64,000 bases of DNA, taken from Malus domestica. Its lineage: Eukaryota > Streptophyta > Magnoliopsida > Rosales > Rosaceae. Where the stretch lies: positions 937,501-1,001,500 of the forward strand of contig NC_091676.1 of the NCBI RefSeq assembly GCF_042453785.1, read 5' to 3'. The position numbers were made by a program, and so were the translations under genes. Each line of letters starts with the position of its first letter. The stretch's first letter is position 1. Below are positions 1 through 64,000 of the stretch, piece by piece. Below the pieces are notes generated by a model. It had not been told where the DNA came from. It saw only the letters and a list, made by a program, of their open reading frames with translations, and ran no database searches.

Positions 1-793
1 AGAGCTCCTCCCCTTGAACCGCCGCCTTCTGAACAACCCCGAGCGCCATCTGCGCCTCCTGTTTGCCTGGCGAAGCGTAAATCCTCAACAGCACTCCGGC
101 AATCCCTTTAGAGACTCTGCTGTACACGTCGAAGATCTCCGTCAGTAAACATATCATTGCTTCGGAAATAAGATAAACCTTGTTGTTATTGTATGTGTGA
201 TTAGTGCGATGCGGACTGATCGCTTCGGGCTTGATCTCGAGGAGCATATCGAGCAACGACTGCCACTTTTGCAACCGCCCGAGCTCCTCCAGCAGAGGCG
301 GCTCCTCCTGATCGGATTTTCTGTTGTTCTTCTTCACCAACGTGCTAAAAAACGCGGATCTCTGATCCAAGTACATAAAATACGCGCGAACAAACGCGTC
401 GTAGGCCCACGTTTTGCTGGGCTTAGAATGTTTGTCGCAGAAGTTGGAGAGGTCGAACGGCAGCCGCCCTATCTTTTGGACGGAGGGGATTTTGCAGCAG
501 AAAATGCCGTGCATGAGCATTAGGCCTTTGAGGGCGACGACCCAAGAGCGAGTTTTTTCCATGCGCGTGGAGAGCGCGTAAAGGAGGGGCTTGTGGTAGA
601 GCGGAGAGGTGCGGACCCATTGGTACACCCTGTGGAAATTCTTGTAATCGACGGTGGTCTCGTCGTGGCTGGTGGCTTTGATGATGATGGCCTCCAAATC
701 AGGGTTGCGGAGCGACGTTCGCCGTGAGATGACGGCCACCCAGATGCTGTTCCGGTCTTTGATTAGCCCGGCAGCCTTTTTCCACAGTTTCAT
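1..793 (-). CDS. ANTH-domain clathrin assembly protein (AP180/CALM type), C-terminus beyond window
   Basis: The reverse strand is open from the ATG at 793-791 to the window edge (264 codons, no intron). The product starts MKLWKKAAGLIKDRNSIWVA and continues through RRTSLRNPDLEAIIIKATSHD, a typical plant ANTH start. Basic residues there resemble the phosphoinositide-binding patch, and the helical ANTH solenoid fills the rest of what is visible. Family members bind PI(4,5)P2 and clathrin and help build endocytic coats at the plasma membrane or TGN. The closest recalled group is the short intronless At1g25240/At1g68110 type. The C-terminal part, where clathrin-binding motifs would lie, is outside the window. 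A CT/GA repeat sits 11 bp upstream of the start codon. Confidence 0.9.
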   Translation of the reverse strand, partial: MKLWKKAAGLIKDRNSIWVAVISRRTSLRNPDLEAIIIKATSHDETTVDYKNFHRVYQWVRTSPLYHKPLLYALSTRMEKTRSWVVALKGLMLMHGIFCCKIPSVQKIGRLPFDLSNFCDKHSKPSKTWAYDAFVRAYFMYLDQRSAFFSTLVKKNNRKSDQEEPPLLEELGRLQKWQSLLDMLLEIKPEAISPHRTNHTYNNNKVYLISEAMICLLTEIFDVYSRVSKGIAGVLLRIYASPGKQEAQMALGVVQKAAVQGEEL

Positions 794-803
794 TTCCCCA
801 CCC

Positions 804-838
804 CTCTCTCTCACTCTCTCTCTCTCTCTCTCTCTCTA
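804..838. repeat. CT/GA microsatellite in the leader of the ANTH gene
   Basis: A slightly interrupted (CT)n tract, (GA)n in the sense of the gene at 1-793, 11 bp before its start codon. It is probably in the 5' leader or core promoter. Confidence 0.9.
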
Positions 839-1649
839 ATTCTAATTGGTCACCAGCACCTTCTCATGAAAACCCTCCTTACCCTTGTTTTAGCACTCTA
901 ATTACATTGTTTTTTTGTTTTTTTTTTTCAATTTTCCAATTTGGACCTTTGGAGATGGGAGGATTTGGACAGCCTATGGCTATATTTGGGAGGTGAGTAA
1001 ATTGGGAACATCTTTTTTAAGTGATTTTTGTTGAGTTTTGTTTTGTGATTGCTTTTATTGGACTTGTTTTAAAGGTAGGCTATGCTTCTCACACGTTAAT
1101 TAACACGCTTCTATTTTCAAGAGAAAATAGTATACTACATATATATACCCCAATAGGCCAGAGGGGCTTTATATGATATGAACCATGATGATGATGAATG
1201 ACTGAAATTAAATATTTTAGAATGACCACTTATAACGGTTAGATCTTTAGTTAAGGATTCAATAATTAAGAATTTAATGACTACGGATCTCCCAATCCGT
1301 ATGCTAGACAAACTCACTTGTAATAATGATATTTAGACGTACCAATTATGACCACGTCTCTGATACATGTTAAGGAAATCATAACTTGTGAGATCTATAT
1401 GTATTAGAAAGTTAGTCTCCAAAGTGATCAGTTTTGTTTGTTTAAATGTCTTTGATGAGTAGCTTGAGCTTAAAAATTCAATAATATTTATGTAAGTCAA
1501 CAAATTGTAAAATAATGCACATGCAAGTGATAAACTATGATTGAAAATAGTACATGAGACAACAAAGTCTTCTAACGATCACGTTGTAGATACACTCTGT
1601 GTTTTGTGGAGGGGACAGCATAATGTATTTGCGTTGAATGAACAAATTA
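839..1649. other. Intergenic, AT-rich
   Basis: Upstream region of the ANTH gene. I see no ORF or RNA gene, only poly-T/A runs. Confidence 0.6.
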
Positions 1650-1878
1650 GGGTTAACTGTATTTTACACCACAAAATTTGAGTTATTTGCGAAAAGAGAT
1701 ATGAGGTTTAAAATTTTGCATTTTAAATCACGTTTTTTAATCGTACCAATTTAACATCTTCGTTAATTTCACCATCTAATTAGACGTTAAATACTAATGT
1801 GATATATATTGGTGTAATTTAAAACCCACGTACATAGTGATGACCTCAAAACCTTATGATGTAAAATGCAGGTAACCC
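1650..1878. mobile_element. Mutator-like MITE with 9-bp target duplication
   Basis: The ends are inverted: GGGTTAACTGTATTTTACA at the left and the complement of TGTAAAATGCAGGTAACCC at the right. The element is flanked by perfect 9-bp direct repeats AACAAATTA (1641-1649 and 1879-1887). It is 229 bp and has no coding capacity. The 9-bp duplication fits Mutator-like elements. Confidence 0.75.
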
Positions 1879-1895
1879 AACAAATTAATTGAGCA

Positions 1896-2545
1896 ACAAC
1901 AACAACAACAACAACAACAAAGCCTTTTCCCACTAAGTGGGGTCGGCTATATGAATCCTAGAACGCCATTGCGCTCGGTTTTGTGTCATGTCCTCCGTTA
2001 GAACCAAGTACTCTAAGTCTTTTCTTAGAGTCTCTTCCAAAGTTTTCCTAGGTCTTCCTCTACCCCTTTGGCCCTGAACCTCTGTCCCGTAGTCACATCT
2101 TCGAACCGGAGCGTCAGTAGGCCTTCTTTGCACATGTCCAAATCACCGGAACCAATTTTCTCTCATCTTTCCTTCAATTTCGGCCACTCCTACTTTACCT
2201 CGAATATCCTCATTTCCAATCTTATCATTTCTTGTGTGCCCACACATCCCACGAAGCATCCTCGTCTCCGCCACACCCATTTTGGGTACGTGTTGATGCT
2301 TCACCGCCCAACATTCTGTGCCATACAACATCGCTGGCCTTATTGCCGTCCTATAAAATTTTCCCTTGAGCTTCAGTGGCCTACGACGGTCACACAACCC
2401 GCCGGATGCACTCTTACACTTCATCTATCCAACTTCTATTCTATGGTTGAGATCTCTCTCTAATTCTCCGTTCTCTTGCACGATATATCCTAGGTAGCGA
2501 AAACGGTCGCTTTTTGTGATATTCGCTAGATTGCTCCGATCATTA
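1896..2545 (-). mobile_element. RTE-clade LINE, 5'-truncated copy with (TTG)n tail
   Basis: On the minus strand this is the 3' end of an RTE-type LINE. It encodes the C-terminal segment seen whole in the copy at 5849-9047 ([36 protein letters not shown]), then stops at TAG and ends in a (TTG)n tail, read as (CAA)n at 1892-1920. By eye it differs from the other copy at roughly 8% of sites, and its reading frame is broken. Homology fades near 2525-2545, as usual for 5'-truncated LINEs. Confidence 0.85.
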
Positions 2546-3962
2546 GTGTGGATAAGTATATAAATGGATATAGATAGGAAAGCAAACACAAGATGTACGT
2601 GGTTCACCCAGATTGGCTACGTCCACGGAATAAAGGAGTTCTCATTAATTGTGAAGGGTTTACACAAGTACATAGGTTTCAGCTTTCCTTTAGTGAGTAC
2701 AGGTGAATGATTTAGTACAAATGACATTAGGAAATATTGTGGGAGAATGATCTCGTAATCACGAAACTTCTAAGTATCGGAATGTGGTATCGTCTTGACT
2801 TGCCTTATCTGTCTCATAGGTAGATGTGGCATCTTCTCTGGAAGTACTCTTCCTCCATCCAGGGGTGGTATCTTTAACTGGTGGAGATGCACAAGGTAAT
2901 GTATCAATTTCACTTGAAGCTTACTTGTAGTTTCAGGCTTGGTCAAGCGCGATACAAACCATGTAGTAGGAGTCCCTCAAGTTGCCGAGCTAGGGGATTT
3001 GCTGAAAGAGGTGACAGACAAGGTAAGCAATCAGAGCTCCGGCTGATTGTTCACATTCTCCCTATCTTGCAGGCAGCATGAAGGATAAAGAGAAGAAAAA
3101 TGAGAAGAGATGATATGGGATACTTTTGCTTTTGAAGAAGTAACTTTCCACAGGCTTATTCTTGAACTGAGCTGGAGGGTTTTCTGGTTTCCTCCAGAGT
3201 ATAAGGCCGACTGAAGAATTTGAGGGTCAAAACAAGTCCATCAAATCTAGAGTACGTTCGACCCTACTGATATGGGATACTTTTGCTTTGACAGAGTAAT
3301 GGATGTATCGGCACGTGTGCTGTTACGCTTGTCTCCACATGCTTCCTTGTATCCTTCTCACTTGCCCTATCTGTTCCTCAGGCAGATGCGGTATCTTCCC
3401 TGGAAGCATAAGATGTTGAAGATGAGTACTCGAGAGCAATGCCAGGTAAGTAAGTTCCAGGCAGTCAGTTCCTGGCTGGAAGCTTGATTCCAAGTGCTGA
3501 CTGATTGCTCTCTTTCTCCTTGTCTTGCACGTAAGAACAAGGCCAAAGGAAAAGACAGGGAAAAAGCATGATATGGGATACTCTTGCTTTTAACCCTGGT
3601 GATATGAGATATTCTTGCTCTAGTATAACTTGTTTGCAGAGGTATTATCGGGGGGAAAGAAAGCTGAATATTTCGAAAGGCTTCGTTGAGAGTGCCCTCT
3701 CATATATGAGGAAGGGTTGAGCATTTTTGCAGGTCTGTCTGTCCGTTGGGGATGGAGGTTGACATATATAGGAGTCTCCTTAACAACAAGTAGTAATGCA
3801 ATTCCTTTACCCTGTCAGAGCACTTTGAAAAAGTGGTCTGTGGTATGTGGAAAGCTGATGTTGCGTGTGAAGATTACAGACAGCTTTATCCAAGGAGATT
3901 CGGCTCTTGTAGTTGGGAAAGTGTTGCCTCTTCGGTTTTCGAACAAGCAATCCTATCAGGGA

Positions 3963-4115
3963 TCTGGCTCTCGAGATTCGGAGAACGATGTCTCTTCGAT
4001 TTTTGAGAAAGCAATCATGCTGGGGGTCTGGCTCTCGAGATTTGGAGAACGGTGTCTCTTCGATTTTTGAGAAAGTAATCATGTTGGGAGTTTGGCTCTC
4101 GAGATTGGGAGTGTT
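3963..4115. repeat. 64-bp tandem repeat, about 2.4 copies
   Basis: Units start with T(C/T)TGGCTCTCGAGAT at 3963, 4027 and 4091, a period of 64 bp. Each contains TCTCTTCGATTTTTGAGAAA, also the core of the 65-bp array at 4551-4790, so the two arrays probably share an ancestor. Confidence 0.85.
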
Positions 4116-4550
4116 TTCTCGAATGTGAGTAAAGGTTGGGCATGTTTGCTAGTCTACCTTGCCACGAAGCACAGAGGTTAACACACAGGGACTTTCCAAT
4201 TATCTAGCAGTGATACTGTTCCTTTACCCTTGTGGGTAATAATATGGGGTAGCTAGACCTTCAAAATTTATGTGTCTAAACTTTGTTAGTGCTGTTTCTT
4301 TGCTATTCTTTTACCCGTCTTGGTCAGAGCGATGTAGTGGAAGCTGCAAGCTTCACGTGCTCAACTTTGGCAGAGAACTTTGGCAAAGTTATCTGTGATA
4401 CACATGAGCTACTATTGCGTGTGGGAAGTGGGTGATTGAACAGTAAGACTCATGTGCTTTCTACTTCACCAGAAGTCTTCGACAGAATGCCCATAATTTC
4501 CGCAAAGCTGAGTGTGCGTGTGACAGGTGCTGCCAAGGCTGGAAAAGTAG

Positions 4551-4790
4551 GTGCCTCTTCGATTTCTGAGATCGGCCCTCGTGGTCTCTGAGCAGCCCAA
4601 CTTTTGAGAAAGCAAGCGCCTCTTCGATTTCTGAGATCGGCCTTCGTGGTCTTTGAGCAGCCCAACTTTTGAGAAAGCAGACGCCTCTTCGATTTCTGAG
4701 ATCGACCCTCGTGGTCTCTGAGCAGCCCAGCTTTTGAGAAAGCAAACGCCTCTTCGATTTCTGAGCAGGCGCCTCTTCGATTTTTGAAGC
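4551..4790. repeat. 65-bp tandem repeat, about 3.4 copies, plus a short extra unit
   Basis: Units start with (G/A)(T/C)GCCTCTTCGATTTC at 4551, 4616, 4681 and 4746, period 65 bp, with a partial unit at 4769. They contain GAGATCGGCCCTCGTGGTCT. The array ends just before a TATA-like box and about 135 bp before the ORF at 4927, so a promoter role is plausible. Because 65 is not a multiple of 3 and the unit lacks stops in any minus frame, all three minus frames stay open across it. Confidence 0.9.
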
Positions 4791-4926
4791 TCCGTCGAGT
4801 GCAGATTTTTATAGGGGCTGGCATTAAGTTCCAAAGCACACTTGAATCTCCACCAGTAGAAGCTCCATTCTTACACTTCTAAGATCTTGATTTGTTCGAC
4901 CTCTTCTCTCTTCAACACCTTTGAAA

Positions 4927-5601
4927 ATGTCTGGCCCCTCCGACCGTCGTTTTGACTTGAACCTTGTTGAAGAGGCAGCCCCGCCTTCTCCAGACAACAT
5001 ATGGCACCCATCATTCGTCTCCCCTACTGGTCCTCTTACCGTTGGGGATTCCGTTATGAAGAATGATATGACCGCTGCGGTGGTGGCCAGGAACCTTCTC
5101 ACTCCCAAAGATAACAGACTACTTTCCAAACGATCTGATGAGTTAGCTGTTAAGGATTCTCTGGCTCTCAGTATTCAGTGTGCAGGTTCTGTGTCTAATA
5201 TGGCCCAACGCCTATTTGCTCGAACCCGCCAAGTTGAATCATTGGCGGCTGAAGTGATGAGTCTCAAACAGGAGATTAGAGGGCTCAAGCATGAGAATAA
5301 ACAGTTGCACCGTCTCGCACATGACTATGCTACAAACATGAAGAGGAAGCTGGACCAGATGAAGGAATCTGATGGTCAGGTTTTACTTGATCATCAGAGA
5401 TTTGTGGGTTTGTTCCAAAGGCATTTATTGCCTTCGTCTTCTGGGGCTGTACCGCGTAATGAAGCTCCAAATGATCAACCTCTGATGCCTCCTCCTTCTA
5501 GGGTTCTGTCCAGTACTGAGGCTCCGAATGATCCCCCTCCGATGCCTTCTCTTTCTGGGGCTCTACCGACTGCTGCGACTTCTCCTAAGCAACATTTGTG
5601 A
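4927..5601 (+). CDS. Element-borne ORF, 224 residues, coiled coil and Pro-rich tail
   Basis: The ATG at 4927 opens a 224-residue ORF. Visible parts are an N-terminal MSGPSDRRFDLNLVEEAAPP with a DLNL run resembling an EAR-type motif, and a central heptad-like coiled-coil region around residues 95-150 (QVESLAAEVMSLKQEIRGLK, then a basic KRKLDQMKESDG). The C-terminal 50 residues hold two imperfect repeats of a Pro/Ser-rich unit (NEAPNDQPLMPPPS and TEAPNDPPPMPSLS). I do not recognise a named domain. Its setting in repetitive DNA and its family-like look suggest a protein carried by a non-autonomous retroelement rather than a host gene. The frame looks whole. Confidence 0.5.
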   Translation: MSGPSDRRFDLNLVEEAAPPSPDNIWHPSFVSPTGPLTVGDSVMKNDMTAAVVARNLLTPKDNRLLSKRSDELAVKDSLALSIQCAGSVSNMAQRLFARTRQVESLAAEVMSLKQEIRGLKHENKQLHRLAHDYATNMKRKLDQMKESDGQVLLDHQRFVGLFQRHLLPSSSGAVPRNEAPNDQPLMPPPSRVLSSTEAPNDPPPMPSLSGALPTAATSPKQHL

Positions 5602-5847
5602 AGGCTCTCTCTTGTTTGTTTATTTTGACTCATGTATATGTACATATTTGTAGCTTATCGGGGATATCAATAAATAAGCTTTCCTTCATTTCAACGTATT
5701 GTGTTAAATACACCAAAGCCTTCTTCGCTAAGTTCTTTGAATTTTCTTTTGTTGGAGCTTTGTGAGTGGAGCATGTAGGTTGAGGTAGTGTTCCCTTAAT
5801 TTCCTGAGTGACGAAAACTTCTCGGTTGGAGACTTGGAAAATCCAAG

Positions 5848-8800
5848 TCACTGAGTGGGATCGGCTACATGAATCTTAGAACGCCATTGTGCTCGGTCCT
5901 GTGTCATGTCCTTCGTTAGATCCAAGTACTCTAAGTCTTTTCTTAGGGTCTCTTCCAAAGTTTTCCTAGGTCTTCCTCTACCCCTTCGGCCCTGAACCTC
6001 TGTCCCATAGTCGCATCTTCTAATCGGAGCGTCAGTAGGCCTTCTTTGCACATGTCCAAACCACCGTAACCGATTTTCTCTCATCTTTCCTTCAATTTCG
6101 GCTACTCCTACTTTACCCCGGATATCCTCATTCCTAATCTTATCCTTTCTCGTGTGCCCACACATCCAACGAAGCATCCTCATCTCCGCTACACCCATTT
6201 TGTGTACGTGTTGATGCTTCACCGCCCAACATTCTGTGCCATACAGCATCGCCGGCCTTATTGCCGTCCTATAAAATTTTCCCTTGAGCTTCAGTGGCAT
6301 ACGGCGGTCACACAACACGCCGGATGCACTCTTCCACTTCATCCATCCAGCTTGTATTCTATGGTTGAGATCTCCATCTAATTCTCCGTTCTTTTGCAAG
6401 ATAGATCCTAGGTAACGAAAACGATCGCTCTTTGGTATTTCTTGATCACCGATCCTCACCCCTAACTCGTTTTGGCCTCCATTTGCACTGAACTTGCACT
6501 CCATATATTCTGTCTTTGATCGGCTTAGGCGAAGACCTTTAGATTCCAACACTTCTTTCCAAAGGTTAAGCTTTGCATTTACCCCTTCCTGAGTTTCATC
6601 TATCAACACTATATCGTCTGCGAAAAGCATACACCAAGGAATATCATCTTGAATATGTCCTGTTAACTCATCCATTACCAACGCAAAAAGGTAAGGACTT
6701 AAGGATGAGCCTTGATGTAATCCTACAGTTATGGGAAAGCTTTCAGTTTGTCCTTCATGAGTTCTTACGGCAGTCTTTGCTCCTTCATACATATCCTTTA
6801 TAGCTTGGATATATGCTACTCGTACTCCTTTCTTCTCTAAAATCCTCCAAAGAATGTCTCTTGGGACCCTATCGTACGCTTTCTCCAAATCTATAAAGAC
6901 CATGTGTAAATCTTTTTTCCCATCTCTATATCTTTCCATCAATCTTCGTAAGAGATAGATTGCCTCCATGGTTGAGCGCCCTGGCATGAACCCGAATTGG
7001 TTGTCCGAAACCCGTGTCTCTTGCCTCAATCTATGCTCAATGACTCTCTCCCAGAGCTTCATTGTATGACTCATTAGCTTAATACCCCTATAGTTCATGC
7101 AATTTTGTACGTCGCCCTTATTCTTGTAGATAGGCACTAAAGTGCTCGTTCGCCACTCATTTGGCATCTTCTTCGTTTTCAAAATCCTATTGAAAAGGTC
7201 AGTGAGCCATGTTATACCTGTCTCTCCCAAAACTTTCCACACTTCGATTGGTATCTCGTCTGGGCCTATTGCTTTTCTTTGCTTCATCTTCTTCAAAGCT
7301 ACAACCACTTCTTCCTTCCGGATTCGACGATAAAAAGAGTAGTTTCTACACTCTTCTGAGTTACTCAACTCCCCTAAAGAAGCACTCCTTTCATGTCCTT
7401 CATTGAAAAGATTATGAAAATAACCTCTCCATCTGTCTTTAACCGCATTCTCTGTAGCAAGAACTTTTCCGTCCTCATCCTTGATGCACCTCACTTGGTT
7501 TAGGTCCCTTGTCTTCTTTTCCCTTGCTCTAGCTAGTTTATAGATATCCAACTCTCCTTCTTTGGTATCTAGTCGTTTATACATATCGTCGTAAGCCGCT
7601 AACTTAGCTTCTCTCACAGCTTTCTTCGCCTCTTGCTTCGCTTTTCTATACCTTTCACCATTTTCATCAGTCCTATCCTTGTATAAGGCTTTACAACATT
7701 CCTTCTTAGCCTTCACCTTTGTTTGTACCTCCTCATTCCACCACCAAGATTCCTTTTGGTGTGGGGCAAAGCCCTTGGACTCTCCTAATACCTCTTTTGC
7801 TACTTTTCGGATACAACTAGCCATGGAATCCCACATTTGGCTAGCTTCCCCCTCTTTATCCCACACACACTGGGTGATTACTTTCTCTTTGAAAATGGCT
7901 TGTTTTTCTTCTTTTAGATTCCACCATCTAGTCCTTGGGCACTTCCAAGTCTTGTTCTTTTGTCTCACTCTTTTGATATGTACATCCATCACCAACAAGC
8001 GATGTTGATTAGCCACGCTCTCTCCTGGTATAACTTTGCAATCCTTACAAGTTATACGATCCCCTTTCCTCATTAGAAGAAAATCTATTTGTGTTTTTGA
8101 CGACCCACTCTTGTAGGTGATCACATGTTCTTCTCTCTTCTTAAAGAAGGTGTTGGCTAAGAAGAGATCAAATGCCATTGCAAAATCCAAGATAGCTTCC
8201 CCATCCTCGTTTCTCTCCCCAAAACCATGGCCACCATGAAAACCTCCATAGTTGCCTGTCTCCCTGCCCACGTGTCCATTTAAATCTCCTCCTATAAATA
8301 ACTTCTCCGTCTGAGCAATTCCTTGCACCAAGTCTCCAAGATCTTCCCAAAATTTCTCCTTCGACCTCGTATCCAACCCTACTTGAGGTGCGTACGCACT
8401 AATCACATTGATAAGTTCTTGTCCTATTACAATCTTGATTGCCATGATTCTATCTCCTACCCTCTTGACATCTACAACATCTTGTACCAAGGTCTTGTCC
8501 ACGATGATGCCAACACCGTTTCTCGTTCTCTGTGTGCCCGAATACCAAAGTTTAAACCCTGAGTTTTCTAGATCCTTTGCCTTACTACCAACCCACTTAG
8601 TTTCTTGTAGGCACATAATATTTATCCTTCTCCTCACCATAACTTCCACTACTTCCATAGATTTTCCCGTTAAGGTTCCTATATTCCACGTTCCTAAACG
8701 CATTTTGCTCTCTTGAACTCTACCCTTCTGTCCTAGCTTCTTCACCCTCCCCCGTCTAATAGGATCAAAGTACTTCTTTTGTGTGTCCCGGGTAAAGCTG

Positions 8801-9006
8801 ATAGGAGCATATGCTCCCAAACAACTTTGAGTGGAGTCGTTCGAAAAGAAGTTTCTATGGCCCCCTTGCTCATTTAACACTGCATCCGGGTGCCGATGGA
8901 GATACAGCGACCCTTGCTCACTTATCACTGTGCTCGGGCCGCACAGCGCGCCACTTACGGGTGACGCCCTAGCTTTAGCGCTATTTTGTTCTGGATTCAT
9001 TTTCAT
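5848..9006 (-). CDS. LINE (RTE clade) endonuclease-reverse transcriptase, 1052 residues, open
   Basis: A single open ORF from the ATG at 9006-9004 ([16 protein letters not shown]). Residues of about 100-330 form an APE-type endonuclease/phosphatase fold ([49 protein letters not shown]). The central region is a reverse transcriptase with [47 protein letters not shown] and the catalytic MLFADDIVL. The C-terminus ([33 protein letters not shown]) is typical of plant RTE elements. The protein nicks target DNA and copies the LINE RNA onto it. The usual stop after ADPT is changed to Gln, and a TGA two codons on, at the junction with flanking DNA, ends the frame. No internal stop suggests a fairly young insertion. 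Confidence 0.9.
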
Positions 9007-9047
9007 AAGGATTCGACGTGATCATGGAGTGCCGGCTGTCGACTACC
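5849..9047 (-). mobile_element. RTE-clade LINE, near full length, 3' tail missing
   Basis: About 3.2 kb on the minus strand, with a short 5' leader of roughly 40 nt (9007-9047), one long ORF (5848-9006), and an abrupt end inside the normal 3' terminus. The other copy reads ACTTAGTGGGAAAAGGC then (TTG)n; here homology stops at ACTCAGTG and unrelated sequence follows. An 8-bp hairpin (GACTTGGA/TCCAAGTC, 5831-5849) sits on the junction. Loss of the 3' tail is odd, since LINE integration starts at that end. An 11-bp direct repeat TTAATTGAGCA lies at 1885-1895 and 9048-9058, outside the whole composite. Confidence 0.9.
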
Positions 9048-9552
9048 TTAATTGAGCACCTACAAAAAAAAAAGTATCTTAAACTTTTGGTCCATGTGAA
9101 TGTAAGTGTGAGTATGAGTTTTTTTAATTTATTTTTTAACTGATTTTAGTTTTTCATTCCTCCAACTATTCTACGGCCTTATCTGTCTCTCTCATGCATT
9201 TCCTGGCTAGCTGCTTAGGTTCTGTAAAACCACGAAAAGTAGAAAGTGGGAGACTGTAAGGTTCAAGTTTTAATTAAGCAAGCTGCAGAGAGCTACTACA
9301 GTAGAAAATGTCCCTAAAAGCAACAAAGTGAAAGGGAGAAGAAAGAGAAAGGGTGCTGCAATTAAGGGCAGGTCCCAAACCCAATAAAGAAAAGAAAAAA
9401 AGGGCTCAACTAAAGTAGTTCAGGAAATCCAAAAACGACGAAAATGGTGGGAATCCTCATTCCACTGTGCAAATCATCCCACACCGCCACCTCTCTTTCT
9501 ACTCCTACTTTTCATACCTTCAGCTTTCTCTTCGTTTCTTCTTCATTTCTTC

Positions 9553-9554
9553 TC

Positions 9555-9592
<38 letters not shown>
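9553..9592. repeat. CT microsatellite upstream of the small gene
   Basis: A (CT)n tract ending 37 bp before the proposed start codon at 9630, probably in the 5' leader. Confidence 0.9.
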
Positions 9593-9629
9593 AAGATCTT
9601 CTCAGCTTCTGGCATGCAACAACACTACT

Positions 9630-10791
9630 ATGAACAACATCTCTATGGGGTTTTCATGTGGGGATGATTTTGTAAGTCCTCTTTTTCTCTCTCTCACACA
9701 CACATACACTTTTCCATGGGAAATGATTTTGATCCGCAGTCCGCACTCATTTTCTCCTTCTGCGCAGACTTGTTTAGTGTGCGGAAAATCACTTCCTTTT
9801 TTTATCCTTTCCTGGAGTAGTACTCATTGACATGGTTGTTTAATTAGGACGGAGAGGAATGCAAAGCTCCACTTTTATACGAAACGAGGGAGAACCAGCA
9901 CAGCGGCAGCGGGTGCATGGATGTTCGCAATCATCATCGTCATCATATGCAGGTTGAAGTCGACTTCGAGTTTTGGCCGGTAGAGCATCCTCTCGAGCCA
10001 CCGGATGAAGATCGCCCTGTCAAATGCCCAATGCCCGACTCTTCCGTCATTAATGTGAGAAAGTAATTCGATCGATTTCATTTCAGCATCCATGAAAATT
10101 TTCATCTTATATGTAAAATATTATGAATGCTTTCTCGTCTTGAATAATACAATATACTGAGAAATTTCACTTTCAACCCACTTGAACGACAGGTTCGAAA
10201 CTCAGGTGAATGACGCGTTCAAAACTTAGTACAATTTGTCATTGTGTGACACGCTAAAATCGTCCCCCGTTAGAATATAGTCTCGCAAAACAGAAAAAAG
10301 ACGTTTTCTCAGCTGATTAATTCCTTTTTCTTATTATGTTTTTGTTTTGTGTAGATCTTGATGTTATTTTGTTGCTCGAATACATGAACTGAATGGAATT
10401 TCTATACAATAAAAAGCAAAAAGTTGAGGCATGTATTTAACCTCTGGCAGTGTTATATATGCAGATTGATTTTGTCTCATGTAAAATGCATTTACAGGAA
10501 GGAGGAAGGAAGGAGAAAAGGTTCTCAGAGAGCAATAGCATGCGTAAAAGAACAGAAGCATCATCTGCGGCTGCAGCAGCTTATAGCAATCAAGGGTTAA
10601 TCGATCAGACGGTGGTGGCAGTGGCAACGCCGCCTCCTGCTCGACCGGTGCGTAAGAGGCACCACCACACTCTCACCCGCGGCGACTGTATGATATCACC
10701 TCTACGGAGAATGCCACCTCTTCCTTCTCTCCCAACGCAGAGCATTACTGTCTTTCAAATGCTCCAGCAGTTCGACAAGTTCGACTCTTGA
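9630..10791 (+). CDS. Unrecognised conserved-looking plant protein, 180 residues, three exons
   Basis: Exons 9630-9671, 9848-10054 and 10498-10791 join in phase 0 with GT-AG introns. The product starts MNNISMGFSCGDDF; a second Met at residue 6 could be the real start. Exon 2 encodes an acidic, Pro-rich block (VDFEFWPVEHPLEPPDEDRP, then VKCPMPDSSVIN) preceded by a His-rich patch (NHHRHHM). Exon 3 is basic, with an Ala run, a PPPARPVRKRHHHTLTRGDC segment and a C-terminal LPTQSITVFQMLQQFDKFDS. There is no signal peptide or membrane segment, and the basic stretches could be nuclear signals. The WPVEHP...DEDRPVKCPMPDS core looks like a conserved plant family, but I cannot name it. Function unknown. 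Confidence 0.7.
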
Positions 10792-11342
10792 ATAAAATCA
10801 AACCCAGTTTTTGTTATCATTCAGTCATGAGACGATGGTCCTCTTGATCACAAATATTGTTGCTTCTAGTGTTTCTCACTTATTTTAATAGAAACTGATT
10901 TCCGCACACTTGCTCACCTCTCTCGGAGACTTTATTTTTGTCCCTTGATTTTTTTTTTTTTTTTTTTGGTTCATTCAATCCGAAGACCGAACAAAACAGA
11001 AGGTGTGCATGCAGAGGAAAGAGATTGCGGAAATCAGTTTCCTGTTTCAAAGGAAAAGGCATAGAATATGATCACTATCGTTATAAAAATCACGTCCTTG
11101 ATATAGTAGTATCTGAAAAGAAAAAGATATGAAGAAACAGGGGAGGAAAAAAAGCAAGTTCACCGTCTTCCAGGGGAGGAAAAATGTCAAGAATTATCAC
11201 CCTCGAGAGTTCTCCAGTCACATTAATCTTTTCTACATCTTCCCGTCCCTTTTTCCACATTCATTTCACAATTAGCAGCTGTAAAACCCTGATACCTGTG
11301 AAGTACATTTGGATAGTCGCGCTCCGGTTTCTGAACGAACTT
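10792..11342. other. Convergent intergenic region
   Basis: Holds the 3' ends of the small gene (AATAAAA at 10791-10797 may act as its poly(A) signal) and of IAR1, which converge. Poly-T/A runs only; no further gene seen. Confidence 0.6.
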
Positions 11343-14300
11343 TCATTCAAAAAGTGATATACATAGTGCAACTCCCATGCCAAGTATCAATGCAGTTAAT
11401 TGTAAAGCCGTGCTTTTCAACGATGAGCTGCCATTGCTGTTCATTTCAGCAAGCACTCCAGCAACAGCAATGTATATAAATCCACCAGCTGTAAAGCCCT
11501 GAAAAGAGATTCAACAAAGTAAAAAATATGTTTAATTCCGATCACGCAAGCCGAATATGAACCGAATGTTTAATGCAAAACATTCTCGGGCTAGACTCTT
11601 GTCACCTCAATCAAAGATGACCGTCCTGCATTCTGTCCCAAAATCAGAGCCTGCATCAATAGCAACGGATTACTCTCGTTTCAATTATCAAAGATACTAA
11701 AATGGAATAACCCTACAACAAAGACAATACTTTACCATTGCGGTTCCAAGTAGTGCCACAAGTGCTGAGAGAAAGTTGAAGAGCAGAGCTTTAGATACGC
11801 TGAAACCAGACCTTACGAGAATACCAAAATCACCGACCTGAAACAAAGGTAAACCAAGTTATAAACCTCCCAAGAACTAAACAAGAAGAAGACTGACTAA
11901 ATGAGACTGTTTAGCCAGCTAGCTATCAAGACTGCCTCTTTGACATGAGACTGTTTAGCCAGCTAGCTATCAAGACTGCCTCTTTGACATAGGAAGATGT
12001 TGATGGTTAAAATGCAGACCATTACATATTAACGAACAGAGAGAACTCAAACCTCTTGGGGAATTTCATGCGCAAGCAAGAATAGAGTTCTAGACCACCC
12101 ACCAACAGATCCATGAAGCAGGAACGCACTCCCTAAAGCCATCCCATCTGTAAAATTGTGCTGCAGTGGCAATACAAATCTTTCAGTAAATAATCTCTAT
12201 CATGAACCGCATTTTGTTTAAAGAAATACAAGCTTGATTGCAAACAAGAAGTCACATACAACACCATCCGAGAAGAGATTGAGATAGCCAAACACAAGAT
12301 TTGAGGGTGATTGAGTAGTTTCCCCTTTTGCAGACTTGGCCTCAGAAGTGGAATCATTTGCAGCATCTACATCTTGTTTATCATCACTCCCACCAGTCCT
12401 AGTGTTTCTCTGCGTGATGTATATATGGCAATGCTTAAATTGCAGTCTAGTATTTAAAACGTGATCAACAAAATTAGCTTGGGTGCAGAAATCAGATATA
12501 AGTAAGATTCATTCAAGATGCATATAAGCCAGCAGATGTCAAGTCTATGGCCAACATTAAATGAAGATGAAAACACACTCTGAAAGACCAATAAGCCAAT
12601 TAACTGCTTACCTTACGAATATGAGAGTCATGTTGAGTATTTTCGATCAAAGGATCGTTTAAACTATCAGATGCCACTTCTCCATCAGATGTCTTCAGCT
12701 TCCTTCCATCTTTTCCATTGGAAGATTCTGAATGCAAGTCATCGTGAGAATCATTATCATCCTTCAGTTTCTTGCTGTTCTTATGATGATGGTGATGATG
12801 ACCGTGACTCCATGCATTAGTTCCTCCAGAGTTTTCCTCAACATACCTCACTGTCTTTTCTACCAGAAGAAATAATACAATTCCCGCTGTAACAACCAAT
12901 ATAGTACTATTAAAATTCAACTAAAACCCAATCAGCAAGGACATTAACAATGATCAGGTTAAATAACAAGCTCAAAGAAACCAAAAACACCAGAAAACGA
13001 AGGAAGGGGTTACAGCCTACAGAGTCATATGGAAGAAGTGATGTGCAAGTAGAAACATTCAAGCACACAGAAACATACATCACATGTACCTGCCCTCAAT
13101 CACCCGCACAAACACAAATCATGCAGGCACAAAGCATGGTTAAGACAGCATGCAGAACATAGATTAGAACTAAGTACTAACCCAGGACGGATAATCCTAC
13201 TGAAAGATCTTCCAAAGAATGCGAATGTGAATGCTCATGCGAATGAGAATGGGAATGGCCTTCATGGTGGTCATGCGAGTCGGAGTGCCCTCCTCCTGCA
13301 ATTATATAAGATTCCGGTTCAACTGCTAATAAATATAAAAGACAAGCATCTTACACGTAATCATCTATTAAGAAATTATACATTTTCGATTAAGGAAATT
13401 GAAGAGTTCACTTACACACATCATTATAATTTAAAGCATTGGATTGTTATATGCTCTTCGTAAATTAAGATACAAGAACTTAAGACATAACCAAATCCTT
13501 AAAACATCAGATTAGACTGGGTGAAAAAAGATTATATGGGAATAGATTTGTACAGTGTGTAAAGATGAACTAAAAGCTGACAAATTAGTGCAGGCATCAT
13601 AAACTAGTCTCCGATTATTGTCTTACCAAGGGCATGCGGTAATTGATGAAGAAAAGCATCCCCCAACATTGCTCCAGCCTGCAAATGAAGTACAAATTAG
13701 ATTATCAAGTTCCTGTTCCCATCCACATGCTCCAACAATCTATATTGTAGGATACTTAAACCAGGCTAGGCATTGACTTCGAGATACTATTTAATGTCAA
13801 TTCAAGAGAAAGTTCTGTAAAATTATTGAGGCATACTTAAGAGTATACATGTCAAATTGGTCCAAAAGAGATGCAAACCATATACAATTTGATTAGATTT
13901 AAAAACTAGATAAACAGGTCAGAAGAATCTGACCCCAAATATAGCCAACGAATCAACAACTGCCTTGGATGGTTTCCCCTGTACTGCAATAAGCAATAAA
14001 TTCAGTCCTGGTCATTGGTACGGGCTTCTTGAAGCAGAAGTCATCGCCAATGTCAATAAAAAGATTAACTTACAATTGAGTCACTTACCGAACATCACTG
14101 GCAAGATAATCAGGCAGATAAGGGAGGCCATGCTCACCAAAAGCGAGCACCCCAAGGAATGAATCCAGAGACCTATAAACGATGAATAAGAATACAGTTA
14201 CAGCTCACGCATCTTAGATCAGTTCATTTCGTGTGACACAACAATGCATAAGTAATAGAAAGTATCGGAACAAAATAAAGCAAGGGTTAAAAAGAGTGAG

Positions 14301-14877
14301 ACTTGTATAACAGTTATTCAGCAACACAATTCGCACTTTCGACTGCAAAGAAGATTTCAAACCAAACAAGCATTGTGCTTTCACAATCTGTATCAATACC
14401 AAAGCAAAAATTTCCCAGCTTTTGCACTCACCACCACCACTGACTTCTTCAAAATTTCCAATTGTTCAATCCACATACTTAGCAACAAATAATGCACAAT
14501 TCTGAAAAAAACCCAAAAAATGTAAGAGAAATACCAGCAACTGAGAGCTGCAGAGCACCAAAATGCTCGTGATCGTGATCGTGACCGTGATGGTGAAATT
14601 CAAATCCGTACAACTTCATGTCCTCCTCCTCCGCCAATTCCTCGGGAAGCTTCGATCTCGGCAGTAATCTATCCTCCTCCTCGTCGTGGCCGTGGCCGCT
14701 GCCGTGACTGTGGCCGTGGTCCTGGTGGTGGTGGTGCGCATGGCTGCAACCCTGGTGGTGAGTGTGAGGCTCGTGAGCGGCAGATGCAGGGAACCCAGAA
14801 ACAAAACTCAGATCCGAACAGAGCCCAACAACCAAAGCAAGAGCAACCAAGACCAAACCTTTCTTACAAAGCGCCAT
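11343..14877 (-). CDS. IAR1: IAR1-like ZIP (SLC39/KE4) metal transporter, 492 residues
   Basis: Eleven exons, all in frame: 14877-14535, 14172-14089, 13983-13934, 13678-13627, 13295-13182, 12886-12612, 12409-12260, 12160-12053, 11837-11736, 11650-11606, 11498-11343. The product has a signal peptide, a His-rich luminal N-terminus (HTHHQGCSHAHHHHQDHGHS), the VQGKPSKAVVDSLAIFG and GAMLGDAFLHQLPHALG segments, and a second His cluster. A His-rich loop near residue 242 precedes the metal-site helices, HNFTDG (357-362) and HEIPQE (387-392). The C-terminus is hydrophobic. Arabidopsis IAR1 is of similar size; it sets sensitivity to IAA-amino-acid conjugates and is thought to move Zn/Mn between the ER/secretory lumen and cytosol. 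No defect seen. Confidence 0.95.
11901..11989. repeat. Exact 44-bp tandem duplication in an IAR1 intron
   Basis: The unit beginning ATGAGACTGTTTAGCCAGCT occurs at 11901 and 11945 with no difference I can see. It lies in the intron between exons 8 and 9 and must be recent. Confidence 0.9.
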
Positions 14878-14991
14878 TTTCTGAGAAACCCCAATTGTCT
14901 TGTCGGTTAAGATGGGGGTTTTATTGTAAATATCGAATTTAAGGTCGGTAGTTGGTGTAGTAGTTGAAGCCCGTCCGTCGGGAGGGAGGGT

Positions 14992-15099
14992 TTAAGAAGA
15001 AGGACGGCGCTTGCAAGTACCTTCGATGGTCATAACAACAACTGAAACGAAAAAGAGGATGATTATGCCGACTATAATACCGAATGTCACAGCATCCAT
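14992..15099 (-). CDS. 35-residue single-pass membrane peptide: small gene or uORF of IAR1
   Basis: The ATG at 15099-15097 opens a 35-codon frame ending at TAA (14994-14992). The peptide starts MDAVTFG, has an uninterrupted hydrophobic helix of about 20 residues (IIVGIIILFFVSVVVMT, residues 8-24), and ends in a polar, basic tail, EGTCKRRPSS. This predicts a small membrane protein, tail probably cytosolic. The ATG is 10 bp downstream of a long GA tract, in the transcribed sense. The stop lies 114 bp before the IAR1 ATG on the same strand, so the ORF is either a uORF in the IAR1 leader or a separate tiny gene. I know no named homologue. The amphipathic design argues against a chance ORF but does not prove it. 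Confidence 0.5.
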   Translation of the reverse strand: MDAVTFGIIVGIIILFFVSVVVMTIEGTCKRRPSS

Positions 15100-15105
15100 C
15101 CCCGA

Positions 15106-15108
<3 letters not shown>

Positions 15109-15154
<46 letters not shown>
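15109..15154. repeat. CT/GA microsatellite, upstream of IAR1 and the 35-residue ORF
   Basis: A pure (TC)n run of about 46 bp, GA in the sense of the two minus-strand frames. A second short (CT)n tract lies at about 15246-15267. Both probably fall in the promoter or leader. Confidence 0.9.
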
Positions 15155-15157
<3 letters not shown>

Positions 15158-15269
15158 TTTTTCGGATTTTTTATTTTCTTTTTCTTTTATTTTTGTTCTC
15201 GGAATCCCCAGGAGAGGCTCTGACAGCGCGGTCGGCTCTCACTCCACTCTCTCTCTCTCTCTCTCTTCT

Positions 15270-16543
15270 CCCCGCAAGTCCACACTCCACACTCCCTATC
15301 TGGATTGGCCGCTCCACAAGTCCACTACTTTATGTCATATTTGAGTTTGAGAAATGCAATGCTATCGAGTTATTCAAAATTTACTCTTATGGGATTCTTC
15401 AGTTCATATTTTTAATAAAATATTTTATACTATTAGTTTGAGAATTGACGTTAAAATGTGGAATTCGGATTTTTTTCTATTTTGAAAAAGAGGATAACTG
15501 ATGGTAAGCCACGATTATCCACCCATTCGGAAAGCTAAGAAGACTCACAGAGACATTGCAACCTCCCTCTAACCACAAGTCTAGCTTCTACACCAACAGT
15601 GAATTTCGAACAAAAAACCTCCAGTTTTTAATTTGAAGGAAGTCTCACAATCCACTCTTTACCCCTGGACTATCAGCACGTGGTTGTAATGTTTTATTTG
15701 AGCCATATGAGTTCTCCATCGTGGATTGTGTGAAACTCGCAATGTTTGAAACTGCTTTTAGAAGTAATGACTGTTTTGAGACAACTAAAAACGTTTCTAC
15801 TATCATATGTCAAGAAATTTACATGCTTACAATAAAAGCATCTCCAACAAATGCTTCTTAAGGAAGCAGTCTCGAACCAGCCATTCTTTACTGCGATTAT
15901 TTGGTTTCCGTTTTTACTATGCGATGGTTGGCAGGAAATTCACAAAATCCCATCCTTCCCTTCCCGCAGAGCAGCATGAACTACTAAAGATTCTACAAAC
16001 AGGCATCTCCAATCAAAACACACTAAAGATTCACCCACATGAAATGGAAAGGTAGCCACCGGAGTGACGAGCCAATATTTACACACGAAAACCAACCGTG
16101 AAACACAAGCACGATCCACAATTATACGAAATGGCGAAACACTCTACTGTAACACTTCAGTTGCTCTCTTATATTGACAAGCAAAGACTTCTAAGTTAAA
16201 CAAGGGGTAATTCCAAGACTACGAGTACTAATTACCTAGGCAGTAGGCAGTAGGCAGTAGGCAGAGTCACCTCTCTCTTCCCATGTAAAATCCTAACAAA
16301 TTGCAATCATAAAACTAGTAGTGTACAACTCCCTCCATATTCACAAGGTTTCTGCTGCTTTTAGTGAGTGTAAGTTCATCTAGCTTGTAACAGCTGCTGC
16401 CTGTTCCTGCACCAAATTCCACGTCTAAATCAAATAAGTCGAGCACAAGATTCATCGGAACTTGGGGACTACGGCTGATATGATATAAACAGTGGGAAAA
16501 TTAAGTTGATGGTAGCACTACGTACCATTTTCAGTGTTTAAGA
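15270..16543. other. Intergenic between IAR1 promoter and the MAP65 3' end
   Basis: No supported gene. A short (GGCAGTA)n tract of about four units lies at 16239-16264. The rest is probably the distal IAR1 promoter and the 3' UTR of the MAP65 gene. Confidence 0.55.
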
Positions 16544-19500
16544 TCAATCATGAGGGGGGGAGCCCAGCACAGAACCACAAACAGACGTGGAATATGACAT
16601 TGTATCTTCTTTTGGTATGGACACAAAGTTCAGGGGCGTTGTCGACATTCTTCTCATTTCCTTGAAATATCCATTTTGGCGCCCAGAGTAAGATCGAGGT
16701 GTCAAGAGCTCAGGAGTTCCACTGCCAACTGAGTTCCGATGAGGAGTTGGAGGCACGGATCCATTCCCATTTGAACGATATCCATTTGGCTTCCTAAAGC
16801 TGGTGCTTTTCCTAGGACTAGGTTTAGACCCATACATGGCTTCTTTCTCTGTAAGGAGCAGATCTTGGAGCTTCTTTTGGTTCTATAAATGGAAAGAATG
16901 TTAAAGACATCATCCATATGACCACTTTTTTCTTTTTCGGTAACTCATATCAAAGCATTGTTAGGCCATAATTAAACAAAACCAATTTCTAAATTCATTT
17001 GGACAATCTACTTTATTGTCATATCATTTGATAACAATTCACAACAGTTTAGTTAAATTACCCTAGATTTTTTCTTATCCTCTTCTTTTTGCCGCCTGCT
17101 CACTTTGTAATCCTCCAGTATCGACACCAGTCGTGCCTGAAAATATTGTTATGGAAGTTTAAGACAGGCGGACACTACACCAAAAACACATCCACGAACT
17201 TTTGTTGCAAAAGTAACTCACCCCATCATAAAGAAATAACATCTTCCTCTCGTCTTCCCAGGCCAGAGTTTTGTGTATCAGATTGTCAACAATTGCTGGA
17301 AAGAGACCTTGTTAGCTCTACCACTGTTGCATCCTCAGACAAAGAGGCGAATTCTAAAGAAAACAATACCTGGAATTTTGGTTACAGTCACTCTAGCTCG
17401 TTCTGCACGTTTGAGGTTAATATGGGCACCTCTCCCTGCACTGTACCGGTTATCATCCTGGAATTCAATTAACAAATTTGTATAAAATGCGTAAAAACTA
17501 CAAGGCATAATAATCAACCACGGAAACTAAAAGATGGATTTTTGTTTGTGTGTGTATCAAAACTTAAATCCTAATTATGATTCCCTTTCATATCATGGCA
17601 TGTGGAAAGGCTACCACAACTTCTCAAAGCTTACTTGATTGTAGTCTTCGAGCCAATTTTCCTCTTCACAAGCAAATAACCACCGGTCTATCCTATCCAT
17701 TATTTCTTTCCGGCTCATAGCCTCTTCTTTAGCTTTGACTATCTGTGCTTCTATGTTTGCCAGAAGTTCAGAAGGATCTACTAGACCTGAACAAAAACAA
17801 CAATATTTTTCTATAAGAAACAAAAAACAATATTTATACGTCTTTCTGTGTCAAATATATTTAACCTAAGCATCTAATTAACTGGCTTTGAGACAAAGTG
17901 AAGTTTCATACCCGAATCTATCAATGCATTTGATTTCTCAGCAGCTGTGCTTATATCAGGTTCAATATGAGCCATTCTGCATACTTCCTCCAGTTCTGCC
18001 CGCCTTTTCATAACAAGTTCTTTCATTCTGCTTGCTTTCAATTCAGCGAGTCTCTCCACTTCTGCCGATACCTGTCAAAGAGATGACAAGGAATTTGATA
18101 TTCAACTTGCAAAAAATTAAAATTAGAAGATGTGGAGATTGATATTCAACCTGTTCAATAATTTCTGTTGAAAGAAGGCCTGGTTCCGTAATTTCTGCTT
18201 CTGAAATTCCAAAAATGCGAGTAACCCTTGAAAAGTTATTTCTTTCTTCTTTTGACGAGTCCATCAAATTCCAAAGTTCAAAAAGTGACGCTACAATATC
18301 TTTTAGCTGCATTTTGTAACAGGATTATACTTCAGATTCCAAAGTCACAATCAAAATACATGTACAGTATGATCACCGATTACCTTATTGATTCGAGCTT
18401 TTCTTTCAGTTTTCAACTTGAGAATAGTCTGTTCTAGGCCTTCCAATGTGCTGTTGCTGATGTTTGTAGACTGTTCAGTGTTTGCCCTGTGCAAGCTAGG
18501 ATCCACTTCACCCACAGTGTGGCCAAAATCCAAGCCAAGCACACCGCAAAGAGAATGAACCTCGTTTACATGTCCCAAAACCTTGTTGAGGCGGTCAGAC
18601 TGCAAGCAAATAAAGTATATTCTACATATCAGAACATACAAAACTGCAGGATAAAGCAATCCGTATCATTCCAAGGCATCCAAATGATGCAAACATTTCA
18701 CGAGGAGTTCAAATTCATATTATGATATAATTACCTTCTCTTTTTGAAGAGTGTGAAGATGTGCTTGATATTCAGTTAGCTTTCTAACCGACAAGTCATG
18801 TTCGTCTAGGGTTAACGAACTGACTGGAGCATTGTTGAGATGGTTGTATCCAGATATCTCCCCACTGATCTTCTCAATTTGTGCCTTTATATCTGAAAAT
18901 TGCTTCATCCTCTCCTCTTTCTTCACTCTTAGATCTTCTACAAGTGGTGCCACAGATGCAAGTTTTTCTTTCAAAGAATTTGCTCGCTTCTCTCTCTGGA
19001 TCTGAAGATTTTATTTTAGAATCAGATGAACAAGTCAAATAGCAGAGGCACATACAACAGGTCACAGAAATCGGTTAAAAATAGTTCATACTTTTGTTAT
19101 GTGATATTGTGAGACAGAGAATGGAAGTTTCTAAACATTTTGTAAACTCATCGTGGAAACAGAAAAAGTGGAAGAAACAAATGAATCACCAAGCAGAAAG
19201 TTTTTACAAATCATTAAATGGCCCAATTGCAAAAGAGAGCAAACATAGGAGGAGAACAAAAAATTCAAGGATGAAGCCAAGAAATGGTCAAAAGATTATC
19301 ATTACCAAAATGACAAAGTTCCAATGGATTCCTTACCGGTGAATTAATATTAAGTTCCCCCAGAGAAGCCATGAGAGTTGCAAGCTCAGCTTCTTTGGCT
19401 GCAACAGACTGATGAAGGCGTGCCTTGGCATTGGCAGCTTCGTCAACCTTTCTCCTGTAAACATCTAAGCATTCCCTCTCCAACTCTAACAACATGCGGT

Positions 19501-20698
19501 CTTGGTCTGCTATGCTCTCACCAATGTCATTCCATATTTGCTGCACTCGTTGAAAAAGCCATACACAAAATCAATTATTGTGGAAACACGACTCAGTGGT
19601 TTGCAGTATCTTTCTCCTTTTCAACAGGGAAAGAATAAGAAACTTGCAACACAGACTGGGGTCATGAACATCTTATTGACACAAAGAAACCAAATGCTAA
19701 GAGGTAAAGCAAATTCAATCAGAAAAACGAAACATCACACACCACACATACTTATCTTCCTCCCATGAATTATTCATCATAAAAAATTGCAGAGTAGAAG
19801 CAGATGAGAAAGGTAAAATCCAAAATTCAGATGGAGAAAGAAACACATTTAACTATGGAAACTTGAAAACAAAGTCCATAACCAGAAGTTCTATCAACTG
19901 CATTCCCTCTAACTGCCATCCCTGGTAACAATACCAGAGTCTAACACCAATCCAAATTAGGAAGAACCAAAAGACAGTCAACTCTCATGCGCTCATACCC
20001 CTCCTAATGCGTGCAACCATTTACGAAAAAAGCTACAAACAAGTTAACAGAACCCTGGTCTAAAAAATCCCAATAGAATAAAGATTACAAAATAAACACA
20101 TTGTTCTGGAACTATATAATTCAGGAAAACACCCGCCTTTCACCAGACAAAAAAAAAACAAGAAAATCAGTACAAAACAGATAACCCATCAAATTTGGTA
20201 TATGATTTTGCAAAGAAATTCAAGAGATTGGAGAAGTCTAGTTGAAGGAAAAAATAAAGAATCGGTAAATATTCAAACACTAATTTATAGAAACTATGCT
20301 CAATTCACACAGTAAAGAGAAAATGGTAACTGGGTTTCAAAATTATTGTGAACAGATTGCATTTCAGGGGACCTTTTACCTTAAAAAGGTGCAAAGACCT
20401 GTACTTTCTTTGTTACTTCAAAGAACCCAAAAAAGACCCCAAATTTATAGCTCCACTAGGCTCATCATTATTACACATTTTAGAGAATTAATCACTGCTT
20501 TCTTTTGACGGAGCAACAACAACTTAAAAGTTGCTAAAAACCCCAATCATTAAAAGGGCCTAGGTGAAAAGCAAATTTTCAAGCAGCAGTAGCAGAAGAA
20601 GAAGAAAAAAGTTGAGGGTTTACCTGAAGTTCCTTGAGTAAAACATTGCAGCTGGCGCTGGTACGGACACCGATGGTAGGACTCCCAAGAGCCAGCAT
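16544..20698 (-). CDS. MAP65-6: MAP65-6/7-type microtubule-associated protein (MAP65/Ase1/PRC1), 601 residues
   Basis: Eleven exons in frame: 20698-20624, 19540-19337, 19001-18735, 18599-18384, 18306-18151, 18071-17912, 17786-17635, 17457-17370, 17295-17222, 17136-17062, 16882-16544. The protein starts [20 protein letters not shown] and continues as the long coiled-coil rod of the family ([20 protein letters not shown], then [20 protein letters not shown]). The conserved microtubule-binding segment follows ([40 protein letters not shown]). The Ser/Pro-rich tail has [17 protein letters not shown] and [12 protein letters not shown], with sites fitting CDK/MAPK control. MAP65 proteins cross-link antiparallel microtubules. 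The tail and the YSAGRGAH block match MAP65-6 and MAP65-7 better than MAP65-1. No defect seen. Confidence 0.93.
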
Positions 20699-21362
20699 TT
20701 TGCACAGATCTCTCTCTCGCTTACTTTCTGTTTCTCTCTCTAGAAAGTGAAGTGAAAAGCAAGTTTCTTGGTGGGTTTTGAAGTAGGCAGAAAAACCAGA
20801 GAACCCCAACAAAAATTGAAGCCAAAAGGTTGAAATTTGGAAGACTTACAGAAGAGAGAAGAAAGAAGGAAGAGAAGAGAATAGAGAGGGTTTAATAAGT
20901 GCTTTTTTTGTAAGTCAAAAGAGACCAAGAGACCAAGACTCAGTTGGGCATGTCTCCATTGCCTCAAACAACCTGAGTTCTCCTAGATCTGAAGCAATTC
21001 TCTTCAGACTTTTGCTGCCAAAGCTTGCTCCTTTAGCTCTTCTTTTCTCTGCTTTTTTCAGATTTTTCAAGAAAATGTGAGAGACCAAGAAGAAGCAAAG
21101 GATCTCTGAGATGGGTTTTGAACGGAACGGGAAAACAAAAGAAAAAAATAGGATTAAACAACAACAGGGAGAGAGAGAGAGAGAGGATTAGGGTAAAAGG
21201 TTGAGACTTTAGTGAAAGAAAGAGAAAATTATTGGCAATGGACTTACTATTTAGTAATAACCAGAAAAGAAAACCATCTTTCTCTCTTTATGGGGCGCTT
21301 GAGGTTAGGCTAAAATGCGCCTAGTGTGTAGCAGGTGATATCAATCATCATCTGCCTAAACA

Positions 21363-21393
<31 letters not shown>

Positions 21394-22231
21394 GAAGTGA
21401 GTGTGTGAGCTCACAAGTGTCTCTCTCTCCGTCTCTGGAAGTGTGTTAGAGCTCACGGAAAGGGATTCTCTCTTCTATTAAATCCATTCAATCACTTAAT
21501 ACAGATATTTAAATTTTAATTCAACAACTAAAATTATTATAATTTTTAAAAAAATATTATATTTATAACTGTTAGATCAAATTTTAAAAACACAGATTAA
21601 TAAATTAGATGGAAAAAATCCGGTGATATCCTTTCCAAAGCTCACGAGTAGAAAAAGTACTGCATCAGCTTCTGCGCGTGGAGTTTACTCTCGAAAACAG
21701 AGATGGAAAATTGGGAAATTGAGAGAGAGAAACCCACAGTAATCAACCTCAGTAGTTAGCTGTTTTTGATGGTGATATTTAGCAATTAATTATGTCCTCT
21801 TTTTACTATAAAACTAATTAGCTTTTGAGCATATTTATACATATTTTTTCACTTCTCATATGTTTTTATTATTTTTTGTTCATTAATTTTTATTAATTAA
21901 TTTGATACTAAAATTGAAAATTAAAATTAGTGTACGGGAGGTTAAAATAAGTGTTGGATAACAACGTTACTTAAGTAATTAATGTGCAACTGTTCTTATA
22001 TGTGTGCTATATTGCGTTGCTCAGCACCAAACTTCTTATCTTCCAATAGAAACAAGCAAAATAGAAAAGGATGGGAATATTGCTTTTGGGGTTTATTTTT
22101 TCCCTTCATAATGTAGTTTTCAAGGGTTCGGCTTATAAATTGATGGTTTCACTTTCACCCACAAAAAGAAAACAAGACAAGCACATCTCATGTCTACATG
22201 TATCTATCTACTGCCATTTCAACAATTTTAT
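20699..22231. other. MAP65 leader and promoter region, then AT-rich intergenic DNA
   Basis: Contains a (CT)n tract at 21363-21390 and GA-rich blocks at 20840-20890 and 21170-21186, typical of a 5' leader/promoter. No ORF worth calling. Confidence 0.6.
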
Positions 22232-22386
22232 AGGGAGAGATTATATTCACACATTCTAAATTACTTATTTCACATCTTTTTAATTTTTTAATATTTTTTA
22301 CACACCACTAGCACTTGATAAATAAATATTAAAAAATTAAAAGGGTGTAGGAGAAGTAATTTGGGATGTGTGAATATAATCTCCCT
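22232..22386. mobile_element. MITE with about 66-bp inverted arms
   Basis: The left arm begins AGGGAGAGATTATATTCACA and runs to TTTTTAATATT; the right arm is its near-perfect complement ending GAATATAATCTCCCT. Together they form one long hairpin. A TTTAT repeat flanks both ends and may be the target duplication. Confidence 0.8.
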
Positions 22387-22419
22387 TTTATAAGTTAAAC
22401 CGAAAAGTCCAAACCAAAA

Positions 22420-22580
22420 AAAAAAAAAAAACTTTAACGAAAAGCTCCCGGTATTGTTCACTTTAATGAAAAATCATATTTGTACACTAAAAAGTAAATC
22501 ATGATACTATTCACTTTACCCTTTATTTTTTCCTTATCGTTAAAACTCAAAATTTTCAAAATATTTTCATTAGTTTTTCT
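22420..22580. repeat. Dispersed repeat, copy 1 (ACTTTAACGAAAA family)
   Basis: Starts AACTTTAACGAAAAGCTCCC and runs through CATGATACTATTCACTTTAC and CGTTAAAACTCAAAATTTTC to CATTAGTTTTTC. A second copy at about 25478-25622 is clearly alike along its length. A poly-A run precedes copy 1 and a poly-T run precedes copy 2. It is non-coding, and no clear terminal inverted repeat was found. It may be a SINE-like or MITE-like element. Confidence 0.65.
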
Positions 22581-22609
22581 GAAAAAAAACACATCTCATA
22601 TATATATAG

Positions 22610-23010
22610 GTCCTTTTTGTAAGGTGATCCCCATTTTCTGAAAAAAAATGGGGATTAGGTTTGAGACCCACTCAACATTTAACTTCAACGATCCAAACCG
22701 TCTATTTTGTAAGTCTCGTTTCATAGATCATCCTTACAAAAAATCAATTCAATCTGAAATCATTTGCTTATTTAACTATCAACATAAAATTTCATTGGCT
22801 CTTATATAACAAATTATTCGTTAATTTCTTTGAACTCAATTAGATATCTTAAACATTTCCGATTTGGCCCATACTTTGTAAGGATGATCTATGAGGTATA
22901 ACTTGAAAAATAGACAATTTGGATTGTTAAAGTTCAATATGGTGTGGATCCCACAACTAATCTCTATTTTTATAAAAAAAAATTAGAAATCCCTTCCCTT
23001 AAAGATTCCC
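22610..23010. mobile_element. MITE of about 400 bp with long inverted arms
   Basis: The block near 22660-22740 (GAGACCCACTCAACATTTAA, then ATAGATCATCCTTACAAA) recurs as its complement at 22875-22955. Copies of CCCCATTTTCTGAAAAAAAA-type sequence mark the left end. It is flanked by TATATA on both sides and is non-coding. Confidence 0.65.
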
Positions 23011-23301
23011 TATATATATTAAGCCTCAAGAATGTCTAAAGATTGCAGGAACAAACATAGTGAAGGTAGTTCCAGTTCCATTTGGGTACGGATGAGGCAC
23101 CCATAATTATTTTTTTTCTTCTTATACAAGTCTTTAAGTAAAATTTTCACCGAGGAATAAAATCTTATACGTGCTCCTCAATACTTCACTATGACATTCG
23201 GATTAATAATACAATGACCTATGAAAACATTAAAATGAATATGATCATGCTATTATGCTACGATGGGGTGTAGGTAATTCATTCCACTCTAAGCCTCTAA
23301 G

Positions 23302-23487
23302 GGAATATGATTTTCTTCCCTCCTAATCTATCTCCATTTCCATTCCTTCATATTTAAATGGTTGCAATTACACCACGTTTACATCTTGTTTTGAATTTTT
23401 TTTATATAGAGAATAATAAAAAAAATAAGAGTATGAGAGGAGAGGATAGAAAATGATGGTAATAGGAAAGGAGATAATACTACTCGG
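23302..23487. mobile_element. Short MITE with TATAGAGAATAA core, copy A
   Basis: Arms of TTTTCTTCCCTCCTAATCT and GAGGAGAGGATAGAAAATG type are inverted. The core GAATTTTTTTTATATAGAGA is shared with the elements at 57137-57251 and 41229-41449. Near-identical 8-bp flanks CCTCTAAG/CCTCTTAG may be a decayed target duplication. Confidence 0.6.
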
Positions 23488-23489
23488 CC

Positions 23490-25089
23490 TCTTAGGGCAT
23501 ACCTCGAGGAAATACATAATTAACCTATGTAACTAGAGTGAGTCCCATAGGTTTCTTATAATTAGCGGAAAACAATACATCAATGGGAGAATCAATGGTT
23601 GGTACGTCAGAAACACTTACAACAAGTTCCAACTGCCTTTATTATGTACTTGGCGATGATATGAGTAATTATGAGATGGACGCTTTAACTGATCAAGTTC
23701 GTATGGATGCAACATTTGATATAGACTAAGCTTCAAAGTAAATAAATGAACAAATATTTATTTATTACCAAGGCTTAGGTTTGTTGTTTCGCTACTTTAA
23801 GATCTAATTTCAAGTCTTGTTGTTGACAATCTTTTTTTATAGGCAACTGATGCAATTACTGCTCATCGGCAAAAATAATTCAATTTAGATGGCCTTTTGT
23901 GACACCAATGACGATTAGATCGATACATTATTATTTTAAGAGAAACTGTAGACTAAAAAAAAACTAAGACCTCACTGTAAGTCTTAAAAAATGCTTGCGA
24001 TATGTTATGGCTCGGGAAAAAGGTTAGACTGCCCTCCCCCCCAAACTTATGATTACCAATAAATAAATAAATATGCAGCAGTTCTATGTACAGTTAAGCC
24101 TAAAAATAACATAATTAATATGTAAATACATAATTAAAGTGCATGTGCATGAGAATGCGGAACACGTGAGCGTGAGCGTGAGGCTGAGACTTGCATCTAT
24201 AGCTAGGTTAGTTTCGTATTATATTCTCCTATACACGTGAAATTTGTTAATCATAAAATGCATTTTATATATATATATAATTATACACGAAAATACTTAA
24301 GTAAAATGCTTGTGACTTTCGGGAGGCACATGTCTGCTTTGGTTCAAGATTTTTCATTTGTCTAGAAAAAAAGTCCACAGAATATGATTTTGCAGAAGAT
24401 GATGATTCTTCCCCGACAACAATGAAGGAGGAACTGAGAGGATGAGAAATTAGAGCATTTTAATTACATTGTACGTTGTCATTGTAGCATCGTATGATAA
24501 GGATATCATGTCATGCATACAAAAATGTACACATGTAATTAGAATATTAACATGGATACGATGATGGTGCATCTGTATTTTCGTGCTATGAAAATTCTTC
24601 TCGAGAAAAAAAAAGCATGAGAAAGCTATGAGTAAACCTTTTACGTAGGCATCAGATAACTAATACATTACCAAGTATTCATATCTAACAAACAAAAAAT
24701 GATTGACGTTCGATCTGCCTGCATAAATACATATTATATCTCAATTAATAAAATTATCCCCTAATAATTATTGAATTATTAGTCGGTTTGGTGGATTAGG
24801 TTAGGTCCAAAAACATTATCATTCGCTTCAAAAATTTGGTGCTTTTGATTAACAAATAGTACCAAGTATTATGCTATCCTGTAATGGATGGTGATGGATG
24901 CTGTTGGTACCTACCAGCGACCATTCTTAGCTTGAAAGAATGAAGGAAATACTGAACATATACATGGTACTGCAAGCCAAAGACAAAGAAACTATATAGC
25001 TGGCCGTGAAAAATAAAAAACTGGATATGTATTTCATTAATGCCATGCAGGACCCAGCAGTACTGTTTTTCAATATCAATCATAGTCAC
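23490..25089. other. Intergenic, AT-rich
   Basis: Short open frames here (for example at about 24874-25095 on the minus strand) look random in composition and carry no motif. I see no RNA gene. Confidence 0.5.
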
Positions 25090-25295
25090 AGTCACACGGC
25101 GAAGGAGATGAACTTACATCCGCTCAAATACGTACGTATATTATTGTAGCATTCCTAACTAATGAAGCATATCATATATTTTAACGATAAGAGTCACTGT
25201 CACATTATGGAAGAGGCGAACTTATCTCCACTCGAATACATATGTCATTGTAGCATTTCAAATTAATAGTGTGTATCATATATTTTAACGTTCTC
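25085..25295. repeat. Two diverged direct repeats of about 100 bp
   Basis: The segment AGTCACACGGCGAAGGAGAT to CATATATTTTAACG recurs about 107 bp on, as CTGTCACATTATGGAAGAGG to CATATATTTTAACG. It is an old tandem duplication. Confidence 0.6.
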
Positions 25296-25477
25296 ACTTA
25301 ACGTTGCATTATTGATTAAAAACGGCATAGTAAATGCCATGCCATCTTCTTTATCCTTTTTACCAGGAAATTTCTCATGTTAAGTACTGGTCCCTCCCTG
25401 CTACTTGTTTCTCAAACGGGTGGATGATCTCCACAGCTATATCTATATATAGCAACCATTTTTTTTTTTTTGAACTT

Positions 25478-25622
25478 TAACGAAAAACTTTCGGTACTGT
25501 TCACTTTAACGAAAACACATTTTTACATTAAAAAGTCAATCATGATACTATTCACTTTACCCTTTATTTTGTCATTGTCGTTAAAACTTAAAGTTTTCAA
25601 GTCATTTTCATTAGTGTTCCTT
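25478..25622. repeat. Dispersed repeat, copy 2 (ACTTTAACGAAAA family)
   Basis: Second copy of the repeat at 22420-22580, in the same orientation: AACTTTAACGAAAAACTTTC, CATGATACTATTCACTTTAC, CGTTAAAACTTAAAGTTTTC. It lies 3 kb from the first copy. Confidence 0.65.
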
Positions 25623-25639
25623 TTTTTTTTTCTCCTACT

Positions 25640-28034
25640 CTCATTACTATTCTTTTACCACTGATTCAATCAAACCCTACTTACACTTTGTCTTTATTCT
25701 GAAATGACAAAAAGATAATTAATTTAGTAGAAAAAATACCAAGATAAATCATGCAGAGGCATTATACATTATAATATAATCATTGAAAGTTGTTTTCCAT
25801 CATTATTTGGTCTACCGATTTCATATATTTAACTTGTTAATTTATATATAACCACCTGCATAATTGCATCATTAAAATAAAGCAGACTAATCATAATTAA
25901 AGTGAGAAATTTCTAAAAACTATATACCATTTTGGGAATATATCTACGAACCTACGCTTTTCCCTTTGTAGAGCTGAGCTGCTGCTCCTTTCAAACCCTA
26001 ATAATCTGTTCACCTGAAAAAACAAAACCCCAATACATCTACAACAATTGTGTAGTCGTGTCGGCGCCGGAGCCGTTGAATAAAGAACACAGAGCCCCCA
26101 ACCCAAAAGAGAAAAAAAGAAAAAGAGAAAAAGTTTGTCATATCGTAAGGATATGAAAAGTAGGAATATAGTCCAAGCGATACTGCTGCCCAAATGAAAA
26201 ATTTTCAGGTTAGAGTTAGACATATGGAATAAAAATAAGGAGAAGAAAAACTTACCAGATGGTCAGAGATTCGTAGAAGGGAGTGATGGTTTTGTATTTG
26301 GATATCGTGAGAGTAATCTGACAAGCTGCTCTATTGAAATTTTTCTCAAACATAAGCCTACAAAAATCTAATACTCCAAATATAAAGGAGTATTTGAGCA
26401 TTTTTTAATCGAAATTTCATCTCAGTCCAAACTTTACGATAACCAAGACTTGCCATATAGAGGAATATGAAAGAAAAAAAAGCCAATTGTTGCTATACTA
26501 AAATATATTGTGTTATAATAAATCAAGTTTCGTTGTTGAAAGAAGAGTAGCATATGTAGCTAAAACACTATTACAATTGGACAAATATCCAATTATAATG
26601 TTCAATTCAATTATTCATACACACATGTCCATTTGTAATTAATTTTTCAACAGCACTCGTTGCTCTTTTTTTCAGAACGAAGCATAATTCTTTATATATC
26701 ACAACCATGTCCACATAAAAGTTGATGAAAAAAGATTATTCATGAGAGACAGTGGGTAGTGGATACCTACCCTTGAAAAACAAAGTGGGGAAGGGAGAAT
26801 ATATATGTGTCATCATATGGTGGTTGGGTGGGGAAGACTTGTACGACTTTGCACTAAATGAATGCGACTGTAGGTTAGTTGCTTCGATTATTAGCCGACA
26901 CTATTAATGCTAATTTGGCCCTAAACATCCCTTGACTTGAGGACGATGTCATGAAGGACTTTGTTAAGGACTAATTACACATGATCATTACAAGTTTACA
27001 ACCGGGCAACGCAAGGACTCAACCATATACATTAAAATCATTAACTCCTCCGATTAGTCTTCTCTTACATTATACATATCACAATATAACAAGAAGAAAG
27101 TTGTGCTAACCGCTTTAGGTTGTGTTTTGTCTAGACGTAGTGTGATAAGGATGAAGAACCTAATAATCAAGACAATTCACTACTTACGAATCATCGACTT
27201 TATTTCTTAGTTTTTGTTGGCCTAGTATGTTACGTTATTACTGAGTTTGTCGTATATTTAATAGTCTATGTATTGGTTTTAGGTTGCCGTCTAGTCGTCA
27301 CGTACCTACCACTACAGCGCCTGTAATTTGCTCGCATACAATGATTGGAAAATAGCAGAAATTCATCATTACTTCAATTCAGGAGTGATAATTATCATCT
27401 TCCTAAATAAAATAAATGTTCAATAAAAACTATTATTAAAGCTCTTGATGTCAACCTTAAGGGGGGCATTATAGTCATTGCATGAATTTGGCTGCCGGAA
27501 GGAAGGAAAGTGCTGAACAAAACAAACAAAAAAACTACACGTTTATACGAATCGAAACTAAAACTTCTTACTTATAATATTACAGAGTGTTTTATTAAAT
27601 ATGATTGAATTTCACAATTCATAGGAAATGCAGAGTAGTTAAAAATACTCAAATGCTCATTGCTCTTGCGGATTGTTATTCGTATCCGAATCCAATCTCA
27701 CTTTACCAAACAGGACAAGAACAACAGAATTGTAAAGCATAAAAACATCGCACACTATACTTAACCCCCAATCCAAGCTTTGCTCATCAATCAAATTTGG
27801 TTGGACAAGGGCTTCAAAATTAAAACTTATAAGAGATGGAAGACTCTGATGTACAAAATTACACGAGTAACGCAACGAGAGATACAAAAGAGAATATATT
27901 ACAGTTACATTAAAAAATTTCTCACAAATTAATCTACAAAAAAGCTAGGGGACAGCTTCACACACTAGTTTGGCATCTCCTTTGGTTTCTAATGGACCCC
28001 AACAAGAGAAGAGAAGAGAAAAATTATTGGATTA
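25640..28034. other. Intergenic, AT-rich
   Basis: No supported gene. The minus-strand ORF at 25897-26223 and its plus-strand shadow have no family-like motif. Unexplained otherwise. Confidence 0.5.
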
Positions 28035-28205
28035 TGATTCTCTTTATTTTAAATCCCCTTCATCTTCAATTTCCTCATATTTGAATGATTATGGTGATTA
28101 AGTCACATCAACACTTGATATTAATTTCTTTATAGAGAGAAAACAAATAAGAAAAAAAAGAAAACTGGAAGAGAGATTTTAAAAAGCAGAAAATCCCACT
28201 CCGTC
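28035..28205. mobile_element. Probable short MITE with TTTATAGAGAGAAAACAAATAA core
   Basis: Resembles the elements at 23302-23487 and 57137-57251 in its core and pyrimidine/purine-rich arms (ATTATGATTCTCTTTA at the left, AGAGAGATTTTAAAAAGCAG at the right), but its ends are unclear. Confidence 0.4.
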
Positions 28206-28487
28206 TCGAAAAATAAAGGCAATTTCTGGATCTCGACTGAAATGTGATATCAAGTAGTGGGCGTGTGGTAGAGCCCACAGAAATGATAGTGTTCAAAAGT
28301 AGTTTCTTGTGCGTTAACAAAATACGAATGGCCCAGCAACATCCATCCCTTATCCTCCTATTGGTAATTTGGTATTGGATTCCAACACCAGAAACCTTCA
28401 AGTTTTTCAACCAGATGTAACACAACTCAGTAAATCCAAGTATTTAACGTAACACACCAGACTAGTTGCCCTGTTCAAAACTCCTAT

Positions 28488-28573
28488 CTAACGACAAGCG
28501 TCGAACACGTGCTTCAGAATGTCGGTGACAATATCTAGAACATCCTCTTGATCGCATCTTGTTACAAACTCAA
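28488..28573 (-). pseudogene. Orphan terminal-exon-like fragment (possible cyclin-J18 remnant)
   Basis: After a good acceptor (TTTTTCCGATTGCAG on the minus strand) an 86-nt frame reads EFVTRCDQEDVLDIVTDILK, then HVFDACR, and stops at TAG. Composition and splice context look like a real C-terminal exon. I could not find upstream exons within several kb on this strand. In Arabidopsis, as I recall, cyclin J18 (At2g01905) lies between the orthologues of the two genes flanking this gap, and its C-terminus is loosely of this type. The identity is a guess. Confidence 0.3.
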
Positions 28574-28599
28574 CTGCAATCGGAAAAAGTATTTCAATC

Positions 28600-30049
28600 A
28601 GTACCAGTGCTCTCCCTCTGTCACTTCAACACAGGAAAAGAGAAATAAATAAAAAAGGATGACAAAGGTGGGGCGTGTAGGGAGGACCAAACAACTGAGA
28701 TGCTGCAATAGCAGTGTAGAAACACGAAATGGTGAAAAGTACAGAACAAATTGAAAAAAAAAAGTCGAAAACGCATCATTTAAAGCAGGAGTACTACTGA
28801 TAAAAAAAAAAAAGAAAAAAAAAAAAAGCAGGAATTCGGGAAGCACCTAACAATCGAGTAGAGTGGGAGATACTGTAAAAAGAGCATCAAATCTTCGTTG
28901 AAAGAAAGACAACAAAATTTGGGAAAGGGGAGTGTAAAGTTGGAAATGGACCCCTTCGATATATATGATCAACAGATCAAGATCAATGATGTAGCATTGT
29001 GTGTCTGGTTAATTCTACACTTTCTAGCTCTTGGAACTCACTTGTGTGGACAGCCTACCATGCTAGTACGCATGAAAAATATGCACCTCTCTTTCACCAC
29101 CCTACCACTTAGTCACTCGTCGAGCGAGTAGTAAACAAAAACAGAAACACCTACCTAATAGCTAACGCCTATCGAATCGCAAATGTAAGTACAAGTAGAC
29201 GTGTACAGTTAACCATGCTGTACCAGACACAACGATGTTTGATATGCCCTCTTAATTTTTTACTTGATATGCTAAGTGCTGTCTTTTAACTTTTTCCTTC
29301 CATAATTGAGCTTGCACTCATGCAGGAAACAATTAATTGTTGTGCAGTGCTTTGTATTGAATCTGTTTCGAACGGGTCTGTGTAAGCGAAATTTCATCTT
29401 GCTTCTTCTAAGCCTAACGTTTGATGTTGAATATTAAAAAAGAAAGAAACTAGCTGCTACATAGTCCATCAACTAGGGAATCCAGAACAGATACCTGAGA
29501 TGCAAAGGGAATCAAGGGTAAGATCACCGTCAGAAAGAATATGTTGTCAGCAAGGATTCTATCCGGTTGAAAAATGGTACAATGGACCACAGAAAGTGGG
29601 TTTACATCATATGATCAAAAGGCCCACCAAATTGATGATCATATATAGCCGGTGGTCAAGAATCAAACAAAGCTGTGGAATGGAGATGGGTGGACTCTTG
29701 ATCGACTAAGTAGTCATTGTACAAAAAGGTGTCAGTCTCCCTCTTCACGTCAGTTTCTCTCATAAGAACTGGGGACCCTGGGACTATTGCTTGGGAGCTC
29801 ATCACGGCAAGAACAAGGACTCTAAACTCACGACTTTTTGGTGTGGGCAAATAGTCAAGAATGCGGTTTGAATTAACGAGGGTCCAGCTCAAAATGCAGG
29901 GCTAATAAATCTCTTGCCTAATTGACACGATTTTAGGAGAAGGGAGACTAAAAAGTAGGGTTAAAGGAAAGGAAGCAAATCAAGGGTGCAGCGTATCAGT
30001 ATCTGACTGAGCTAACAAGGATATTTCACATAACTGAGCATTTGTTAGA
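28600..30049. other. Intergenic, unexplained
   Basis: A-rich tracts (28741-28830) and several short ORFs without motifs. If the fragment at 28488-28573 belonged to a gene, its upstream exons would be expected here, but I could not recognise them. Confidence 0.45.
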
Positions 30050-31530
30050 AATCAACTGGTCCTAGGATCCCACGTTTTAATACTAAACATGCTATGCATG
30101 CTCGCCTCATCGTAGTTAAGAATAAAAAATCTTGCAACATTTTCCTTAACTCCCACTTAAAATATTTAAACCCCCCCAAAAAAAAGCAATTTTCATAAAA
30201 ACTATCACGTTTTCCAATCAATTTAGGAGTTTTTACAAAGTCATTATAAGTCAAATTCGAGTCCTTCTTGTTGCACCATAGGTTTCGTAAAATTCATTTT
30301 TGGACATTTTGATAAATTTTGACATATAAAATTTATTTGGGGGCCCTATATTAGTTTATATTTACTTGACTATTTAAAAAATAATAATGACCTAATAAAT
30401 TGTAAGTTCACATCCAGAGGTCTTGCAACATTTTACTTAACTCCCACACAAAATATTTTCTAAAACTAAAAATTTCAAATTTTCACAAAAATTGTGAGTT
30501 ATAACTCACTTTTTCCAATTGATTTTGAGAATTTATGTAAGATTTATTTTAAGCCAAAATTCGAGTAATTCTCATCACACCACTTGGTTCTTAAAATTAA
30601 TTTTAGGACACCGCGAACATTTTTTACACATAAAAATAGGGATTCGAGGGGTGGGGGGGGGGGCTCTTTTAGTTTATAGTTAGTTTTCTATTTTTCAACT
30701 TTAAGGATCAATAAAAGTTAATTTCGGGACCTATCCAATTGCAGGATCACATCCAAGGGTCTTGCAACATTTTCTTTAACTCCCACGCCAAATATTTCTG
30801 AAAACTAAAAATAATTAAAAAATAGTGTCGTGACCTAATAAATGGGAGGACCACACCTAAAGGTCTGGCAAGATTTTCCATAACTCCCACGCAAAATATT
30901 TCCTGAAACTAAAAATCAATAAAAAATAGTTTTGGGACCTAATAAATGGCAGGATTATATTCAAAGTCTTGCACCATTTTCCTTAACTCACACGCAAAAT
31001 ATTTCCAAAAACTAAAAGTTTCAATTTTTTTCACAAAAATTGTGATTAACCGATGTTTTTAATCTATTTTAAGAATTTATACAAGATTCATTATAAACCA
31101 AAACTCGAGGCATTCTCGTTACACCGCATGTTTCCTAAAATTAGTTTCAGACCATTTTGAAAATTTTTGACACATCAAATATATTCAGGGGGCCAAATAT
31201 TTCATCAAACTAAAAATTTTAACTTTTCACAAAAACTATGAGTTATAACACACGTTTTCCAATTGATTTTGATAATTTTTACAAGATTCATTATAGGCCA
31301 AAATTCGAGTCATCCTCGTCGCACCTCATGTTTCCTAAAATTAATTTTAGGACATTCCAAACATTTCCGACACATAAAAATATATTCCCGGGGGGGGGGG
31401 CTCTATTATTTTATATTTATTTTTCTATTTTTCAGCTTTAAACATCGATAAATTAATTTCAAGACCTAGTAAATTGTAGGATCACATCCAAAGGACTTGC
31501 AACATTTTTTTTAACCCTCATCTTAGCCAG
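30050..31530. repeat. Degenerate tandem array, 100-bp and about 300-340-bp spacings
   Basis: The motif CTTGCAACATTTTCCTTAAC-TCCCAC recurs near 30131, 30421, 30761, 30864, 30966 and 31497. Long units also share CCAATTGATTTTGA...ACAAGATTCATTATA..CCAAAATTCGAG and end in a G run beside GGGCTCT (GGGGGGGGGG near 30651-30662 and 31389-31399). Long units contain, and short units lack, the CCAATTGATTTT block, giving a higher-order pattern. I see no coding potential. Confidence 0.7.
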
Positions 31531-31766
31531 ACTTGCACTTAAGCCCTGCAAGAAAATTAGGAAATATTTTTGTGAATAAATTATATGTATACATAATTTT
31601 GAAAATATTAAAAAAATGTTAAGTTATATGAACTTGAAGATTCTGATTTGATCCGATTCCAAAATTTTGGGACAAAAGTTGAATTATGTTGTTTTCGATT
31701 TGATCCATCCGAAAATAACCTTATTTAGGTCTATACATTTTGTGGTGTTGAAGATATTTGTATAAG

Positions 31767-32398
31767 GGAATTTTGCAAGTACCACCTAAACTTGCAAGCA
31801 TGTGAGTCAATACCACATGAACTTTTAAGTTTTAGTTTTTACCACTTAGACTCTCTATATGTTGGAATGTACCACCTACGTTATTTTCTATCCAATTTTC
31901 TATGAAAATATATCACGCGCCCCTCAGGTGGATGGATATTTTTAGTGGCATCGGAGTCAGGTCATGGAGATAAATGGAGAAGTTGATTTTAGGTTGAATT
32001 TTGGCAAGGTTGTTGAAGAATTGAAGTGGATATTATACAAAATCTAATCTTTCATTTATAATGAGTTTTCAATATTTTTTTGTAGGTCAACAAGCAGATA
32101 ATTTTTCAAACTCATGAAATGAATTGTCGAACTGGATCTGTACAAACCCCCAACTTTGGCACCACGTTGACTTGAACAATATTATTTTGGAGCTAATTTG
32201 ATTCTAACCAGCCCCATGAAGTTAATTGACAAAAATATTTTTATAGATGACAAGGTTTAACGACAAATAAATGGAAAGTAAAGAAGGTGGTATATTCCAA
32301 CAGTTAAAAGAGTACAGGTGGTAAAAAAGAAAAAAAAAAGTTCATGTGGTATTATCGCACGTACTTACAATTTCAGGTGGCATTTGCACCAAAAACCC
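31767..32398. mobile_element. Mutator-like non-autonomous element with 9-10-bp target duplication
   Basis: Inverted ends (TTTTGCAAGTACCACCTAAA at the left; complement of TTTCAGGTGGCATTTGCACC at the right) and a second inverted motif TACCACATGAAC/GTTCATGTGGTA. Flanked by perfect direct repeats TTTGTATAAG (31757-31766 and 32399-32408). It is 632 bp with no ORF. Confidence 0.8.
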
Positions 32399-32454
32399 TT
32401 TGTATAAGTAGGACGGTCCAAGGTTCTAAAATACGCTCGGTAGTCTAGCGGCAG

Positions 32455-34966
32455 TGACACGCCCCGATCCCGATATTCCCTAAATACCATGATAGGCACT
32501 TGCTAGCCGACACTCGAGGGTGACGAAAGCTATTTATTAAGTGCAAAAGCTGAAAATAAGGGATAGATAAGACTTATAAATATAAAATGTAATGAATATG
32601 CATTTAAGGAACGTGTTCAGAGCATACAACTAACTAGAACACTAAAAGAAATAATATAAAATTGAATGAAACAAAGGATGGATCCTACACCGAGATGTCT
32701 CGAAGATGCTGATGCAGAAGTGCCTGAATGTCGGGATTGTATGCCTCGATTCTAAGTCCTGAAGGGGGTGCAAAACAAACATGAGTGGACCAAGTTTATA
32801 TATAGATGTATATATAAATTAAAACAATTATCAACATACTAACCTCGAGGTTTTATGAAAACACATATATATCATGATAAACATAGGTTTTTCAAATCCT
32901 AGCATGCCGTGCAATGTCTTAAATCATAACTTGTATATATAATAATCATTAGTGAATGTTCGATAACTCTCCAGGCCCCATGCCGGCTCCTCGTCCCTGT
33001 GCTAATAGCCAGAAGAAAAACACTTCAGGCCCTATGTCAACACCATAACCGTCGCCCGGAACGGACCGAAATCTATCCATTCGTCCCGTAGCGGAATAAG
33101 GACCACTAGGTAAGTACAAAACCATTGAACATATATATATATATATTGAAAAAAACAACTTCATAGTATAAAGTCATTCATCATCTATACTATAAAGAGG
33201 TGTTCTAAACATGTTCTAAATATCATATCGTCATCCATAAGATATTCTACAAGAACACGGGTTATAGGAAAAATAGTAATAATTCAAAATAACCTCAGTA
33301 AGCATGTTATCTCAAAGCATTTCATAAAACGTAATTGCTAAATCATGCTTTTCCATGCATGCATTTCTACTATTAAAACATGCATTTTAGAAAGGGTCCA
33401 CTCACATTACTTCATTATCGAATAGTTCTGTTGCTAGCGAAGACAGAAACGCCACAATAAATGCACCTAAGCACATAAAGGGTACAATTAATAAAACTCT
33501 ATTATAACAATTGAATTTGGGAAAACAGACGTTGGAAATAGATTCAAGACGTCGAATTACCCTAAGAAGGGTTCCGGTTAAATTTCGTAAAAGTCCATAG
33601 AATATTCCTTAGAATATTCCCTAACGGAATATTCCACATAAAGGGTTTGGGCCGGTTAGGGTTTGGGGTTTGAAAGGTTAAAGGGTTTAGTGCTTAAGGC
33701 CTTAAGTTAAAAATGTTTGGATTAGGCTTTTAAAAAAGGGTTGGGCTTTAAGAGTGTGGGTTTAATTTCAAACAAATAAAATAAATAAATAAATAAATAA
33801 AAGGGTTTCTAATGGGTTTGGGCTTGAAATAAAATAAATAAAAATAAAAGGATATGGGTTGGGTTTTAAAGAGATTAACGGGCCTGAGACCTGAGTCCTT
33901 TACGGCCCAAAGGCCTAAACTAACAAGGTTTGGGTTTTAGGTTAGGCTTTAAAGGGTAATGCGTTTGGGTTTCATTTGCTTGGGTTTAGGGAATTGGTTT
34001 AGGTTGGGCTCGGCGCTGGTTTGGGCTGGGCTACCTTAGGCTGGTTCTTTGGCCCGTTTGTTATGTGGGTTGCTGGAACCAATTGAAGGAAAATGCCGGA
34101 ATTTCGGCTAGAAATTAGACAAACTTTAAACGCTCATAACTTTGTCAATACTCAATGAAATCGAGTGATTCAAAAACGAAAATCATAGTTCTCGAAGAGA
34201 CGAAGAGAATGGTATCTTGCACGATGTCTAACTAGTCGTGGTTTGGTCGAAAAACACATCGAAAGCCATTGAGGTCGCTGGAAACTGAGTAAGATTCAAA
34301 TAAGTATAACTTCTTCAATACTCAATGAAATTGGGTGAAACAAAAAGGAAAGTTGTAATACTCAGCGAGACGAAGAGATTGATACCTTGCATATCAACCA
34401 ACTCGTCGTGGTTTGGCCGAAAAGTGGCCTGAAAGCCACGGGTATTTGCTGGAATCTGGGTTTAGTTCTCCGAGGTGGTTTTCCTGTGTCAAAACGTCCC
34501 CAAGACAATACCTATTTTTATTAAAACCACCAGAACGTTGAAAAGGAAAAATGAGTGATGGTATTTCGAGCCTCACCTGGTCGGGAATAGTAGAACTCGC
34601 CGGCGTGGGTGTGTTAAGCATGTTTGGGTTGTCTCTGTGCTTCACATAGGAGGAGGGAGAGAAGAAAGGCCCAACGATGGTGATGCTGCCATTGTGTGTT
34701 TGTATGCTTGTGTGTGTGTGCGATTGACGGTGAGGAGGGAAGAGTGAGGTCGAGAGAGAGGTGCATATAATTTCGGGGAGAGAAAGAGATAGAGCTTAAG
34801 AAAGAGTTATAAAAATAAAATAAAATAAAATAAAAAAGAAAAGAAGAGAGGAATCAGGGGACAAATCAGGGGGTGGGCCCCCTTGGGCTCACCAATTAAG
34901 ACACAAAACCCATTTTTAAATAAAAACCCAAAACTACCTTTAAAATCGGGGGGGTGGGGTGTAACA
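32455..34966. mobile_element. Solo LTR A, 2.5 kb, Ty3/gypsy-like
   Basis: Begins TGACACGCCCCGATCCC and ends GGGGTGTAACA (TG...CA). Perfect 5-bp flanks GGCAG lie at 32450-32454 and 34967-34971. No internal region or second LTR, so it is a recombination remnant. Length and termini suggest Ty3/gypsy. The intact duplication argues for moderate age. Confidence 0.8.
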
Positions 34967-35010
34967 GGCAGGTTAGGCCTAGCGCCTAAGCGGGACTTAG
35001 GCAGACTAGG

Positions 35011-36769
35011 TGATAAGCTCATATTTATATATATTTTACATTAAATTCACTTGTCTTTTCTTAGTTAGTTCCTTATATTTTTGAGCTATTTACTTTTTTT
35101 TTTGTGTTTTGTGGGATTTGTCAAGCAAATAAAAGAAAAATAGCACAAGTAGGATTTTTAGTAATAAATTCGTCAAAACTGCCTGTGCAGATCAGCTGAC
35201 TTTGGAAGCAAGTTGCGAATAGCTCAGAATGAATTAGAGAATGATCCTTATGTGCTTGGAAAGCTACAGATGTCTATTGTCTGGAGCATTTTGCGGATTG
35301 TTAATATTATTTTTCTAGAAGAAGTTATGGCCTTTTTAACACTGAAAGGTTTCCAAGAAGCTGAGTAGTTTGTAACTGCATTGAAGGCAATAAATCCAAT
35401 AAAACTAGCAGCCAAAACTGATGCAGCCAAGAACAAGTCAGCTGACACCTATTCAAATATCAGAGGAAATGGAATTAAAAATGAGAATTAAGAGGGAGTA
35501 ATTGACATAAAGGCTACCTAAAGTGTTACAATTGTTTTACCACATTTCCTCTCACTTATTGTCATCACTAAATGGCTGTTAGTGGGGTGAGTTATGGAGC
35601 AGAAATGGGGCAGCAAGCATGGGCATAAAGGTTGTAGGTTGCAGCAGCAAAAGGAGTTTTTTTAGAGAAAAAAAAAGATAGAAAAAAAAAGAAGGAAAGG
35701 AAGGAGAAAGAGGACAAGGCAGCTACGTTGGGGAAGGAAGGAAAGAAAAGAGGAAATCTTGGCATTCTCTTCTTTCGGTTTTATCTTCTCAAACTCATGT
35801 CTTTCTTTTGGTTTAATTTGATAACTATGTTTAACTAAATTTTTAGAAGTTAGGGGCTGTTTTGAAGCCCCGAATATGATTGCAAGTTTGTTATGACATT
35901 TCGTTTGAATTACTTTTATGAATGGATGAAAATTGGTTCACTACTTGTCTCATTGATGAATTATTTATTTGTTTTCTATGGATGCATACTTAGTAAGCAT
36001 ATCTAGAATTCTAATGGTATGAATCTGTGTGTGCCTGCCCTTGTCGAATGAGGACCTACATATGTTCTAGAGTAGTACTTTTTAATTGAGATTAACATGT
36101 GAACCAATTTCTAGGATAAGTAAGACGACGCTAGTACTTACGATGCCTTGTGATGACTCAAACTCTTTTCGTTCTTAATGATTTCTTCTTGTTAAATCTA
36201 TGAACACATCATTCTAGATTGCATGCTAGGAACTAAGTTAAGTTGAAAACGCCATTCTCTTAACATACTACGTAAGAAAGAGTAATAGGTTGAGTTCTAA
36301 CATTGAGCCAACTTGAGCATCTTCATCCGGAAATAAAAGAAATTTGAATGAAACATAACATGTTTGCATGATTATTTGGTGGTGGATAGCAATACCCCTA
36401 ACTCGTTTTTCTTAATTTGTGAACTACTTAATATCTGTTTCTGTCCTGTTTTTGTTCGATTTAATTTAAATAGCAAATCAACTCCAAAAATCCCAAACAT
36501 TTGTGTGAGTGTAGCTCTTTGTGTCTAGTATCTGAATATAAAATTTCGTAGAATTTAGATAAGTGTAAGTCGGTCTAATAATTATTTTTCGGTGGCTGGT
36601 CAGTAGGGACAACATCAAGTTTTTTTGACATTTTAAGTAGTTAGATAAAACAATCTTCTGCGGGAAAGACCCTTATTTTCATATGCTACAATTGACAAAT
36701 CTTATTGTTAATAAGGAAAATCAATAGGACATTTGTGTGCTACTTTATGGTGTGCTTTTAATCCTATCA
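35011..36769. mobile_element. Solo LTR B, 1.76 kb
   Basis: Begins TGATAAGCTCATATTTATAT and ends TTTTAATCCTATCA, with inverted TGATA/TATCA termini. Perfect 5-bp flanks CTAGG lie at 35006-35010 and 36770-36774. No internal domain seen. Probably Ty3/gypsy, family not named. Confidence 0.8.
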
Positions 36770-36803
36770 CTAGGCAGATTTAAGTCAATTTATCATATAT
36801 TGT

Positions 36804-38271
36804 TGTTTGGACCCAAAATTACGTTATCGGCCCGAGTAATCGAGGCCGTTGAATGAACAAAATTTTAGACCGTTAAATGAAAAAGTGGTTGAAATGATTT
36901 TCAATTATTATTGAGAAATAATGTTGTGATTTTAATCATGATATTATATCATAGTAATATGTTAAATTATTTAAACCTAATATTTGTTTGGCTTTTGGTG
37001 GTGATGTGATAAGCCTAGAATTTGTTGGTGATGGAGTTATGATGACGTAAGAAGCTTAGATAGGCTAGACTTTTGATTATGAGTTTGAAAAGTCAAGATG
37101 GGCTTTTATCTTGTTTGGAAAGCTAGTCATTTGGATGAGGTTTCAGACTTTAGATGAACATGGAAATAGTGATGTGATGCAGCAGGAGGTTTACCATGCA
37201 TGAAGAGATAAAATATTATGATGGTGGGACCGAATATCCTTGGCAGGATGCCAAGAATTTTAGTCAGATGGCAACACCTGCAAGACTTAGAGATAAAATC
37301 GCAGTATATCAGGTTGCTACAAATGAACACGTGGCTTCATTTTGCATGAGATGGTACGACTAAAGCATGGGCTTTGGCTTGCGTAATGTAAATTGCTTTA
37401 TGAATTTGAAAAGCGATTAGATTCTGCAACAAGTGTCAGCCACCAAAGCCAGTATAGCAGTACTATAAATACAAGGCGGCGTACACCATTCGAAGCCCTC
37501 TAATTTAACACACAAATTGCCCTGCGCAAACTCTCTCAACAGCTTTGAGATTTTTTATTTTCTTTTTCCGCCAACACATCTTCAGTTTGGATAAACAGCA
37601 CTGTGAAGGCAACCGATGATACCTTTAGTTTGGATAAACAGCATCATCGCCGTAGAACCAGCTGACCACGGAACACCTTCAATTTGGATAAACAGCACTG
37701 TGTCGAGGCCGACTGGTTATCTATCAAAGTCTCGATCGAGAAAGACTTTTGGGTCTTTATTGGCAGAGGTCATTTCATTAGCCTTTTCGGCGAGGTGAGG
37801 TATTACAGTCTACTAAGGCTCGACACATTGAACGCCAAGTTGTTTTATGATTGGATACTCGCAAGTAAGCTTTAGACTTCGGCATTCTGACGGCTGAACC
37901 ACATTTACCATCAAGACATATATCTGTTTTGAGTATCTATGCCCTTATACTCTGGTGTCGATTCGGCGTGCTTATACCCTTACAAATATAATCACTGTGA
38001 CCGAATCTGGCGCCGACGATTTGTGAACTTCGAAAAATTAGCAGCCTTATCTTCAAGCTTAGAACCTAAAAGCCGGGACGTGTTCTTTTCTCAGCCGCAG
38101 TCGCAAGATCGAGAAGTCGGCCGCGCACTCAACTCAACATCAACACATTTTTACTCCCCAGCCGAGCTTGGCCGACGAGTTGGCACACCCCGCATCAACC
38201 GAATGACGTAGTTAGCTCATTAGTTACTCAGCTTGCGATCCATGTAGGCCTGATAGTTTTTAGGGTCAACA
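36804..38271. mobile_element. Solo LTR C, 1.47 kb
   Basis: Begins TGTTTGGACCC and ends GGGTCAACA. Perfect 5-bp flanks ATTGT lie at 36799-36803 and 38272-38276. A TATA-like CTATAAATACAAGGCGG near 37464 suggests the promoter. Downstream of it TTTGGATAAACAGCA recurs three times (about 37586, 37630 and 37683). Solo remnant; superfamily uncertain. Confidence 0.75.
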
Positions 38272-38639
38272 ATTGTATAAATAAGTGTTTACTTATACTA
38301 AAAAAACACATAATATTGTATTGGAATGCATATTAAAAATACAGGAAACAAGCATATAATGAGTGTTCATCCAAGTATTTAACAAGTCTATTATATTTTA
38401 TTGACCAAAGAAAATGCCAAATAAAAGTTATCGATTTTCTATTTAAGTGAGAATCGCAATCTAGGCAAACGCCTAGACGGGTTTAGGTAGACTAGGCGGG
38501 CACCGAGGCGGGCTAGACAAACACCTAAGTGGGTCTACGCGCACTTTCTTAATTTTCAAACACCTAAAGACTTATTGGGGTGATGGCTAGCCGCCTAAAC
38601 GGCGTTAGGCGGAGATTTTTAGAATGGTGGGATGGTCTT

Positions 38640-39215
38640 GGTGTAGCCTTTTGGTCTTTGGCCCTTTCAGGTACCAAATAAAAACCATTATTATATCATT
38701 CTTTTAATTTGTTTTCATTTTCGTACAAACCATTTTGCCATTTTCTTCCTACTATCACTACCATGCTTTATGTTTTGTAAAAAACGAATGGATAATGGTG
38801 GTGATTACGGAACCATGATCCATGACAATTAAATACTATAATTCGATATCTAGTAATTACAACTTGCAAGTACTGTGTCTACCGCAGTTTTGGTTGAATT
38901 GATTGTGGTAAGTCCATGTATAGCTTTTCTTTTCTAATTTATCTCCTTCAAATGAACTGCAATTATTGTATTCCAAATTGATTCTCACGTGAGGAGTGGA
39001 TATGTAGGCCACAGGCACAAGCAACCCTCCGTCATAGTATTTTCTTTGAACAAGTTGTAGTTTTTCTTATCGATGAAACAAGTTGTGGTTATTAAATCAT
39101 ATCTTTGGTATCTGCTATATATTCAAATTTATAAAAAATGAAGATCAGATGGATGATGGATGATGGATCTTCCACTTAGCCATGGTAATAGAATGTGATG
39201 TTCCCACTACTCCTC
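38640..39215. other. Intergenic
   Basis: No gene or recognisable element seen. Confidence 0.5.
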
Positions 39216-39216
39216 A

Positions 39217-39219
<3 letters not shown>

Positions 39220-39280
<61 letters not shown>
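39220..39280. repeat. (TA)n microsatellite
   Basis: About 30 uninterrupted TA units. A further (TA)n stretch at about 39493-39510 lies on the other side of the MITE, which seems to have landed inside the tract. Confidence 0.95.
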
Positions 39281-39284
<4 letters not shown>

Positions 39285-39286
39285 GA

Positions 39287-39486
39287 GCTTAAGGGGAGGG
39301 ATCCCCATTTTTTCAAAAAAAATGGGGACACGCTCCCCACCGTTAGATTGACTTTAATGAAATTGTGTGGTTGAGATTAAAACACAGGCCACAGAATCTC
39401 AACCACATGATTTCATTAAAGTCAAATCCAACGGTAGGGAGCGTATCCCCATTTTTTTGAAAAAATGGGGATCCCTCCCCTTAAGC
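39287..39486. mobile_element. Near-perfect palindromic MITE in a TA repeat
   Basis: Two arms of about 90 bp are almost exact complements (GCTTAAGGGGAGGGATCCCC at the left end, its complement at the right). Each arm contains a smaller palindrome, CCCCATTTTTTCAAAAAAAATGGGG type. The high arm identity points to a young copy. TA-repeat flanks hide the target duplication. Confidence 0.85.
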
Positions 39487-39589
39487 AATTCCTATATATA
39501 TATATATATATCAAGTTATGTGATGTATTATTTTTCGAGAGTGGACAATAAAACTAATGTGTCTCAATTTTAGAGTATAGTTATATGGT

Positions 39590-39886
39590 TTGTGTTCCAA
39601 ATACAATGAAAAATTTGTTCAATTCTTAAGATTCACTAATCAATCAAAAAAATTATCAGAGGTTGTTCTTGTGGGTCTAAAATTTGCCAAAGCCAAATGT
39701 TTCAACCATATCATCATCGAGAGCGATTCTTCCAACGCCATCAATTGCTTTCGGCCAAACCTTCGTAACCAATGGTGTCTATATCAAAATGTCGATGAAA
39801 TTCGTAGGGCAGTGGCTTGCTTTGATTCTGTTCATTGGGGTTGGGTTCCAAAAATTGCCAACCAAGCAACTGATATGGTTGTATAA
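39590..39886 (+). pseudogene. RNase H-like (RVT_3 type) fragment
   Basis: The frame contains SEVVLVGLKFAKAKCFNHII, IESDSSNAINCF, DEIRRAVACFDSVHWGWVPK and IANQATDMVV. This spacing fits the plant RNase H-like domain found in LINE-derived and orphan genes: a helix, ESD, then a C-terminal VPR.AN..AD-type motif. The N-terminal catalytic part is absent and no start or partner domains are evident, so this is a broken fragment. Confidence 0.5.
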
Positions 39887-40757
39887 ATTATCAGATAGAC
39901 GGGGCAAAGGTCCACTACCAATAACATCAATATTGTCTCAAACTTGTTAACTACCACTTGCACAATCCGTCAGATGTGGAGTTTTATCACAAAAGGTCTC
40001 GATATTAGTTGGAATGAGGTAGGGATATTTAAACTCTTCTTTTTTTAGAGCTACGGTCGATGTGGAATATTTAACACGCCCCCTTACGTGGGACCCAATT
40101 AGTGGGTCACGTGTGGGAAATCCACACATCGGCAATCACGTGGCCACAAAGAGACACACCCTACACGTGGGGCCAAAGGACCCACCAATCATCACGCGGG
40201 GCGAAGATGACCCACCAATCACGTGGCAGTACATGCCCACTCTCTGACTATGATATTATGTAAAAATTATCAGAGCGATGGGCCGAAAACCCACTTCCAA
40301 CATCGTCGGTATTGTTCCGAACTTGTTAACTACTACATGCACTACAATCTGTCAGGTGTGGATATTATCATAAAAGGCTTTGGTGTTAGTTGGAGTGGAG
40401 TTAGGAATCATGGAGCGGGTATGTACTACCACATGATGGGTGGGTCCCCTTGGCCTCGTGCGATGCTAGTGGGTGATTTGGCCATGCGTGTAAGGTAAGT
40501 CTCCTTGGCTCCGCATGGTTGTCGATGTGTGAATCTCTCACATGTTACCCACTAATTGGGTTTCACGAGAAAAAGCGTGTTGAAATATCCCACATTGACC
40601 ATTTCTCTAAGAAAAGAAAAGTTTAAATATCCTAACTCCATGCCAACTAATACCGAGGTCTTTTGTGATAAAACCTCACACCTGACGAATTGTGTATGTG
40701 GTAATTAAAAAGTTAAAGACAATATCGGTGTTGTTGAAAGTGGATTTTTAGTTGTTA
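39885..40757. mobile_element. Rearranged LTR-like fossil with direct and inverted copies
   Basis: A block with TTATCACAAAAGGTCTCGAT and ATTAGTTGGAATGAGGTAGG begins near 39885. It recurs in direct orientation near 40266-40400 and in inverted orientation at about 40510-40757 (arms of some 200 bp). Between the direct copies lie ACGTGGGACCCAATTAGTGG-type sequence and a CTCTGACTATGAT stretch resembling the complement of a tRNA-Met primer site. It looks like a broken TRIM-like element. The family is uncertain. Confidence 0.5.
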
Positions 40758-41081
40758 AAAACCCCACTCATTCAAGGGTCAGCAATCTCTCATGGGAAAC
40801 TTTGCCCTCTTACTCACCTCACTGGTTATGGTGCTATCTCGGGATGAGCTTCCATATCCCCCGCCATCTTTTAGTTGAGATTTCCTGGTGGTTTTTAGAG
40901 ACAATATCGGTGTTGTTGAAAGTGCATTTTTAGTTGTTAAAAACCCCACTCATTCAAGGGTCAGCAATCTCTTATGGGAAACTTTGCCCCCTTCCTCATC
41001 TCACTGGTTATGGTGCTATCTCGGGATGGTCTTCCATGTCCCCCGCCATCTTTTAGTTGAGATTTGATGGTGGTTTCACTA
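40718..41081. repeat. 182-bp tandem duplication
   Basis: GACAATATCGGTGTTGTTGA starts both units (40718 and 40900), and each ends CCCGCCATCTTTTAGTTGAG. The copies differ at roughly one site in fifteen. The first unit begins inside the inverted LTR-like arm. Confidence 0.85.
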
Positions 41082-41228
41082 TCTGCCTCTTCCTCTTTTG
41101 TTTCACCTGAGTGGTGTTTGGTAAATAGTTCGTATCGACTGCATCCTTTTTTCTTTTTTTCTGGGTTTAGCTTTTGGGCTATCTTGGCCTATATTTGTAT
41201 TTGCTACCCGTCTTTGGGTTTCTTAATT

Positions 41229-41449
41229 GGACAAGGATTGTCTGCTCTTCTTGTTCCCATGCCCTCCCATGCCCTCCTGTTTTGTGTGGTCACGGTTAAG
41301 CCACGTCAAAATTTTATATTGTTTTTTTTATAGAGATAATAAGACAAAAATGAATAGTAATATAAAATGTTGATGTGGCTTAACCGTGATCACACAAACA
41401 GGAGGGTATGGGAGGACACGAAAACAAGGAGGGCAGACAATCCGTATCC
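41229..41449. mobile_element. Mutator-like MITE with 9-bp target duplication
   Basis: Ends GGACAAGGATTGTCTGC and, complemented, GGATACGGATTGTCTGC; arms of about 85 bp include GGTCACGGTTAAGCCAC. Flanked by TTCTTAATT on both sides (41220-41228, 41450-41458). Its core TATAGAGATAATAAGACAAA is shared with the MITEs at 23302 and 57137. Confidence 0.85.
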
Positions 41450-41774
41450 TTCTTAATTAAGTTTTCATTCGACAAAAAAAATAACAATCATTACTAAGTT
41501 CGATTAAAATATTTGCCACGAGATATGGGTGCATGGTGGTTAGCACACAACACCCAGGTCCCTGGTTGGGAGCATCATATATTACGCAATTAAATTTGTA
41601 TCATTCATTATCATTGGACCAAAACAAAAACCTTCAATTTTTGTAATATTCGATCCAAATAGAAAGGATGCTTCTTAACCAACTTTCACTGTACATTCAT
41701 CAGCCGGGTTATGTAAGCAAAACTTTATATTTATAAATATTACAAGCTTCTTAATTAGAGTAACATTTTTATGG

Positions 41775-44256
41775 TCAAAGTTTCAAGCTTGTTGATCTAC
41801 CTTTACGGAGAAAATTATCGGTGGAGGATATTTGAAACTGGCTTGATATTCTCTCAAACCTGTCAGATAAAAAAAAGCTATGGTATCCTCTCAATGTTCT
41901 TGAAAGCCTAACTTCGGCAGTGAATATTGCATTCACAGGTCTGTGATCAGACAGTTTTGATTCACCTCTATTGTATACATATTGCTTCAATCCTTCTCTG
42001 CGCCAAATTATCCGATCACACCTAAAAACCCAGAAATAAAAAACAATTAGTATAATATCACGTGTCGGTATGTATGTTGCAAATTACATGTAATAATTAC
42101 GTGAAAGTTACCATGCAGGAGCACGCTTCTTTTCACCTTTCTTTCCCGGACAACACCCATAGTATACATCAGAATTTGGACAATATTTGTAAGTGGGAGC
42201 AAATTCAACAGCTCCTTCGTTCCAACCTTCGAGTACTTGTCCCTCTTTGAGCTCCATCATCAGCTAATCCCAATGAAAATTGATGTCAAATTTTGAGTGA
42301 AAGAAATTAAATTCATGTTTAAATAAATATAATGGGTACTAACGATTAAGTGGTCTACCTGATCATGTTTTAGTAAGGTATTCCATTCTCTTGTATCCAC
42401 CAACGAACGCGTTGTTGCTTCTGGAAGGGAAATTCTATAATTCAAATCTCCGAGGAAAATTACTCGACTGCAATATTTTTGAACCAAGCAATTAGTGGCC
42501 GCTATCTGTTGAGGTTTTTAATTTAGAGTAGTACTTCAAAACATATTATATATTTATGTAATTAATTAGCTTGGTGTCTAGGGTTTATATGATATTAACT
42601 TTTGATCATTATATATATATATGTAACATATATATGAAGTTAACTTTTAAGGAACCCATAGTTTGAATGACATGATACAATAGACCATTAACTGTTTACT
42701 GGTGTAGAGAAGTCAAGCTTTCCATGTGGTTATATAACATAATGAGTGCAACATGGCCATATCAAATTTGATTAACAACTACTTAATTATAATTAATATT
42801 ATATAGAACAAGACAAGTAGTTATAAAGATCAACAACACTACAGGATAGGCGGCTCCATTAATTAGTTATTTGTCACGACAAATTCGACGAGGAAAAAAT
42901 AAACAATAATGGTGCTTAAGCCTTAAATATGTATATTGTAGTTGTACAATTGTCTTATTTCATGTTACATAGTGAAAAATAGATTGATTAATGAGATATG
43001 TTATGTATAAAAAAACTAATTAATGCAATGGTTTGGACGGTTTCAAAGTTTAGTTAACATACTCATAATCTAGGATCTTTCGGGGCAAATCAAGCAAAGG
43101 GCCTCTAGGAAAACTTGTTCTTGACAATATATCGGATATGTTAGAATTTCTCAGTTTCTCATCTCCTTCTCTACTCCCTGAAGCTAGATGAGTGCACACA
43201 AAGCAAAAGCTTGTTTCATGTAACCGAAACCTAACAGAAACCGAACCCTGCATGCACATCATCATTTTGAAAGAGGAAAATTAATTAAGATTAAAAAAAT
43301 GTAATGTTTCTTTTGATATTATTATAGTTTTTAGATCATATATAATCTTGGACTCTAAAATATCGATCATAAGGCTACAATATTACAAAGTAAGGATATT
43401 CTGCCACTAAAATCTTTAAATTCAATCCCTAAGTATTGTAACATAAGTACGTAATAATAAGTACCACGTACCTTATTTCCTAGGCATCCCATGATCCCAC
43501 ATCCAACACAGGAGACACTTGGATTCCGAATAAATGGACGCAGATTGCTTCGAATCCAAATTGATACTAGTATCCCCACCATTTGCTTGCTTACAATACA
43601 GTAGAAGTGTGGATCTTTAATATTGTTGTGTCTATTCTTGTTTAAAGCTTCTCTGATTAAGGAATTCCATTTCATGCAGATCTTACTATTCTCCGATCCT
43701 AGAACATTGGAGGCTTTCAGAGGAACGATTTCTTGAAACCTGAACATCATGGAAATTTACTTGGACCATGAGTAATTAAAACAACTTTGAGTTATAGTTT
43801 TTCTAAATTATTATGAAATTATGTAAGTACCCAAAAACATAGATGTCACAGGACGTGTCAATCAAATCCTCCATATTCATATCTTCTTGAGGTTCCACCC
43901 CACCAACATTCCATGTACTAACAAAAACCCTAGATGAAGAGAAAACAAAACCATACGTATGAGATGTATAAAAATACATTTTATTAAAAAGACACGTACC
44001 AATTGAAGTACTAATCATGGTGGACAAGGGAAAACAATTTCGAGATCGAGTTGGTAAATACATACTTGTACTTGTGTGTGCTAGTGTCCTTCTGCTGATT
44101 GAAGACGGTGGACGTAGGGTTTGAAGACGGTTGATCATCGCTTGGTGTTTCCAGCACTAATCCTTCCGAGACATCGTTGCTTGGAAAATCTGCTACAAAG
44201 TTGTTGCTTCCCAATTGCTTTCTCAGAATCTTGTTTGCCACTAATCTAGGCCACAT
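41775..44256 (-). CDS. 5PTASE9: Type I inositol polyphosphate 5-phosphatase, 5PTase9-like, 416 residues
   Basis: Seven exons in frame: 44256-44066, 43929-43831, 43739-43472, 43247-43063, 42467-42359, 42263-42112, 42021-41775. The product starts MWPRLVANKILRKQLGSNNF. Catalytic-fold motifs are STWNVGG (68-74), FLGDLNYR (252-259), PAWCDR (333-338) and SDHRPV (359-364), the two-motif signature of the 5-phosphatase family. Between them lie VSCVGCGIMGCLGNKGSVSV and FCFVCTHLASGSREGDEK. It should remove the 5-phosphate from inositol phosphates or PI(4,5)P2. Length and N-terminus match Arabidopsis 5PTase9 (At2g01900), reported to act in osmotic stress. The ATG at 44256 is chosen because MWPRLVANK is the family start. 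No defect seen. Confidence 0.93.
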
Positions 44257-44259
44257 CAC

Positions 44260-44683
44260 CTAATTAAGGGAAACATAACATATATTAATATTGGTGTAAG
44301 CATGTTTATCCATGCATATGTGTATATACTCTGTATGTATAGATGTATATATGGATGAGGTAAAATATCAACGGGATGCCTAAGAGAAGAAGGTGCTCAC
44401 TCCTCCTTGCTTTCTAACCATGGACAGAGGGAAAGAGGGGAAGAGTTTAAGTATTTTATGCTAGAGAGGGAAGGAGAAAAGGTTGGATAGATCATGCCAA
44501 AACAGATAAAAAGAAATGGCAGAGAGATAATCATGCATGCTGTGAGACCACTGCAAGTTGGGGTTGTTTGGAGGATCAGTTGCTACTAACTAAAGCGACG
44601 TGGATGGTTTCGAGGATAGAGAATGCAGCAATCGTTAAAAAGAAGTGGCTGCATTGCTTGTCTACCAATAAATATATTCTTTG

Positions 44684-44714
<31 letters not shown>

Positions 44715-46876
44715 GAGAGAGTACAGGGAAAACATGGGTCTCTGCACGCATGAATTTTATCTATTTTCTTAAGGCAAAACATGAAGGATATGTTTTTACA
44801 GAGTTGTTTAAGCAAGGGTGCATGCAAGTGGGCGTGGTCCATATCACCATTATGGAAGACAGACGATCAGCAACAGTAAAGAAACCCTGTTTTTTTTAAC
44901 GTGTCAACCTCTTACTGGTTATCAAAATGTCCTCATCTGGACATATACTTCTTATTTAAGCTGGATCAAAACTTCTATATATGTTGCTGCTGATTCATAG
45001 CTAGCTGGTATTTGACATCCTCTAAACTAAAGCTCACGTAATATATAACATGGAATTTATAAAGTTCGATTACTTTTTACTAATAACGAATTCTCCATTT
45101 CAACTTTGCCCCGGTTTTTAGAATAATATTCTTTATCTCGTTCAATTATAAATCTCTCTGGCATACATATGTCAACATACTAATGTATTTGGTGAAGTAG
45201 CTAACTGACCCAGTCGAATGCAATGATCTCCGAGTTTGGTTTGTGTTGGAAAATAAGAATGCGTTTTTGTTTTCTAAGTGAGCGAGCAATTTAATTTGTT
45301 TTTATGCTCTTTTTTTTTGTCAAATAATTTGTTTTTGTGTTAGGGTATTTTATATATTAAGGTTTTCTAGAGATATAATTAAGGAGTATGCCTCCTTTTC
45401 TATTTTCTACTAAGGTTAGATTGCTTTCCTATTAGTTTCGGGTTTTCTAGAGATATAAGGAGTATGTCTCCTTCCCTCTTAGTTTCAGAATTAGGTCTTT
45501 ATAAATACACCTTTAACTTAGTATAAAAATTAATACGCTATAAGATATAGCATTTTAGTTATGTAGTCGTTTTGACAATATTTGTGGTCTTATTCTTTAT
45601 TGTAGTCAATAAATTTAGAATCAGAGTTTGTAATTCTTTTCTAGCCCTTCGTTTTGTTAACAGTTTGGCCTAGCTAGTAGTTTTGGCGAGCAAGGCAGCT
45701 TTTCTTGTGGCTGCGGGTAAAAACCTAATTGGATTCAATTATAATTTGTGAAGATATGTTATTTAATTTGCAAGAAGTCATATACATACTTTTCATTTGC
45801 AACTAGAAAAACATGGCTTCTAATCCCCCTCCAAAAAAAAAATCAATCAAATTAATGTTTCATATGAAAATGAATATATATCTGTTTCACATATAGACAC
45901 TGAGAAGACACATCCAAAAAAAGTACTGTTGACTCTCTCATTGATAACACTAATATGTTTCCAAAAAGCTGATTTAAAGGTATATGATCTGACATATTCG
46001 GCTAGCTGGAATATCATAACAGGGATGGCTCAGAGCATGCAATATGCAAGTCGTTGGTAGACTAGTAAGTTCAGTTTTTCCAGTGCCGCCGGCAGAAAAT
46101 CACAAGTTGGTGTATGAACAAATTAAATGGCTTTAAAATTAATGGTACGTGATAATCGACTAGTATCTTAACCTAACATTGAAAGGCGCCTTCCAATTTT
46201 TAAGTATTTATTTTCGTAGTGTATAGTATACTTTCCAACGATCACACTGCAACTTGTTTACAAAGATTCCAATCTTAATTCATCCGGAAAAATCAGCCAT
46301 TTTAACACCTCCAATCAAATAGAAAATTTGTATATTTTAACACCACTAATTATATATACTCGTTAAAGTTAAACTATCGTTCTCAAATAATATTAATTAG
46401 TTTATAATTTACACACCATACGAATTGGAGGGATTTGATAGGCACTAATGACAGCCACAGAAAGCAAACCACCAATCCAATTTCTTATTTGGATGGCGAG
46501 CTAAATGTTTCCAATAAAATTGTCATCTTTTTATCATATTAAAAAGGACACAATATTTTAATCTGTGTTATTTCTGAATGTTTTTGGCTGTGTTCTTGTA
46601 GCTCCGCGACTTTGTATTTAGTTAATATGATCTCCTAATGATAGATATTAATTATTAGCATATGCGCTCATAATTGTTATATATAATATATTATTTGATG
46701 GTGAGATATTTGGCAATTGGGGCACAACAAGCTAGTCACGATCGGCCCGATTCAAGTTAATTTTATGTGATGCATGCTTAGCTAAGTAACTTCATCTGAT
46801 CAGCTTGAAATTAGTAAATTACATGCATCTCACAGGTACAATAACACGTCTTAGGGTTTTCAATCCAAAATTTCTC
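44260..46876. other. 5PTase9 upstream region and AT-rich intergenic DNA
   Basis: A (GA)n tract lies at 44683-44721. GGTTTTCTAGAGATATAA plus a GGAGTATG(C/T)CTCCTT palindrome occurs twice (about 45361 and 45438), followed by a TATA-like TCTTTATAAATACACC near 45497. That suggests a fragment of an LTR promoter with unclear ends. No ORF supported. Confidence 0.5.
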
Positions 46877-47037
46877 GCCATCATTTAGTGTGGTGTATGC
46901 TCACCACCTTATTTATCACCGTTAGATAAGTAGAATTTTGAGATTTGTGTCTATCCACTAACGAATATCGAATTTCAAACTCATCTAACGATAATAAATA
47001 GGGTGGTGAGCATACACCACACTAAATGATGATGAGC
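46877..47037. mobile_element. MITE with about 50-bp inverted arms
   Basis: CATCATTTAGTGTGGTGTAT and GCTCACCACCTTATTTATC at the left are matched by their complements at the right (about 46985-47030). No ORF. Target duplication not resolved. Confidence 0.75.
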
Positions 47038-47792
47038 AAAAAGGGTATTGTTTTCTTGCTTATTTGGGTGAAGTTAGTTTTCTACATATATGATACTTTA
47101 TAACTCTATAGAATAACAAGCTAGTCACATTGTAATCTTACGATTTATAACCGTGTCCGTATTCTTGTTTTGTTTAGTAATATTTCATATTCCATTGTTT
47201 TTTCAACTTGGTATCCTAATAGGTTTGATTCTTAGGGTTTAATCTGCTTTAATTGGTATCAGTTTGTTGGTCGGTGCTTAAGTTCGCGAAAATTCTTCGT
47301 TTTCGTTTCTTGTCAATTAGATTTGTGTTGGTTAGACCTAGATTTTGTTTTTGTTGGAAAAAAAAGAGATTGGATAATCGTGAGAATCTGATGAACCCCG
47401 CATCTGTTCCGCATCGGACTCGGCTCACCATCTGGACCGTTGAGCCACCATCAAACATTTGCACGAACCCGCTTCTCCAATTCATTCATCCTCGCCGCCA
47501 CAACGCACCCACAATCTGCTGCACCCGCGAGACTCCGTGATCTGTGTACCCGCATCCATCTGCATCTGCACCCACACAGACCTGCATGGCCTGCTTCTGC
47601 TCCAGATTGTTTTGACTTTTTTTTTTTTTCGAATTTGCATATTGGTTTGTTGCACAACGCCGACTCCAGGAGGCAGGAAAAGGAAAGGAGAAAAAAATGA
47701 AAGAAGGGAAAGGAACAAGACAAAAAACAAAAAACAAAAAAAAGAAGGTTTTTTTAGGCCACATCGCAAGGAAAAGAAATTAGTTAGTGTTT

Positions 47793-49126
47793 TAAGAGGC
47801 GTTTGTTTGTCCTCACTAAACTTCTTTAGATTTGACTGGCTTAGCTAGGATTGCTAGCCAGTGTTTGATGCGAACAAGGACTATTGTTAATGAGACTAAG
47901 GGCTGGTTTGGTATTGTTGTACTTTGAAAAAAAACTGTTGTGAGAATAAGTAGCTGTGCTGTGAGAATAAACGGTTGTGAAATAAATCAGCAAAGTGTTT
48001 GGGAAACTTTTTTGTAAAAATGCTTTTGAAAAAAAAAAAAAACAATTTGATAGTAAGTCTTTTCATTAAAGGAGCAGCTTTGTATACTTTGAAAAAAAAA
48101 CTAGTTTTCTAAAGCTGCAAATAACAGCTTCAGCTTTTTCCTTTGATTTCAGCTTATTCTCACAGCTTCCAAAATAAGCTTTTTTTTTCAGTTTACCAGA
48201 CACCTAAAACCCTTACAGTTTTTCATGGGTGTTTTTTTTTTTTTCCTTTTAAGAAGCTTACTCCCAAACCACCCCTTAAGTCGGACTTGCACCGACTAAG
48301 TCTTTCGCTAGGCCGTCTTAGCGAGGATCCCTGATAGGTATGGGATTGCTAATTCCGTCCCCAAATCTGTTTCATTTGCCTGTTGCATGTCTACATACTA
48401 CATCATCTGCAAGCGTTCTTCTCTGCAACACCATTTGCCCCCCCCCCCAAAATCTGAAACAAAAGCTTCAGCCGCTGCCTAAATCTCAAAATCCAACCAC
48501 AAAATTAAAAAAAAAATTAAAAACGTAAAACAATAACAACAACCAAATCCAACCACCAAATTCAAAGTCCACCCCGTGCCAGAAAATTCCGAGATGGCTT
48601 TGCAGGCGGAGAAGCCAAAACATGTATCAGATGGAAGAGAGAGATCCGAAAATTTTTGGAAGAAAAAAGGATGAGGAAGGTGGAGATGCTTAATGGCGGC
48701 AAGATGGTGAAGATGATGAGCTTGTTTTTGAAGGATTTGCGATGAGCTTCACATCTGCGTTGTGCAGGAAAATGAGGGAGAAAAGAAGAAATGGACGGAG
48801 CCAGAAGGAGAAAAGAATAGATGATTCCAGAGTGATAGTTTCTAGGAGAAAAAAAGGTTAAAAGGTTGAATAAATAATAAAATATTATTATGTATGCATC
48901 AAATAATATAAAATATTACTATATATACATTAAATAATATAATATATTATAATATATGCATGAAATAATATATTATTATAATTTGTTTATTATCCGGTTT
49001 TATAGTTCAACACTGCACCAAACGCTTTATTAAACTAGTCCAGCTTAGTTTAGTTTAAGCCAGTCCAGCTTAGTCCCAGCAGCTAGTCCAATCCGAGACA
49101 GTCCGGTGCAACAAACGCACCCTTAA
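47793..49126. mobile_element. hAT-like non-autonomous element
   Basis: Ends TAAGAGGCGTTTGTTTGTCC and, complemented, TTAAGGGTGCGTTTGTTGCACC. Subterminal TAGCTAGGATTGCTAGCC / AGTCCAGCTTAGT motifs are of the kind seen in hAT MITEs. No transposase ORF. Nested inside the copia-like fossil. Confidence 0.55.
47901..48276. mobile_element. MITE nested in the hAT-like element
   Basis: Ends GGCTGGTTTGGTATTG and, complemented, GGGGTGGTTTGGGAGTAAGC. Inverted AGCTGTGCTGTGAGAATAA / TTATTCTCACAGCTT blocks lie inside. Third level of nesting at this site. Confidence 0.65.
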
Positions 49127-49732
49127 GGTTTGGGTTTGGAAGCCTGTTACTCAAATGCAACAATCACTCTCGAGTGTTCAAATTTGTGACAACTCGAGCA
49201 TTCGTGTAACGTTGTAAACATGATAAATTGGATTTTTTGCTTGTTTATTCAAAACTTCGCACTCACATTGTAAGTTTGCACTAGTACTTGCACTGACATT
49301 AGAATCTTGCACTTGCATTGTTGGATTCATTGGGCATTCGCATTAGACGTTAGCATAACGAAGCTTGAATCCACATCTCTATGTTGGCAAACTCATGTCA
49401 TGTAGCGCAAGTTTGAGGGGTGTTGGAAAATATTAGTGTTTAGGTTTATTTTAATGTTTTGTTTTTTGGTCCTAGCCCGTTATTATTAAGGTTTCGTTTC
49501 ATTGCATATTAGGGTTATGTTAGTTTTTTTTGTATATATATATCTGATACTTTATAACTCTATATATAGAATAACAAGTTAGTCATGATGTAGTCTTACA
49601 AGTTTTATAGTCGTTTGAGCATTCTTGTTTATTTCATATTTTGTTGTTCGTGTGTTTGTTTGTTCATTTGTATGTGCACTCTAATTTTCAACAAACCAAA
49701 CCATTAAAATTTATAATAATTTCCTAATCTTG

Positions 49733-50370
49733 TGTCACATCCCGGCCCGGGGTCTACCACATCCTAGGCCCGCTCCACCACCGTAGCACGATATTATCCG
49801 CTTTGGGCCCCGACCACGCCCTCACGATTTTGTTTCTGGGAACTCACGAGCAACTTCCCAGTGGGTCACCCATCCTGGGAGTGCTTTAGCCCTCTTCTCG
49901 CTTAACTTCGGAGTTCCTACAGAACTCGAAGCCAGTAAACTCCCAAAAGGCCTTGTGCTAGGTAGGGATGAGAATATACATTTAAGGATCACTCCCCTAG
50001 GCGATGTCGGATGTTACAATCCACCCCCTTAGGGGCCCGCCTCGTCGGCACACTTCTGGCTAGGGATTGGCTCTGATACCATTCTGACACATCCCGGCCC
50101 AAGGTAGACCATTTCCCGGGTCTGCTCCACCACCGTAACACGATATTGTCCGTTTGGGACCTTGACCACGCCCTCACGGTTTTGTTTATGGGAACTCACG
50201 AGCAACTTCCCAGTGGGTCACCCATCCTGGGAGTGCTCTAGCCCCCTTCTCGCTTAACTTCGGAGTTTATACGAAACCCGAAGCCAGTGAGCTCCCAAAA
50301 GGCCTCGTGCTAGGTAGGGATGAGAATATATATTTAAGGATCACTTATCTGGGCGATGTGGGATGTTACA
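49733..50370 (-). mobile_element. Cassandra TRIM, whole-looking, with 5S-rRNA-derived LTRs
   Basis: Two LTRs (49733-50018 and 50095-50370), both TGnCACATCCCGG...GATGTTACA on the plus strand, flank a 76-bp interior. The interior has the complement of a tRNA-Met primer site (GGCTCTGATACCAT, 50079-50092) and a polypurine complement (CCACCCCCTTAGGGG). Perfect 5-bp flanks TCTTG lie at 49728-49732 and 50371-50375. Each LTR carries a 5S rRNA-like block on the minus strand (AACTCCGAAGTTAAGCGAGA and GGATGGGTGACCCACTGGGA), the hallmark of Cassandra. It codes for nothing and depends on other elements. Confidence 0.93.
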
Positions 50371-50526
50371 TCTTGTCCTATGACTACGAAGGTAAATGTC
50401 CCACAGGAAAATATAAGAAAACATTACAAAGATTTGTAAAAAGTAGAGTTACTCTTCCTATTACATATCAATTGATTTTATGGTATCAAACCTCCACATT
50501 CGAGTAAAGAGTCATGCTAGCTAATA

Positions 50527-51667
50527 GGGCTGGGTTCGGTTCAAAATAGTTTGATTTTTTGCCAAAATCGAAACCGAACCGAAATTTCGGTTTGGTTCAT
50601 TTTTTTTCGATTCGGTTTTTTTTTAGTTTTGGTTTTTCCCGATTCAGTTTCGGTTTTTTTTATTATTTTTAAATGATGTAAATGGAAGGAACGTACCTAT
50701 CAACCTCCCAGTTCTCATATATCATATAAACATAATGTACATCGCCAGGATTCAAAATTCTAAAACTTTAAAATTTACAAAATCATGAAATAATTCAACA
50801 AATTAACTGATTGATGTAGATTGAAACAAAAATACAAATTTTTGTGTTCGTCCAAATGCCATAATCGGACTCCAATATCGCATGCCCAGTGCCCACATTC
50901 AAATTCATAGTCAAGTCCACAATAGATCTAGAAAATTCCAAAACATATTCAGAGAAAAATACAAATTTTTTCACCTTATATTACATAAATTTCAAATGGG
51001 TAACCATAAAATTAAAAACCCATGAGCTGACAAATAAATAAAATCGACAACCTTTGCTGCAGCGATATCGCCATGATTGTCGCAAGCTCTTACAATCCCT
51101 CTTTTTGTCAGGTCTCGAAAGGGGTGAGGGAAAATCATGGTTTGGAAGAAGGAATCCGCGAGGAGGACATGAGAAGATTGGAGAGAGGGTGATTTGGAGG
51201 AAGAGAGGAAGGAGAGAGAGAGAGAGAGAAAGACTGAGGAAGCAAAGGCAGAGAGGAAGCAGCGGACGGAACAGAGAGAAATGTTTGAGATATGAAATGA
51301 AATGGGAGTGAGACGGCTAGGGTTTGTTAAGTTAAGAAATTTTATAAAGCATTAAACATAAGAAACCTATAAATAATTTACCGGTACAATTATAACAACA
51401 CAAAGCCTACAGTCAAGTTGGCTTGCAGCAACTAACCCCAACCTGCAGGGAAGGGATTCAAACCCTGACGCCAACATGTTTTTTTAGTATTTATATATGA
51501 TTTTTTTTTTGGTTCAGTTCGGTCCGATTCGGTTTCCGAACCTCAAAAACCAAAATCGAACCAACCAGATTCGGTTTGGCAGTTTTGGTTCGGTTTTTCT
51601 TTTTCTTTTTTTCCATTCGGTTTGGTTTTCAGTGTTTTTCGGTTTTTGATTTTTTGAACCCACCCAT
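50527..51667. mobile_element. Large hAT-like non-autonomous element with CGGTTCGG subterminal repeats
   Basis: Starts GGGCTGGGTTCGGTTCAAAA and ends with its loose complement TTTTTTGAACCCACCC. Both subterminal regions are full of CGGTTTGGTTC / GATTCGGTTTCGGTT repeats, inverted between the ends, as in transposase-binding arrays. The interior has a (GA)n tract (about 51212-51229) and no transposase. No clear 8-bp duplication found. Confidence 0.65.
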
Positions 51668-53567
51668 ACTAACTAACAGTTTCATTTTGCAATTGATACA
51701 AAAATGTGCACATGTTATGCTTATGGATAATTTTATTTTATTTTTTCAAAATGCAATGACGAATAGTGGTCAGATTGGTCACATTGCTTAAGTCAATTTA
51801 TAAATTAAATGACTACTAATACCGACATATCAATTGGCTAACATACGCCCTAATAGGCCTATGGAGTTTTTTTGAAATATATAAATGTAGCCTAAAACAT
51901 GTTATTTTATGAACTTTTTTAGAGGAATCGAATATGCAGATTTCAAACAATTGGTTTGCTCTGAATTTGCCGTCTATCCAATACTTCACCATTGCGTATT
52001 TGAATGGATCGCATAATTGAGATAGAGTTAATGGGATGACTAATATAAAACTAAACACTAATTTGAAAATTAGTGCACAGAGTATATATTAATTAGGTAG
52101 ATGTATCGCACATATTATATATTTATCAAGATTAACAAGATTAATGAAGATTAAGATGCAATTAATTTAACAAACATGTTCTTAAACAAATCCTGCAACT
52201 TGCTAGAGGGAAGGACTCATTATTTAGGAAACCTAGCAAATCAAATGAGAGTTAAAAAAATATGCCGCAGACTGAAGATGATTGGTCGACGCTAAGTACT
52301 TTCTAGCTAAACAGTTACTTTAAGTGATGACGTGGTGTCGGTTAACTAACCTTGAATGCTAATTTGTTCAACTTTAAATAACTTAATTCCACTTTCTAAA
52401 AAGCATCATCCATGATGCATACATGTTGATATTTACAGTATAGACTTGAGGACCACTGGGACTTGACAGTCATTTTATCCTTTTATTAGTTTTCAACGTC
52501 TTTGATGGGCTGCAACTTAATTATATTTTAATACTTGATTTTGGATGTTTACTTGGTTTTGACCATTAATTAATTGTGGTAAATTTAATTACAGTAACGT
52601 CCACGAAATTGGTTATCAAGTTTTTCATGTATACGCATTTTCTTCCAATTTTCAGCATTATTCTAATATAATTGATGTTTAATGTATAATTAGACGTTGT
52701 CTATGGTCAAAGAGGGTTGATCGAGGTGATAAGGATCGTTTTCTTCACTAAACTAAAGTCTAGGTTTGAGTTTCGTTGCCGGCAATTCCTCTTGTTGGGT
52801 GATCTTTAAGAACCAAAAAATATGCTAAGACTTCCTCTGAAAATCCGTAAAAAGACTTATAGTATGCTCTGACTTTGGATGAGATAATCTCCCCCTCCCC
52901 CTAAACTTTTAGCAGAAAAAAAATATACGTTGTTTATTTCAACAATATTCAACGCTTATTTGTTCATGTTTATATACATTACTTTCCTTCTCAAACAGTA
53001 CGTCAACCTAAAAGAAGGAATATAAATATTTATGCCCAGAAATGAATTGTTTGTGGATCATAACGGGACTACAGTGCTTTGTGAATCTTTGTAGAATATA
53101 TATGAGATATCATCAAATATGTGACACAAGTACTGTTGACACAAACTCAACTAGAACATTTTATTGACACAAGGGAAGACTTAAGCTTATCTATTAAGTA
53201 TTGATTACTGTAGATTTTACCTTACTGACTTAGGCCTGCTGACCTGATGATGGATTTGAGATTCCCAATAATATTAATCATATACAAACTATATATTAGT
53301 TTTGTTCAGCCCACAAAAAAAAAAATTGCAAATATTAATGGTTTTAATCCATTAATTTAAATTATCCAGGATTTTATTTATTTATTTTTTTTTGGGGTCA
53401 ATCACTCAGTTTTCTCTGTTGGGACTTTGGGAATGGGAGTTCAAATTCTCTGGTATAGACCACAATGGGCTCAACGTGGGCTAATCCATACAAAAATTGT
53501 ATAAGATATCAAGCCCGTTTGATTTCCTTTTAAGGGAAAAAAAATGCTTAGAAAAAAAAAACTACCT
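51668..53567. other. Intergenic, AT-rich
   Basis: No ORF or RNA gene supported. Confidence 0.5.
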
Positions 53568-53576
53568 TATGCTCAC

Positions 53577-53746
53577 GAGAGATTTTTTAATGTGACCGGT
53601 ATACGGAGTGGTTCACCACATGTCACTATACAAATGGTGAGATGTGTGTGCTAAAAATTTAATAACTTAAAAAATAAAATTTCCTATCACTCCTATTAAA
53701 ACACGTGGTGTACCGTTTGTGTTCCCATCACAACTAAAAATTTCTC
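53577..53746. mobile_element. Mutator-like MITE, 170 bp, 9-bp target duplication
   Basis: Inverted ends GAGAGATTTTTTAATGTGA and, complemented, GAGAAATTTTTAGTTGTGA. Flanked by perfect TATGCTCAC repeats (53568-53576, 53747-53755). Lies about 500 bp upstream of the annexin start. Confidence 0.8.
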
Positions 53747-54241
53747 TATGCTCACAATCAATTTCAAGAAAAGCGCGTCTACAAGAAGCACATCAATTTT
53801 TTTTAATAAAAATACAAATGCTTTCAATTCCAGAATCTAAGTGAGAGTGAGGAAAAAAAAATGAATATGATCTATATGCTATATTAGATAAAAAAGGAAA
53901 AGGTCAATGGGAGCGTTTGATAAGTGGATCTCATGAGAAAGGTTTAGGGTTTAGAGTAGTTGCATGAATTACAAATGGAGAAGTTTCCACTTTTTTAGCT
54001 CAACACATGGACGAGTTTCTTTCTGAATTTACTTAGTAACCTACAAAAAGGGAGTTGTGAATAAATTTAGCTGAAAAAACTATGAACTAAAGAAGGTGGT
54101 GGTGGTGGCTGTGTATCTTTAATACTCAACTGATCTGACTCTCTTTTCAGCATTCAGTTAGCTACCCCTGCTTAATTAAACTTGTACAAGAAACTAATTC
54201 ATATATTACCACCAGAAACAGAGAAAAAACGAAACAAAAGA

Positions 54242-56890
54242 ATGGCATCTGTGATTGTACCACCGATGCCACCTTCGCCCCGTGATGATGCTCTCCACCT
54301 TTACCGTGCCTTCAAAGGTGTGATCGCTTCTCTTATTTTTTAAACCCCAATTTTGTTTTGTTTCCCTTTTTCTTTTCTATGCATGCATGCATGTTTATGC
54401 GCACGTAGGTATTCTTGTTCTTTAATTTGTGCATAGAACCTGTTTTGATTGCTAAATTGATGAGAATTAATAAATCCTTATTGAACTGGTTTATGTGAGG
54501 GATCGATCGAGTTTTATTTTCTTTTTGCTACATTGGAGGGTTTCGTACTTTAGATCTAGCGTACTCAGAGCCAGCCCTAAGGGTAGCTGGAGTAGGCGCC
54601 TGCCTAGGGCCCCCAATTTTTAGGCGGAGCTAGGCATGTCTGAACGGGGATGGGGTGGGGGGCGGTGTGGGCTTATATGTAAACACCTGAATCTGAAAAT
54701 CTTTTGTTGCAGGGTCGGCCTCGCTCGAGGAAGAAGACAACCTTATTCCCAACATCATTTTAATTGCACGATTTTACTTAAGATAGTCCCACCATCTTTT
54801 TTTATAGTCACACGTCTTCTCCCTTTTAAATAGTCCCCACCATCTTATTTTTGCTTTTTTGCTTCTCTCTTAAATATCACATTTATGTTTATTTTTATGG
54901 GGTTTTATTACTCTATTTTAATATCACACCACATATATCTTTATTATGTACCTAAAAGGTTTAAACTCTCACATTTTAAAAAAATGACATTATTTAATGT
55001 TCAAATTAATTAGTCTATATAATATATAATAAATTATTCAAATCCGCCTCGTCTGCCTAGGCGTGTATACGAAAATCACTATCCACTTCACTCTAGTATT
55101 TTCCTTAGTTGTAAGATGTTGTCTTTGTAATCCAACCATTCATTCATTTATTGAATGTAATAAGTAACATTGTAACAATAGAAAATGATTGGAATTTGGC
55201 GTACTGGATAGGGACTTCTCTTTCAGTTTGAATTGGTTGAAAAATTATATTATGTAAACTTAATAAGTGCATTTGCATAAATAAAAAAACGCGAGACGAG
55301 TAATATTTGAGTAATGTTTATATATCTTTATATATATATATATATATATTAATTTTTAATGATATTTGATTAGTTCATGTATTTAGTGAGTTTTTTTTAC
55401 ACATGTCAATGTACAAAGGGTCGGAAGTCAAAGAACTCTAGGACCCCACTTCGAAATCTTGCCTAGGGCCCTAAATTCTCAAGGCTGGCCCTGAGCGTAC
55501 TCCTACGTCATACCCATCACTCTACTCCCAGCCTCACCACTGGGCTAACCTTAGTTGGCTTTCGATCAAGTTTCATTTCAGCATGGCTAGAAACATGATC
55601 AATTTTTTAATTACTTTTGTTTAAAGGATTTGGGTGCGACACAGCGGCAGTAATCAACATTCTAGCGCACAGGAATGGAATGCAGCGCGCTGCCATCGAA
55701 AAGGAATACAAGGCCACCTACTCTGAAGACCTAAACAAGCGCTTGTCCTCAGAGCTTAGTGGACATCTCAAGGTATAATTACAATGATTAATTTGGACGT
55801 AACCATGAATTAAGAATTATTAATTTTGAATAATTTCTTGAAGTTATGAATATTTGATCTGCAGAAAGCAGTTTTAATGTGGATGCCGGATCTGGCAATG
55901 CGTGATGCCAACGTAGTACACCATGCTTTGGAGGGAGATGTTGATCTTAAAGGTGCCACTGAAGTGATTTGTTCTCGTATTCCCTCCCAGATGCGACAAT
56001 TCAAACAAATTTATTTCTCAAGCTTTGGTGTTGATCTTGAAACTGACCTTGCTAAGAAAATATCCTCCGGATATCACAGAAAGGTCCGCAATATTGGACA
56101 TAATTAAATACATTTCACAAGTAAATTTTCAGCATGACGGACTGACAGTTACGATACAGATAATAAACATGCATTTTTGTGATGTGCAGTTGCTGGTAGC
56201 ATATGTTAAGGTACCGCGGTACGAAGGTCCTGAATATGATCAAGGGATAGTAAAGTCGGATGCTGAAGCGCTGTATAAGGCCGGAGAGAAGAAATTGGGA
56301 ACTGATGAGAAGGTTTTCATACAAATATTTAGCGAAAGAAGCAGGGCACATTTGGTTGCTATTTGCTCTGCTTACCAAAGTATGTATGGTCATTCATTGG
56401 AAAAGGTACCTCCTCAAATTAATCTGATTTATAAATTAATCATAATAAAGCACCTAGCTACTTAAAATTTAAACTAACTATTTAATTACTTGTCACACAG
56501 GCAGTAAAAAAGGAAACATCTGGGTCGTTTTCTCATGCACTTCTGACTATTTTGCGATGTGCTGACCATCCTGGCAAGTATTTCGCAAGGGTACTTACCA
56601 TATATCTTACTACATTTCTAAAATGTTCATTAGTTAATTAACTACATAATCTTGATTATTAAGTGAAAGCTTCAAGTTTGATGCAGGTTTTACGGAAAGC
56701 AATGAAGGGTTTGGGAACAGATGATCCCACACTGATAAGGGTAATTGTGACAAGGGCCGAGTTTGATATGCAGTACATAAAGTCAGAATATCGGAACAAA
56801 TATGGAAAGTCATTGCATGATGCAGTTCATTCAGATACCTCCGGAAATTACAGGACCTTTCTTCTTTCTCTGTTAGGCAACAATCCTTAG
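54242..56890 (+). CDS. ANN5: Annexin, ANN5-like, 316 residues
   Basis: Six exons in frame: 54242-54317, 55627-55772, 55865-56083, 56190-56405, 56501-56590, 56687-56890. The product starts [20 protein letters not shown] and has the four annexin repeats. Repeat IV holds a good type II calcium loop, MKGLGTDD (255-262), with an acidic partner in [11 protein letters not shown]. Repeat III has KLGTDE (182-187) without the usual leading Gly. Repeat I has GFGCD (26-30) in place of the common GLGTD, so calcium binding there may be weaker. Annexins bind acidic phospholipids in a Ca-dependent way; Arabidopsis ANN5 works in pollen development and tube growth. Intron 1 (1.3 kb) is enlarged by a hAT element. 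Coding frame looks whole. Confidence 0.93.
54566..55493. mobile_element. hAT non-autonomous element in annexin intron 1
   Basis: Termini CAGAGCCAGCC and GGCTGGCCCTG are inverted, followed inward by TGCCTAGGGCCC motifs in inverse orientation. Flanked by perfect 8-bp repeats AGCGTACT (54558-54565, 55494-55501), as expected for hAT. It is 928 bp without a transposase ORF. Confidence 0.88.
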
Positions 56891-56899
56891 GCAATTTAC

Positions 56900-57875
56900 C
56901 TACTCTGCCACTTGCCTAAGGAGCAAGTCATTGGTCTTTATGCCTGCAGGGTTGGCTGGTTTTACCTGAATGAAACTTGAATGCATAGAGCTCCAAAATA
57001 TTCTGAATTTTGCTTCTTGTTTAGTGTAGGTTCAAAGTAATGATATGTAGGGTGAATATCTCATCTTATTATCTGAAGAAAAAAAAAACTACATGGGAGT
57101 GACAATTTTGGACGCGACAACCTATGTGACTTGAAAGGAGTATGGTTCTCTCTCCTCCTAATCTCGTTTTGAATTTTTTATATAGAGAATAAGACAAAAA
57201 GAAGAGTGTGAGAGGAGGGGATGGTAATAGAAGGAGAGAGAATCCTACTCCAACTTGAAATTCATACATGAATATGACATGATGTTTATATGTTTACATG
57301 GTAATTAACACAATTAACAATGTTACACTACTACTATATCAGTGTTAATGTTTATATGTTGATCAACTCGTAAGTTGACATTGCATACATAAAAAGGTAA
57401 ACCCAAATAAAACACACATGCCACATTATATTGTAAAGCCATTAACAGTGACAATCATTTAGGTTCAAATTTGACAATATATATCCTGAGCAATTAATTA
57501 TATTATAAAAACATGCTCAAGCAAATTGCAATCGTCTCTCCTTATATCCATCGCTTGTATGGGCAAGTCATTATATATAATGTTCCCAAATTTGAACCTA
57601 AACGATTATCAACCATTTGCTTCCCCAAATAGTTGAGTTCCTCGAAAACTGGCATGCCACATTATGTTTGTTATGGATCTAATTAAAACATGTATTTAAA
57701 GCTGAATACCAACTTTAAATACAACCACATCAGCCAGCTAGATATCCGACAAAATTTTCTTACCCTAATATTTTTTCTTCGTTAATCTATACCTTCCTGC
57801 TCTTAATCTCCCTTCCCCTTTAAAACTTTATCGTGCTAATTGCATCCTAATTAACCCCCGTCTCCCAGAAAAGCC
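56900..57875. other. Annexin 3' region and phosphatase promoter, with one MITE
   Basis: Apart from the MITE at 57137-57251, AT-rich DNA. AACAATATATATCCTGAGC-like and GTTCCCAAATTTGAACCTAA segments near 57470 and 57580 form a loose inverted pair. No ORF. Confidence 0.5.
57137..57251. mobile_element. Short MITE, 115 bp, TATAGAGAATAAGACAAAA core
   Basis: Ends GGAGTATGGTTCTCTCTCC and, complemented, GGAGTAGGATTCTCTCTCC. Flanks ACTTGAAA on both sides (8 bp). The core is shared with the elements at 23302 and 41229. Confidence 0.8.
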
Positions 57876-59456
57876 ATGGTTAGCAGCTCAGCCATGGCAA
57901 AACCCCCATTTGCTTCACGCCTTCATCTGGTGTGGGTGTTCTGCATTGCTATTATTTCTTCTTTAGCTGTTTCCACTTCTTTTGCAGAGCTTCAGAGATT
58001 GGAACACGCAGCAAAAAGAGATGATGGGTCGCTTAGCTTTTTGGTGGTTGGAGATTGGGGCAGAAGAGGGTTATATAACCAATCCAAAGTTGCTCTACAG
58101 ATGGGAAGGATTGGAGAGCAATTAGATATAGATTTTGTCGTATCCACTGGGGATAATTTTTACGGCGATGGATTGAAAAATGTAAATGATCCAGCATTTT
58201 TGGAGTCCTTTAAAAATATTTACACAGCTAAGAGCTTGCAAAAACAGTGGTATAGTGGTAAGTCAACATCAAAATTAATAGTAAAAAATAAAATATCTCT
58301 CCCTTTCTCTCTAATTTTCTCATATGTTGAAAGATTAAATATTTGCGTGCAGTTTTAGGAAATCATGATTATAGGGGTAATATTGAGGCACAATTAAGCC
58401 CTGCCCTCCGAAAGATCGATAGTCGATGGTTTTGCCAGAGATCCTTTATTGTTAATGCAGGTTAATCAATTAACACCACATAAACCATCTTACTATGTTT
58501 TTAATTACTTTTTGGTATTTATGTATTTTTTTTCCGTATAAATTTTGTAGGAATTGCGGAATTCTTTTTTGTGGACACCACTCCATTTGTGAACAAATAC
58601 TTGGTCGACAAAGACCACAATTATGATTGGCGAGGCGTGTCTCCGCGGGCAACTTACCTCGCTGACCTTCTACAGGTAACTACTGTTGAAAATATATATA
58701 CATATGTTGTGCTACTACATAGATTTTTAATTTACTGGTCTTATTGTGAAACTCAAGAAGCTTGACGAAGATTAAATTTTGATGACCATATATGTTGTGC
58801 TGTAATAAGGATTTGAAACAAGCATTGAATAAATCAAGTGCAAAGTGGAAGATAGTGGTTGGTCACCATGCAATCAGAAGTGCTGGGCATCATGGCGACA
58901 CTCCGGAACTCATAAGTCTCCTTTTACCAATGCTTAAGGTAATTAATTTGTTCATCATAATATTATATCTAGTAAAACAGAAAGAAAAAAAAAAAAAAAA
59001 AGACTCCTAGATAATAATTTCTATTTCCCAATGGTTAGTTAGAATTAATAGTCTGATTTTGGTGGTGATGATTTCAGGCTTATAATGTTGATATGTACAT
59101 GAATGGACACGACCATTGTTTGGAGCACATTAGTAGCGTCGATAAGTAAAACGTCAAAAACCCTATTACGTATTTGTACATAAATTATCTAATACATTTC
59201 ACTAATTAATTTATGGGATTGTGATTAATCCCTTGCCTGCAGCCCGATTCAGTATTTAACAAGTGGGGCAGGTTCAAAAGCATGGAGGGGTGATATTAAG
59301 AGATACAACAATCGAGCCATGAAATTCTACTATGATGGTCAAGGTTTCATGTCCGTGAAGCTGGCTGGATCGGATGCTGAAATTGCATTCTATGATGTTT
59401 TAGGCAGGGTTTTGTATACATGGAAGGCTTCTAAGCAGCTTCACTCGACCATGTAA
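57876..59456 (+). CDS. Low-molecular-weight purple acid phosphatase (PAP3/PAP7/PAP8 type), 341 residues
   Basis: Six exons in frame: 57876-58257, 58353-58460, 58551-58675, 58810-58938, 59078-59145, 59243-59456. The first ATG gives [14 protein letters not shown]; a second Met at residue 7 would give a 335-residue form. A signal peptide covers about residues 1-37. Metal-site motifs are all present: GDWG (59-62), GDNFY (92-96), GNHD (130-133), GHHA (223-226) and GHDH (258-261), fitting a secreted or vacuolar Fe-Zn/Fe-Mn acid phosphatase that frees phosphate from organic esters. The short single-domain form matches mammalian-type PAPs such as Arabidopsis PAP3, PAP7 and PAP8. Its paralogue follows at 61861 in tandem. 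Confidence 0.93.
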
Positions 59457-60919
59457 TTCAATTCATTATTCGTGTGCACCGTAGCTATTGACATTTAGGC
59501 ACCAAATTTGTGTGTATAGTGTAATACACACAAATAATTTTGTATCAATATGCGAAGAAAATTATGAGCCAACTAGCTCAGTTTGTAAATTAATTAATTA
59601 ATTAATTAGAAGTTGGTGATTTTCCATACTAAAAATTAACGCATATATGTATAGCTTCATAAATAAATGATCACTTTAACATCATCTCATTCATAATTGT
59701 GGATTCAATGCTTGTACATAATAAAAAAAATAAAAATAAAAGATAGAATGATCATTCGATCGATCAATCGTTCATGGTATAACTGGATATGGTCGCTGGT
59801 CGCTGGTCGCCAGAATCTGTCGGGGACCTTTGGATATGGAACGTGTGGCTTTCTCAGATTAATTTGGATAGGCATGCACACGTATGCACTGGAACGATAT
59901 GATGAGGATACTTTGCAAGGAAATACTACAGCTTAATCGATCGAGCAATTTCTATTGCTTTTGATTCCTCCATATTTAATCAAGGATTAAAAAGGTAACA
60001 CATACTTATATACCGTATGATCACAAATTACCTAATAATAAGTTGATTAACCATCATACCAATATCATTGCCTTCATTCTCATCTAATAATCCAAAATAT
60101 CCCCATACATGCACAAAAATAATTAGATATGGGAACATGACATGTAGGTCCCGAGACAGGTAAGAACTTGGCTAGCTGGGGGTGCCACTTTATATATTGA
60201 ATTCTTTTTGTTGGATAAGCTAAGTTGCATAGATGAGAAAAGTGAAGATATCGTTTGGTGGGGATTTTCCAGAAGTTGAGACCCGTATATAGCTACTTAA
60301 TTTTCTTATCTCAAATTATTCACAAAACATCTAAACGGATTAGGCTTTTTTATCACTTTCAGGCAAAGATCAACAAAAAACCTAACTTTTACGGCATGAG
60401 CCTACTTCTTCTCGTGCCAACTTCAGATTCAAAGAATTGGTACTACATACTGTTGTGATCGGCATTATACATCATTTCGTGTTAGGGACAAAAGATTTTT
60501 CGTTGTGCGGTTTGTTTGCTTTCAACCAAATTTGGTTTGGTTTCAGTCAATTTGCAGTGCATACACTCTACGTTTTGTTACTTTTGACAAATTAAAGGTG
60601 GACTTGTGGTTGTGGACGCAGTTAAGAAAATAAAGATTCATTTTCCATATATTGTGGATGTCTGCGTCATTCATTTTGCATGCATATTACGCCTTGTGCG
60701 CATCTTATAAACTCACGTTTCCTTGAAACTTTGTGTCATTTCTAATATATATAATTCCATATTCGTAACTAACCCTTAAGATATTCCGTGATCTAAAAAA
60801 AGCTAGGTAATCATACAGTGTAATATTTTAGAGACTAAATTTTTAGATTAAATTTGCTAAACGATATGGCGTCATTGTTGACGATTGGATTAAAACTAGT
60901 ATTTAACTTGCTTATTTTC
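59457..60919. other. Intergenic between the two phosphatase genes
   Basis: Holds a three-unit GGTCGCT repeat (about 59788-59811), a GATCGATCGATC-like run near 59756-59765 and AT-rich DNA. No gene. Confidence 0.5.
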
Positions 60920-61403
60920 TAGATGAAATTGTAGCAATGGTCCCTCAATTTAATCCAATTGGAGTAATGGTCCCTCAACTAAAAATATGTGACAATTGAT
61001 CCCTTAACTCATCAAAACATGCAGTTATGTCCTTTTCGTCAACCCGTTAAAATCTTCATCAAAATAAGTCACGTGCCACACACATGAGGTTGAATCAAAG
61101 AGTAAATATGGAAAACCAAATGAGATAAATTGTAGCAATGATCCCTCAACTTTAACTCAATTTAAGAAATAGTCCCTCAACTTTAACCCAATTGGAACAA
61201 TGATCCCTCAATTTTAACCCAATTGTAGCAATGGTCTTTTCAACATGATTCACTTTGACGGAATTCTGATGGAGATAGAGTTGATGAAAATGACAATAAC
61301 TACATGTTTTGATAAGTTAAGGACTAATGGTCATGGATTTTTAGTTGAGGGATCAGTGCTCCGATTGAGTTAAAGTTGAGGGACATTTCTACAATTTTTT
61401 CTA
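60920..61403. mobile_element. Mutator-like or other MITE built of GGTCCCTCAA motifs
   Basis: Ends GAAATTGTAGCAATGGTCCC and, complemented, AAATTGTAGAAATGTCCC. Inside, the motif (A/G)ATCCCTCAACTTTAACCCAA and relatives repeat at least four times in the left and middle parts, with complements near the right end. Non-coding. Target duplication unclear. Confidence 0.65.
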
Positions 61404-61577
61404 TTTTATATTGGTAATACATCACATGGTTTAAAATTTTGGTTTACCTGACATTACTCAATTATAAATATAAACCTTATGAGACAAGGAATCCTATGGT
61501 ACTGGTATCTAATATATTACTAATTCCATCAACCCTACGGCAAAAAATAAAAAATAAAAAATAAATACGTAGAGAAT

Positions 61578-61663
61578 GAGGAGGACGCGTAGGTTGAACC
61601 TGGGGTAGTAACATCCCAGGAGGACACTAGGTTGAACCCGGGAGCCGGGCCAGTAACATCCCA
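61578..61663. repeat. Imperfect 40-bp tandem repeat
   Basis: AGGAGGAC(G/A)C..TAGGTTGAACC...GTAACATCCCA occurs twice in a row, about 200 bp upstream of the second phosphatase. Confidence 0.75.
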
Positions 61664-61860
61664 CGATCGATTATCCAAAGCTTTTTAAATTCCTTAACCA
61701 AACAAAAACAAAAAAACAAAAATCTTTGTTATTCATGTTAATTAATTAGTAATTTAGTCTGCAACATTAACCCAACTCGTCAACCATAAATATAGATAGC
61801 TTTCCTTGCTTTGCTCACCTTTCCTCTACTCTTCCTTTTGTTTCCATCTAGCTGCTAGAT

Positions 61861-63930
61861 ATGGAAAACAAGACCATGATTAGGTCAAGTATTCTGTTTC
61901 CTGCTTTAGTAGCTCTATGCACCTTGTCATCTTTTACATCTTCTACAGCGGAGCTACAACGATTCGCGCACGCAGTGAAAGCCGATGGATCTCTCAGGTT
62001 TTTGGTTCTGGGAGACTGGGGAAGAAGAGGAGACTACTGTTGTGCTAGGTAGCACCAAACCTTATGGAACCAACTCAATCTAACCCACAGGAAATTTATC
62101 AAATAAAATGCAAGAACAAAATATTAAAGAACACCAAGATTTTAACGAGGTTCCTCAACAGTCAGTGTAACTGGAGTACGTCCTCGGAGCAGTAGGAGCT
62201 CACCCAATCATGATGTCTCCCCTTTTTTTTTCTTTTTATTTGTTTAATACAAAAGGTGATGGTCACTTGGCCAAAATTCAACAACTACAACCAATCTCAA
62301 GTTGCTGATCAGGTATATAGTACTTCCTTCTAAATTTCTAATACTTGATTTCTGCGTAAAGTAAACAATAATTAATTAAGTGTGAGGAAAGTATATACAG
62401 CTGTCAGAAGTTCAATGAGTGTGGGAGCTAGCTTAATTAGTTACTTGTTCGAACAAAATTTCTCAATCTCAATATATGTCAGAATCACAGCTACCCATTG
62501 ACTATTGTACTATTATTCCGATATCGGAAAATTTAAGCTTTTCCAAACTGTCATGTAATGTTGAAAGGCTCTTCACCCATTGTCATGAACGAAATAAATG
62601 ATGGTGAGTTTGATAAGTTAGACGGGTTCTAATTCTAGTGATATATGTCATACTAATAATAATGTTCTTAAACTTATTTGTCTTAGTATTTAACTGTTTG
62701 GACATCTTCACGAATTATATGTTGTCTCATTCGTTCTTTAGAATCTTTGTCTTAGTGTGCATCTTCACGGATAACAATTGGTTCCATTTCGTGATCATAT
62801 ATGGATCGGCAGTGCATGTATAATGTAGGAGTGGCCATCTTTCTTGATACATTATAGGACAAGTTCTTTATATCGTGGCTTACGGAGACCAAAGACCATG
62901 ATTTGTCATTGACCAACAAAAAAACCACCATGATTTGTCCACTTTAAAACCAATCAAACTCTGACACAAAAAGATGAAAGATATTGGACTTGATTGGACA
63001 CACCAAAATGTCTGGTGTTTTCATAGTAATATTAAGGAATCTAAATTTATAAATTAAATTTTGTAAACTAGTTAATGTGGATGTTGAATGATTAAATTAT
63101 TAAGTAAGTATTAATTAACGTATTTATTTTCTATTAATGATACATTATTTAATTTACAAATTTAATTTAAAATTTTGATCTTCCTAATATTTTCTTTTTC
63201 ATTCAAGTATGTACAGTACATATGATATACATACACGTAATTGTATTATTGTAGTATGAAACCCCATTCCACGTTTGCTAGCATGGACAGCTCACTGGAA
63301 AATTGATTTAACTTTACGAACCTACTTTCGTCCATTTAATTTCTAGATGGGAATAGTTGGAGAGAAGTTGGATATTGACTTTGTAATATCCACCGGCGAT
63401 AATTTTTACGATAATGGATTGACGGGCATCGATGATCCACAATTTGAAGACTCCTTTAGCAAAATCTACACAGCACCAAGCTTGCAAAAGCAGTGGTACA
63501 GTGGTATGCTTTCCCAAACCCTAATTATATATTCACTTTTAAACCAATAAGGATAAGGATTTCATGTTTTGACTTTGTTTAATTATTGTATTGCAGTTCT
63601 GGGTAATCATGATTATAGAGGTGATGTTGAGGCACAGTTGAGTCCTGTCCTTGGGGAATTGGATAGCAAATGGCTTTGCTTGAGATCCTTCATAGTTGAT
63701 GCCGGTAAGGCTAAGACCATACTTAACTATTATCAATGTTTAATTATGATATAAACAGAAGATTTATTGATCTTAATGTTAATTATTTGTCTGTTTTGAC
63801 AGAAATTGTGGAATTTTTCTTTGTGGATACAACTCCCTTTGTTGATAAATACTTCACTGATCCAGAGGAGTCAGTCTATGACTGGAGTGGCATATTACCC
63901 CGAAATGATTACCTATCAAATCTTCTCAAG
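61861..63930 (+). pseudogene. Second purple acid phosphatase, exon 1 split by a solo LTR; gene runs off the window
   Basis: The ATG at 61861 opens a signal peptide and SLRFLVLGDWGRRGDY, then exon 1 is interrupted at 62038 by a 246-bp solo LTR. Exon sequence resumes (NQSQVADQ) at about 62289 and ends at a GT donor after 62312. Further exons are in frame: 63347-63503 ([19 protein letters not shown]), 63597-63704 ([20 protein letters not shown]) and 63803-63930 ([20 protein letters not shown]). The last exons, with the GHHA and GHDH motifs, would lie beyond 64000. Metal ligands seen so far are intact, so silencing is recent or the gene survives by removing the LTR during splicing. Intron 1 is about 1.03 kb. 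Confidence 0.8.
62038..62283. mobile_element. Solo LTR (copia-like), 246 bp, inside a phosphatase exon
   Basis: Begins TGTTGTGCTAGGTAGC and ends CCAAAATTCAACA. Perfect 5-bp flanks ACTAC lie at 62033-62037 and 62284-62288. A CCAAGATTTTAACGAGGTTC segment resembles copia-type LTRs. Its clean flanks and intact neighbouring exons suggest a fairly young event. Confidence 0.85.
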
Positions 63931-64000
63931 GTACTTTCTCGTCAAACATAGCTTATTTAAGGAAAAGGACTCGGATCTTAGGGATTCTGTGATCGTAACC

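Follow-up and report, generated by a model that had tools for sequence, protein, structure and literature searches.

A predicted membrane micropeptide ORF upstream of an IAR1-like transporter gene in apple

An ORF of 35 codons lying directly before an IAR1-like ZIP transporter gene in apple probably encodes a real, unannotated peptide, because a duplicate of the locus elsewhere in the genome retains the ORF with protein-like changes. The ORF lies in a stretch of 64,000 nucleotides of Malus domestica DNA (hereafter the window; C16:937501-1001500 of a genome of 651 Mb in 19 contigs), and its duplicate is found on contig C13. Support for the peptide comes from the pattern of nucleotide changes and from its hydrophobicity rather than from overall identity. 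We favour, with somewhat better than even confidence, the reading that the ORF is a translated conserved-peptide uORF in the 5′ leader of IAR1 and encodes a single-pass membrane micropeptide. If this is true, a membrane micropeptide under selection in the IAR1 leader would represent an extra layer of control on the transporter. The comparison also illustrates that duplicated chromosomes within one genome can be used to test tiny ORFs that are skipped by gene callers.

The ORF and the duplicated IAR1 locus

Read on the minus strand from its ATG (15099) to its TAA (14992), the ORF encodes MDAVTFGIIVGIIILFFVSVVVMTIEGTCKRRPSS, a peptide of 35 residues (Table 1). An earlier note on this DNA had given the sequence, frame, coordinates and strand exactly; it was also correct in placing the ORF just 3′ of a long GA tract, the 48 bp of which end 6 nt before the ATG, and 114 bp before the start of IAR1 on the same strand, which is the distance of 114 nt from the ORF stop to the IAR1 ATG (14877). 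The start context (GGGG-ATG-G) is strong, with a G (purine) at −3 and a G at +4, and an ATG context as good as this is found in 35 of the 347 ORFs of 25-60 aa that begin with ATG in the window. On the minus strand between 15350 and IAR1, further ATGs were located at 15338 (2 codons), 15095 (2 codons, overlapping the ORF) and 15033 (inside the ORF and in frame), and no ATG was present between the ORF stop and the IAR1 start. The start and stop codons of the ORF both precede the IAR1 ATG and share its strand, and the window copy is in frame with IAR1, its own TAA being the only stop between the two.

We take the downstream gene to be IAR1, the name used in the earlier note, which agrees with known motifs. 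Successive parts of the Pfam Zip profile were matched by four of seven IAR1 exon fragments (E from 3e-8 to 3e-4), each match being below the Pfam whole-protein cut-off, as the queries were single exon fragments; the other three gave no Pfam match. In a search of the genome with 301 bases around the ORF, one other place was found, C13:934499-934766, with 74% identity, and a tblastn search of the genome using the peptide as a query (E up to 10) returned the same two places only among the best candidates scored. Both copies thus found in 651 Mb lie directly before IAR1, and no copy away from IAR1 was found among these candidates. Within the window itself, there is no convincing second copy (next tblastn E = 0.87). 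Downstream of the C13 place lies a second IAR1, to which all 11 exon pieces sought could be aligned, and the aligned parts contain no stop. The flanking blocks are collinear with C13, including part of a downstream ANTH-domain gene, and fit a segmental or whole-genome duplication. Apple gene pairs at similar places on Chr13 and Chr16 include MdTCP12a/b and MdTCP15a/b (PMC9601442).

Table 1. Positions in the window of the ORF and of its neighbouring elements
Feature	Position	Strand	Basis or remark
35-codon ORF for a predicted single-pass membrane micropeptide (putative uORF)	14992..15099	-	Sequence; C13 conservation; predicted helix
GA dinucleotide tract (CT on the plus strand), 24 copies of a 2-bp unit, 48 bp	15106..15153	-	32 nt shorter in the C13 copy
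Spacer from uORF stop to IAR1 ATG, without ATG	14878..14991	-	Contains AATAAA (14925-14920), which C13 retains
Upstream leader/promoter block alignable with C13	15100..15338	-	Alignment ends at 15338
IAR1-like ZIP transporter gene, multi-exon, His-rich	11343..14877	-	Pfam Zip; C13 alignment; exon edges by eye

Nucleotide changes and hydrophobicity of the peptide

The C13 peptide is MDAVTFGIIIGIIVLFFVAVVVVTIEGTCKRRPS, and 30 of the 34 aligned residues are identical with those of the window peptide. The start, frame and stop of the ORF are all kept in C13; the four replacements from window to C13 (V10I, I14V, S19A and M23V) are all conservative and all located in the helix, and the two ends of the peptide, MDAVTFG and TIEGTCKRRPS, are identical in both copies. 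Among the 105 aligned bases of the ORF, 11 differ, with 4, 0 and 7 changes at codon positions 1, 2 and 3, respectively, giving Ka = 0.054, Ks = 0.336 and Ka/Ks = 0.16 for this pair; for comparison, IAR1 in the same pair gives Ka = 0.043, Ks = 0.146 and Ka/Ks = 0.29 (487 codons). Among 20,000 neutral simulations required to stay free of stops, 291 had four or fewer amino-acid changes, and 12 of the 20,000 combined so few changes with a hydrophobicity at or above the C13 level; when the transition bias or the starting copy was altered, 202-363 of 16,441-18,758 open simulations were as constrained. These estimates of selection come from one pair of copies in one genome. The sole gap in the ORF is of one codon, the gaps in the leader are of 8, 6, 2 and 32 nt, and those in the spacer are of 1, 1, 1 and 5 nt. 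The ORF and the spacer are about equally alike between the two copies (identity 0.895 and 0.879, respectively). Keeping the frame is in itself weak evidence, because 4 of the 14 short ORFs that lie outside the IAR1 exons in the aligned blocks, this ORF among them, retain start, frame and stop (ORFs overlapping IAR1 exons by at least 10 nt were left out, with exon edges set by eye). The earlier note had pointed to loss of the frame in close relatives, and to synonymous versus nonsynonymous change, as tests of its proposal of a membrane microprotein or peptide uORF. On C13, whose duplicated IAR1 locus is the closest relative that could be compared, the frame, start, stop and peptide are kept, and the changes in this pair are biased to synonymous and conservative ones; the proposal is supported by this retention and substitution bias.

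The transmembrane helix had been placed at residues 8-24 in the earlier note. A hydrophobic stretch is indeed present, but the best 19-residue span lies slightly earlier, at residues 4-22 (Kyte-Doolittle mean 3.03). A hydrophobic helix is predicted in both copies, and AlphaFold2 with a two-row alignment gives a single helix at residues 3-31 (mean pLDDT 88.5), which, for a short peptide modelled from two rows, serves as a consistency check only. The ORF is unlikely to have arisen by chance, because its 19-residue hydrophobicity is the highest among those 347 ATG ORFs and is equalled in none of 20 Markov-1 simulated windows. Equal hydrophobicity was also found in 0 of 5000 leader simulations and in 1 of 5000 shuffled window pieces. 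When the ORF itself was dinucleotide-shuffled 40,000 times, 11,053 of the sequences stayed open, and 4 of these reached its hydrophobicity. The 3-base periodicity of the ORF was attained by 195 of the 40,000 dinucleotide shuffles; among the 347 window ORFs its share of RNY codons ranks first, and its periodicity only 15th. Membership of a known family was not convincing: the best Pfam match was DUF4407 (E = 0.064, below cut-off) and the best PDB match was a photosystem II protein I chain (E = 0.17). A tblastn search of the peptide against plasmids gave no match, nor did Rfam over 14500-15800 at gathering score.

A shared messenger with IAR1 and competing explanations

Because both copies found sit directly before IAR1, a shared messenger is favoured, and the peptide and IAR1 may be made from the same messenger. 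If this messenger starts between 15337 and 15100, the ATG of the ORF would be its first AUG, in a strong context, and ribosomes would translate a single-pass membrane peptide of 34-35 residues before anything else. The peptide, itself under selection in this model, would have a short acidic N-terminus and a basic C-terminal tail, and by the positive-inside rule the basic tail predicts that the C-terminus is probably cytosolic. A finished chain of 35 residues is still mostly inside the ribosome, so that its insertion into a membrane would come late or after translation, in the manner of tail-anchored proteins. IAR1 would then be reached by leaky scanning, or by reinitiation over the spacer of ~110 nt, and we therefore propose that the uORF lowers and tunes IAR1 output; the peptide might also act in trans. 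Should this hold, the locus would be a plant case in which a single messenger encodes both a transporter and a membrane micropeptide, and editing of the ORF start codon would offer a direct handle on the IAR1 transporter. A bolder version, which we regard as speculative and unlikely, is that IAR1 is a two-protein gene, in which the micropeptide would be a working membrane partner of the transporter or of its compartment, and translation of the peptide would set IAR1 output. The partner could be, for example, a small regulatory subunit or an assembly factor of the IAR1 zinc transporter, and one messenger would supply the transporter and its regulator together.

Protein-like selection on the peptide also fits an independent tiny gene, whose short polyadenylated transcript would end close to the AATAAA in the spacer, IAR1 having a separate start downstream. 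This AATAAA is 66 nt past the ORF stop and is retained in C13. In Arabidopsis, 16 genes were selected, and polyadenylated transcripts of the 5′ UTR were confirmed for 10 of them (PMC6041940), so that here, too, there may be an independent gene or a transcript carrying the uORF alone. However, AATAAA is frequent in the window (164 on both strands), the spacer to IAR1 is just 114 nt in the window and 107 nt aligned in C13, and the genome search, within the best candidates scored, revealed no copy apart from IAR1; we consider an independent gene unlikely. The strong ATG context and the ATG-free stretch from the stop to IAR1 would suit a uORF that captures ribosomes and lowers IAR1 translation whatever its peptide sequence, and most uORFs are thought to act by ribosome capture alone. 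Such irrelevance of the sequence is rather improbable in view of the Ka/Ks of 0.16, the zero changes at second positions and the retained hydrophobicity, all of which argue instead for a conserved peptide.

The T-rich stretch of the ORF could be read as a splice acceptor, or the ORF as part of a longer spliced or read-through N-terminus of IAR1, given the acceptor-like TTTTTCGTTTCAG at 15042, the donor-like GAAG/GTACTT at 15020 inside the ORF, and the frame shared by the ORF and IAR1 with only the TAA of the ORF intervening. We rejected both forms as highly improbable, the former on the finding that the acceptor AG and the donor GT of the window are both missing in C13, and the latter on an additional in-frame TAA before IAR1 in C13, which indicates that a read-through fusion with IAR1 is not conserved. 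Least probable of all is a chance ORF without function, to which the short length and the origin of the evidence in a single genome would lend themselves, but against which stand the simulations of hydrophobicity and periodicity and the comparison with C13.

Related systems and other features of the two loci

The favoured reading, a conserved-peptide uORF, can be compared with the CPuORFs of ESUCA, which are defined by a start and a stop that both lie in the 5′ UTR of the main messenger, a Ka/Ks below 0.5 and significantly below control, usually no fusion with the main ORF, and conservation across three or more orders upstream of the homologous main ORF (PMC7106846). The apple ORF is alike in being a short ORF before a main ORF with peptide-level selection and no fusion: its Ka/Ks lies below 0.5 (291 of 20,000 neutral simulations as constrained), a value from one within-genome pair and not from the cross-order test of ESUCA, and each copy has its own stop, with the additional one in C13. 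It differs in its predicted hydrophobic helix, a feature not discussed in the available text of PMC7106846 (0 occurrences of 'transmembrane'). A comparable arrangement is known from vertebrates, where the leader of SLC35A4 contains the STREMI uORF, which makes a membrane microprotein and represses the transporter ORF that follows (PMC13303939). Unlike the apple peptide, STREMI has 103 aa and resides in the mitochondrial inner membrane, and its translation and repression were shown experimentally (PMC13303939). STREMI/SLC35A4 is the nearest analogue in architecture, with no homology claimed. The leader uORF of AtMHX in plants is much shorter than this ORF and is not known to encode a helix. It is similar in preceding a plant metal transporter, was not found to be conserved in cereals, according to the text available, and belongs to a 5′ UTR that represses AtMHX expression, as stated in the title of a paper cited there (PMC2527020). 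In Drosophila, small ORFs likewise encode membrane helices: roughly one in three annotated smORFs (about 80 aa) has them, whereas the peptides of translated uORFs could not be distinguished from random sequence (PMC4359375). IAR1 is known to affect auxin-conjugate sensitivity, probably via metal balance in the secretory pathway, and as of 2013 its location and substrate were undetermined (PMC3538338). Our literature search found no report joining IAR1 with a uORF, no paper containing any of four fragments of the peptide sequence, and no record of this peptide in the text consulted of a paper that mentions AT1G68100 (PMC3538338). The name IAR1 does not occur in the available main text of four CPuORF papers (PMC7106846, PMC3426882, PMC9305500 and PMC2527020), whose supplementary tables may list it.

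Several other features were observed in the comparison of the window with C13. Just past the 3′ end of IAR1, an ORF in the 49-codon range, MDVRNHHRHHMQVEVDFEFWPVEHPLEPPDEDRPVKCPMPDSSVINVRK (9917-10066, plus strand), has changed little in C13, where its start, frame and stop are retained, and looks like another unannotated small protein, with no match in Pfam; an antisense ORF at 10050-9943 is kept in C13 along with it. Downstream of IAR1 there is also an ORF of 34 aa (10437-10541, minus strand) with start, frame and stop kept in C13 and four residue changes, this retention being the sole point in favour of a gene. Window positions 28343-28736 match C13 at a site some 450 bp before the IAR1 leader block, so that between this match and IAR1 the window has about 13 kb of extra DNA (15338-28343); no long terminal repeats of at least 80 nt frame this extra DNA. 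An intron of the C13 IAR1 holds DNA related to window positions 1904-7658, up to 96.6% identical over 3.6 kb. In the window itself, a frame of 1057 codons from a LINE-type retrotransposon, encoding reverse transcriptase and endonuclease domains, occupies 5848-9021 (minus strand), and two overlapping frames at 4450-4878 (minus strand) carry a repeated NRRGACFLKSWAAQRP-like motif, a degenerate tandem repeat in a mobile-element region. Positions 55968-56465 and 57855-58358 (plus strand) show an annexin domain (E = 2.8e-16) and a weak match to a calcineurin-like phosphoesterase (E = 0.0082, below cut-off), respectively.
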